Source: Williamsia sp. 1138 (lineage in GTDB: Bacteria; Actinomycetota; Actinomycetes; Mycobacteriales; Mycobacteriaceae). Taken from it: a stretch of DNA of 41,806 nt. Numbering within the stretch: position 1 is the first letter of the stretch; each line of letters begins with the position of its first letter. Location of the stretch: contig NZ_MJEJ02000017.1 of the NCBI RefSeq assembly GCF_002095435.2, positions 1 through 41,806 on the forward strand, read 5' to 3'. Of this stretch, positions 1-41,806 are shown piece by piece. The notes beneath the pieces are model-generated. The model had not been told where the DNA came from. It made no database searches and saw only the letters and a list, made by a program, of their open reading frames with translations. The position numbers and the translations under genes were made by a program.

Positions 1-46
1 CCTCAGTGTGACTCTTGTGTTGCCGCTCTGGCGGTGGTTGGGTCCT

Positions 47-140
47 GATCACCTGGTGTTTGGCTCTTGATGGGCCTACCGGCATCACCATCAAAGGGTG
101 AGGTCTGGTCTCCAAAAGTTGTGCCAACACCAGGTGTGAT
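47..140 (+). ncRNA. Structured left end of the IS; candidate bridge RNA
   Basis: Nested inverted repeats fill this stretch. CACCTGGTGTT (50-60) pairs perfectly with AACACCAGGTG (126-136). Inside them TTGATGG (67-73) pairs with CCATCAA (88-94), enclosing GCC (74-76) and GGC (81-83). In the IS110 group the non-coding left end upstream of the transposase is known to encode a bridge RNA with two internal loops that read target and donor DNA. The position fits that role. The assignment is inference; expression and loop complementarity cannot be seen here. Confidence 0.35.
112..121. repeat. Left copy of 10-bp inverted repeat of the IS
   Basis: CCAAAAGTTG is the exact reverse complement of CAACTTTTGG at 1315-1324. 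It could be a subterminal inverted repeat, as found in the IS1111 branch of the IS110 family. It lies inside the larger hairpin at 50-136, so it need not mark the outer end. Confidence 0.4.
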
Positions 141-250
141 GGACCGACCGATGTGGCTTGATAGGAGCGTGGCACCGCCCCCAACTGAGGATTGCCCACC
201 GGCCGGCCCAACCGTCCCTGTCCCTGTTTCTGAATCAGGAGGCAACCACC

Positions 251-1306
251 ATGGTTGTTGTTGGAGTCGATGTACACAAGTCCACTCACACATTCGTCGC
301 CGTCGATTCCGTCGGCAAGAAGCTAGGCCACCTCACCTCTGCGGCCACCACCGAAGGGCACCACACAGCGATCAACTGGGCACTCACCGAGTTCGGTGGC
401 GATCTGGTGTGGGGTATCGAGGACTGCCGGCAGATGTCGACCCGCCTCGAGCGCGACCTGCTCGGCGCCGGCCAGACCGCGGTGCGCGTACCCACCAAGT
501 TGATGGCCCAAGCCCGCTCCAGCGCTCGCACCCGCGGCAAGTCAGATCCCATCGACGCCCTGGCCGTGGCGCGAGCGGTACTACGCGAACCGGACCTGCC
601 CGCCGCTGGCGCCGACCCCCAATCCCGCGAGTTACGGCTCCTCGTCGACTACCGGGAAGTCGCTGTCGCCCAACGCACTGCGTCAATCAACCGACTGCTG
701 TGGCGGGTCCATGAGATCAATCCCGCCTACGCTCCCAAACCCCGGTCGCTGAGCATGAACAAGCACCAAAAAATACTCGCCACCCATCTCGCGAACCACA
801 CCAGCCTCCTCGCCGACATCGCCCGCGCGGAACTCGACGACATCATCTCGCTGACAGCCCGGATCAACAAGCTCGCCACCGAGATCGGCAAGCGAGTACG
901 CCAACTGGTGCCGACCTTGCTCGAGTTGCCCGGCTGTGCCGAACTGACCGCCGGCAAAATCGTCGGCGAAACCGCCGGCATCTCCCGCTTCCGCTCCGCC
1001 GACGCCTACGCCAGCTACGCCGGCACAGCACCCATCCCCGTCTGGTCCGGCAACAGCGCCGGCCGCGTGCGACTACCCCGACACGGCAACCGACAGCTCA
1101 ATACCGCACTGCACCGCATCGCCCTGACCCAAATCCGCCTCGAAGACTCCGACGGCTACACCTACTACCGCAACCGCCTCGCCGCCAACGACACCAAAAC
1201 TTCAGCCCTACGGTGCCTGCGACGACGACTCATCCGCACCGTCTACCAACGACTCACCACCGACGCCCACACGCACCCCGCACCGACCGAACAAGCCGCC
1301 GCTTGA
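251..1306 (+). CDS. IS110-family transposase
   Basis: This 351-residue protein is a DEDD-type recombinase that would move the element by excision and site-specific insertion guided by RNA. The N-terminal RuvC-like part shows the four acidic residues: D7 (GVDVHK), E57 (GIEDC), D99 and D102 (GKSDPIDALAVARA). The C-terminal transposase_20 part begins near LLELPGCAELTAGKI and contains the serine-bearing stretch WSGNSAGRVRLPRHGNRQLN. The ATG at 251 was chosen because TCAGGAGG lies just upstream and the protein then begins with the family's usual strand. The frame stays open further upstream to 158, but that part has no family resemblance. The gene is full length with no frameshift, so it may be active. 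Confidence 0.93.
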   Translation: MVVVGVDVHKSTHTFVAVDSVGKKLGHLTSAATTEGHHTAINWALTEFGGDLVWGIEDCRQMSTRLERDLLGAGQTAVRVPTKLMAQARSSARTRGKSDPIDALAVARAVLREPDLPAAGADPQSRELRLLVDYREVAVAQRTASINRLLWRVHEINPAYAPKPRSLSMNKHQKILATHLANHTSLLADIARAELDDIISLTARINKLATEIGKRVRQLVPTLLELPGCAELTAGKIVGETAGISRFRSADAYASYAGTAPIPVWSGNSAGRVRLPRHGNRQLNTALHRIALTQIRLEDSDGYTYYRNRLAANDTKTSALRCLRRRLIRTVYQRLTTDAHTHPAPTEQAAA

Positions 1307-1314
1307 CATAGGAG

Positions 1315-1324
1315 CAACTTTTGG
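1315..1324. repeat. Right copy of 10-bp inverted repeat of the IS
   Basis: CAACTTTTGG begins eight bases after the transposase stop codon and is the reverse complement of 112-121. It overlaps the left arm of the hairpin at 1319-1355. Confidence 0.4.
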
Positions 1325-1355
1325 CGGAGCCCACCTGGGCTTTCGGTCGCCAAAA
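1319..1355. terminator. Hairpin between the transposase and efeB; possible two-way terminator
   Basis: TTTTGGCG (1319-1326) and CGCCAAAA (1348-1355) form a perfect 8-bp stem. A second small stem, GCCC/GGGC, lies inside it (1329-1340). The genes on either side converge, and the arms end in T and A runs, as in a bidirectional terminator. It could instead be part of the IS right end or the palindromic target the IS entered. Confidence 0.5.
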
Positions 1356-1379
1356 CAACCCATCATCGGGGGTCGGGGG

Positions 1380-2714
1380 TCATTCGAAGAGATGCTGACC
1401 CCAGTATTCGCCTTCTTGCAGGCCCGGGGGACAGGCGAACAACGCGGTGCCGGTGTGCATGAGGTACTCCATCATGGCGTCCTTGCTCGCCAGCGCCCGC
1501 TGCATCGGGACGAACTGGGTGTGCGCGTCGCGGCAATAGGCGATGAAGAACAGGCCGGCATCGAGGTGACCGAAGCCGTCTGATCCGTCTGTGAAGTTGT
1601 AGCCGCGCCGCAGGATCCGGACGCCGTTCAGATTGTCCGGATGAGCCAGGCGCACATGGGCATTGCGTGCTATCAACGGCCCGGTGCCATCGCCGATGTT
1701 GAAGTCCGGGTCGTCGAACTCGTCGACCTTGCCCAGCGGGGCGCCGTTGCCTTTGAACCGTCCGACGATCTGTTCCTGCTCCAGCAGCATCGCCCGGTCC
1801 CATGGTTCGATGTCCATCCGGATGCGACGGGCCACGAGGTAGGTGCCACCGGTCATCCACTGTGCGCCCGGCGGATTGTCGGAGTCTGCGACCCAGACGT
1901 GCTGGTCGAGTGCCGCCGTGTCACTGGCTTTGATGTTCGCGGTTCCGTCTTTGAAGCCGAACATGTTTCGCGGTGTTGCCTGCGCCGTTGTCGTCGACGA
2001 CGTGCGCCCGAACCCGAGCTGTGACCACCGCACGCTGACCACTCCGAAACCCATGCGAGCAAGATTCCGGATCGCGTGTACCGCGACCTGGGGGTCGTCG
2101 GAGCAGGCCTGGACGCCGATGTCACCGAAGCTTCGCGGACGTTCGATCGCGTCGGCGACGAAGGCCGGCAGATCCTGGAGTGCAGCAGGCTTCCGGTCGG
2201 CGAGACCGAAGCGGTCGACGCCGGTCGGGTTGGCGGCGCTCGGTCCGAACAACCCCGGTCCGAAGCCGATGGTCAACGTCAGCGAAGCGGCCGAAAGACC
2301 CAGCGCCTCACCGGTGTCGGCCGGAGGCGTGTAGTCACCCAGGTCGAGGGCGCCGCCTTCGACGGTGTCCAGGCCCCGTGTCATTCGTTCGGCCGCGGCG
2401 GTCCACCGTTTGAGCATGTCGATCAGCTCGTCGCGGTCGTCGGTGATCACGTCGAACGACGCGAAATGCAGCCGGTCCTGCGCCTCGGTGATGATCCCTG
2501 CCTGGCGCCGGCCGAAGAAGGGGACGACGTGCGCGTCTGCGTCGGCCACCGATTCGGCTGCGGTCGAGCGACCCACCACAACACCACCTGCCGCGGCGGC
2601 AGCGACCGCCCCGACCCCGGCGGCGCCGAGCACCACACGGCGGCTCACGCCTGTGCGGTGCTCGGTGCCTGATGACGTCGTCTCGTCGATCGGGTCGCCT
2701 TCGGGTTCGGTCAT
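1380..2714 (-). CDS. efeB: Deferrochelatase/DyP-type heme peroxidase EfeB
   Basis: A 444-residue DyP-type peroxidase exported folded with its heme by the Tat system. In the EfeUOB system it is thought to oxidise Fe(II) with peroxide outside the membrane, and it has also been credited with removing iron from heme. The N-terminus carries a twin-arginine motif (S24-R25-R26-V27-V28-L29) followed by an Ala/Gly/Val-rich segment. The family signature GFKDG is at residues 253-257, with D256 the catalytic acid. The heme-ligand region is NAHVRLAHP (351-359) and a late RRGYNF (369-374) follows. It is the last gene of the operon, 16 bases after efeO. The C-terminus is complete, so the IS next to it has not truncated it. 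Confidence 0.95.
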   Translation of the reverse strand: MTEPEGDPIDETTSSGTEHRTGVSRRVVLGAAGVGAVAAAAAGGVVVGRSTAAESVADADAHVVPFFGRRQAGIITEAQDRLHFASFDVITDDRDELIDMLKRWTAAAERMTRGLDTVEGGALDLGDYTPPADTGEALGLSAASLTLTIGFGPGLFGPSAANPTGVDRFGLADRKPAALQDLPAFVADAIERPRSFGDIGVQACSDDPQVAVHAIRNLARMGFGVVSVRWSQLGFGRTSSTTTAQATPRNMFGFKDGTANIKASDTAALDQHVWVADSDNPPGAQWMTGGTYLVARRIRMDIEPWDRAMLLEQEQIVGRFKGNGAPLGKVDEFDDPDFNIGDGTGPLIARNAHVRLAHPDNLNGVRILRRGYNFTDGSDGFGHLDAGLFFIAYCRDAHTQFVPMQRALASKDAMMEYLMHTGTALFACPPGLQEGEYWGQHLFE

Positions 2715-2730
2715 GAATGCGCTGCCCGGG

Positions 2731-3951
2731 TCACGACTGGCCCATCACCAATCCGGGGACGAGGCTCAGGCTCTGCGAGAGCGCATCGATCTGATCGGAG
2801 AAGGTCTTGCGGGCTTCTTCGGGTACCTGGTCGTACGACTGGAAGCCGTCTGCGGTCTGGTATTGCTCGATCGAGGTGCGGACCGCCGCGAACTGAGCCG
2901 TGATCTTGTCCATGAGCTCGGGATTCTTGGCAGAGATGATCGGCTGCATCGCCGCGATGAGGGTTTCGGAGCCGTCGACGTTGGCCGCGAAGTCCCACAG
3001 ATCGGTGTGGCTGTAGCGGTCTTCCTCGCCGCCGACCTTGGTGGCTGCGACCTCGTCGATGAGCGCCTGGGGACCCTTGACGAACGAACCGGTCTCGAAG
3101 GTGAAGTCGGTCTTGTCGACTTCTTCCTTCAGGGTGTTGACGTTGGCCAGCAATGCATCCGCAGCCTTGTCGGCTTCGGCTTTGTTGTCGGTCGCGATCG
3201 CGTTGTCGAAGTCGGCCTGGGTCACGTCGCCTGGGTTGTCACCGATGTCGGCCTGCTGCGGAGCCCACAGGAATCGCTCGAGACGATGAAAGCCGGTGAA
3301 CGGCTGCGCACCGTCTTCGGTGTCGTCCCAACGCATGTCGATCGCGGGGTCGAGATCGGGGAACGACTCCGCCACCGGCTCGATGCGTTCGTAGAACGTA
3401 CGGGTCAGGCCGAACTGGTTCTTGGCGGCTTCGAGGTCGCCTGCCTTCACCGCGGCGGTGAACGTCGCGGTCTGCGCCGCCAACCCGTTGACCTGGCCAC
3501 GGACGTAGTCGAGGTACGAAGCCTTGGCCTGCTCGACGTCCGCGGGAGCCTTCGCCTTCTCCTTGGTCTCACCTGTGACGTTGAGTTCGGTGCGGATGCC
3601 GGTACCGACCATGCCCGGCTTGCAGGCGGTCTCGTACTTTCCGGGCTCGACGATCTCCACGGTGAGCTTGCCGGTCAGGCCTGGGCCGATGTTCTCGACC
3701 TCGCCGAGCACCCGGTTGTTGTTGCCGTACACGTAGAACTCGGTGACCTTGTCGCCGTTGTTGGTGACGTTGAACGAGACGTTGCCGGTCTCGGCGTCGG
3801 TGCTCGCGAGATCGCAGCTGTCGTCGGTGGTGCTCACCGCGATATCGCCTTCGGAGGCCTCGGTCTTGTCGGTACAGGCCGCCAGGACGAGCGGACCGGC
3901 GACCGCCGCGCACATCAGTGCCACGACCTTCGTGGATCGGGTTCGTTTCAT
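2731..3951 (-). CDS. efeO: Iron uptake lipoprotein EfeO
   Basis: A 406-residue surface protein that hands iron to the EfeU permease. A signal peptide ends in LAAC with the lipid-bearing C26, so it should be membrane-anchored. Residues about 35-127 form the cupredoxin-like domain (C46; C110-K-P-G-M114). Residues about 140-400 form the M75 imelysin-type domain, with the HxxE metal motif H222-R-L-E225. It lies between efeU and efeB on the same strand with short gaps, so the three genes should be one transcript under the iron-responsive box upstream of efeU. The two-domain form is the longer type of EfeO. Confidence 0.95.
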   Translation of the reverse strand: MKRTRSTKVVALMCAAVAGPLVLAACTDKTEASEGDIAVSTTDDSCDLASTDAETGNVSFNVTNNGDKVTEFYVYGNNNRVLGEVENIGPGLTGKLTVEIVEPGKYETACKPGMVGTGIRTELNVTGETKEKAKAPADVEQAKASYLDYVRGQVNGLAAQTATFTAAVKAGDLEAAKNQFGLTRTFYERIEPVAESFPDLDPAIDMRWDDTEDGAQPFTGFHRLERFLWAPQQADIGDNPGDVTQADFDNAIATDNKAEADKAADALLANVNTLKEEVDKTDFTFETGSFVKGPQALIDEVAATKVGGEEDRYSHTDLWDFAANVDGSETLIAAMQPIISAKNPELMDKITAQFAAVRTSIEQYQTADGFQSYDQVPEEARKTFSDQIDALSQSLSLVPGLVMGQS

Positions 3952-3982
3952 GGGGAGTGCTGCCTTTCGTAGATGACCGGAG

Positions 3983-4873
3983 CTAGGCGACGGCCGAGGT
4001 GGGGGTTGGTTGGGCCGGCGCGGGCTTCGTACGTCGCGGCCACAGGAACGCGGTCATGACCACGATGAGATAGGTCGCCCATCCGACCACCTGCAAGACG
4101 GTGGGATCGGGACGGAAGTTGAAGATCCCGGCAAAAATTGTTCCGTACCACGAGGATTGGTCGTACCAGGACGTCAGGTCGAACGCTGTGTTCGACAGGC
4201 CGGGCAACCAGCCGACGGTCTGCAGGGCGCGAATGGCGTAGGCCAGCATGCCGGCGGCGACGAACACCAGGAAAACCCCGGTGTAGGTGAAGAACTTCTG
4301 GAAGTTGATCCGGACGGTTCCCTGGTAGAGCAGGACTGTCAGGACGACGGCGATCAGCACGCCGAGTATCAACCCGACCAGAGGCCAGCTGCTGCCCGAG
4401 GTGTTCTCGGCGTAACCGACCATCAGCAGTGCGGTCTCGACGCCCTCGCGACCCACCGCCAGGAACGAGAGCAGCACCACTGCGCCGGAACCGACTTCCA
4501 GGGCCCGGGCCATCGATTCCTTCAGCTCGCCGGAGATGGAGGCGGCCGCACGCTTCATCCACAACACCATGAAGGTCACGATCACCACGGCGGCGAGCGA
4601 CGAGACCCCGGCGATCGCCTCTGCGGTCAACCCGGTGACGGTGGAGGTTCCGTAGTGGATCACCGCGAAGATGATCAACACCATCGCGATCGCGGCGCCG
4701 ACCCCTACCCATACCCACTTCAGTGCGTCACGTCGATCAGACTTCACGAGAAACGCGACCAGGATCATCACCACGATGCCGGCCTCGAGGCCCTCGCGGA
4801 CGCCGATGAGGCCACTCCCGAAGAGCTGGGTCGCGACCGAAGGCCCGGAGCTGCCCGCAGCTATGTTCAACAA
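3983..4873 (-). CDS. efeU: FTR1-family iron permease EfeU
   Basis: A 296-residue inner-membrane iron permease with about seven hydrophobic spans. Two copies of the iron-binding RExxE motif are visible: R26-E-G-L-E30 in the first span and R142-E-G-V-E146 in the fourth. These carry oxidised iron across the membrane in Ftr1-type permeases. The start is a TTG at 4873, picked because AGGAG lies seven bases upstream; a second TTG follows directly and would shorten the protein by one residue. It is the first gene of efeUOB, and the promoter region upstream contains a DtxR/IdeR-like palindrome, so repression by iron is expected. Confidence 0.94.
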   Translation of the reverse strand: MLNIAAGSSGPSVATQLFGSGLIGVREGLEAGIVVMILVAFLVKSDRRDALKWVWVGVGAAIAMVLIIFAVIHYGTSTVTGLTAEAIAGVSSLAAVVIVTFMVLWMKRAAASISGELKESMARALEVGSGAVVLLSFLAVGREGVETALLMVGYAENTSGSSWPLVGLILGVLIAVVLTVLLYQGTVRINFQKFFTYTGVFLVFVAAGMLAYAIRALQTVGWLPGLSNTAFDLTSWYDQSSWYGTIFAGIFNFRPDPTVLQVVGWATYLIVVMTAFLWPRRTKPAPAQPTPTSAVA

Positions 4874-4895
4874 AAGTCAGCTCCTCTAGGGATCG

Positions 4896-4914
4896 TTAGG
4901 GTCGCATTGCCTAA
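4896..4914. promoter_or_regulatory. DtxR/IdeR-like iron box upstream of efeUOB
   Basis: TTAGG, nine bases, then CCTAA: a 19-bp site with both outer half-sites matching the known IdeR/DtxR consensus exactly. The central bases match poorly. It is 23 bases upstream of the efeU start codon, where a repressor would block transcription. Confidence 0.65.
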
Positions 4915-5171
4915 CCGAGCGATCGTAGCGCGCAAATAGGGGAACCAAAACCGGGGCCGGAGAGTTGGTCCCTAAAGAGAGCAATGTCCAATTTTCGCGC
5001 TGACCTGCGAATTCGTACATAACGGACATTTGGCCCGGGCTCAGGTCTGACGGGGCCCGCGATTTGATACCCGTGATCGACGTGTCGATCAGGCACAGTG
5101 GAACGGGACCACATCGGGTGGTCGAATGCGTGAGATGAAGTACTCCAGGTGTGCAGACGGTGAGGAACAAG

Positions 5172-5948
5172 GTGGCGACAGTAGTGCGGGGCGGGCGGGC
5201 CGGTCGTAGGAGTTCCGTCTTCGGCCGGGTCGCCGGTGCGATCGCGGTGGCGTCGGCGGCGCTGATGACCACGAGTTGCCTCGACCTGCCGTCGAAGCCG
5301 GACGTCGCCATCCCCGATGGTATTCCTCCCAGCCCCGGCGCGCCGGTCCCGTACTTCGACATCAACACCCCCGGCCGGACCGCAGAGCTGTTGCGGGACT
5401 GGGCGACCCCGATCGCCGAACAGACGAAGATCCCGTTGGTCTCGCTCCAGGCTTACGGCAACGCGGCGGAGATACAGCGACAGCAGCACCCCGAATGCGG
5501 CATCTCGTGGACCACTCTGGCGGGCATCGCGGGGGTCGAGAGCAAGCACGGGACGTATCGCGGGTCGCAGATCGCGGCAAACGGCGACGTCTCGCCCGAG
5601 ATCCGCGGAGTACCCCTGGACGGCACCTCCGGGAACGCCCACATCGCCGACACGGACTCCGGAACCCTCGACGGCGACGACCAGCTCGACCGCGCCATGG
5701 GTCCGTTCCAGTTCATCCCCACCACCTGGGAGCGATACGGGGTCGACGCCAACGGTGACGGCCGCGCCGACATGGACAACATCGACGATGCCGCGCTGTC
5801 GGCCGCTCGGTACCTGTGCGTGTCCGGAGGCGACCTGACCACGCCGCAGGGATGGGAAGACGCCGTGAAGGTCTACAACAACTCGATGCAGTACGTCTTG
5901 GACGTCCGAGATCACGCCAATGCCTACTCGGTCAATGTGGCCTACTGA
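5172..5948 (+). CDS. lpqU: Lytic murein transglycosylase, probable lipoprotein LpqU
   Basis: This protein of about 258 residues probably cleaves peptidoglycan glycan strands at the cell surface. After a basic N-terminus and a hydrophobic stretch it has MTTSC, a weak lipobox. The lytic transglycosylase domain shows GIAGVESKHG (the Glu is the likely catalytic acid), AMGPFQFIPTTW and a late VKVYNNSMQYV. The gene lies directly upstream of eno, exactly as Rv1022 (lpqU) precedes eno in M. tuberculosis. The GTG at 5172 has GAGG six bases upstream; GTG codons at 5151 and 5160 in the same frame are alternatives. It is divergent from efeU. Confidence 0.85.
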   Translation: MATVVRGGRAGRRSSVFGRVAGAIAVASAALMTTSCLDLPSKPDVAIPDGIPPSPGAPVPYFDINTPGRTAELLRDWATPIAEQTKIPLVSLQAYGNAAEIQRQQHPECGISWTTLAGIAGVESKHGTYRGSQIAANGDVSPEIRGVPLDGTSGNAHIADTDSGTLDGDDQLDRAMGPFQFIPTTWERYGVDANGDGRADMDNIDDAALSAARYLCVSGGDLTTPQGWEDAVKVYNNSMQYVLDVRDHANAYSVNVAY

Positions 5949-7361
<1,413 letters not shown>

Positions 7362-7394
7362 GCGGACGACGACGGACCGGTGGACAGATGAGTG

Positions 7395-7940
7395 ATGGCT
7401 GAAAGGTCGAATCGGAGGCGCAGTCCTGCCGACGTCGGCAAGGGTCCGACTCGGACCACCTCACGCAGAGCTGCACGGGGTGGCCCGTCTCGGTCGCGCG
7501 CGACGGTGCGCGACCGGGTCACGCCATCGCTCACCCTGCCGCGTGGCGCGGCGTCGCTGTCGTCGCGGTGGGAGAGCATCAACCCCAAACGAGCCGTCGT
7601 GTTGGCTGCGGTGCTGAGCCTGCTGGCGCTGACTCTCGCCGTTCCGATGCGTACCTATTTCTCGCAGCAGACCGAGTTCGACGAACTCCGTTCGAGTAAC
7701 GCGCAACTCCAGAGCGAGGTGCGTGACTACGAGGAGAAGGTCGCCGAACAGAACGATCCGGCGTACATCGAGGCGCAGGCCCGTGAGCGCCTGCAGTTCG
7801 TGATGCCAGGGGAGAAGCCGTTGTTGATGCAGTACCCCGTTCCGCCGGCAAAGTCGGACGAAGAGCGCAAAGCAGAGAAGCAGGCCGGTAACCCCTGGTA
7901 CACCAATCTGTGGAATTCGGTATCGGCACCCGAGAAATGA
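7395..7940 (+). CDS. Septum formation initiator, FtsB/DivIC-like
   Basis: A 181-residue single-pass membrane protein of the FtsB/DivIC type, part of the divisome subcomplex with FtsL and FtsQ. It has a long basic, disordered N-terminus, one membrane span (about residues 58-78, AVVLAAVLSLLALTLAVP) and a coiled coil after it (QTEFDELRSSNAQLQSEVRDY, in part), followed by the family's DPAYIEAQARERLQFVMPGE segment. It lies downstream of eno, matching Rv1024. An in-frame GTG one codon earlier (7392) is possible. Its stop overlaps the next start (ATGATG/TGA), so the two are probably translationally coupled. Confidence 0.9.
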   Translation: MAERSNRRRSPADVGKGPTRTTSRRAARGGPSRSRATVRDRVTPSLTLPRGAASLSSRWESINPKRAVVLAAVLSLLALTLAVPMRTYFSQQTEFDELRSSNAQLQSEVRDYEEKVAEQNDPAYIEAQARERLQFVMPGEKPLLMQYPVPPAKSDEERKAEKQAGNPWYTNLWNSVSAPEK

Positions 7941-8473
7941 TGTCTGCTTCCGAACCGAACTCTGCTGTCTCGCAGGATGATCTGGATGTGGTGGCAGGGC
8001 AGCTGGGTCGCGTCCCGCGTGGGGTGCTCGAGATCGCCTTCCGCACACCCGACGGGCAGCCCGCTGTTGTCAAGACCGCGCCGCGGCTGCCGGACGGCAC
8101 GCCGTTCCCGACGCTGTTCTATCTGACTGATCCACGGCTCACCGCGGAGGCCAGCCGTCAGGAATCAGGTGGGGTCATGCGGGAGATGAGTGCCCGTCTC
8201 CTCGAAGATCCTGACCTCGCGGCGCACTATCGACGGGCGCACGAGTCGTACCTGGCCGAACGCGACGCCATCGAAGAACTCGGCACCGACTTCACCGGTG
8301 GCGGCATGCCTGATCGGGTCAAGTGTCTGCATGTTCTGATCGCGCACTCGCTGGCGAAAGGCCCAGGAGTGAACCCTCTCGGCGATGAAGCGGTTTCCCT
8401 GGCCGCGGAGGCCGGCCTCCGCGGGACGGCCATCCCCGCGGACTGGCCGCCGGTGCGGACGCCGACCGAATGA
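7937..8473 (+). CDS. DUF501 family protein
   Basis: A 178-residue protein of the DUF501 family, function unknown, present in most actinobacteria at this same place between the FtsB-like gene and ppx (Rv1025 in M. tuberculosis). Family-like segments are QLGRVPRGVLEIAFRTPDGQPAVVKTAPRLPDGTPFPTLFYLTDP (in part) near the N-terminus and GGMPDRVKCLHVLIAHSLA near the C-terminus, where the C and H residues look conserved. There is no signal peptide or membrane span. Overlaps with both neighbours imply one transcript. The ATG at 7937 overlaps the upstream stop; the ATG at 7940 is equally possible. Confidence 0.88.
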   Translation: MMSASEPNSAVSQDDLDVVAGQLGRVPRGVLEIAFRTPDGQPAVVKTAPRLPDGTPFPTLFYLTDPRLTAEASRQESGGVMREMSARLLEDPDLAAHYRRAHESYLAERDAIEELGTDFTGGGMPDRVKCLHVLIAHSLAKGPGVNPLGDEAVSLAAEAGLRGTAIPADWPPVRTPTE

Positions 8474-9423
8474 CGGAGATCGTCGCAGCCGTGGACTGCG
8501 GTACCAACTCGATCAGGCTTCTCGTCGCGCGTGCAGGTGACGGCGGGCTCGTGGATCTGCATCGGGAGATGCGAGTGGTACGACTCGGTCAAGGTGTCGA
8601 TGCCACCGGCTCCTTCGCCGACGAGGCGATCGAGCGCACTCGCGTGGCCCTGACCGACTATGTGGCAACGATGAAGCAACATGGGGTCGGCGCGGTACGG
8701 ATGGTGGCGACGTCGGCGTCCCGCGATGCCTCCAATCGCGACGACTTCTTTGCGATGACCCGCGATCTGTTGGGACAGGTTGTACCGGGAAGCGTTGCCG
8801 AAGTGATCACCGGTGATGAGGAGGCACGGCTCTCGTTTGCCGGTGCCGTCGGCGACCTGGACCCGGCGCAGGGGCCGTTTGTGGTGGTAGATCTCGGTGG
8901 GGGCTCCACCGAGGTGGTCGTCGGGGACTCCGACGGTGTGCACGCGGCATATTCGGCGAACATCGGCTGTGTACGCCTCACCGAACGATGCCTGCACAGC
9001 GATCCGCCGACCGACGAGGAGATCTCGGCCGCACGATCGGTCATCGAGGAGCTTCTGGGCGACGCCTTCTCTCGGGTATCGGTCGACGGCGTACGCACGT
9101 TTGTCGGGGTCGCAGGCACCATGACCACTTTGGCCGCCCTGGCCACGGACCTTCCCGTGTACGACCCTGAGCAGATCCATCTCTCACGTGTCGACTTCCG
9201 ATCTCTGTCGGACGTCTGCTGGCGTCTGGTCCGGATGTCGCGCAGCGAGCGGGCGGCACTCGGGCCCATGCACGAGGGGCGCGTCGACGTCATCGGCGGA
9301 GGCTCGCTGGTCACCCTGGAACTGGCTCGAATCGTCGCGGAGAAGACGTCGATCACCGAGTTGGTCGTCTCGGAGCACGACATCCTCGACGGAATAGCCT
9401 TGTCGCTACTGGTCAGCGACTGA
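8470..9423 (+). CDS. ppx: Ppx/GppA-type exopolyphosphatase
   Basis: A 317-residue member of the Ppx/GppA phosphatase family, which removes phosphate from polyphosphate ends or from pppGpp. The ASKHA-fold signatures are AAVDCGTNSIRLLVA at the N-terminus, EVITGDEEARLSF with the likely catalytic Glu, and VVVDLGGGSTEVVVG. It lacks the extra C-terminal domain of the longer E. coli enzymes, as do the short actinobacterial members such as Rv1026. Its ATG overlaps the DUF501 stop (ATGA). Its 3' end overlaps the convergent DUF4395 gene by 11 bases. Which of the two substrates it prefers cannot be told from sequence. Confidence 0.92.
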   Translation: MTEIVAAVDCGTNSIRLLVARAGDGGLVDLHREMRVVRLGQGVDATGSFADEAIERTRVALTDYVATMKQHGVGAVRMVATSASRDASNRDDFFAMTRDLLGQVVPGSVAEVITGDEEARLSFAGAVGDLDPAQGPFVVVDLGGGSTEVVVGDSDGVHAAYSANIGCVRLTERCLHSDPPTDEEISAARSVIEELLGDAFSRVSVDGVRTFVGVAGTMTTLAALATDLPVYDPEQIHLSRVDFRSLSDVCWRLVRMSRSERAALGPMHEGRVDVIGGGSLVTLELARIVAEKTSITELVVSEHDILDGIALSLLVSD

Positions 9424-9913
9424 CCTGTTCACCACGGGTCTCCGGACTCCGCAGTGAGATGTTGTTGCATGCCTCGCACACACTGTCCGGGATGATTCCC
9501 CATCGCTGCAGGTAACCGAAGATGGTGCAGCCCAAGCAGAATCCGAGCACGGACTCGAGCAGGGCCGCGACGATCAGGATGCCGGTGGCAATCTGGGCGC
9601 CCAGACCATAGCCGAGCAGCGAGAGTATCAATGCGGTCCCGCTGACGACCAGCCCGATCGTCTGGGCGAATCGCTTCGGCGGTCCCGGCACGAGCTTGGT
9701 CTTCTTGATCACGTACGGCACGATCACGCGCACCGACAGCTGGCCGAAGGGCGACAGGGTCGGTCCGGACGCCACCCGCAGCGCGAATCCGATGGCCAGC
9801 AGGGCATAGGCGATCGGGTGGTTCACGACGATCGCGACGATGGCCAAGAGAACGACGAGGCCCGCGGTGGATCGGGCAGCGTACTCGTTGACCGGGTTCG
9901 GAAAAGTCAGCAC
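9413..9913 (-). CDS. DUF4395 membrane protein
   Basis: A 166-residue integral membrane protein of the DUF4395 family. It begins with the family-like FPNPVNEYAARSTAG, then has about four hydrophobic spans, a cytoplasmic loop with VIKKTKLVPGPPKRFAQ, and a last span ending in the cysteine pair FCLGCTIFGYL. Two more cysteines (VCEAC) lie in the C-terminal tail. DUF4395 genes often occur beside thioredoxin-like or rhodanese genes and may act in thiol or sulfur handling, but no such neighbour is present here. The start is a GTG at 9913. It converges on ppx with an 11-base overlap. Confidence 0.85.
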   Translation of the reverse strand: MLTFPNPVNEYAARSTAGLVVLLAIVAIVVNHPIAYALLAIGFALRVASGPTLSPFGQLSVRVIVPYVIKKTKLVPGPPKRFAQTIGLVVSGTALILSLLGYGLGAQIATGILIVAALLESVLGFCLGCTIFGYLQRWGIIPDSVCEACNNISLRSPETRGEQVSR

Positions 9914-10030
9914 ACACTCACGCTACTCATCGGAACCCTTGTTCCCAACCTTTGGACCCAGCCCGCCTCAAACCGATCGTGGGGCCTTCTGGCGACGTCC
10001 ACCTGGGGAGATGCTCGCCAGAACGACCCA

Positions 10031-11512
10031 TCATGGGGCTGCGGGGGCTTGCGTGGCGAGCCTCGCCTCTTCTATATCGGCGATGCGTTCCTGTTCTTCG
10101 GCATGCTTGCGGACAGCACCGAGACCCGGGAGCAGGAAACTCGCCAGTGCGCACAGCGCGTAGCCGGTGATCGGCACCCACGCCGCGACAGAGAGTGCAT
10201 GCAAGAGTTCGGGCTGCGTGTACCGGCCGGCCTCACCGAAGAACAGCACGCCGGTGACCGCGACCCCGACCGCTCCGCCGACCTGGGCGAACGTATTCAG
10301 GGTGCCCGACGCCGCACCGGAGTCGTTGACGTCGACGGTCGAGAGCGCGATGTCCAACAGCGGCACGAGCATGGTGGTCAGACCGAGCCCGGCAAGCGCC
10401 ATGGGGACAACCGTGTCCCAACTGGAGAAGGCCGCGTCCGACGACCGGATGACCTGAATCGTCCATGCCGTGCCCGCGCTCATCATCACCGCGCCGACCA
10501 GCGGCAGGATGCGCCCCAGTTTGGTCGTCAGCCCTGCTGCAACCCCGGCGGCGATGACTGCGCCGACGCTGAACGGCAACGTCATCGCGCCGGCCGTGAT
10601 GGCCTCGAAGTTCAGGCCCACCTGCACATAGATGGCGAGGATCAGGAAGAACGAGGTGATCGAGCCCTGGAAGAGGAACTGGATCGCCGACCCGCCGACG
10701 AATCCGCGGTTACCGAAAAGCCGGAGCGGTATCAATGCGCTGCCCTCGGCGGTGCGGCGCTTCTGCTGGTAGACGAATGCCGTCAATGCGACCGGTGAGA
10801 GCGCCATCATCACGAAGGACCACGCCGGCCAACCGAGCTGACGCCCCTCCACCAGCGGGTAGACCAGGAGCAACACGCCACCCACGGCCAGCACCACCCC
10901 GACGATGTCGAGATCGGTGACCTTCTCGGACTTGGTGTTGGGAACGAGGAAGTACCCGGCGACGGCGATGATGATGCCGATCGGGACGTTGATGAAGAAG
11001 ATGGACCGCCACTCGCCCCCGATGGGGTTGTTGGTGACCAGCCAACCGCCCAGCACCGGACCGATCACCGCGGCCATCGCCGTGATGACGCCGAGGATCG
11101 CGAACACCGGTGCACGTTCCTTCGGGCGGTACAGAACCTGCACGTTGGCGAGCACCTGGGGCACCATCAGTCCCGCGAAGAATCCTTGGAGCACGCGGGA
11201 GGCGACAAGGATACTGCCGGTCTGCGCCGTCGACGCCAGCACCGACGCCAACGTGAAACCGATGATGCCGATCAGGAAGATCCGTTGCCTGCCGTACCGG
11301 TCGCCGAGACGTCCGGCAGTGATCAGGACGCCGGCAAACGCCAGCACATAACCACCGACCAGCCATTCGATCTGGGCCGGGCTGGCGCCGAGATCGTCGC
11401 GGATGGACGGGATCGCGACGTTGACGATCGTCACGTCCATCAGATCCATGAACATGGCGAAGGCGAGAATCGCCATCGCCAGGTTGCGGCGCTTAAACGT
11501 CGTGGTTGTCAT
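10031..11512 (-). CDS. MFS exporter, DHA2 (EmrB/QacA) family
   Basis: A 493-residue drug/proton antiporter-type transporter with about fourteen hydrophobic spans. It has the MFS motif GRLGDRYGRQRIFLIG between spans two and three and LDVTIVNVAIPSI-like text (MDVTIVNVAIPSI) in span one, typical of the DHA2 group. The likely start is the ATG at 11512, giving MTTTTFKRRNLAMA. That start codon lies inside the end of the 65-residue gene upstream, so translation is probably coupled. It is the last gene of a minus-strand series with the desaturase and reductase, which suggests a lipid-linked substrate, but the substrate is unknown. Confidence 0.9.
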   Translation of the reverse strand: MTTTTFKRRNLAMAILAFAMFMDLMDVTIVNVAIPSIRDDLGASPAQIEWLVGGYVLAFAGVLITAGRLGDRYGRQRIFLIGIIGFTLASVLASTAQTGSILVASRVLQGFFAGLMVPQVLANVQVLYRPKERAPVFAILGVITAMAAVIGPVLGGWLVTNNPIGGEWRSIFFINVPIGIIIAVAGYFLVPNTKSEKVTDLDIVGVVLAVGGVLLLVYPLVEGRQLGWPAWSFVMMALSPVALTAFVYQQKRRTAEGSALIPLRLFGNRGFVGGSAIQFLFQGSITSFFLILAIYVQVGLNFEAITAGAMTLPFSVGAVIAAGVAAGLTTKLGRILPLVGAVMMSAGTAWTIQVIRSSDAAFSSWDTVVPMALAGLGLTTMLVPLLDIALSTVDVNDSGAASGTLNTFAQVGGAVGVAVTGVLFFGEAGRYTQPELLHALSVAAWVPITGYALCALASFLLPGLGAVRKHAEEQERIADIEEARLATQAPAAP

Positions 11513-11690
11513 CGCGAGCCCTGCGTGCAGCGTCGCGCATCTCGATTCCGTCGCTGATGAGGTCACCGATCTCGTGGGTGACGTCGATGACGGCCCCGGT
11601 GATGATCGAGGCGATCCGCCCCACGCGGTGGGCGGTCGACTCGATCAACTCCTGGGCGATGTCCTTGTTCCGCTCGAACTGCGAGACCAT
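11493..11690 (-). CDS. Small protein of 65 residues, unknown function
   Basis: I do not recognise a family. The protein is short, soluble and helical by composition, with ISSIIT-like hydrophobic patches (RVGRIASIITGAVIDV) and alternating acidic residues (DVTHEIGDLISDGIEM). A GGAAGG sequence lies a few bases before its ATG. It follows the desaturase gene by 54 bases and overlaps the exporter start by 20 bases. The overlap, the ribosome site and its position within an operon argue that it is real. Confidence 0.6.
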   Translation of the reverse strand: MVSQFERNKDIAQELIESTAHRVGRIASIITGAVIDVTHEIGDLISDGIEMRDAARRARDDNHDV

Positions 11691-11744
11691 GTGAGCCTTC
11701 CGTTCCGCTGCCGCAACAAGACCTCAGGCCCCCCGAGTGGCCCG

Positions 11745-12860
11745 CTAGGCGGCAACTTTCGACTCGACCTTAACACTGAACTGTGCGTCATCGGCCACCC
11801 AGGAATTGGGCAGTGACAGGCGCGCGATCTTGCGCCATGTCGAACCGATCTGGTGACTGAAACTGCCGGTGTTGTAAGGCAATCCATACCGTTCGCACAG
11901 TGCCTTGACCTCACCTGAGATTTCCGGGTAGCGGTTGGCCGGAATGTCAGGGAACAGGTGGTGTTCGATCTGATGCGACAGGTTTCCGCTCATGATGTGG
12001 AACAAGGGCGTTCCGGTGATGTTGGCCGAACCGAGCATCTGACGCAGGTACCACTGACCGCGGGTCTCGTTCGCGGTTTCTTCCTGGGTGAAAGTCTGTA
12101 CCCCGGAAGGGAAGTGGCCGCAGAAGATGATCGAGAACGTCCACAGGTTCCGCACGAGGTTCGCACTGGCGTTGCCGACGAGGGTGGTGACGAAGAACGG
12201 GCCGGTGAGCGCCGGATACACGACGTAGTCCTTGAGTACCTGTCGGCTGGCCTTGCGCCACATTCCCTTGACCAGGCCTTTGACGTCGGTCCACTTGCGC
12301 TTGCCCTGGACGATGTTCTCGGCCTCGAGGTCGTGGAGCATCACGCCCCACTCGAACAGGATCATCAGTGCGCTGGCGTAGACGAGGTTGCCCAGGTAGT
12401 AGGGGTTCCAGGACTGGTCACGGTCCATGCGCAGGATGCCGTACCCGATGTCGCGGTCTTGGCCGACGATGTTGGTGAAGGTGTGGTGCATGTAATTGTG
12501 GCTGTGACGCCATTGATCGGCAGGACAGACTGTGTCCCATTCGAACTCGCGAGAGTTCAGGCTCGGCTCACGCATCCAGTCGTATTGGCCGTGCATGACG
12601 TTGTGACCGATTTCCATGTTGTCGAGGATCTTCGACACGCTCAATGCGCCGACGCCGGCCAGCCAGGCGGGCGGGATGAACGGGAAGTACATGAGGGCGC
12701 GGCCCGCGACCTCGAGGGTGCGCTGCGCTTTGATGATCGAGTAGATGTAGTCGCGGTCCTTGTCGCCGAGGTCGGCGACAACGCGGGCCTTGAGGGCATC
12801 GAGCTCCCGGCCGAGCTCGTCGACCTGGTCTTCGGTGAGGACTAGTTCCGTGGTTGTCAT
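11745..12860 (-). CDS. desA3: Acyl-CoA/acyl-lipid desaturase, DesA3-like
   Basis: A 371-residue membrane di-iron desaturase that would insert a cis double bond into long acyl chains. All three histidine boxes are present: H86-NVM-H90, H119-S-H121...H125-H126 and H296-QIE-H300-H301. An extra His (H249) sits in CGHFPSGVQTF. The order reductase-desaturase with a TetR regulator divergent from them resembles the M. tuberculosis Rv3230c-desA3 pair, which makes oleate from stearoyl-CoA. The ATG is preceded by AAGGAG. It starts 59 bases after the reductase stop and should share its promoter. Confidence 0.9.
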   Translation of the reverse strand: MTTTELVLTEDQVDELGRELDALKARVVADLGDKDRDYIYSIIKAQRTLEVAGRALMYFPFIPPAWLAGVGALSVSKILDNMEIGHNVMHGQYDWMREPSLNSREFEWDTVCPADQWRHSHNYMHHTFTNIVGQDRDIGYGILRMDRDQSWNPYYLGNLVYASALMILFEWGVMLHDLEAENIVQGKRKWTDVKGLVKGMWRKASRQVLKDYVVYPALTGPFFVTTLVGNASANLVRNLWTFSIIFCGHFPSGVQTFTQEETANETRGQWYLRQMLGSANITGTPLFHIMSGNLSHQIEHHLFPDIPANRYPEISGEVKALCERYGLPYNTGSFSHQIGSTWRKIARLSLPNSWVADDAQFSVKVESKVAA

Positions 12861-12919
12861 GGTGACTCCTTGGATAGCTGTCGGGTGGTGCGGGGGCTGA
12901 ACTCAGTACGTGATGACCG

Positions 12920-14005
12920 TCAGATGTCGATGACGCAGTCGCCGACGGGCTTGCTGATGCACAGCTGGATGTGTTTGTCGGACTCCGTGTCGGTCTCGCC
13001 GGTGAGGATGTTCTTCGTCAGGCCGGACTTCTTGACGGCGCTGCAGGAGAAACAGATCCCCATACGGCACCCGAACTCTGGTGTCAGACCGGCATTCTCG
13101 GCCTGTTCGAGTATCGAATCGCCGTTGTTCTGCGCTTCGGTGCCGCTCGCGGCGAAGCTGAGCCGGCCCTGCGCCGGAGCGTCGTCGTCGACGTCTGCCG
13201 GCGTGACGAGTACGAATTGCTCGGTGTGCAGGTTCGATTCCGCGCCGAGGCCGGCGAGATGGTCGGAGACCGATTCATGCAGGGCGGGTGGTCCGCAGAG
13301 GAACACCTGTGACGCGGCCAGGTCGAGGCCGGCGAGGTGATCGGGCCGGAAGTGGCCCCCGGTGTCCGACTCGGTGGTCGGTCTCGTGAAGTGGGTGGTG
13401 ATCGTCCAGTCCGGACGGGCCGCGGCGATGTCCGCCAGTTCGGATGCGTACGGGTGGTCCTCGGCGCTGCGTGTGTAGTGAACGAACGTGACGTCGCCGC
13501 GATGGTTCTCGTCTACAAGTGTTCTCAGCATTGAGAGTACGGGTGTAATGCCGCTGCCGCCGCTGATGAACAGGAGGGAATCGGGGCGCTCGGCAGGAAG
13601 GGTGAAGGTGCCGGTCGCGGGCTGCAGGCCCAGCACCTGGCCCGTCCTGATGTTCTCGCGCAGGTGCTTGGAGACGAATCCGTCTTCATGGCTGGTGAGG
13701 GTCAATTCGATGGTGCCGGGGGTGTGCGCGCTGCTCGCCGGCGAGTAGCAACGGCTGTGGCGCACCCCCTTGATGACGGTGCTGAGCTGCACAAACTGGC
13801 CGGCTTCGAAGCCAGTCCATTGCCGGGTCGGGCGCAAGGTCATCGTGACCGAGCGGGGGGACCGGCGATCGACGGCGACCACCTCGGCGCGCAGGTCGGT
13901 CCAGGTGATGCGTGGATCGACGAGCTCGAGGTAACGGTCGACGGGGTGTGGTGTCAGGGCTGCTTCGAGCACCGAACCGAAGAATCCGGAAAGTGACTTG
14001 GTCAT
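12920..14005 (-). CDS. Ferredoxin-flavin reductase, electron donor to the desaturase
   Basis: A 361-residue fusion of an FNR-like reductase and a plant-type [2Fe-2S] ferredoxin. The FAD-binding motif is R85-C-Y-S88, the NAD(P)-binding loop is G149-G-S-G-I-T-P with a later C237-G-P-P, and the cluster ligands are C313, C318, C321 and C349. It passes electrons from NAD(P)H to the di-iron desaturase encoded next, as Rv3230c does for DesA3. The ATG at 14005 has AAAGGA upstream. Its promoter lies in the intergenic region shared with the TetR gene, next to the operator-like site at 14026-14041. Confidence 0.92.
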   Translation of the reverse strand: MTKSLSGFFGSVLEAALTPHPVDRYLELVDPRITWTDLRAEVVAVDRRSPRSVTMTLRPTRQWTGFEAGQFVQLSTVIKGVRHSRCYSPASSAHTPGTIELTLTSHEDGFVSKHLRENIRTGQVLGLQPATGTFTLPAERPDSLLFISGGSGITPVLSMLRTLVDENHRGDVTFVHYTRSAEDHPYASELADIAAARPDWTITTHFTRPTTESDTGGHFRPDHLAGLDLAASQVFLCGPPALHESVSDHLAGLGAESNLHTEQFVLVTPADVDDDAPAQGRLSFAASGTEAQNNGDSILEQAENAGLTPEFGCRMGICFSCSAVKKSGLTKNILTGETDTESDKHIQLCISKPVGDCVIDI

Positions 14006-14025
14006 CCGTGTGTCCTTTCATTTCA

Positions 14026-14041
14026 GTGCACATCTGTACAC
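14026..14041. promoter_or_regulatory. Operator-like site A before the reductase-desaturase operon
   Basis: A near-palindrome of the form GTGCACA-TCT-GTACAC, 20 bases upstream of the reductase start. Thirteen of its sixteen bases recur in site B at 14132-14147, and only the three central bases differ. The likely binder is the TetR protein encoded next door. Confidence 0.6.
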
Positions 14042-14131
14042 AGACAGTGTGGCATCACCTGACCCCATCAAGTCAAGGAAACAATGTGTAACCGCCATCA
14101 CGTCCGGCGCGGTGCCTCCGAAATCCGGCGG

Positions 14132-14147
14132 GTGCACAGACGTACAC
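14132..14147. promoter_or_regulatory. Operator-like site B and -10 element of the TetR gene
   Basis: GTGCACA-GAC-GTACAC, the second copy of the site. Its right part overlaps TACACT (14143-14148), a good actinobacterial -10 hexamer placed seven bases before the GTG at 14156. The TetR messenger would therefore be leaderless and autorepressed. Confidence 0.6.
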
Positions 14148-14155
14148 TGACCTGC

Positions 14156-14869
14156 GTGTCGCGGACGTCAAAACATCACAGCTCGGGTACTCGCAGTACC
14201 CGGCGTGCTTCACCGTCGGTCGAGCGCCTCGACGATTCGACCCGCACCCGTGCCGAACAGAAGAGCCGGACCCGGCAGGCATTGCTCGATCAGACCCTCG
14301 AGCTGGTGGGTGAGCGCAGCTTCTCCTCGATCAGCCTGCGGGAGGTGACCAAGCGCGCCGGGATCGTCCCGACCGCGTTCTATCGTCATTTCGCGTCGAT
14401 GGAGGAGGTCGGGGTCACCCTGGTCGAGGACTCCATGCGGACGTTGCGTCGCATGCTGCGTGACGGCAGGCGTGATCTCGCGGCCCGGGCGGCCGTGCCC
14501 ACCGCGAAGGAGTCGCTGGCGGTGCTGGTGCGGCAGGCGCGCGCCAACGAGGCGCAGTTCCGTTTCCTCGTGCGCGAACAATACGGCGGGATCAGTGAGG
14601 TGCGCCGGGCGATCGACACCGAGCTCAAGCTGTTCTCCCGCGAACTGGCCATCGACCTGTCCCGGATCCCGGACCTGGCCGAGTGGCCCGCCGACGACCT
14701 GGAGGTGGCCGGAGATCTCATCGTCACGGTGATGCTCCACGCGGTCGCCGAGCTGGTCGAACTCGACCGCCGAAACACCAGAGAAGAGGACGAGCTCATC
14801 CTTCGAACCGAAAAGCAGCTGGTCATCGCCTTTCTCGGCATGGGGCGCTGGCAACCGTCCCAGGAGTGA
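14156..14869 (+). CDS. TetR regulator of the desaturase locus
   Basis: A regulator of about 237 residues. After a basic, disordered N-terminus of about 35 residues, the helix-turn-helix is clear (TRQALLDQTLELVGERSFSSISLREVTKRAGIVPTAFYRHF, in part), followed by a helical ligand-binding domain. The sequence around MEEVGVTLVEDSMRTLRRMLRDGR resembles the FabR/DesT-like group that senses acyl chains. It is divergent from the reductase-desaturase operon, and twin operator-like sites lie between them. I chose the GTG at 14156 because a -10 hexamer sits just upstream; an upstream ATG in frame (14084) would put the operator inside the gene. Confidence 0.87.
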   Translation: MSRTSKHHSSGTRSTRRASPSVERLDDSTRTRAEQKSRTRQALLDQTLELVGERSFSSISLREVTKRAGIVPTAFYRHFASMEEVGVTLVEDSMRTLRRMLRDGRRDLAARAAVPTAKESLAVLVRQARANEAQFRFLVREQYGGISEVRRAIDTELKLFSRELAIDLSRIPDLAEWPADDLEVAGDLIVTVMLHAVAELVELDRRNTREEDELILRTEKQLVIAFLGMGRWQPSQE

Positions 14870-15009
14870 TCGAGCTTCTCGTTCGTGAATCGGGCTAGGG
14901 GACAGAGCCATCTGTTCAGACCACACGGCTGCGTGGGGGTGTCGTACCCCATTAATATTGTTTCCCTTGAGCGGCCAGAGTCGGCCGCGCAGGTGCTGGG
15001 AGGCAACCG

Positions 15010-16518
15010 ATGGTCGAAGGTTCGCGGACGGGCACTCAATTCGGGGTCTATCGCCTCGACGCCCTGATCGGTCGCGGGGGGATGGGTGAGGTGTACCGCG
15101 CCTACGACACGGCGAAGGACCGTACCGTCGCTCTCAAGCTTCTGAACGTCGAGTTGGCGCAGGACCCGACCTATCAGGAGCGCTTTCGCCGGGAGTCGCA
15201 TGCGGCGGCGCGGCTACAGGAACCGCACGTCATACCCATCCACGACTGGGGCGAGATCGACGGCGTCCTGTACATCGACATGCGGCTCGTGACCGGCCAG
15301 GACCTGCGGGCAGCACTGCGCGAGGGTGGCGCGATGGATCCCGCCCGCGCCGTCAAGATCATCGAGCAGGTGGCCGGAGCCCTCGACGCCGCGCATGCCG
15401 ACGGGCTGATCCATCGGGACATCAAGCCGGAGAACATCATCCTGGCCGAAGGCGACTTCGCGTACCTCGTCGACTTCGGGATCGCCCACTCCGGCGACGA
15501 ATCGCAACTGACCGTCGCGGGGCTGGCGATCGGGTCGTACCGGTACATGGCGCCGGAGCGATTCGGCAACGATCGCGTCACCCCGATGGCAGACGTGTAC
15601 TCGCTGACCTGCGTACTGCACGAATGTCTCACCGGTTCGACGCCGCACCAGGCCGACACGATCAGTTCTGCGGTCAAGGCGCACGTGCTGAACCCGGCGC
15701 CGCAGCCCTCTCGTGTCCGACCGGGGGTTCCCGTCGGGTTCGATCAGGTCATCGCGCAAGGCCTCGAGAAGCGGCCCGAACATCGCTACCAGACCGCAGG
15801 TCAGCTCGCCGCTGCGGCGAGGGCTGCACTCACCGGCGCGAACATCCCTGCCCCGCAGACGATTGTGACCGGATTTCCCGGCGGCGGCTTCCCGCAGGCT
15901 CCGCCGACGGTTGCCGGGATGGCACCACCGGGTACCGGCCCGCAATACAACCCGACCATGTACAGCGGCCCGGTTGCTCCACCGCCGAACTTCGGTACGG
16001 GTCAGCAACCGGCGTACTTCACCGGACCCCAGCAGGGCGGCCCCGGCGCAGGGTCGCAGTCGAAAGGGATCATCGCCGCGCTGGTGGGCCTCATCGTGCT
16101 CGCTCTCGGTGGGCTCGCGGCCCTGTTGATCTGGTATGTCGGCTCGAAGGACGAGGCCGGTGACGACCCGGCGGTGGCGGTCAGCACCGTGACCGAAACC
16201 GCAGGTGGTCAGGTCCAGAACACCCAGGCCCCGGCACCCGCACCGGCGGCAGGCCCTCCGCCGGGCTCGACGCCGTGCCCGGCGGTGTACGGCCCGGCCG
16301 GCAACCTCTCAGGTTCGGCCATCGGCTCAGCGGTGACGAGCTGTGCTTTCGCAGAGGAAGTCCGGGTGAGCTATGCGGGGAGCGGTGCGCCCGCGCAGCC
16401 GCGCCAGGTCCTGGCGACGAGCCCGGTTACGGGTGTGACCTATGTGATGATGTGCACGCCGGCCGGATCTGCGGTCACCTGCACGGGCGGAGAAAACGCT
16501 GTTGTTCACCTTTTCTGA
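15010..16518 (+). CDS. Transmembrane Ser/Thr protein kinase, PknF/PknE-like
   Basis: A 502-residue receptor kinase. The cytosolic kinase domain (about 12-275) has the glycine loop GRGGMGEVY (21-29), the ATP-binding K43, the catalytic H135-R-D137-IKPEN, D155-F-G and MAPER. A Pro/Gly-rich juxtamembrane segment follows, then one membrane span (about 353-376, GIIAALVGLIVLALGGLAALL) and an outer domain of about 125 residues with several cysteines. This is the PknE/PknF layout of mycobacteria. The ATG at 15010 has GGGAGG upstream. It heads a set of four plus-strand genes whose other members include two lipoproteins, suggesting cell-envelope sensing. Confidence 0.93.
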   Translation: MVEGSRTGTQFGVYRLDALIGRGGMGEVYRAYDTAKDRTVALKLLNVELAQDPTYQERFRRESHAAARLQEPHVIPIHDWGEIDGVLYIDMRLVTGQDLRAALREGGAMDPARAVKIIEQVAGALDAAHADGLIHRDIKPENIILAEGDFAYLVDFGIAHSGDESQLTVAGLAIGSYRYMAPERFGNDRVTPMADVYSLTCVLHECLTGSTPHQADTISSAVKAHVLNPAPQPSRVRPGVPVGFDQVIAQGLEKRPEHRYQTAGQLAAAARAALTGANIPAPQTIVTGFPGGGFPQAPPTVAGMAPPGTGPQYNPTMYSGPVAPPPNFGTGQQPAYFTGPQQGGPGAGSQSKGIIAALVGLIVLALGGLAALLIWYVGSKDEAGDDPAVAVSTVTETAGGQVQNTQAPAPAPAAGPPPGSTPCPAVYGPAGNLSGSAIGSAVTSCAFAEEVRVSYAGSGAPAQPRQVLATSPVTGVTYVMMCTPAGSAVTCTGGENAVVHLF

Positions 16519-16519
16519 C

Positions 16520-17443
16520 GTGACAGGTTCCCGGGCGTCACGGCCGTCTGCGCTCGCCGCCGCCGTCGTGTGTGTGGCCCTGTCGGCGGCGGCGTGCACC
16601 GGTTCGGACGATCCGCCCGCATCAGTCTCGACGTCGCCCACCACCGTCACGGTGCCCAGTCCGAACCCGTCGGCTGATCCGGCGACGAGGACCTCGGCGG
16701 TCGCTTCCGACGTGCCCGGGTTCTCCCGCCGGCTGACGCAGAGTCTGCAGGCGATGCTGAACGAACAACCCGGTTCCGTCGGGATCGCCATCGGACCTGT
16801 CAACGGGACCACGCCTGCCCAACTGTTCGGTGACCTTCCGACCGAGGTGTCCTGGTCGACCATCAAGGTCCCGCTGGCCCTGGCTGCCCTGCGCAACGTC
16901 GGGGCAGTCGCGCAGCCCGACATCAACCTGGCCATCATGAACTCCGACAACGCTGCGGCGGAACGGCTCTGGGGGATGTTGGGCACGCCCACCGAGGCCT
17001 CGGCCGCGGTCACCGAAGTCCTTCGAGACGCGGGTGACACGACCACCATCGTGCAGTCACAAAAGGTTCGAGCCGGATTCACCGCCTTCGGGCAGACCGA
17101 ATGGAGCCTGGTCGACCAGGCTCGGTTCGCGTCACAGCTCCCGTGTATGCCCGACAGTGCGGGCATCCTGGAGCTGATGCGTGAGGTCGGGGGAACCCAG
17201 CAATGGGGCGCCCAATCGATCGAGGGGACCGCGGTCAAAGGTGGATGGGGTCCGCAGCCCGATGCCGAGGGGAATTACCTGGTGCGCCAGATGGCCGTGA
17301 TCCCCGCCGAGTCCGGAGACGTGGTGGTCACGATGGCCACGACGCCGGACAACGGGACCTTCGAGGACGGGACCGCCGTCCTCGACGACGTCGGTGCCTG
17401 GATAACGGAGAATCTCGAAGCGCTACCTGCGGGGCGATGTTGA
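16520..17443 (+). CDS. Lipoprotein with a beta-lactamase/PBP-like serine hydrolase fold
   Basis: A lipoprotein of about 307 residues (lipobox SAAAC, C26) with a Ser/Thr/Pro-rich linker and then a domain that carries the penicillin-recognising motifs: S113-T-I-K116, S142-D-N144 and K240-G-G242. The ExxLN motif of class A beta-lactamases is not seen in the expected omega-loop region, where FGQTEWSLVDQARF stands instead. It may be a carboxypeptidase-like or ligand-binding relative rather than a true beta-lactamase. The GTG at 16520 follows the kinase stop by one base; a TTG at 16502 is an alternative start. Its end overlaps the next gene. Confidence 0.8.
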   Translation: MTGSRASRPSALAAAVVCVALSAAACTGSDDPPASVSTSPTTVTVPSPNPSADPATRTSAVASDVPGFSRRLTQSLQAMLNEQPGSVGIAIGPVNGTTPAQLFGDLPTEVSWSTIKVPLALAALRNVGAVAQPDINLAIMNSDNAAAERLWGMLGTPTEASAAVTEVLRDAGDTTTIVQSQKVRAGFTAFGQTEWSLVDQARFASQLPCMPDSAGILELMREVGGTQQWGAQSIEGTAVKGGWGPQPDAEGNYLVRQMAVIPAESGDVVVTMATTPDNGTFEDGTAVLDDVGAWITENLEALPAGRC

Positions 17444-18162
17444 GTCGCGGGCGCAGGGCCGCCGTCGCACTCGTCGGGTCCGTCGTCGTGATCGCGGGGC
17501 TCGTGGCGTGCGGTGACGGCGAGCCGTCCGATCCGGGAAATCAACGGTCCGTGACCGTCGTCGGCAACGGGCAGGTCGAGGGGGCACCGGATACGCTGCG
17601 TGCCGACCTCGGCGTCGAGACCACCGGCGACGACGTTTCCACGGCCGTCAACGCGGCCAACCAGCAGATCGCGGCCATCACCGAGGCAGTGGTGAACGCC
17701 GGGGTACCCCGCGAGAACATCCAGACGCAGCAGGTCACTCTGAGTCCGGACTACTCCAATCCGGTGCCGGGCGGGTCCAGCCAGATCTCGGGATACCGGG
17801 CGACCAACTCGCTGCGGGTCGACATCACCGACCTGACCAAGGCATCGAACGTACTCGAAGTCGCTGTGGAGGCCGGAGGGAACTCGACGCGGATCAGCAA
17901 CGTCTCGTTTGTCATCGACGACGACTCCGATCTGGTGGTCAACGCCCGCGAGAAGGCCTTCAAGGACGCGCGCGATCGCGCCGATCAGTACGCCGGGCTC
18001 TCGGGCGACGAGTTGGGGAAGGTGCTGACCATCGACGAGACGTCCTCGGGCCAACAGGTGCAGGTGGGCGAACGGTCCGCGATGGACAGCAGTGCGGTGC
18101 CCCTGGAACCGGGTCAGCAGACGGTCAGCTTCTCGGTGACGGTGAAATGGCAACTGAAGTAA
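17437..18162 (+). CDS. SIMPL-domain (DUF541) lipoprotein
   Basis: A lipoprotein of about 241 residues with signal peptide and lipobox GLVAC. The mature part is a SIMPL/DUF541 domain, seen in RSVTVVGNGQVEGAPDTLRADLGVE, NAGVPRENIQTQQVTLSP, GYRATNSLRVDI and the closing VSFSVTVKWQL. Relatives form ring-like assemblies in the envelope, but the role is not settled. Its ATG (17437) overlaps the previous stop, so it is coupled to the beta-lactamase-like gene and belongs with the kinase upstream. The reading frame is open much further upstream, but that part is the other strand of overlap with the previous gene and not coding. Confidence 0.85.
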   Translation: MLSRGRRAAVALVGSVVVIAGLVACGDGEPSDPGNQRSVTVVGNGQVEGAPDTLRADLGVETTGDDVSTAVNAANQQIAAITEAVVNAGVPRENIQTQQVTLSPDYSNPVPGGSSQISGYRATNSLRVDITDLTKASNVLEVAVEAGGNSTRISNVSFVIDDDSDLVVNAREKAFKDARDRADQYAGLSGDELGKVLTIDETSSGQQVQVGERSAMDSSAVPLEPGQQTVSFSVTVKWQLK

Positions 18163-18181
18163 CACATCACGAGGGGTGGGA

Positions 18182-18469
18182 ATGATGAGTGAAGTCGTGG
18201 GGATGAACGGCGAGTCCATTGTCTTCGACGGGGCGACGGTGGCGAAGTACCGCCATCACGGCAAGGACGAGGCTGCGCGCAACCCGGTCTCGACGTTCCG
18301 TGAATGCACCATCAAGGAAAAGACGTCGCTGCTCGGCAAGCCCAAGAAGCCTCCGCAGTTCGACGTGTTGCTGGCGATGTCAGCGTTCATGAGCCTCACG
18401 GTGGATGAGGCCGGCAAGTCCGCCGTCGAGGCGCTGGTTGCCGAGGTGCGTACGGCCGCCGGGAGATGA
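18182..18469 (+). CDS. Small soluble protein, unknown function
   Basis: A protein of about 95 residues with no signal peptide. It opens with a short beta-rich stretch (ESIVFDGATVAKYRHHG), then a basic segment (KEKTSLLGKPKKPPQFDVLL) and a helical tail (VDEAGKSAVEALVAEVRTAAG). I cannot name its family; the strand-rich core with a closing helix recalls PH-like domains, which is only a guess. GAGGGG lies just before the ATGs at 18182 and 18185. It is the last gene of the kinase group, followed by a strong terminator. Confidence 0.6.
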   Translation: MMSEVVGMNGESIVFDGATVAKYRHHGKDEAARNPVSTFRECTIKEKTSLLGKPKKPPQFDVLLAMSAFMSLTVDEAGKSAVEALVAEVRTAAGR

Positions 18470-18492
18470 GATCCGCCTTCGGTAGATGAGAA

Positions 18493-18526
18493 CGGCCCGC
18501 CCCACAAGATGTGTTGGGGCGGGCCG
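18493..18526. terminator. Strong two-way terminator
   Basis: CGGCCCGCCCC (18493-18503) and GGGGCGGGCCG (18516-18526) make a perfect 11-bp G+C stem around a 12-base loop. It sits between the convergent ends of the small protein gene and ohr. It has no U run, as is common in actinobacteria. Confidence 0.85.
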
Positions 18527-18541
18527 GTGTTCAATTGCGGA

Positions 18542-18964
18542 TCAGTCGTCGGTGACGACCACGTTGACGTCGATGTTGCCGCGTGTCGCGTTGGAATACG
18601 GGCACACTTCGTGGGCCTTGTCTGCCAGCTTCTGCGCGGTCTCGTGGTCGAGATTCGGCAGGGCCACCTCGAGCTCGACGGCCAGGCCGAAGCCGCCGTT
18701 GTCCAGGCTGCCGATCGACACCCGTGCACCGACTGTCGAGTCGGTGACGTCTGCTTTGTCTTGTCCGGCGACCATCCGAAGGGCCGAGTGGAAGCAGGCC
18801 GCGTAACCGGCAGCGAAGAGCTGCTCGGGGTTGGTGCCGACCCCGCTGCCGCCCATCTCCTTGGGGATCGACAAATCGAGGTCGACCTTGCCGTCGGAGG
18901 TGCGTGCGTGGCCGTCACGGCCTTCGCCGGTGGCCAGTGCTTCGGCGGTGTAGATGGCTTTCAT
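18542..18964 (-). CDS. ohr: Organic hydroperoxide reductase Ohr
   Basis: A 140-residue OsmC/Ohr-family peroxidase that reduces lipid and other organic peroxides with a redox-active cysteine pair. The two catalytic cysteines are C57 in AAGYAACFHSAL and C121 in EVCPYSNATRGN, both in the typical Ohr context. The start MKAIYTAEALATGEGRDG is the standard Ohr N-terminus. The frame stays open upstream through ohrR, but that part is not coding. It lies just after ohrR on the same strand, and a perfect 13-bp palindrome lies between them. Confidence 0.95.
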   Translation of the reverse strand: MKAIYTAEALATGEGRDGHARTSDGKVDLDLSIPKEMGGSGVGTNPEQLFAAGYAACFHSALRMVAGQDKADVTDSTVGARVSIGSLDNGGFGLAVELEVALPNLDHETAQKLADKAHEVCPYSNATRGNIDVNVVVTDD

Positions 18965-18981
18965 CGGATGTGCCTTTCGTT

Positions 18982-18994
18982 GTGAACTGTTCAC
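18982..18994. promoter_or_regulatory. Perfect 13-bp palindrome before ohr
   Basis: GTGAAC-T-GTTCAC, 17 bases upstream of the ohr start and overlapping the ohrR stop codon. It may be an operator for a separate ohr promoter. It differs from the palindrome upstream of ohrR. Confidence 0.4.
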
Positions 18995-19437
18995 GAGTCG
19001 GCGGATGTGCCGACGTCGCGTAGGGCCTGGGTCAGACTCTGGACCGCATCGCGGAGGCTCTCGATTTCGGAGACACTCAATCCGCTTGCACCGAAAAGGT
19101 TTTCGGGAATGCACTGTGCCTGGGATTCGAGTTCGCGACCGGAGTCGGTGAGCGTCACCTCGACGGACCGCTCGTCGGTGGCGGATCTGCGGCGCTGAAC
19201 GAACCCGATGGCTTCGAGTCGCTTGAGCAGTGGCGACAGCGTGCCCGAATCGAGGTGCAGTCGCTCGCCCAGTCTGCGGACGGTGACCCGCTCCTCCTCC
19301 CACAACACGAGCAGTACGAGGTACTGCGGGTAGGTGAGCCCGATCTGGTCGAGCAGCGGGCGGTATGCGGCGGTGGTGGCCCGCGATGCCGAGTACAGCG
19401 CGAAGCACAGTTGGCGATCGAGTTGAAGTGCGGTCAC
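18991..19437 (-). CDS. ohrR: MarR-family organic peroxide sensor OhrR
   Basis: A repressor of about 148 residues that releases DNA when its reactive cysteine is oxidised by organic peroxides. The sensing cysteine is C11 in [13 protein letters not shown], the normal position in OhrR. The winged helix is visible in [41 protein letters not shown] (in part). I chose the GTG at 19437; the in-frame GTG at 19455 would overlap the operator and add residues not typical of the family. It precedes ohr and a palindrome at 19453-19467 lies at its start, fitting autorepression. Confidence 0.92.
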
Positions 19438-19452
19438 TCGTAAAACATAGCC

Positions 19453-19467
19453 CACAATTCAGTTGTG
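19453..19467. promoter_or_regulatory. OhrR operator-like palindrome
   Basis: CACAATTCAGTTGTG, an imperfect A+T-centred palindrome (outer arms CACAA/TTGTG perfect) just upstream of the ohrR start. OhrR operators in other bacteria are palindromes built around ACAATT/AATTGT, so this is the expected autoregulatory site. Confidence 0.6.
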
Positions 19468-19485
19468 CACAACCTTATCGGTCGT

Positions 19486-19998
19486 TCAGCCCTGCAATCG
19501 CTGGTAGACGCCGGCCACGTAGGCGGCCTGGCCTGCGTGTTGCAGGTCATCGGAGATGACGCTGATCAGTCGCACACCAAGCGTCACCGCCGGCGTCCAG
19601 TTCTCGTCGACGACAACGTCGAGATCCGCTCCGGACAGCGACCGCAGGTATTCGACTGTTCGCTTGTGAGTGGCATCGTGATAGCCGAGGAGCAACTCGC
19701 GATCGGCAGCGACGGCTGCGACGTCAGCTGATGAGTGGCCATACCCGATGTCAGAGGCGTCGAACGGCAACCCGAAGCGCTCTGCCCACCCGGCAGCCGT
19801 CCACACCTGTTCGGAGTCGGCGACGCCTGCGACGTGGTCATCCTGCACTCGGGTGAGGTGCCAGATGAGCCAGCCGATCGTGTTGGCGTCGGAATCGATG
19901 CGGTACGTCAGCGCCGGAGGGGGCAGCTCGTCGACGGTGGCATGGACGACTTCATGTATCCGGGCGAAAGCATCGACCAAGATCTCGGACTCGTTCAC
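19486..19998 (-). CDS. DinB-superfamily (DUF664) metal-binding protein
   Basis: A 170-residue four-helix-bundle protein of the DinB/DUF664 group. Likely metal ligands are H47 (LIWHLTRVQDDH), with H55 nearby, and H154 (DDLQHAGQAAYVAG), in the pattern of actinobacterial members that act as mycothiol- or other thiol-dependent transferases. The exact reaction is unknown. The GTG at 19998 has GGAAGG a few bases upstream; the longer open frame to 20094 is not supported. It is divergent from the PhoD-like gene with about 107 bases between. Confidence 0.82.
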   Translation of the reverse strand: MNESEILVDAFARIHEVVHATVDELPPPALTYRIDSDANTIGWLIWHLTRVQDDHVAGVADSEQVWTAAGWAERFGLPFDASDIGYGHSSADVAAVAADRELLLGYHDATHKRTVEYLRSLSGADLDVVVDENWTPAVTLGVRLISVISDDLQHAGQAAYVAGVYQRLQG

Positions 19999-20105
19999 GA
20001 GTTTCCTTCCGTTGGGGTTTGCCGAGTACCCGTTTCTGGTCTCAGTACGCGCGTCTGACCGGCAAACAGTGCGCAGGTGGGGCTGCGCGTGCAAACGTGG
20101 TAGCC

Positions 20106-21785
20106 GTGAGTATCGAAAGCCCTGCGCTTGTTCTCGGCCCCATCCTGCGTTTCGTCGACTCCACGCGTGCCACGGTGTGGGTCGAGACCGATCGCGCCTG
20201 CGCGGTGGAGGTCAGCACGTCGACAGGTCAATCCGGGATGGAGCAGACCTGGGATGTCCACGACCATCACTACGCGGTGATCCAACTGCGGGGACTGCCT
20301 GCCGCAACCCTCATCGACTACACCGTGACGCTCACCGCGGCCGCTGATGTGGGAGAGGCCGGTGTCACCGTCCGTTCTGGTGGCCGCCTGCACACCGCGT
20401 CGGACGATGCCCCTCTGACCGTCGCATTCGGATCGTGCCGGCGTGGGGACACCTACGACGATGAATCCCTCAAGGCGATCGGGGCCGACGGGCTGGCCGG
20501 CTTGGCGCGCCGTGTCGAGGCTCAAGGCCCCGACGAATGGCCACAGCTGCTGCTGTTGCTCGGCGACCAGGTGTACGCCGACGATCCGTCGCCCGAGATC
20601 AAAGCGCTCCTGCGGGAGCGGCGAGCGTCTCGCAACGATCCCGAACTCGGAGAGGAAGTACTCGAGGAGATCTGCGACTTCGAGGAGTACACGTGGCTCT
20701 ATCGCGAGTCGTGGGGTGTGGACGAGGTCAGTGGATTGATGGCGTCGATTCCCAGCTGCATGATCCTCGACGACCACGACCTGCGCGACGACTGGAACTC
20801 TTCCCTGGACTGGCGCAAGACCATGGAGCAGAAGTCCTGGTGGCGCCGCCGCGTCATCGGGGCGTTCTCGTCGTACTACGTCTATCAGCATCTGGGAAAC
20901 CTGTCGCCCGACGAACTCGGGAAAGATGCTCTCTACGGGGCTATTCGGGCCGCGGCCACGAGCGGCGAGCGGGAGAAGTTGTTGTCCGACTTCGCTCTCC
21001 TGGCGGACAGTGAGCCAGAATCCGCGCGCTGGAGTTACGTTCGCGACCTGGGGAACACCCGGATCATCATGATCGATTCGCGCTGTTCTCGCGACCTGGA
21101 TCCGGAGCGGCGCGCCATGCTCGACGATGCCGAGTGGAAGTGGCTGAGCGAGCGCGCAACCGAAACCTCCGCACGACACATCGTGTTCGGCACGTCTCTG
21201 CCCTATCTGATGCTGCCTGCGCTGCACCACCTCGAGCAGTGGAACGAGGCGGTGGCCCAGGGTGCGTGGGGCAAGCGATTCGCCAAGGTCGGCGAGAAGC
21301 TGCGACTGGAGCTCGATCTCGAGCACTGGGCAGCATTCGGTAACTCCTTCCGGGACATGGTCGGTCTGGTCGACGACCTCGTGGATCACCCACGCCCTCC
21401 CGCAAGCATTCTGTGGCTCTCGGGTGACGTGCACTGCTCGTATGTCGCCCGGGCCGATCTGAGCGATCGGGGTACCGAGCGAACCGCGTTGTATCAGTTG
21501 ACGATGTCACCGTTCCGGAATCCGCTCGAACGTCCGATCCGTGTGGTGAACCGTGTCGCCATCCGCAAACCCATCGTGAAGTTCATGCGGTTCCTGTCCC
21601 GGCGCGCGGGGGTCGGCGATGTGCCCATCACCTGGCAAGCGCAAGCAGGCCCGTGGTTCGACAATGGCGTGATGTCGTTGCGGCTCGACGGTGATCAGGC
21701 ATCGGTGCAGATCGACCATGCCTCCACCGGCGCCGACGGCACGCAACGGCTCACCCGTACCCACGAGATGGAGCTGACGCCCTGA
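20106..21785 (+). CDS. PhoD-like alkaline phosphatase/phosphodiesterase
   Basis: A 559-residue metallophosphatase of the PhoD family. An N-terminal beta domain (about 1-95) precedes the catalytic part, where FGSCRRGDTYDD, LLLLGDQVYADD, MILDDHDLRDDWN and LWLSGDVHCSYVA supply the usual metal ligands. No Tat or Sec signal peptide is seen from the GTG at 20106, which is unusual, since most PhoD enzymes are exported; the protein may be intracellular. Starts further upstream give no signal either. It overlaps nothing and is followed after 66 bases by a kinase gene. Confidence 0.85.
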   Translation: MSIESPALVLGPILRFVDSTRATVWVETDRACAVEVSTSTGQSGMEQTWDVHDHHYAVIQLRGLPAATLIDYTVTLTAAADVGEAGVTVRSGGRLHTASDDAPLTVAFGSCRRGDTYDDESLKAIGADGLAGLARRVEAQGPDEWPQLLLLLGDQVYADDPSPEIKALLRERRASRNDPELGEEVLEEICDFEEYTWLYRESWGVDEVSGLMASIPSCMILDDHDLRDDWNSSLDWRKTMEQKSWWRRRVIGAFSSYYVYQHLGNLSPDELGKDALYGAIRAAATSGEREKLLSDFALLADSEPESARWSYVRDLGNTRIIMIDSRCSRDLDPERRAMLDDAEWKWLSERATETSARHIVFGTSLPYLMLPALHHLEQWNEAVAQGAWGKRFAKVGEKLRLELDLEHWAAFGNSFRDMVGLVDDLVDHPRPPASILWLSGDVHCSYVARADLSDRGTERTALYQLTMSPFRNPLERPIRVVNRVAIRKPIVKFMRFLSRRAGVGDVPITWQAQAGPWFDNGVMSLRLDGDQASVQIDHASTGADGTQRLTRTHEMELTP

Positions 21786-21851
21786 GGATCTCGGCGCACA
21801 GCTGACCAACGACGGCTTCGACGCGCCCGCGACGGGATTCCGCTCTACGCT

Positions 21852-22787
21852 GTGCCCGTGATCCTCGTTCCGGGTACTCGAGTCGCCGGTGTCACCGTGC
21901 GCGCCCATCTGGGCAGCGGGGGGACCAGCGAGGTCTACAAGGTTTACAACCCGGTTGCCGACCGGATCGAAGCACTCAAGGTTCTCGATACGGAGTTCAC
22001 CTCCGTCGATATCGCCCGAATGCGTTTCGAGCGGGAGTTCGAGATCGCCCGCAGTCTCGAGCATCCGCATATCGTGGCCATGTACCGCTCCGGTGAGATG
22101 GCCGGCGAGGTGCTCGGACCCGAACAGGTACGCAGCGCGCTGTGGATGACGATGCAGTACGTGGAGGGGACCACCGCGGCGGTGCTGATCCCGGCACCGC
22201 ATGGTCAGCCACGTCTGCCGCTGGTGTTGGAGGTGCTCACCCAGATTGCGGAGGCACTCGACTTCGCGCATCGCATGGATGTGCTCCACCGCGATGTGAA
22301 GCCATCGAACATCCTCATCGGGCATGAAACCGAAATATCCGCCGTGCTCACCGATTTCGGTATCGCTCGGTTCCTGGACGATACTCGTCCCGTCGCACAG
22401 AACGGACGTATCGTCGGCTCGATTCCGTATGCTGCACCCGAAATGCTTCAGGGTCAACAACTGTCGACCGCAACCGATGTCTATTCGCTGGCCTGTACCG
22501 TCGTGGAGCTGCTCACGGGCAGGCCGCCGTTCCCGTATCCCACGACCTTCGGGATCGTGCACGCGCACATTGCCGGTGTTCCCCCCGATGTCGGTGACCG
22601 GCGCAGGTGGCTGCCACGTGCGATCGACTCGATCCTCGGTAAGGCGCTGGCCAAGGATCCGGAAGATCGGTACCAAAGCTGTTCGGAACTCATCGATCTG
22701 ATCAAGAACGTTTTACGGGACGTGCCGGTGCCGCCGGACTCGCCCCGGCCGTTCGGGTGGTCACGACTGCGGAACAGAGGTCGCTGA
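21852..22787 (+). CDS. Soluble Ser/Thr protein kinase
   Basis: A 311-residue kinase consisting of little more than the catalytic domain. It has a glycine loop GSGGTSEVY (21-29), K43 in IEALKVLD, H146-R-D148-VKPSN, D168-F-G and AAPEM. An insertion-like stretch between strands four and five (GEVLGPEQVRSALWMTMQYVEG, in part) is longer than in PknF. No membrane span or sensor domain follows the kinase, in contrast to the kinase at 15010-16518. GTGs at 21852 and 21858 are both possible starts. A rare TTA leucine codon occurs near its end. Its targets are unknown. Confidence 0.88.
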   Translation: MPVILVPGTRVAGVTVRAHLGSGGTSEVYKVYNPVADRIEALKVLDTEFTSVDIARMRFEREFEIARSLEHPHIVAMYRSGEMAGEVLGPEQVRSALWMTMQYVEGTTAAVLIPAPHGQPRLPLVLEVLTQIAEALDFAHRMDVLHRDVKPSNILIGHETEISAVLTDFGIARFLDDTRPVAQNGRIVGSIPYAAPEMLQGQQLSTATDVYSLACTVVELLTGRPPFPYPTTFGIVHAHIAGVPPDVGDRRRWLPRAIDSILGKALAKDPEDRYQSCSELIDLIKNVLRDVPVPPDSPRPFGWSRLRNRGR

Positions 22788-22922
22788 CAAACGCGTCCTG
22801 GCGACACGATGTCTGATCTTACGCAGTGTTTACGTTCCCCGAGTGTCGTGAACTGCCCGCCACGGTTACCGTTGCACACGTCTTATCTGAACAGTTGGAT
22901 AGACGCCTGAATCTCCCCTTCG

Positions 22923-22983
22923 GGCACGGTGCAGCGGCGGACCAGAGCTGCCCGGGATCGCCGCCCCCCGACCGCGCCGTGCC
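22923..22983 (+). other. Nested inverted repeats in the ansP leader
   Basis: GGCACGG (22923-22929) pairs with CCGTGCC (22977-22983), and inside it GCGGCG (22934-22939) pairs with CGCCGC (22959-22964). The structure ends 26 bases before the permease start. It could be a leader RNA fold affecting expression or only G+C-rich chance pairing. Confidence 0.35.
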
Positions 22984-23009
22984 GCAGACCAATCGTGAGG
23001 ATTACGACG

Positions 23010-24533
23010 ATGAGTACAACTCCGGTAGAGAGTTCGGGATACGACAACTCCGCGCTCGCCCACGAGGACGAGGGCTATCACAAAGGACTCAAGCCTCGAC
23101 AGATCCAGATGATCGCCATCGGCGGCGCCATCGGCACCGGGCTCTTCCTGGGAGCCGGTAGCCGCCTCCGTGACGCCGGTCCGGGACTGTTCATCGTCTA
23201 TGCCATCTGTGGCGTCTTCGTCTTCTTCATCCTGCGTGCCCTCGGCGAGCTGGTGCTCCACCGCCCGTCCTCAGGATCCTTCGTGTCGTACGCGCGCGAG
23301 TTCTACGGCGAGAAAACAGCATTCGTCACCGGCTGGTTGTACTTCTTCAACTGGGCCATGACCGCGATCGTCGATGTCACGGCCATTGCGCTCTACGTCC
23401 ACTACTGGAGCATGTTCGAGGACATTCCCCAGTGGTCGATCGCCTTGGTCGCGCTCGTCTTCGTGCTCCTCCTGAACATGATCTCGGTGAAGTGGTTCGG
23501 AGAGATGGAGTTCTGGGCATCGATCATCAAGGTGTTCGCGCTCGTTGCCTTCCTGGTCGTCGGCACCATCTTCTTGGCGGGGCGCTTCGAGATCAACGAC
23601 CAGGCAACGGGTTTCAGCGTCCTGAGTGACAACGGAGGATTGTTCCCGACAGGTCTGTGGTCATTGGTGCTCGTCACCTCGGGGGTGATCTTCGCCTACG
23701 CCGCAGTGGAACTGGTCGGCACCGCAGCCGGCGAGACCGAGAACCCGGAAAAGATCATGCCCCGGGCCATCAACTCGGTGATCTTCCGCATCGCGATCTT
23801 CTACGTCGGTTCGCTGGTCCTGCTCGCATTGCTGTTGCCGTACACCGATTACGCGGCAGGGGAGAGCCCATTCGTGACGTTCTTCGCCGCGATCGGGATG
23901 CCTGCCGCCGGCGGCATCATGAACATGGTGGTGTTGACCGCGGCGCTGTCCAGCCTGAACGCCGGCTTGTACTCGACCGGCCGCACCCTGCGCTCGATGG
24001 CGATGAACGGCAGCGCCCCGCAATTCACCGGGAAGATGAACAAGAACGGCGTACCGTTCGGCGGAATCGCTCTCACCGGCGTCCTGACACTACTCGGTAT
24101 CCTGCTGAATCTTGTTGTGCCCGAGGAGGCATTCAACATCGCGCTGGATCTCTCCGCGCTCGGGATCATCTCCACCTGGGGCATGATCGTGCTGTGTCAG
24201 ATCCAGCTCTACCGGTGGGAGAAGAAGGGCATTCTGCAACGGCCGGCGTTCCGGCTGCCGTGGACTCCGTGGACCAGCTACGCGACGTTGCTCTTCCTCG
24301 CCGCCGTGACGGCGCTGATGTGCTACGACAACTACTGGAACCTCGTCGCCATCATCGTGATCACCCCGATGCTCATCGGAGGCTGGTACGCGGTGCGCGG
24401 GAGGGTCTTGACCATGGCGGAAGCGCGGGTCGGGTACACCGGTGAGTATCCGGTGGTGCCGGGGATCATTCCACCGGTCGCGCACCCAGAGCATCAGCGC
24501 AAACATCACGATGGCGACGGTGGCGAGCACTGA
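23010..24533 (+). CDS. ansP: L-asparagine permease, AnsP-like
   Basis: A 507-residue amino acid-polyamine-organocation (APC) transporter with about twelve membrane spans. The start of span one, [17 protein letters not shown], and the segments [29 protein letters not shown] (in part) and [22 protein letters not shown] match asparagine permeases AnsP closely; related GabP and CycA carriers are the main alternatives. It would import asparagine (nitrogen source) with protons. The ATG at 23010 has GTGAGG upstream; the open frame before it is the structured leader. It stands alone as a transcription unit. Confidence 0.88.
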
Positions 24534-24587
24534 CCAGCGTCTGCGGACACCTGGCCCGAGGGTGGCGGCATCGCTACCCTCGGGTTC

Positions 24588-24791
24588 ATGGCGATCAACA
24601 AGAACGACAAAGTGTCATGGAATACCCCGCAGGGTGCCACCGAGGGCAAGGCCGTCGAGAAGCGAACCAAAGAGTTCACGTTCGACGGGCAGAAGTTCAA
24701 AGCCAGTGACGACGACCCGTACTGGATCGTGGAGTCGTCCAAGTCGGGTAAGCAGGCCGCTCACAAAGAGTCTTCGCTGAAGGCGAAGTAG
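24588..24791 (+). CDS. DUF2945 small protein
   Basis: A 67-residue protein of the DUF2945 family (Tudor-like 'hypervirulence-associated' domain). The single small beta domain is seen in KNDKVSWNTPQGATEGKAV, DGQKFKASDDDPYWIVESS and the end KSGKQAAHKESSLK. It is basic and soluble; members are often stress-linked and may bind nucleic acid, which is not proven. TACCCT (24575-24580) seven bases before the ATG is a good -10 hexamer, so the messenger is probably leaderless. Confidence 0.85.
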   Translation: MAINKNDKVSWNTPQGATEGKAVEKRTKEFTFDGQKFKASDDDPYWIVESSKSGKQAAHKESSLKAK

Positions 24792-24889
24792 GCGGCTGAA
24801 GGCAAAGTAGGCGCGCTCAAAAGGAGAAGGGGCAGGTCACCGGGGTCGGCACGCCTGTGCGACGGCCGGCTGACGCTGCCCTTACATGC

Positions 24890-24938
24890 AAAAAAGTGAG
24901 CTGGCGGCGATTGCTTCGCTCAGCCAGCTCACTTTTTT
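24890..24938. terminator. Intrinsic two-way terminator
   Basis: A perfect stem joins AAAAAGTGAGCTGGC (24891-24905) to GCCAGCTCACTTTTT (24923-24937), with flanking A and T runs giving a U tract in both directions. It separates the convergent DUF2945 and cspA genes. Confidence 0.93.
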
Positions 24939-24953
24939 TTGAAGTTTGGCGAC

Positions 24954-25157
24954 TTAGATCGCGGTTACTCCGGTAGCCTGCGGGCCTTTTGCGCCCTGTC
25001 CGATTTCGAACTCGACTCGCTGATTCTCTTCGAGGGTGCGGAAGCCGCCGCCCTGGATCTCAGAGTAATGAACGAAGACGTCATCCGAACCGCCATCGGG
25101 GGCGATGAAGCCGAAGCCCTTTTCGCCGTTGAACCATTTCACAGTTCCCTGTGCCAT
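24954..25157 (-). CDS. cspA: Cold shock protein, CspA family
   Basis: A 67-residue single cold-shock domain that binds single-stranded RNA/DNA. The RNA-binding motifs KGFGFI and VFVHY are intact, and the protein begins [22 protein letters not shown] lies upstream of the ATG at 25157. A long A+T-containing upstream region on the minus strand could give the extended leader common in cold-shock genes. The frame is open further upstream to 25433, but that is not part of the protein. Confidence 0.97.
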
Positions 25158-25510
25158 ATTAAAGTACTTCTCTCTTTTTTCCTGCAGAACGCATGAACAC
25201 GCCCCTGCACATAGTGTTGCACGGATTGCGGCAAACCGATAGCGGTGATCGAGATTATTTCTTCGTCGCAGGTGAGAGGACCTCCGCCCGGCGTGCCGCG
25301 CAGGTCTGGGTCGGGGGTCGGGCGGGCGAGGAAGGCCAGCTGCAGCGCCACCGAGACCGCAGTTGCGACCAGTGGGACGGTAAGTTGCGTTACGCCGGAA
25401 CTGTTGCCTGGCAACGCAATTGCTGCCACGCAACGCGCTTCGGAAGCCGACTCGAGCGCCGTACTACTCGATCCAATCGAGTTCCAATCCGCGATCGCTA
25501 TCTTGCAGCG
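25158..25510. other. Divergent intergenic region between cspA and the LpqN-type gene
   Basis: No gene is supported here. The part near cspA is A+T-richer and pyrimidine-rich. Between 25385 and 25436 there is repeat structure: TTGCGTT (25385-25391) with AACGCAA (25413-25419), an inner perfect palindrome GTTGCC-T-GGCAAC (25403-25415), and GCAACGC twice (25411-25417, 25430-25436). Promoters for both genes must lie in this stretch. Confidence 0.6.
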
Positions 25511-26227
25511 ATGAACCTCTCGAAGATCGGATCAGCCACCGCCGTAGCGGCCATGGCGCTCGCAGTGACCCTCGCCGGCTGCGGTGGCGACAGCAGTTCG
25601 GACAGCAGTGCGTCCTCGGCGACATCGTCGGCTGCCGCATCGACGTCATCCGCGAGCACCAGCGCATCGCTTGAACCGCGGGACATCGACGACGCTGCCG
25701 GGACCAACTTCACGATCGCCGACTACATCAAGGACAACAACATCACGGAGACGCCCATCAAGATGGGGGATCCAGACGCGCCGACCATCGATCTGCCGAT
25801 CCCGCAGGGGTGGTCGCCGGCCGGTGAGGACACACCGGACTATGCATACGCCGCGATCGTCTACACGGGCGACGATGCATCCGGGTCGGACTACACGCCC
25901 AACTTCGTGGCCTTGTTGTCGAGGCTGGAGGGCAATGTCGACGCCGACGCACTGATCGACGCAGCCGGTGGTGAGCTCAAGAACCTGCCGAGCGCGGAGA
26001 TCGTCGACGAGCGCGAAGCGACACTGTCGGGCTTTCCCGCCTACGAAATCGCGGCGACCTACGACCTCGAGGGCACGGCGGCTCTCAGCGCGCAGAAGAC
26101 CGTGATCATCACCACGCCCAGCGGCGAAACCTACATCCTGCAGCTCAACGGAACGAGTGATCAGGCGCAGGCCGACATCCTCGGCGACGCGGCGAACACC
26201 ATAGACACGGCGACGATCGAACCCTGA
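25511..26227 (+). CDS. LpqN/LpqT-family lipoprotein
   Basis: A 238-residue lipoprotein with signal peptide and lipobox TLAGC, a low-complexity Ser/Ala/Thr linker of about 40 residues, then a domain like mycobacterial LpqN: FTIADYIKDNNITETPIKMGDPDAPTIDLPIPQGW (in part) followed by alternating strands and helices. In mycobacteria this family is surface-exposed and linked to envelope transport; its role here is unknown. The ATG at 25511 is required by the signal peptide; the open frame back to 25193 is non-coding. Its stop abuts the stop of the convergent large regulator. Confidence 0.85.
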   Translation: MNLSKIGSATAVAAMALAVTLAGCGGDSSSDSSASSATSSAAASTSSASTSASLEPRDIDDAAGTNFTIADYIKDNNITETPIKMGDPDAPTIDLPIPQGWSPAGEDTPDYAYAAIVYTGDDASGSDYTPNFVALLSRLEGNVDADALIDAAGGELKNLPSAEIVDEREATLSGFPAYEIAATYDLEGTAALSAQKTVIITTPSGETYILQLNGTSDQAQADILGDAANTIDTATIEP

Positions 26228-29200
26228 TCAACCCGCCGACTCGGTGAGGCGGTTGCTCGCGGGCCGGAGTTCACGGCGCGCGGGCAACCGCTGTTCCCAC
26301 ACCCGCTCGCCCGATGCCCGGGCCGTCAGTGTCGCGCGGTGCAACGTCGTCCGGGCCTGGTCGAGGTGCCCGTGCTCGGTCTCCGCCTCGGCGAGCAGCA
26401 TGAGGTACAGGGGCATGAAGATCCTGGTACCGCCGGAGGTGTGCTCCAGCAGTGCATCGCGAATCTGCGAGGTCGTATCCGGTCCGCCGGGTTCGAGGGC
26501 ACGTGCCCACGCCTGGATGAGATGGGCCGATCCGAGCAGATCCGCCGTGCCGGCCGTGCGTTCCAGCTCGACGATGATGTCTGCTGCAGCTACCGCAGTT
26601 CCGGCGATGTCACCGACGATTGCGTTGACCTGCAACAGGTTGACCGAGAGAACGGCCGCCGCGAAGCCGTTGCCACGGGCGTGTGCCATGTCTATGCCGT
26701 TCTGCACCATCGCGCGGGCGCGTCCCACGTCACCGCGCAGGGCGTACACCTCCGCGGCGATCCCGAACACCCGCACATCGAACGACAGGATGTTGTCCTG
26801 GGTCTGCGCGGGTACCTTGTCGACGAGATCGTCCACGGCCTGCAGGGCGGCGTCGAGATCGCCGGCCATGAAAGCGGCGACCGCGCGGTTGTAGTAACCC
26901 GCCGCGCCCGCGATCGGATCGCCGGTGGTGTCGTACAACGTCAGCAGTCCCTCGCCGAGTGCACCGGCCTCACGGTAGTCGGCCGCGGCGACCAGCATCG
27001 CGCACCGTAAGGCCACCGCGGCGGTGAATCCGCTGTTGGTGAACATCGCGAGCCCGGCGTCGAAGGCATTGTTGAGTGCCGTGGTGGCCTCTTCGGAGGC
27101 GTGGCCACGGAGAACCGCGAGCACCGTCGCGCGCTGTAGCCAATGGCGCGCCTGACGTTCCAGGCGCGAATCGCCCTCGGGCAGTCGGTGGGTCATTTCC
27201 AGTGCCCGCTCGGTGAGCTCGGCGATGTCGGCGTATTCAGACAATGAGACCGACCTGCGCAGAGCGTTGTCGAGCACATCTGACGCGACCTCGGGTTCGA
27301 GTTCGCCGCCGGCGCGCCACGCGTGCTCGGCCGCCGCGATGGCGCGGTCGTAGCCGGCAGTCTCGGCCTGTGCGGCATACGCCCGTGCTATCCGGGCGTG
27401 ACCCCCTTGTTTTCGTGTGGAGGGGTACTCCGCTACGGCGACCTCGCGCACGATGTCGTGGCTGAACCAGTACCGCTGAGGCCACTCGGTGCTGACCGAC
27501 AGCAGGCCGATTCGGCATGCCGGGGCCAGCCGCCTGCGCAATTCCTCTCCGGTGATGTCGAGAACCTCTGCGAGAAGCTGTGATTCGACACCGACGCCGA
27601 TCATTCCGGCGATTCCGAGGGCATCCCGCGTCCTCTTGGGGAGATCGAACATGCGTCGACGGACGACCCCGACGACCGCGTCCGGCATCCCGGCCAGCTC
27701 GACCGACGTGGTCTCGGAGTGCAGGTGCCCCTGGGTGTGCAACAACCGGGCCAGCTCGCGGATGTAGAAGGGGTTGCCGCCGGTGCGCTTTCGTAGAGAG
27801 TTCACGAAAGCCGCAGATGCCTCGACGCCCGTCTCTGCGAGCACGAGGTCGCGCATGGACTGGTCGGGCAGTGGCTCGAGGGTGATCACCGTGATGTCCG
27901 GCCGGCTGAGTAGTCGATCGAAGACTCGTGGGCGCAGCGGACGATCTGCTGCCCCGTCGCGCCATGTCACCAGGACCAGGAGGGGCATCTGCTGGAGTCG
28001 GCTCATCAGTACGTCGAGCACCGCGCGGCTGGCCTTGTCGGCGCGGTGCAGATCGTCCAGCACGATGATGGTCGGGGTGCGCCCGATCAGCAGCGCGACG
28101 ACCAGGGCTATCTCGGTCGGTGCTTCGAACCTGGACTCCAGCGCCTCCGTGGTGAGGTGGCTGGTGTGCGCACCGTCGTGCGAGCCGAGGCCTTGAAAGA
28201 TGACCGGAGCCACGATGTACGCCTGCTCGAGCGCTTCGGGGTCAGCGCGTTCGGCCAGACGGCGGATGATGTGGACCCACGCCCACATCGGTGGTTCGCG
28301 GACGCCATCCGGCTGACCGGACCAGGCAGACGCCATTCCTCGGCTGGTGCCGTCATCGATCACCGCCGAGGCCAGGGTCGTCTTACCCATTCCGGAGGCA
28401 CCTCGGATCACGGCCACCGACCCGTGGCCGCGCGCCATCCGATCGAGAAGTCCTTGCAGTCGGGTCAGCTCGACGGATCGACCGACCACTCCGTGACGTT
28501 GCTCGGTCGCGATCACGACCGGGGTGATCTCGACGCGCAGTGGTGCGTACTCGAGGTCGGGGGATTGGTCGGCGATGTCCTCGCGCAGTCGTTCTAGTGC
28601 CGCACCCGGCCGGACGCCGAGTTCTGTGTCGAGCTCGGTGCGTGCACGGTGGTAGGCGCGCAGGGCCTCGGCTCGCCGACCTGACCGGTACAGCGCAAGC
28701 ATCAGCTGGCCCCACACCCGTTCGTGGAGGGGATCGATCGCCAATTGGTCTTCGAGGCCCGCGATCAGTTCGGTGTCGCGGCCGAGCAACAACCCCGCTT
28801 CGAAGTAGCCCTCGGTGGCGACCGAACGCAAGGCGCCGAGACGGTGGATCTCGGTGTCGGCGAAGCGTTGATGACGGAAATCGGCGAGGGCTTGTCCGCG
28901 CCACAGGTCGATCGCGGCTTTCAGATCTCGCTCAGCAGCAACCGGGTCGGCCACCGTGAGGGCTTTTCTCCCCGACGCGGTGAGACTTTCGAACGTCGCG
29001 ATGTCAACGGTGTCCGCGCGGGTGTCGAGGCGGTAACCCGTGGCGTCGGTGATCAGCCGCCTGCCGCCGCCGGCGTCGTCGAGGGTGCGGCGCAGGTTTG
29101 CAACGTAGGCGCGCAACGACGTGACCGGCTTGGCCGGTGGTTTGTCATCCCATACGAGTTCGGTCAACCTGTCTACGTCCACGCAGGTGTCGGCGTTGAG

Positions 29201-29299
29201 GAGGAGGATCGCCAGAACGGCTCGCTGCTTGATCCCGCCGAGGGCAAGGGGGCGTCCGGCGGCGCAGACTTCCATGTGCCCGAGCAGCAGGTATTCCAC
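26228..29299 (-). CDS. Large AfsR/SARP-type regulator with ATPase and TPR-like parts
   Basis: A 1023-residue transcription regulator. Residues about 1-95 are an OmpR-type winged helix, 96-245 the bacterial transcriptional activation (BTAD) domain (LRAYHRARTELDTELGVRPG), and 270-560 an AAA/STAND-type ATPase with Walker A G300-A-S-G-M-G-K-T-T and Walker B I-I-V-L-D413-D414. The rest is helical and repeat-like (TPR-type), probably a sensor. Such proteins switch on neighbouring genes when ATP and a ligand bind. The start is a GTG at 29299. The lipoprotein gene converges on it; the secreted protein gene is divergent. A tandem 13-bp repeat lies 20 bases upstream of the start. Confidence 0.92.
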   Translation of the reverse strand: MEYLLLGHMEVCAAGRPLALGGIKQRAVLAILLLNADTCVDVDRLTELVWDDKPPAKPVTSLRAYVANLRRTLDDAGGGRRLITDATGYRLDTRADTVDIATFESLTASGRKALTVADPVAAERDLKAAIDLWRGQALADFRHQRFADTEIHRLGALRSVATEGYFEAGLLLGRDTELIAGLEDQLAIDPLHERVWGQLMLALYRSGRRAEALRAYHRARTELDTELGVRPGAALERLREDIADQSPDLEYAPLRVEITPVVIATEQRHGVVGRSVELTRLQGLLDRMARGHGSVAVIRGASGMGKTTLASAVIDDGTSRGMASAWSGQPDGVREPPMWAWVHIIRRLAERADPEALEQAYIVAPVIFQGLGSHDGAHTSHLTTEALESRFEAPTEIALVVALLIGRTPTIIVLDDLHRADKASRAVLDVLMSRLQQMPLLVLVTWRDGAADRPLRPRVFDRLLSRPDITVITLEPLPDQSMRDLVLAETGVEASAAFVNSLRKRTGGNPFYIRELARLLHTQGHLHSETTSVELAGMPDAVVGVVRRRMFDLPKRTRDALGIAGMIGVGVESQLLAEVLDITGEELRRRLAPACRIGLLSVSTEWPQRYWFSHDIVREVAVAEYPSTRKQGGHARIARAYAAQAETAGYDRAIAAAEHAWRAGGELEPEVASDVLDNALRRSVSLSEYADIAELTERALEMTHRLPEGDSRLERQARHWLQRATVLAVLRGHASEEATTALNNAFDAGLAMFTNSGFTAAVALRCAMLVAAADYREAGALGEGLLTLYDTTGDPIAGAAGYYNRAVAAFMAGDLDAALQAVDDLVDKVPAQTQDNILSFDVRVFGIAAEVYALRGDVGRARAMVQNGIDMAHARGNGFAAAVLSVNLLQVNAIVGDIAGTAVAAADIIVELERTAGTADLLGSAHLIQAWARALEPGGPDTTSQIRDALLEHTSGGTRIFMPLYLMLLAEAETEHGHLDQARTTLHRATLTARASGERVWEQRLPARRELRPASNRLTESAG

Positions 29300-29318
29300 G
29301 CGCGGATTGTATGCGCGT

Positions 29319-29344
29319 TGTGGTTCGCGGGTGTGGTTCGCGGG
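29319..29344. promoter_or_regulatory. Tandem 13-bp direct repeat upstream of the AfsR-type gene
   Basis: TGTGGTTCGCGGG occurs twice head to tail with no mismatch. Winged-helix BTAD regulators bind direct repeats, so this is a candidate autoregulatory site; it might also serve the divergent secreted-protein gene. Confidence 0.5.
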
Positions 29345-29511
29345 CCCGATCGTATCGGTGGCCGGACAAATCGGACACTTCTACGCGGACACGAGTGGAA
29401 GTCGACAACGTATCGCTTTGATTTGGCGTCGTCCGTTTTCGAATGTCGCGAACAGTTTTATGTTCTGCTGAATACCGTCAATGCAGGAGCAGAAAGATAG
29501 GGGTGTTTTTG

Positions 29512-30270
29512 ATGCTTGCCAGTGTGCGACGGATCATGACGATGGGTGCGGTCGGTGCGGCGGCAATTGTGCTGGTGGCGACACCGGTCGCGCAGGCCGA
29601 ACCGGAAATCAAACCCGACCCACTGGCGGCGATAGAATCGACCGACGCTGCATTACCGACGGACATTCTCGGACTCATCGAAACAGCCAATGAGCAATTG
29701 TCCGGACTTGGGATCGAACCTTTCCTGTGGCCGACCGCAGCGATCAACTGTTCCCAGGTCCCGGGCACGCCACTGGGTCTCGTACCTGCTGTTGCGGGCG
29801 CTGCCCCGGGCCCGACGACCCCGCCGATCGGTGACCTCACGATTCCCAAGAGTGTGCTGAACCCTGACGGCCCGACTGATCTCAACGCTGTCAAGAAGGG
29901 CGAGGTCCTGTACGGTTTCGTGCCGGCAGGAATCGTCAATGACAGTGGCGATAAATCCGGTATGAATGTCGCCTGGTTCAATGTCGACACATTCAAGGGT
30001 GGGTTTGTGCCGATGGGCAGTTTGACCAACGCAATTCTGGCTCCTATCGAGGCGCAGATCGCAAAGCTTCCGGAGGTCATTCAGGTCCTGGCCAATGCTG
30101 CTGTGGCGCCGCTCAAGATCGCGGTAAATGCGCTTCCACAGGCTGGAACCCGGGCGGCGGTCGTCAAGACCGGTTCAGGAACCGTGCTCTCGCTTGTCCT
30201 CGGGTCGGTGACGCACTCGAGTGGTACCTGCTACTTCCTTCCGACCCTGGGAATCCACGACGTCGGCTGA
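29512..30270 (+). CDS. Secreted protein of unknown function
   Basis: A protein of about 252 residues with a Sec signal peptide (MLASVRRIMTMGAVGAAAIVLVATPVAQA, in part) ending in AQA, so it should be cleaved and released or surface-held. The mature part is rich in Pro, Gly, Val and Leu, with only two cysteines (INCSQVPG and GTCYFLP) that could form one disulfide. A helix-rich segment (TNAILAPIEAQIAKLPEVIQVLANAA, in part) is amphipathic. I do not recognise the family. An in-frame GTG at 29503 is an alternative start. It is divergent from the AfsR-type regulator and may be its target. Confidence 0.75.
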   Translation: MLASVRRIMTMGAVGAAAIVLVATPVAQAEPEIKPDPLAAIESTDAALPTDILGLIETANEQLSGLGIEPFLWPTAAINCSQVPGTPLGLVPAVAGAAPGPTTPPIGDLTIPKSVLNPDGPTDLNAVKKGEVLYGFVPAGIVNDSGDKSGMNVAWFNVDTFKGGFVPMGSLTNAILAPIEAQIAKLPEVIQVLANAAVAPLKIAVNALPQAGTRAAVVKTGSGTVLSLVLGSVTHSSGTCYFLPTLGIHDVG

Positions 30271-30296
30271 GGTCTACAGACAGCGCCGAGCCCTGG

Positions 30297-30312
30297 CACC
30301 ACGAGGGTGGTG
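30297..30312. terminator. Short hairpin after the secreted protein gene
   Basis: CACCAC-GAGG-GTGGTG, a 6-bp stem with a 4-base loop, 27 bases after the stop codon. It is a weak terminator candidate. The rest of 30313-30520 shows no gene. Confidence 0.35.
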
Positions 30313-30520
30313 TCGGTGGCTCAGTGGACTCCCGGTCAGGGGTCATCGGAATCGGGCGGGTCGGAGTCCGGGTCTGAGGTGCATCGACAGCAACTGACGA
30401 CGACTCGACGACCGGTGTATCCGACATCGACCCTTCCCGATCGCTGTTCGAAATTATGTTCTAGCCATAACGTGGCCCTCTGACAATCTGACCTGAGCGC
30501 TATCGGGACGCGCGGCGCGG

Positions 30521-31696
30521 TTACTTACAACCGAGGTGGTTCTGGGTTCGCGAGAGTGTTGCTGTTGCGGTCGCTGCTGCGGTGAGGAGTGCGGCGGCGA
30601 TGAGGGCGGCATCGAATCCGGCGCTGGTGACGACCAATCCCAGAACGCCGGCACCGATTGCTTGCCCAAATACCAGCGCTACGAACAGCATCGCCGTTCC
30701 CGCAGCCGCATTGGCTGGGGCTATGGCTGTCGTCCATGAGATGAGAGATGACGTTGCTGCCGTGAATCCCCAGCCGAAGATGAGTAAGGCTGCGAGTGCG
30801 ACACCCACGCGCTCGGGGCCGGCAGCGAGAATCGTTATGGCACAGGTCATCAGCGCGCAGCTGAGCATCCATGCCCGCGCGGGCGGCAGCGCGGCGACTG
30901 GGCGTGCGGTGAGGATCACTGCCGCGGCTCCGAGTCCGAGTGCGACCCAGGCGGTAACCGTGTCGCGTTCGGAGCCGACACCTGTCTCGACGAGAAAGCT
31001 TCGTCCATAGGTCCACACCGCGCTTGATCCGGCGCCCATCAGCACCGCCGCGACCAAGCAGATCGCATGTCGCTTGACCCACCCTGCAGGCAACTCCCGC
31101 ACCGTGCCCCCGGACGCAGTCACCTCGACGGGTCGGTCCGCGGTCACAACCGCTACTGCCAGCGATGCTGTCACGATCCCGACCAGAACCCAGGCGAGGC
31201 GCCACTCGGGTAGTAACACCAGCGCCAGCACACCGGCGGCGACCAGCCCTGGTCCAGTGCCTGCGTTGACGATCGACTGGGCACTGTCGACAGTGCTCGG
31301 GGCGACGTTGCGCGCCACGATGCTCACCAGCGCCGGGGAGGCGAGCCCGGCGCCGGCGGAGCTGATGACAGCACACGTTCCGAACATCACCGCATTGTCG
31401 GCGGCAGCCATGCCCCACACGCCGATGCACGCCGTGAGGGCCGCGCACGCGATCAGTATCCGAGGGGCCGAGACGGCAAAGGTGAAACCTGATGCCGCAG
31501 CGAGGCAGTACACGAGCGATGATCCCGCCGACACGTACCCGGCTCCCGCTGCACTCACGGCGAGATCTCGCTGGATGTCGGGCAGGAACAACCCATACGC
31601 CAACCGCACCAGCCCGTACGTGGCCGCGATGAAGCACGTACCGAGCGCGACTACCGCCGTACCACGAGTATCTACAAACGAAAACGATCGTTTCAT
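30521..31696 (-). CDS. MFS exporter
   Basis: A 391-residue transporter with about twelve hydrophobic spans and few polar loops, in the MFS fold. Span one region FIAATYGLVRLAYGLFLPDIQRDL resembles the YbfB/CynX-like uncharacterised branch. Drug or metabolite export is likely from the divergent TetR gene, but the substrate is unknown. The ATG at 31696 begins MKRSFSFVDTRG. The frame is open far upstream through the TetR gene on the other strand and that part is not coding. Only 24 bases separate its start from that of the TetR gene, so both promoters and the operator overlap there. Confidence 0.88.
   Translation of the reverse strand: MKRSFSFVDTRGTAVVALGTCFIAATYGLVRLAYGLFLPDIQRDLAVSAAGAGYVSAGSSLVYCLAAASGFTFAVSAPRILIACAALTACIGVWGMAAADNAVMFGTCAVISSAGAGLASPALVSIVARNVAPSTVDSAQSIVNAGTGPGLVAAGVLALVLLPEWRLAWVLVGIVTASLAVAVVTADRPVEVTASGGTVRELPAGWVKRHAICLVAAVLMGAGSSAVWTYGRSFLVETGVGSERDTVTAWVALGLGAAAVILTARPVAALPPARAWMLSCALMTCAITILAAGPERVGVALAALLIFGWGFTAATSSLISWTTAIAPANAAAGTAMLFVALVFGQAIGAGVLGLVVTSAGFDAALIAAALLTAAATATATLSRTQNHLGCK
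31682..31693. promoter_or_regulatory. Perfect 12-bp palindrome at the MFS start
   Basis: AAACGATCGTTT lies in codons 2-5 of the MFS gene and about 30 bases upstream of the TetR start. It may be the TetR operator. Coding constraint (K-R-S-F) is the alternative explanation. Confidence 0.4.
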
Positions 31697-31720
31697 ATTG
31701 GTCAGTCTAGGGTGATCAAC

Positions 31721-32308
31721 ATGCCGGTGCGCACAAGCTCCGTGGACAAATTGCTCGATGCCGTCGATGAGGTGGTGTTTCGACGAGGCATCGAGACCAC
31801 GCCGATCGATGTCGTGCTGGCCCACGCCGGGGTGTCGGCAGCGACGCTCTACCGTGGTTTTCGTAGCAAGGAAGCGTTGATTGCTGCTGCACTGGAGCGA
31901 CGCCAGCAACGCTGGCAGCAAGTGTGGGATGACGCCATCGCGGCTGCTGGCAGTGCCGAGGGGCGCCTGCTGGCCGTCTTCGATGCCATCGACGACTTCG
32001 GGCAGCGCCCCGACGGGGCGAGGTGGTGCGCATTCCTTGGTGCAGCTGCCGAGTACGCAGACCCGCCCGTCGAGATCGCAACAGCAGTCCAGCGTGACAC
32101 CGACCATTTGCGCCGCACACTGCAAGGACTGGCTGCCGACCTACCCTGCGCAGACTCCGATGCGCTGGCCGAGTCGATCTTGGTGGTGGTCACCGGAGAA
32201 CTTGCGATGCGCCTGCGTGACCCACATCTGCGTGGTTCGACCACCGGGCGACACATTGCCGCCGCCGTCCTCGCCGATGCGCAGGAACCCCGGCCGCCGA
32301 TCAGCTGA
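31721..32308 (+). CDS. TetR regulator, probable repressor of the MFS gene
   Basis: A regulator of about 195 residues. The helix-turn-helix is LDAVDEVVFRRGIETTPIDVVLAHAGVSAATLYRGFRSKEAL (in part), followed by a helical ligand-binding domain with CAFLGAAAEYADP. The ATG at 31721 has AGGGTGA five bases upstream; the GTG at 31712 is an alternative. It is divergent from the MFS exporter gene, the standard layout for a repressor that is released by the exporter's substrate. Confidence 0.88.
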   Translation: MPVRTSSVDKLLDAVDEVVFRRGIETTPIDVVLAHAGVSAATLYRGFRSKEALIAAALERRQQRWQQVWDDAIAAAGSAEGRLLAVFDAIDDFGQRPDGARWCAFLGAAAEYADPPVEIATAVQRDTDHLRRTLQGLAADLPCADSDALAESILVVVTGELAMRLRDPHLRGSTTGRHIAAAVLADAQEPRPPIS

Positions 32309-32402
32309 CCTCGACTGAACTTCAAACAAGATAACGGTGGGCTGTCACCTTTTTGATCTTCAGCGCGGTAGCGCCGTGAGATGGCCTCCAGGCGGTACAC
32401 GG

Positions 32403-32476
32403 TGCCCCCAGTCGGACTCGAACCGACACTTGGCGGATTTTAAGTCCGCTGCCTCTGCCGATTGGGCTATGGGGGC
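32403..32476 (-). tRNA. tRNA-Leu(UAA), with a short variable loop
   Basis: The minus strand folds as a full cloverleaf: acceptor GCCCCCA/TGGGGGC, anticodon stem GCGGA/TCCGC around CTTAAAA (anticodon TAA, reading TTA), T arm GTCGG-TTCGAGT-CCGAC and discriminator A. D-loop GG is present. The 3' CCA is not encoded (CCG follows). The variable loop is only five bases (CAAGT), while leucine tRNAs normally have a long arm, so the isotype rests on the anticodon alone. Confidence 0.88.
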
Positions 32477-32605
32477 GAGCCGTTCGGCGAACCCCAACAG
32501 AATCTCACGGTCGTTTCGAGCAGTCGGGACGGGGGATCCCACGATGCCTCGAAACGTTCCATCGACCATGGTCAAGATAGGTGCCGAGTGCCATAGTCCT
32601 ACTTA

Positions 32606-32627
32606 TGGAGTGGCAGACTTGACTCCA
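32606..32627. promoter_or_regulatory. Inverted repeat at the TetR start
   Basis: TGGAGT (32606-32611) and ACTCCA (32622-32627) are separated by ten bases, ending in the ATG. A second inverted repeat, CCATA/TATGG, lies at 32591-32608. Either could be a repressor site. Confidence 0.4.
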
Positions 32628-33301
32628 TGTCTGACGTTTCTTCTCGACGGAGCCGCGGCCGACCACCGGGACCGGGGGTCGACCCCGAAGCTCGCCGTGA
32701 GCAATTGCTTGACGCGGCCGAAGCCGAGATCGCCGCTCATGGAACCGATTTTGGTCTCGCGGGAGTCGCAAGCCGAGCGGGACTCACCAGGTCGGCCGTC
32801 TATGCGGCCTTCGCTGATCGCGATGATCTACTGACCGAGCTGACCCGCAGGCACACCGACCGCATCATCGTGGGGATCGCCTCGGCGCTCAACGATGTCG
32901 ACGGCCCACGCGAGCAGACGCGAGCAACGGTTGACGTGCTGGCCCGCTGGATGGAAGAGAACAGCAGGCTCGCGGCTGTGCTGGCGCCCAGAATGCAGTC
33001 CGGCGTCGGGGACTCGCATGTCACGGGCTTTCTCGAACAGGTGCTCCAGGTCGGGTTCGAGCAGGTAGGCGGCAATCCGCGGGCGGCGGCGCCGTGGGCG
33101 CGCGCGCTCGTGGGAGCGATCTGGACGACTGTCGCCTGGTGGGGAAAGGCGCGAACAATGGATCGCGCTGAACTCGTCGACCACGTGACGGACCTGGTCT
33201 GGGAAGGGTTTGCCGGCGCGGGCGGGGCCGGTATCCGGTTGCCGGAGATGCAATTACCCATCTCGAACGATGCGCGGGTGCTTGACGTGCTGGAACAATA
33301 A
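32627..33301 (+). CDS. TetR regulator of the MpaB-like cluster
   Basis: A 224-residue regulator. The N-terminus is basic and Pro/Gly-rich (SRRSRGRPPGPG), then the helix-turn-helix (REQLLDAAEAEIAAHGTDFGLAGVASRAGLTRSAVYAAFADRDDL, in part) and a ligand-binding domain with two tryptophan-rich helices (WARALVGAIWTTVAWWGK). It is the first of a plus-strand series. Its stop codon TAA lies within a perfect 21-bp palindrome that also covers the next gene's start, so it probably controls that gene and possibly the whole cluster. Confidence 0.9.
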   Translation: MSDVSSRRSRGRPPGPGVDPEARREQLLDAAEAEIAAHGTDFGLAGVASRAGLTRSAVYAAFADRDDLLTELTRRHTDRIIVGIASALNDVDGPREQTRATVDVLARWMEENSRLAAVLAPRMQSGVGDSHVTGFLEQVLQVGFEQVGGNPRAAAPWARALVGAIWTTVAWWGKARTMDRAELVDHVTDLVWEGFAGAGGAGIRLPEMQLPISNDARVLDVLEQ

Positions 33302-33318
33302 AGACACCATGTCTTTAT
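33298..33318. promoter_or_regulatory. Perfect 21-bp palindrome at the TetR/MpaB junction
   Basis: Arms ATAAAGACA (33298-33306) and TGTCTTTAT (33310-33318) surround CCA. The left arm contains the TetR stop codon and the right arm ends on the first two bases of the next ATG. Length and perfect symmetry suit a TetR-type operator. Confidence 0.7.
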
Positions 33319-34495
33319 GACTGCTTCCGATATCACCGGTGCGACGAATTGGGACAGTGTGCGGGCGCGTCACCCAGAGCTCGTGGACAAGCTGGACGCA
33401 GGGCTGGGTCAGGGCGACCCGCTCGCGGAAGCCGCGATATCGGAGATGGTCGGACTCGCTGACTTCGGCTGGCGGCAGGTCACGCGCATCCTCGAAGACC
33501 CACTCGGCCGGATGGGTGAAGCTCCGCCCGCGTTGCGCGCACTTCTCGATACCGCGTCGTCGCCCCCTCCCTGGTTCGAACAAGCTGTCGCAGAGGCCGG
33601 GGGACGTGCTTGGTGGAAGTTCGGCACTCTGCAGTCGAGCACGCTGTATCAATCGCTGATCTACGGCTACCAAGCCCGCGGATTCGTACGCCCGCTCGTG
33701 GCCACTGGCCAGTTGGCCGACCACACCTACGACCGCGTTCTCAGCACCGGACGCTGGGTCGCGCTCGCGACCGCGCCGGGACAAATGGCGCCCGGCAGCC
33801 CGGGGTGGTCGCAAACGCTGAAAATTCGACTCGTTCACGCCATGGTCCGTCACAGTCTCCTGGTTGATGAGGACTGGAATGTCGCCGAGTGGGGCGTCCC
33901 GATCAATCAGACCTACAGCGCCCTGACCATCGGTGGAGGGTTTCTCGCCCTGCCGATGACGGTGGCCGGCGACCTGGGGATCCACTACTCAGCGGCCGAA
34001 CGTGAGGCGATCGCCCACCTGTGGCGTTGGATCGGATGGGTGATCGGTGTCGACGATGCGCTGCTCCCCAAGAACTTCGCCGCGGCGCAACAACTGTTCG
34101 ACATCGGTGCGCAGTTCGAACTAGAGCCCGACGAGTCGTCGAAGATGTTGACGCGAGCCCTGTTACGTGAGGGATACCGAATCGAACTGCCACTCGTGCC
34201 CGATCCGGTGACGGCAATCGTGAACGTGATGTTGCGGCCTGTGTTGTCGACGTCCTTCTCCGCGATCTCGACCCGATGGGTGGAGAAGCCGGCCGCAGGC
34301 AAGATGGGCTTGCGACGCTCCCCGTTGCACCATCTGGTCGATGTCGCTCGCCCTGCCGTGCGGCTGCGAGAGGTGGTGCGCGCGATTGGCCTGCTCGGCA
34401 ACGAGAGTCAGGTGGTCAACCGGGAAATGCGTACCGTCATGCGTGGTCTGGGAATGAACGCCGCGGAGATCGACAAGATCAAGACGGTGGCGTGA
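33317..34495 (+). CDS. MpaB/DUF2236 family oxygenase-like protein
   Basis: A 392-residue protein of the DUF2236 family, which includes the heme rubber oxygenase Lcp and the fungal MpaB. The conserved stretch K-I-R171-L-V-H174-A-M-V-R178-H179 corresponds to the heme-pocket helix of these enzymes, and helices around GGRAWWKFGTLQSSTLYQS and GVDDALLPKNFA fit the family. Unlike secreted Lcp it has no Tat or Sec signal, so it should work inside the cell on an unsaturated or terpenoid-like substrate; this is inference. It carries one TTA codon. It starts directly after the TetR gene and its stop touches the next ATG. Confidence 0.85.
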   Translation: MTASDITGATNWDSVRARHPELVDKLDAGLGQGDPLAEAAISEMVGLADFGWRQVTRILEDPLGRMGEAPPALRALLDTASSPPPWFEQAVAEAGGRAWWKFGTLQSSTLYQSLIYGYQARGFVRPLVATGQLADHTYDRVLSTGRWVALATAPGQMAPGSPGWSQTLKIRLVHAMVRHSLLVDEDWNVAEWGVPINQTYSALTIGGGFLALPMTVAGDLGIHYSAAEREAIAHLWRWIGWVIGVDDALLPKNFAAAQQLFDIGAQFELEPDESSKMLTRALLREGYRIELPLVPDPVTAIVNVMLRPVLSTSFSAISTRWVEKPAAGKMGLRRSPLHHLVDVARPAVRLREVVRAIGLLGNESQVVNREMRTVMRGLGMNAAEIDKIKTVA

Positions 34496-35671
34496 ATGGT
34501 GCGGGTACTCGAGTTGGCTCGCGATCTGCCGTGCACGGCAGAGCAGGCGTGGCGGTTGATGACCGATCCGGATGAGATGAATCGTTGGTCGAGCGCAAAG
34601 ATCGTCGGAAACGATCCGGGGGTCGACGATCGATTCGACCGTGCGGGTGCCCTGCGCACTGTGATCACGCCGGCGCCGATCCGCTCGGTGCTGCGCGAGG
34701 TCGTGGTCGCAGCGGAGCAGCCGGAGGTTTTCGCGTATCGGGTCTACGCGGGCCCGGCGACCGTGCGACACCACAACGGACGCATCGAGATCGCCGAGAC
34801 CGCCACGGGTAGCACGGTTCGGTGGACTGTCGAGATGGCGTTCGTCGTGCCGGGCCTCGGTGCTCTCGTGGAGCGTGGACTGCGCAGAGAACTCGGCGCG
34901 TCCTTGCAGAAGCTTGCCGACGAATCGCTGACCCCGCCGGTGGCGGCATCGAACCCGGTCGCGGATCGCCGCTCTCGAGATGTCGTGGATCTGCAGTCGC
35001 TGCGGGCGACGGCGATCTCGACGCTGGCAGAGCAGCAGTCGGTAGCGGCCGAGTTGCGCGACGACGAGGATCCCAAGCAGTGGTTCGCTCGCGTGTACGC
35101 GATCGTGACCGAGGAGATGATCGGCCTCGTCGATCGCGGCGACTTGCAGTACCCGGACTGGGCTTTGCGTCTCATTCCGGATTTCCACGTGCACTACCTA
35201 CGAAACCTGCAGGGGTATATGCGCGGTGAGGAGGTCGAGGAGCCGTGGCAGGCGGCCTGGTCTCGGTGTGAGCAGACCGACCCGAGGCACCCCATCATGC
35301 CGATCATCAGTGGCATGCTCGCGGGGGTACGGGCGCACATCGAGTGCGACCTCCCGCGGTCACTCGCCGACGTGTATCTCGAACACTATCGAATCACCCA
35401 CCACTACAAGGACTTCCGCTCGGACTACCTGGCCATGGCCATAGTGTTCGGAATCGCTTCTGATCGGTTGCTGGAGCAGATGCCGCAGGAATACAAACCG
35501 CTGTGGGTGCGCGCGTCGGTCCGCCTCCCGGCTGAGATCCGCTCGGCGCTGCTCAACAAGCGCACCTTCGACATCCCGAGACATCGGCTCGCCGCATTCA
35601 GCCGCGGCTACGACATCGTGCTTCAGGCGCCGGAGAACACCGGCGAGACCGCCGACTCGATACGTGAGTGA
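34496..35671 (+). CDS. SRPBCC domain fused to a DUF5995 domain
   Basis: A 391-residue two-domain protein. Residues about 1-145 form an SRPBCC/START-like lipid-binding cup (VLELARDLPCTAEQAWRLMTDPDEMNRW, in part; ending in a long amphipathic helix ERGLRRELGASLQKLADE). After a short linker, residues about 180-360 match DUF5995, with the family segment PIISGMLAGVRAHIECDLPRSLADVY and His/Tyr-rich YRITHHYKDFRSDY. DUF5995 has no known function. The gene starts with no gap after the MpaB-like gene, so they are co-translated and probably act on the same hydrophobic compound. Confidence 0.8.
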   Translation: MVRVLELARDLPCTAEQAWRLMTDPDEMNRWSSAKIVGNDPGVDDRFDRAGALRTVITPAPIRSVLREVVVAAEQPEVFAYRVYAGPATVRHHNGRIEIAETATGSTVRWTVEMAFVVPGLGALVERGLRRELGASLQKLADESLTPPVAASNPVADRRSRDVVDLQSLRATAISTLAEQQSVAAELRDDEDPKQWFARVYAIVTEEMIGLVDRGDLQYPDWALRLIPDFHVHYLRNLQGYMRGEEVEEPWQAAWSRCEQTDPRHPIMPIISGMLAGVRAHIECDLPRSLADVYLEHYRITHHYKDFRSDYLAMAIVFGIASDRLLEQMPQEYKPLWVRASVRLPAEIRSALLNKRTFDIPRHRLAAFSRGYDIVLQAPENTGETADSIRE

Positions 35672-35687
35672 TCGCCGCGAGGACCGG

Positions 35688-35718
35688 TTGACGACCCTAA
35701 GATAGTGCTGATAACTTA
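35688..35718 (+). promoter_or_regulatory. Promoter and inverted repeat of the MMPL gene
   Basis: TTGACG (35688-35693) and TAACTT (35712-35717) form a -35/-10 pair with 18 bases between. TAAGATA (35698-35704) and TAACTTA (35712-35718) form a 7-7-7 inverted repeat with one mismatch, covering the -10. This suits repression by the TetR encoded after the MMPL gene. Confidence 0.55.
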
Positions 35719-35748
35719 ACGGCGATCACTCAGGGAATCGCCGAAGGG

Positions 35749-38046
35749 ATGTCTCCAGTGCTCTCGTCACTTGCTCGCGGTGTGATCGCCGCGCCCAGAC
35801 GTGTTCTCGGCGGCGCGCTGCTGGTTCTCATCATCTGTGGAGTGCTGGGTTCGTCTGTTGCGGCCAATCTTTCGGGCGGCGGATTCTCCGATCCGGACTC
35901 CGAGTCCGCGCAGGCCAATCAGGTACTCGCCGACACGTTCGCGCGCGGTGGTCTGCAGGTTGTCATCCGGTTGCATCAGAGCGGCACCGCGGACATCGTC
36001 GACAGCAACACCGCACGTGCTGCGGGGGAGACCATCGTCCGGGAACTGGAAGGGATGAGTTTCGTCGAGGATCCCATCCTCTCTGCCTGGACGAATCCGG
36101 AAGCGGCAGGCGCGCTGGTTTCCCGCGACCGCACCTCGGGACTGATCGTCACCACGGTGTCCGGCGGCGACAAAGAGGCAGAGGCAAACGGCAAGAACAT
36201 CGACGACCGCTTCACTGATCCGTCCTTCACCTCGCAGTATCCGGGCGTCGACGTGCTCGTGGGCGGGCAGGCCCTGGTGTACTCGCAGGTGAGTGAACAG
36301 ACGAGCCATGATCTGTTCATTGCCGAAGCGATCGCGATCCCCATCAGCTTCCTGTTGCTCATCTGGGTGTTCGGCGGGCTGGTCGCGGCTGTGCTGCCCT
36401 TGGCGATCGGCATCTTCGCGATCATCGGAACCACTGCCGTACTGCGCGGATTCACGATGTTCGCGGATGTCTCGGTATTCGCGCTCAACCTCACCACCGC
36501 GCTCGGGCTGGCGCTGGCGATCGATTACACCCTGCTGATCATCAACCGGTATCGCGAAGAGGTGCAAGGCGGTCGAGACCGCAACGACGCGCTGACCGTG
36601 ACCGTGATGACCGCAGGCAGAACCGTGCTCTTCTCAGCAGTGACGGTGGCGCTCTCGCTGGCGGCGATGGCAATCTTCCCCATGTACTTCCTACGCTCGT
36701 TCGCCTACGCCGGTCTGGCGGTGGTGGCTCTGGCCGCAGCCGCCGCGCTGATCATCGCGCCGGCGATCATCGCTGTGCTCGGCGCCCGTATCGATGCGCT
36801 CGACGTGCGCAAACCGATCCGGAAGCTGTTGGGACGCAGCGAGCCACATATCCCTGAGCCCGAAGAATCCATGTGGTATCGGTCGACCCGGTTCGTGTTA
36901 CGTCACGCCGTGCCGGTGGGATTGTCGGTGGTGGTACTCCTGCTCGTCTTGGGTGCACCCTTCCTCGGGATCAAGTTCGGTTATCCCGACGATCGGGTGC
37001 TCCCGACCTCTGCTTCCACCCACGTACTCGGGGACGAGCTGCGCGAAGACTACGCGCAGAATGCCTCGGCCACAGTCACGATCGTCATCCCGGATACGCG
37101 CGGCTTCGACGACGCCGCGCTCAGTGGTTACGCGAAGAATCTGTCACAGGTGGCCGAGGTGACCGCCGTGAGCACGCCCGTCGGATCTTTCGTCGACGGA
37201 CAGGGTGCGGGCGGGCCCGGGCCCGACATGGCCAAAGGCGATGCCGCCCTGATCACCGTGTCGTCCACGGTGGATCCGTTCTCCGACAGCGGTCGTGCGC
37301 AACTCGACGCCCTGCGTGAGGTGTCACCGCCTGATGGTGCCGCGACACTGTTCAGTGGTCTGGCGCAACAGAATGTCGACAACGTCGACAGCATCGTCGA
37401 CCACCTGCCCGAGGTGTTCGCGGTGATCGTCGTGACGACTTTCGTGTTGCTGTTCCTGCTGACCGGGTCGGTGGTCTTGCCGCTCAAGGCGTTGGTGCTC
37501 AACGTGTTCTCGTTGACGGCGACGTTCGGCGCGATGGTGTGGATCTTTCAGGACGGCAACATCGCCGGACTGGGGACCACGACGACCGGGACCCTGATCG
37601 CCAACATGCCCGTGCTCATGTTCTGTATCGCGTTCGGTCTGTCGATGGATTACGAGGTCTTTCTGCTCTCCCGGATCCGGGAGGAGTGGCTCAAGTCGGG
37701 CCGGACTCGTGCGGACAACGACCACGCCGTGGCCTACGGTCTGGCCCGCACCGGCCGGGTGGTCACTGCGGCCGCACTGCTGATGGCTGTGGTGTTCGCA
37801 GGAATCGCGTTCTCCCAGGTGTCCTTCATGAGGATGTTCGGACTCGGCTTGGCCCTGGCCGTGCTGATGGACGCCACCCTGATCAGGATGTTGCTCGTAC
37901 CGGCCTTCATGAAGATCGCCGGCCGGGCGAACTGGTGGGCGCCCGCGCCGCTGCGCAAGTTCCACGACAGATTCGGGTTGAGTGAAGAAGGTGGCCATGA
38001 CAGTCGATCGACTCCGCAGGCGCAGGTCCCCGCGCGGCTCGGGTGA
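35749..38046 (+). CDS. MMPL/RND-family membrane exporter
   Basis: A 765-residue transporter with two halves, each having one span, a large outer loop and about five more spans. The proton-relay regions ALAIDYTLLIINRYREE in the first half and FGLSMDYEVFLLSRIREEW in the second carry the family's Asp-Tyr pairs. MmpL proteins export lipids and siderophore-like compounds in mycolata. It is short of the long C-terminal tail of MmpL3. A GAAGGG ribosome site precedes the ATG. It follows the SRPBCC-DUF5995 gene by 77 bases with its own promoter and overlaps the TetR gene at its end. Confidence 0.92.
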   Translation: MSPVLSSLARGVIAAPRRVLGGALLVLIICGVLGSSVAANLSGGGFSDPDSESAQANQVLADTFARGGLQVVIRLHQSGTADIVDSNTARAAGETIVRELEGMSFVEDPILSAWTNPEAAGALVSRDRTSGLIVTTVSGGDKEAEANGKNIDDRFTDPSFTSQYPGVDVLVGGQALVYSQVSEQTSHDLFIAEAIAIPISFLLLIWVFGGLVAAVLPLAIGIFAIIGTTAVLRGFTMFADVSVFALNLTTALGLALAIDYTLLIINRYREEVQGGRDRNDALTVTVMTAGRTVLFSAVTVALSLAAMAIFPMYFLRSFAYAGLAVVALAAAAALIIAPAIIAVLGARIDALDVRKPIRKLLGRSEPHIPEPEESMWYRSTRFVLRHAVPVGLSVVVLLLVLGAPFLGIKFGYPDDRVLPTSASTHVLGDELREDYAQNASATVTIVIPDTRGFDDAALSGYAKNLSQVAEVTAVSTPVGSFVDGQGAGGPGPDMAKGDAALITVSSTVDPFSDSGRAQLDALREVSPPDGAATLFSGLAQQNVDNVDSIVDHLPEVFAVIVVTTFVLLFLLTGSVVLPLKALVLNVFSLTATFGAMVWIFQDGNIAGLGTTTTGTLIANMPVLMFCIAFGLSMDYEVFLLSRIREEWLKSGRTRADNDHAVAYGLARTGRVVTAAALLMAVVFAGIAFSQVSFMRMFGLGLALAVLMDATLIRMLLVPAFMKIAGRANWWAPAPLRKFHDRFGLSEEGGHDSRSTPQAQVPARLG

Positions 38047-38713
38047 GCAGCTGAGGGCCGAGATCCTCACCGCGGCAACCGACCTGCTGCTGGAGAGCGG
38101 TGACGAGTCAGCAGTCTCGATCAGGGCTGTCGCCAACCGGGTGGGCGTCACGCCGCCGTCCATCTACATCCACTTCGCGGACAAGGACACCCTCATCGAT
38201 GAGGTTGTCGCACACTACTTCACCCGGCTCGACGAGGTCATGCGGCAAGCCGGTGCCGAGCACGACAACACCTGGGAGGCCGCACACGCCCAGGGGATGG
38301 CGTATGTGCGTTTCGCTGTCGAGAACGCCGAGCTGTACCGGGTGGCGACCATGAAGGTCTGCGCCGAGGGGACCGACGCAGACGAGGTGCTGAGCGACTC
38401 GGCCTTTGTGCACTTCGCCGAAACCATCGAGCGACTCATGGACGAGGGCTTCGTCGACAAGGGCGATCCCACGCCGGTGGTGATGGAGTTGTGGACGGCC
38501 GCACACGGCGTAGCCACGCTGATGATCGCCAAGCCCTACCTCCCGACGGGGGAGAACTACGAACTGGCCGACCGGGTCCTGACGTCGGTGTGCCTGGGAC
38601 GGGCGATCAAGGATGTCATCGGTGGCGATGTGGGTCCCCACGAGATCAGGAAGTTCGTGCTCGAGCAGCGGGCGGGACTCGGGAGCGAATCCACCCCACC
38701 GATTCCAGGGTGA
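37997..38713 (+). CDS. TetR regulator, second of the cluster
   Basis: A regulator of about 238 residues. The helix-turn-helix is LRAEILTAATDLLLESGDESAVSIRAVANRVGVTPPSIYIHFADKDTL (in part), followed by a TetR_C-type domain with YVRFAVENAELYRVATMKVC. The ATG at 37997 has GAAGAAGG upstream and lies 50 bases inside the end of the MMPL gene in another frame, so the two are coupled. A GTG at 37982 is an alternative start. It is likely to repress the MMPL promoter at 35688-35718. Confidence 0.88.
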   Translation: MTVDRLRRRRSPRGSGEQLRAEILTAATDLLLESGDESAVSIRAVANRVGVTPPSIYIHFADKDTLIDEVVAHYFTRLDEVMRQAGAEHDNTWEAAHAQGMAYVRFAVENAELYRVATMKVCAEGTDADEVLSDSAFVHFAETIERLMDEGFVDKGDPTPVVMELWTAAHGVATLMIAKPYLPTGENYELADRVLTSVCLGRAIKDVIGGDVGPHEIRKFVLEQRAGLGSESTPPIPG

Positions 38714-38723
38714 ACACGTTCTA
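38710..38723. promoter_or_regulatory. KstR-like half-palindromic box before the SDR gene
   Basis: GTGAACACGTTCTA fits the known KstR operator pattern T-N2-AAC-N2-GTT-N2-A at every fixed base except the first. It lies 20 bases upstream of the SDR start and overlaps the TetR stop. The AAC-N2-GTT core is short, so this is only suggestive. Confidence 0.35.
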
Positions 38724-38743
38724 GTTTCGCTAGTGTCTGCCGC

Positions 38744-39505
38744 ATGGGCGTACTCGATGGAAAAGTTGCACTGATCACCGGCGGTGGCAAAGGAGTGGGT
38801 CTGGGCATCTCCCAGGCACTGAGCAAAGAAGGCGCGGACATCTTCATCTGCGGTCGGCACACCAAGGCACTGGCGACCGCGACCGAACAGCTGCAGGCCA
38901 ATGGGGTCCGAGCCGAATACCTCAAGGGCAACGTCAGCGACGGGGACGACTGCTCCGCGATAGTCGCGGCCTGCGCCGATCGCCTCGGCGGGGTCGACAT
39001 CTTGGTCAACAACGCCAACGACGCGATGCCGATACCGCTCCTGGAAGTGAGCGACGACGATTTCACGCGGTTCTTCCAGACCGGTCCTCTGGCGGTGTTG
39101 CGACTGATGAAGGCCTGCCACCCACTGATGGTCGCCCGGGGTGGGGGGTCGGTGATCAACCTCGTGACGTCCGCCGCGGTCCGGTGGGACATGGCCACCT
39201 TCGGTCCGTACGCAGCGGTCAAAGAGGCGACGCGGTCGCTGACCCGCGCTGCCGGCTGTGAATGGGGCAAAGACAACATCCGGGTCAATGCGATTGCGCC
39301 GCACGCCATGACGCCGTCGCTGCAGTGGTGGACCGAGACCTACCCGGAGGAGGCCGATGCGTTCGTCAAGAGCATCCCGCTCGGACGCATCGGTGATCCC
39401 GAGGCCGATATCGGCCGGATCGCGGTCTTTCTCGCGAGCCAAGACGCGAGTTATCTGAGCGGCGTCACCATTCCTGCCGATGGCGGGCACAGTCGCTGGG
39501 GCTGA
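38744..39505 (+). CDS. Short-chain dehydrogenase/reductase
   Basis: A 253-residue classical SDR that oxidises or reduces a hydroxyl/keto group with NAD(P). The cofactor loop is T12-G-G-G-K-G-V-G19, the catalytic residues are S143, Y156 and K160, and the C-terminus ends in the usual ADGGHSRWG. The NNAG motif reads NNAN, a mild deviation. SDRs of this type in mycolata act in sterol, lipid and terpenoid breakdown. It is the last gene of the MpaB-MMPL run, 30 bases after the TetR gene. The substrate is unknown. Confidence 0.88.
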   Translation: MGVLDGKVALITGGGKGVGLGISQALSKEGADIFICGRHTKALATATEQLQANGVRAEYLKGNVSDGDDCSAIVAACADRLGGVDILVNNANDAMPIPLLEVSDDDFTRFFQTGPLAVLRLMKACHPLMVARGGGSVINLVTSAAVRWDMATFGPYAAVKEATRSLTRAAGCEWGKDNIRVNAIAPHAMTPSLQWWTETYPEEADAFVKSIPLGRIGDPEADIGRIAVFLASQDASYLSGVTIPADGGHSRWG

Positions 39506-39605
39506 GTCGGGTGGTGCGCGGGTGCAGACACGCCGCGACCTCGGTGACCCGGCCGTCTGCAGCAAGAGTCAAGAGAAGGTAAAGTCGGAACTCGAAAGTC
39601 ACACC

Positions 39606-39620
39606 ACTCGTTGAACGAGT
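39606..39620. promoter_or_regulatory. Perfect 15-bp palindrome upstream of the YccA-like gene
   Basis: ACTCGTT-G-AACGAGT, 31 bases before the GTG start. The single-base centre rules out a stable RNA hairpin of this size, so a protein-binding site is likelier. Confidence 0.5.
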
Positions 39621-39651
39621 ATCAGTCAGTCATGAGAAGGGACCAACTACG

Positions 39652-40524
39652 GTGCGTGAAAGCAGCAATCCGGTGATGCGTGGTGTTGTGCGCAGCAACC
39701 AAGGCCCGGGCGGGTATGCCGGCTTTGGCGCTGGTGCGGCCGGCGCCGGCCAGGCCGCGCAATGGAATCAGCAGGCGGGTCAGCCCCAGGCCGATCCGTA
39801 TGCACGTCCGGGGCAACCGGCCGGATCTCGAACCCTGACCATCGACGACGTCGTGACGAAGACTGCAGCCACCCTTGGTGTGCTCATTCTGTCGGCCGCT
39901 CTGTCGTACTACTTCACGAGCGTGAACGAGTCCTTGGCGATGCCGCTCATGCTCGTGGGCGCGCTCGGCGGCCTCGCGCTGGTGTTGGTCGCGACCTTTG
40001 GTCGCAAGCAAGACAATCCGGCGATCGTGCTCAGCTACGCGGTTCTCGAGGGCCTGTTCGTCGGCACCATCTCGTACGTGTTCGCCAACTGGGTGGTCGC
40101 CGGTGATGTCAGTGCCGGTGCGCTGATCGGCCAGGCCGTACTCGGTACCTTCGGTGTCTTCGGCGGCATGCTGATCGTCTACAAGACCGGTGCCATCCGC
40201 GTCACACCGCGATTCACCCGCATGATCTTCGCGGGCCTGATCGGTGTCCTGGTGCTCATCCTGGGCAACCTGATCATCGGTTTCTTCAACGGTGGTTCCG
40301 GTCTGGGACTGCGTGACGGTGGTCCGATCGCGATCATCTTCTCGCTCGTGTGCATCGCTCTCGCCGCATTCAGCTTCCTCATCGACTTCGATGCCGCGGA
40401 TCAGCTGATCCGTTCCGGCGCTCCGTCGAAGGCGGCCTGGGGCATCGCGCTCGGCCTGACCGTCACCCTGGTCTGGTTGTACGTCGAGATCCTGCGCCTG
40501 CTGAGTTACTTCAACTCGGACTAG
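39652..40524 (+). CDS. Bax inhibitor-1/YccA family membrane protein
   Basis: A 290-residue membrane protein of the BI-1/YccA/TMBIM family with a Gly/Ala/Gln-rich cytosolic N-terminus of about 60 residues and seven hydrophobic spans. In bacteria some members modulate the FtsH protease and others leak calcium; the role in actinobacteria is not established. Recognisable parts are YAVLEGLFVGTISYVFANW and the late IDFDAADQLIRSGAPSKAAW, the family's Asp-containing region. The GTG at 39652 has GAGAAGGG upstream. It is transcribed towards a strong terminator shared with the thiolase. Confidence 0.9.
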   Translation: MRESSNPVMRGVVRSNQGPGGYAGFGAGAAGAGQAAQWNQQAGQPQADPYARPGQPAGSRTLTIDDVVTKTAATLGVLILSAALSYYFTSVNESLAMPLMLVGALGGLALVLVATFGRKQDNPAIVLSYAVLEGLFVGTISYVFANWVVAGDVSAGALIGQAVLGTFGVFGGMLIVYKTGAIRVTPRFTRMIFAGLIGVLVLILGNLIIGFFNGGSGLGLRDGGPIAIIFSLVCIALAAFSFLIDFDAADQLIRSGAPSKAAWGIALGLTVTLVWLYVEILRLLSYFNSD

Positions 40525-40534
40525 CGATTCCACC

Positions 40535-40570
40535 AAAAGAGCCCGCGACCATCTGGTCGCGGGCTCTTTT
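40535..40570. terminator. Perfect two-way intrinsic terminator
   Basis: AAAAGAGCCCGCGACCA (40535-40551) pairs along all 17 bases with 40554-40570, with a TC loop and a T run at each end. It separates the convergent YccA-like and thiolase genes. Confidence 0.95.
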
Positions 40571-40584
40571 GATTGGGGTCAGGT

Positions 40585-41805
40585 TCAGCTCAGGCGCTCG
40601 AGCACCATGGCCATGCCCTGACCGCCACCGACGCACATGGTTTCGACGCCGAGGGTCTTGTCCTGGGTGGTGAGGTTGTTGAGCAGCGTTGCGGTGATGC
40701 GGGCTCCGGTCATGCCGAACGGGTGGCCCAGGGCGATAGCGCCGCCGGAGATGTTGAGTTTGTCGTGGTCGATGCCGAGTTCGTTGGCTGATCCGAGGAC
40801 CTGGACGGCGAAGGCTTCGTTGATCTCGAACAGGTCGATGTCGGCGATGGACAGGCCGGCGTATTTGAGGGCTTTGCGGACGGCTTCGATGGGGCCCAGG
40901 CCCATGATCTCGGGGGACAGGCCGGTCGCGGCGGTGGCCACGATACGTGCCAGCGGGGTGAGTCCGAGGGCTTTGGCTTTGGTGTCGCTCATGATGACCA
41001 GTGCGGCAGCGCCGTCGTTGAGGGGGCAGGCGTTGCCGGCGGTGACGGTGCCGTCGGGGCGGAAGACTGGTTTGAGTTGGCTGATCTTGTCGTAGGTGGT
41101 GCCTGCGCGGGGGCCGTCGTCGGTGTCGACGACAGTGCCGTCGGCCAGGGTGATCGGTTCGATCTCACGGGCGAAGAAGCCTGATTTGATGGCCTCTTCG
41201 GCGCGGTTCTGGCTGCGCACGCCCCAGTGGTCCTGGTCTTCGCGGGAGATGCCGGTGAAGGAGGCGACGTTTTCGGCGGTTTCGCCCATGGGGATGTAGA
41301 CGTCGGGGAGCAGGCCCTGCTCGCGGGGGTCGGACCACGTGCCGGCGCCGCCTTCGGCGGCCTTGGCGGTGCGGGCCATGGCGTCGGCGAACAGTGGGTT
41401 CTTGGTGTTGGGCCAGCCGTCGGCGTTGCCGGTTCCGAAGCTGGAGACGGATTCGACGCCGCCGGAGATGAAGACGTCGCCTTCGCCGGCGCGGATGGCG
41501 TGCATGGCCATGCGGGTGGTCTGCAGTGACGAAGAACAGTAGCGGTTGACGGTGACGCCGGGGACGTGGTCGAGGCCGACCTGGACGGCGACGGAGCGGG
41601 CGATGTTGAAGCCGGCTTGGCCGCCGGGCTGTCCGGACCCGAGGTGGAGGTCGTCGATGTCGGCGCGGTCGAGTTCGGGGATCTTGTTCAGCACGGCTTC
41701 GACCATCTGACGGGCCAATTCGTCCGGACGGACATCTTTGAGTGAGCCCTTACCGGCTCGGCCGATCGGTGAGCGGGCGGTGGCGACGATGACGGCCTCT
41801 GGCAT
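40585..41805 (-). CDS. Acetyl-CoA C-acyltransferase (thiolase), FadA-type
   Basis: A 406-residue thiolase that cleaves 3-ketoacyl-CoA in beta-oxidation. The nucleophile is C90 in NRYCSSSLQTT; H361 in GGAIALGHPFGMTGA and C391 in ETMCVGGGQGMA complete the active site. Length and motifs fit the degradative FadA group (FadA3-like in mycobacteria) more than the short acetoacetyl-CoA synthesising type. The gene is complete: its ATG lies at 41805, one base from the window end, so its promoter and any upstream operon partner are outside. Confidence 0.94.
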   Translation of the reverse strand: MPEAVIVATARSPIGRAGKGSLKDVRPDELARQMVEAVLNKIPELDRADIDDLHLGSGQPGGQAGFNIARSVAVQVGLDHVPGVTVNRYCSSSLQTTRMAMHAIRAGEGDVFISGGVESVSSFGTGNADGWPNTKNPLFADAMARTAKAAEGGAGTWSDPREQGLLPDVYIPMGETAENVASFTGISREDQDHWGVRSQNRAEEAIKSGFFAREIEPITLADGTVVDTDDGPRAGTTYDKISQLKPVFRPDGTVTAGNACPLNDGAAALVIMSDTKAKALGLTPLARIVATAATGLSPEIMGLGPIEAVRKALKYAGLSIADIDLFEINEAFAVQVLGSANELGIDHDKLNISGGAIALGHPFGMTGARITATLLNNLTTQDKTLGVETMCVGGGQGMAMVLERLS

Positions 41806-41806
41806 G

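Follow-up and report, generated by a model that had tools for sequence, protein, structure and literature searches.

Gene content and organization of the locus

The window analyzed here is a 41,806-nt stretch of the genome of the soil actinobacterium Williamsia sp. 1138 (contig NZ_MJEJ02000017.1). Comparison with Pfam profiles identified six plus-strand genes at positions 32627-39505, which encode a TetR-type regulator (TetR1), an MpaB/DUF2236 protein, an SRPBCC-DUF5995 fusion protein, an MMPL transporter, a second TetR-type regulator (TetR2) and an SDR oxidoreductase (Table 1). All six exceeded the Pfam cut-offs, and the gene set described in an earlier note on this DNA is indeed present. The tight packing reported there was also confirmed: the intergenic distances are 15 nt (tetR1/mpaB), 0 nt (mpaB/fusion gene), 77 nt (fusion gene/MMPL), -53 nt (MMPL/tetR2, counted from the 37994 start) and 30 nt (tetR2/SDR). 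Relatives of the transporter suggest an alternative GTG start codon at 35758, which may be the true one.

Palindromes had been proposed at the gene junctions. Conserved palindromes were detected only at 33298-33318 and 35698-35718, and the proposal therefore holds for two of the five junctions (tetR1/mpaB and fusion gene/MMPL). A repeat search found only imperfect repeats (71-82%) at the MMPL/tetR2 junction and none at the tetR2/SDR junction.

Table 1. Features of the locus and of its borders (window coordinates).
Feature	Position	Strand	Basis or remark
tRNA-Leu(taa)	32401..32476	-	ARAGORN; left border of the variable slot
tetR1, predicted local mpaB repressor	32627..33301	+	TetR_N and TetR_C_32 above cut-off
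Predicted mpaB promoter (TTGACG, 17-bp spacer, CACCAT)	33282..33310	+	hexamers identified by eye
Predicted TetR1 operator, AAAGACA-N3-TGTCTTT (17 bp)	33300..33316		palindrome conserved with tetR1
mpaB-like gene, MPAB_Lcp_cat/DUF2236 (PF09995)	33317..34495	+	66 bits (cut-off 23)
SRPBCC + DUF5995 fusion gene	34496..35671	+	start codon immediately 3' of the mpaB stop codon
Predicted MMPL promoter (TTGACG, 17-bp spacer, ATAACT)	35688..35716	+	hexamers identified by eye
Predicted TetR2 operator, TAAGATA-N7-TAACTTA	35698..35718		imperfect but conserved palindrome
MMPL/RND transporter gene	35749..38046	+	MMPL (PF03176), 265.5 bits (cut-off 20.5)
tetR2	37994..38713 (alternative start 37982)	+	Pfam TetR; overlaps the end of MMPL
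SDR oxidoreductase gene	38744..39505	+	Pfam
Bax-inhibitor-1-like gene	39652..40524	+	right slot border; context, outside the system

Two predicted TetR-operator pairs

The palindrome at the tetR1/mpaB junction (ATAAAGACA-cca-TGTCTTTAT, 33298-33318) is kept across genera. Its 17-bp part at 33300-33316 covers the -10 region of mpaB; it shares bases with the stop codon of tetR1 and ends directly before the ATG of mpaB. Palindromes of this type were present in 28 of the 32 loci with tetR1 versus one of the 26 loci without it (locus L180, whose upstream gene lies past the contig end, is left out of these counts). The sequence is degraded (4-6 mismatches) in four Williamsia loci that keep both tetR1 and mpaB (G004, G005, G006 and G008), while in locus L096 a site with two mismatches is present although the stretch read there contains no match to tetR1. 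The site at 33300 is the sole one with at most one mismatch in the source genome; across 13 genomes, nine contain one site and four none (control, 0). In loci L093 and L094, from which mpaB is absent and in which tetR1 is kept, the TetR1 site precedes the fusion gene. Moreover, 25 of the 28 tetR1 loci that have the site carry TTGAC at a constant distance from the palindrome. The mpaB message is predicted to be leaderless, with a start point at or near the ATG, and TetR1 is predicted to be a local repressor of the mpaB-SRPBCC/DUF5995 unit. No operator upstream of tetR1 itself was seen by eye in seven Williamsia sequences.

The second palindrome lies over the MMPL promoter and was found in 26 of the 27 loci with tetR2 versus none of the four without it (L124, L125 and L129 are excluded from the count; no MMPL N-terminus was matched in L124 and L125). 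Since both motifs were derived from the very loci in which they were counted, and these loci are related, P values for the TetR1 and TetR2 counts are indicative only. The core of the TetR2 site occurs once in the source genome, and 15 of 17 genomes carry a single site. The promoter sequence is conserved upstream of MMPL even in loci lacking the fusion gene, and tetR2 adjoins MMPL in most slot loci read. TetR2 is therefore a candidate local repressor with a cognate operator at the MMPL promoter. A perfect 13-bp inverted repeat (35665-35677/35720-35732), the most conspicuous repeat at the fusion gene/MMPL junction, was also considered as an operator and dropped because it is not kept in the sister species; it is probably incidental.

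Properties of the encoded proteins

The mpaB product shares its Pfam domain with the rubber oxygenase Lcp (5O1L/5O1M). In an alignment with Lcp, residues R140, T144, R171, H174 and R178 of MpaB were invariant in all 46 rows and correspond to Lcp R164, T168, R195, H198 and R202; the heme-pocket residues Arg164, Thr168 and His198 of Lcp are thus matched by R140, T144 and H174. In contrast, none of the 46 rows has a lysine at the place of Lcp Lys167, the distal heme ligand of that enzyme (PMC5522427), and Glu148 is replaced by Pro (45 rows) or Ser (one row), a position taken from a gapped alignment. The lysine-glutamate signature of Lcp rubber oxygenases is accordingly lacking, and we predict that MpaB is a heme oxygenase of a non-Lcp branch. 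Alignments A1-A3 exclude the frameshifted G001 genes, and A3 also excludes L087 and L092; six duplicate Gordonia loci were left out of the residue counts and of the trees, from which L071 was excluded and L172 and L188 (split mpaB) were removed by a length filter. In G001, G356 and G414, mpaB is spread over more than one reading frame.

Two members of the MpaB family bear on the function of MpaB. Nro1 of Gordonia sp. J1A is reported to be an MpaB-family b-heme oxygenase, with a b-heme spectrum, that acts on nitrile rubber (PMC12724181). It belongs to the same family as the window protein and comes from a related genus, and differs from it, by the published description, in being a membrane-bound protein of 323 aa in which the Lys is reportedly kept (K71; the window MpaB has 392 aa and a Ser there). 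For fungal MpaB of mycophenolic acid biosynthesis, PMC12724181 recounts a reported C=C cleavage in a farnesyl chain. This protein shares the family name and the catalytic domain (PF09995 description), a likeness by family description and not by sequence, and is, unlike the bacterial protein, fungal and ER-bound.

The activity of Nro1 would fit a catabolic locus for the degradation of rubber or terpenes, with MpaB taking the first step in the use of a polymer or an alkene for growth. TetR-controlled lcp genes are also known (PMC8235351), and the arrangement of Lcp with LcpR/LcpRB, a TetR-type regulator at a palindrome upstream of an oxygenase gene, recalls that of tetR1 and mpaB. However, the LcpRB site given in PMC8235351, TATGTTAAT-N2-AAAATCACA, is unlike the TetR1 site AAAGACA-N3-TGTCTTT. 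Furthermore, Lcp K167 and E148 are missing from the window MpaB, its N-terminus has no secretion signal obvious by eye, and no conserved catabolic neighbors were found around the cassettes, all of which makes a catabolic locus most improbable. We know of no SRPBCC-DUF5995 or MMPL partner of Lcp.

Both halves of the fusion protein were recognized by Pfam: Polyketide_cyc2 (SRPBCC, PF10604) with 62.7 bits (cut-off 27.4) and DUF5995 (PF19458) with 65.6 bits (cut-off 27). All 25 aligned fusions matched PF10604, and all 25 matched DUF5995 at E<=0.001. A PDB profile search of the fusion gave matches in the SRPBCC half only, plus weak ones above E 0.01, and a PDB sequence search with the DUF5995 half alone gave one weak match and nothing significant. 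A full-text literature search found DUF5995 named in one paper, without a function. In the irumamycin cluster, the gene for the DUF5995 protein Orf3 adjoins that of a candidate oxidoreductase (PMC11672594), as in the locus described here; its neighbor is F420/flavin-dependent, whereas in the window the DUF5995 domain forms one protein with SRPBCC and has MpaB as its partner.

Among solved structures, the closest relative of the MMPL protein is MmpL3, the trehalose monomycolate exporter (E 1.4e-93, over almost the whole MMPL length). The Asp-Tyr pairs that form the proton path of MmpL3 align with the motifs AIDY and SMDYEVF of the window protein, which begin at residues 257 and 632, respectively; the first motif is present in 29 of 29 MMPL relatives and the second, by the pattern used, in 25 of 29. 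Nevertheless, the protein (approximately 765 aa) lacks the long C-terminal part of MmpL3 and reaches only 387.8 bits against the cut-off of 1400 of the MmpL3 equivalog NF052608. A longer MmpL3-like paralogue is encoded elsewhere in the source genome (G000:C45:133942-136101).

The host genera are mycolic-acid bacteria. Together with the kinship to MmpL3, this could point to envelope lipid modification, with one of the cell's own unsaturated lipids as the target of MpaB and the fusion protein and with the transporter delivering it to the envelope. We consider such a role improbable: the equivalog score is far from its cut-off, and the patchy presence of the genes within genera (38 of 59 Gordonia genomes) and the predicted TetR repression of the promoter favor an inducible rather than a structural function.

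Distribution and modularity of the gene set

The earlier note had made recurrence in other genomes its main test, and further species and genera do have the set. Among 59 Gordonia genomes, 21 SRPBCC-DUF5995 genes were found, of which 20 adjoin mpaB and the remaining one is located at a contig end, and the same linkage was observed in Williamsia and Antrihabitans. The 23 Gordonia cassette loci fall into 12 neighborhood groups, across which no conserved neighbor was found (both with a crude gene caller). Ten flanking proteins are of mixed kinds, one of them without a family. In other Williamsia, in Mycolicibacillus and in Mycobacterium, the fusion gene stands without mpaB; G676, a second genome outside the family with the fusion, showed none of the other genes of the set in 12.5 kb, and none of the plasmid records encodes the fusion.

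MMPL adjoins mpaB in 17 of the 36 Gordonia mpaB neighborhoods read and in G019, and the two genes lie close together in eight Williamsia genomes, in four of which the fusion gene is between them; the mpaB neighborhood of G833 is left out of the comparison. In 19 Gordonia loci of the cassette type, and in two loci of Antrihabitans, no MMPL gene stands alongside, while MMPL-tetR2 without mpaB was found in L117. SDR is limited to Williamsia among the loci read. Every mpaB-MMPL pair sits in one conserved genomic place, a slot of modular content bordered by tRNA-Leu and the Bax-inhibitor gene (of the 34 slot loci scanned that are linked to the Bax-inhibitor gene, 28 contain tRNA-Leu).

These data do not agree with the single co-regulated six-gene system of the earlier note, which had named independent regulation as evidence against its proposal. 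The six genes probably do not form one co-regulated operon, since the two units have separate promoter-like sequences and separate TetR sites, each occurs alone, and the sequences point to separate control of mpaB-SRPBCC/DUF5995 and MMPL-tetR2. The units might even be unrelated neighbors, MMPL-tetR2 being a resident envelope-lipid or stress pump and tetR1-mpaB-SRPBCC/DUF5995 an independent oxidation cassette sharing the slot. Confinement of the mpaB-MMPL pairs to one genomic place makes them explicable by shared descent rather than by function, and this, along with the separate operators and the separate occurrence of the units, makes chance neighborhood a real possibility. Against it, different lineages fill the slot solely from the same small gene set, and the neighbor of MMPL differs between species: mpaB in some, the fusion gene in others (W. 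maris and W. herbipolensis).

Proposed role of the locus

We tentatively favor, at somewhat less than even confidence, a modular oxidation-plus-transport system with two switches. In the first, supported by the comparison of loci, TetR1 would sit on AAAGACA-N3-TGTCTTT, covering the -10 region and the start point of mpaB, and would block the leaderless mpaB-SRPBCC/DUF5995 message until released by an inducer. In the second, likewise supported, TetR2 on TAAGTTA-N7-TAACTTA over the MMPL promoter would separately control MMPL-tetR2 (and SDR in Williamsia). The TetR1 inducer may be a hydrophobic, probably unsaturated compound, which MpaB, as a b-heme oxygenase, would oxidize or cleave; the SRPBCC cup and the DUF5995 domain would bind, and perhaps convert, the product; and, on relief of TetR2, the proton-driven pump would move a related lipid or product outwards. 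The most likely role is thus inducible oxidation of such a compound, with the pump responding to a second signal. The gene set may, as suggested in the earlier note, oxidize a terpenoid or lipid, carry it and export it. These are known protein families, but neither their combination nor its substrate seems to have been described; as the earlier note had surmised, no system of this make-up was found in the literature searched (subscription literature lay mostly outside the search).

A more specific version, which we regard as rather unlikely, is that MpaB and the fusion protein work as a pathway of two proteins. MpaB, as a heme oxygenase of a non-Lcp kind, would open a C=C bond in a hydrophobic isoprenoid or lipid; the fusion protein, with DUF5995 as an unrecognized enzyme, would capture and convert the reactive product; and the MmpL3-like pump, controlled by a single-site TetR of its own, would dispose of it. 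Such a two-switch system, undescribed so far, would belong to Gordonia, Williamsia and Antrihabitans, with the pump joined only in slot loci, and would provide the first functional setting for DUF5995.

With a partner enzyme that is conserved, a predicted regulator and a switch of one site, the role of DUF5995 becomes testable, and the MpaB family gains a defined non-Lcp branch lacking the distal lysine. The TetR1 inducer, once found, would point directly to the substrate. The two compact predicted TetR-operator pairs, one of them predicted to govern a leaderless message, occur in genera studied for rubber degradation.

Organization and recurrence of the gene set

All six genes proposed in the earlier note (tetR1, mpaB, an SRPBCC-DUF5995 fusion, MMPL, tetR2 and SDR) were present in the claimed order, and each matched its claimed family above the respective Pfam cut-off. 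Successive genes are separated by 15, 0, 77, −53 and 30 nt. No published description of this gene set was found in the portions of the literature available to the search. The window corresponds to contig C19 of a 6.08-Mb genome (G000; 54 contigs). This genome contains twenty matches to PF09995 (MpaB/Lcp), some of which are located at contig ends and appear duplicate-like; identical scores were obtained on C33, C34, C35 and C45, and two matches within C45 may be parts of one gene.

Coordinates and strands of the features discussed in the text
Feature	Sequence	Position	Strand
Six-gene set	window	32627-39505	plus
tRNA-Leu(taa)	window, left of the six genes		minus
Bax-inhibitor-like gene and thiolase gene	window, right of the six genes		
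Predicted TetR1 operator/promoter before mpaB	window	33282-33316	
Predicted TetR2 operator/promoter before MMPL	window	35688-35718	
Stretch matched in L074	window	6075-18162	
Stretch (~14 kb) absent from L074	window	18.2-32.4 kb	
Two PF09995 matches	C45 of G000	422616-423271	
Iron-uptake-like set	L086	9199-12679	
Very short open frame	L094	7947-7985	
Very short open frame	L093	807-845	
Very short open frame	L101	7930-7959	

When 101 genomes were searched with MpaB, close orthologues (50% identity or more) were detected in eight of nine Williamsia genomes (all but G003), and in G019, G022 and G048; the remaining matches did not exceed 36% identity, except for the second piece of the split gene of G001. 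The complete set was identified in G000, G001 (where mpaB and the fusion gene are each split over frames), G002 and G007, and five genes, without the fusion, in G004, G005, G006 and G008. G019 carries mpaB-MMPL-tetR2, and G022 and G048 carry tetR1-mpaB-fusion with no adjoining MMPL, while in G025 and G050, with no close mpaB, the fusion adjoins the Bax-inhibitor gene.

A scan of named genomes with two short peptide patterns from the fusion alignment, which is not exhaustive, yielded 28 loci. The order tetR1-mpaB-fusion was observed in 13 of them. Other arrangements were mpaB-fusion (L092) and tetR1-fusion (L091), both at contig starts, tetR1-fusion-MMPL (L093, a Williamsia bin, and L094, W. 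maris), fusion-MMPL (L102, W. herbipolensis), the fusion alone next to the Bax-inhibitor gene (four further Williamsia), and the fusion with tetR1 on the opposite strand (L101, Mycolicibacillus). Five loci had none of the other five genes at an orthologue-like level; one of these, L108, matches only residues 2-135, i.e. the SRPBCC half. Across 396 genomes thinly sampling the phylum, two contained the fusion, one of them the window's own.

One slot and many cassette locations

Loci that terminate in the Bax-inhibitor gene occupy one common genomic place (the slot). Of 34 scanned, including the short contig L078, 28 contain tRNA-Leu(taa), at varying distance (3 kb off in L080 and L118). All slot variants are drawn from one small gene set: (i) tetR1-mpaB-fusion-MMPL-tetR2-SDR, (ii) the same without the fusion, (iii) mpaB-MMPL-tetR2 and tetR1-mpaB-MMPL (L155), lacking fusion and SDR, and (iv) tetR1-fusion-MMPL, fusion-MMPL, the fusion alone and MMPL-tetR2 alone, lacking mpaB. 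In L071 (Williamsia sp. 1135), L172 (G414) and L188 (G356), all slot loci, the mpaB sequence is spread over more than one reading frame, and so is the fusion gene in L071; this may reflect decay or sequencing error. In L074 (Williamsia sp. CHRR-6), the counterpart of the window's left part adjoins tRNA-Leu(taa); because ~14 kb between this part and the tRNA is absent there, the surroundings of the tRNA may be an insertion site.

The cassette-type loci (tetR1-mpaB-fusion) of Gordonia and Antrihabitans are located elsewhere, and tRNA-Leu was absent from all those scanned; 23 cassette-type loci fell into 12 neighbourhood groups. An mpaB orthologue was detected in 38 of 59 Gordonia genomes (40 genes) and the fusion in 21, directly after mpaB, by coordinates, in 20 of these; the exception, in G832, starts at base 39 of its contig. 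Among the 36 of 40 neighbourhoods read (G833 was left out), mpaB is followed by MMPL in 17, by the fusion in 17 and by neither in two (L169, L178). Coordinates added three mpaB genes with the fusion (G828, G829, G831), and G406 and G442 each carry one gene of each type. A tree of mpaB with 46 rows placed the fusion-linked Gordonia genes together (100/100) and, separately from them, the slot genes from both Williamsia and Gordonia (91/87), with G019 and Antrihabitans on long branches of unsure placement. Sequence comparison supports an mpaB-fusion linkage in many places and an mpaB-MMPL linkage in one.

Genes for an FTR1 permease, an imelysin-cupredoxin protein and a Dyp-peroxidase lie 3′ of the Gordonia malaquae cassette (L086), with homologues also 3′ of the cassette in L084 and L085.

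Two predicted switches

Upstream of mpaB, TTGAC is followed by a 17-bp spacer and a −10-like CAnnnT, with the start codon 7–8 nt further in most loci. The palindrome AAAGACA-N3-TGTCTTT spans this −10 region and ends at or just 5′ of the ATG. Because of this spacing, and since the palindrome occupies the place of a ribosome-binding site, the mpaB message is predicted to be leaderless; such messages are common in this bacterial group.

Each locus except L180 (tetR1 state undefined) was scored by its best match within 180 bp around its first gene. On this count, 28 of the 32 loci that carry tetR1 had a TetR1-type site (up to 3 mismatches), versus 1 of the 26 that lack it (L096); the four misses, at this threshold, were G004, G005, G006 and G008. 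TTGAC stood at a constant offset in 25 of the 28. In the control, 30 of 5,900 stretches of 180 bp drawn at random from these loci reached this threshold, some because they covered the site itself. The association (Fisher's test, 6e-11) is indicative only, because the loci are related and supplied the motif. Genome-wide, the site with at most one mismatch was present as a single copy, always at mpaB, in 9 of 13 genomes; the remaining four had no copy at that level, their own sites carrying 2–3 mismatches, and its backwards pattern had no match in the 13. As read by eye, the element is retained before the fusion gene in W. maris and the Williamsia bin, from which mpaB has been lost; in three species that lack tetR1 (W. 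herbipolensis, W. deligens and W. serinedens), TTGAC-N17-CAnnAT is retained and the palindrome is not.

A second promoter-like sequence, TTGAC-N17-(A/T)TAACT, precedes MMPL in the window and most relatives, and is spanned by TAAGTTA-N7-TAACTTA. Among 27 loci with tetR2, all except L158 (5 mismatches) have this TetR2-type site at up to 2 mismatches, 26 in total, versus none of four without tetR2 (5, 5, 7 and 8 at best); 7 of 1,550 random stretches reached this level. Its 20-base form occurs once, before MMPL, in 15 of 17 genomes; the two without it are G019, where the site is variant, and G188, which lacks tetR2. Since each promoter has its own site, TetR1 and TetR2 most likely act on different promoters. 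Two regulated units are supported by the sequence; transcriptional read-through from mpaB into MMPL may occur.

In L094, L093 and L101, which lack mpaB, a very short open frame directly follows the TetR1-type site and stops at or a few bases 5′ of the fusion start; it may be a remnant of mpaB that serves as a leaderless leader frame. Just 5′ of the fusion gene in L096 and L098, a TTGACA-N17 promoter-like sequence is present and GACAAC-N4-GTTGTC abuts the start codon; no tetR1 match was detected in the stretch examined, and a different regulator may act there.

Predicted proteins and their proposed roles

The compound inducing TetR1 would be hydrophobic and probably unsaturated, and MpaB would oxidise it. 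MpaB can be aligned with Streptomyces K30 Lcp, at E 7e-7 for the single sequence and E 2e-12 when a profile is used. Relative to this Lcp, all 46 MpaB rows conserve Arg164, Thr168, Arg195, His198 and Arg202, whereas the position of Lys167 is occupied by S, A, G, N, E or R, and that of Glu148 by Pro in 45 rows and by Ser in one. MpaB is therefore probably a heme protein with an active site other than that of Lcp. A comparison protein of the MpaB family is Nro1, described in PMC12724181, where Purwani and others are cited on bacterial heme oxygenases cleaving C=C bonds.

The fusion protein would bind or convert the MpaB product. Both of its domains are present in all 25 aligned members, and H281 and D285 (AH-x3-D stretch) are shared with the stand-alone DUF5995 proteins in the alignment. 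MMPL, once TetR2 is relieved, would export a lipid or a product; MmpL3 is the nearest among solved structures, although MMPL falls far below the MmpL3 cut-off.
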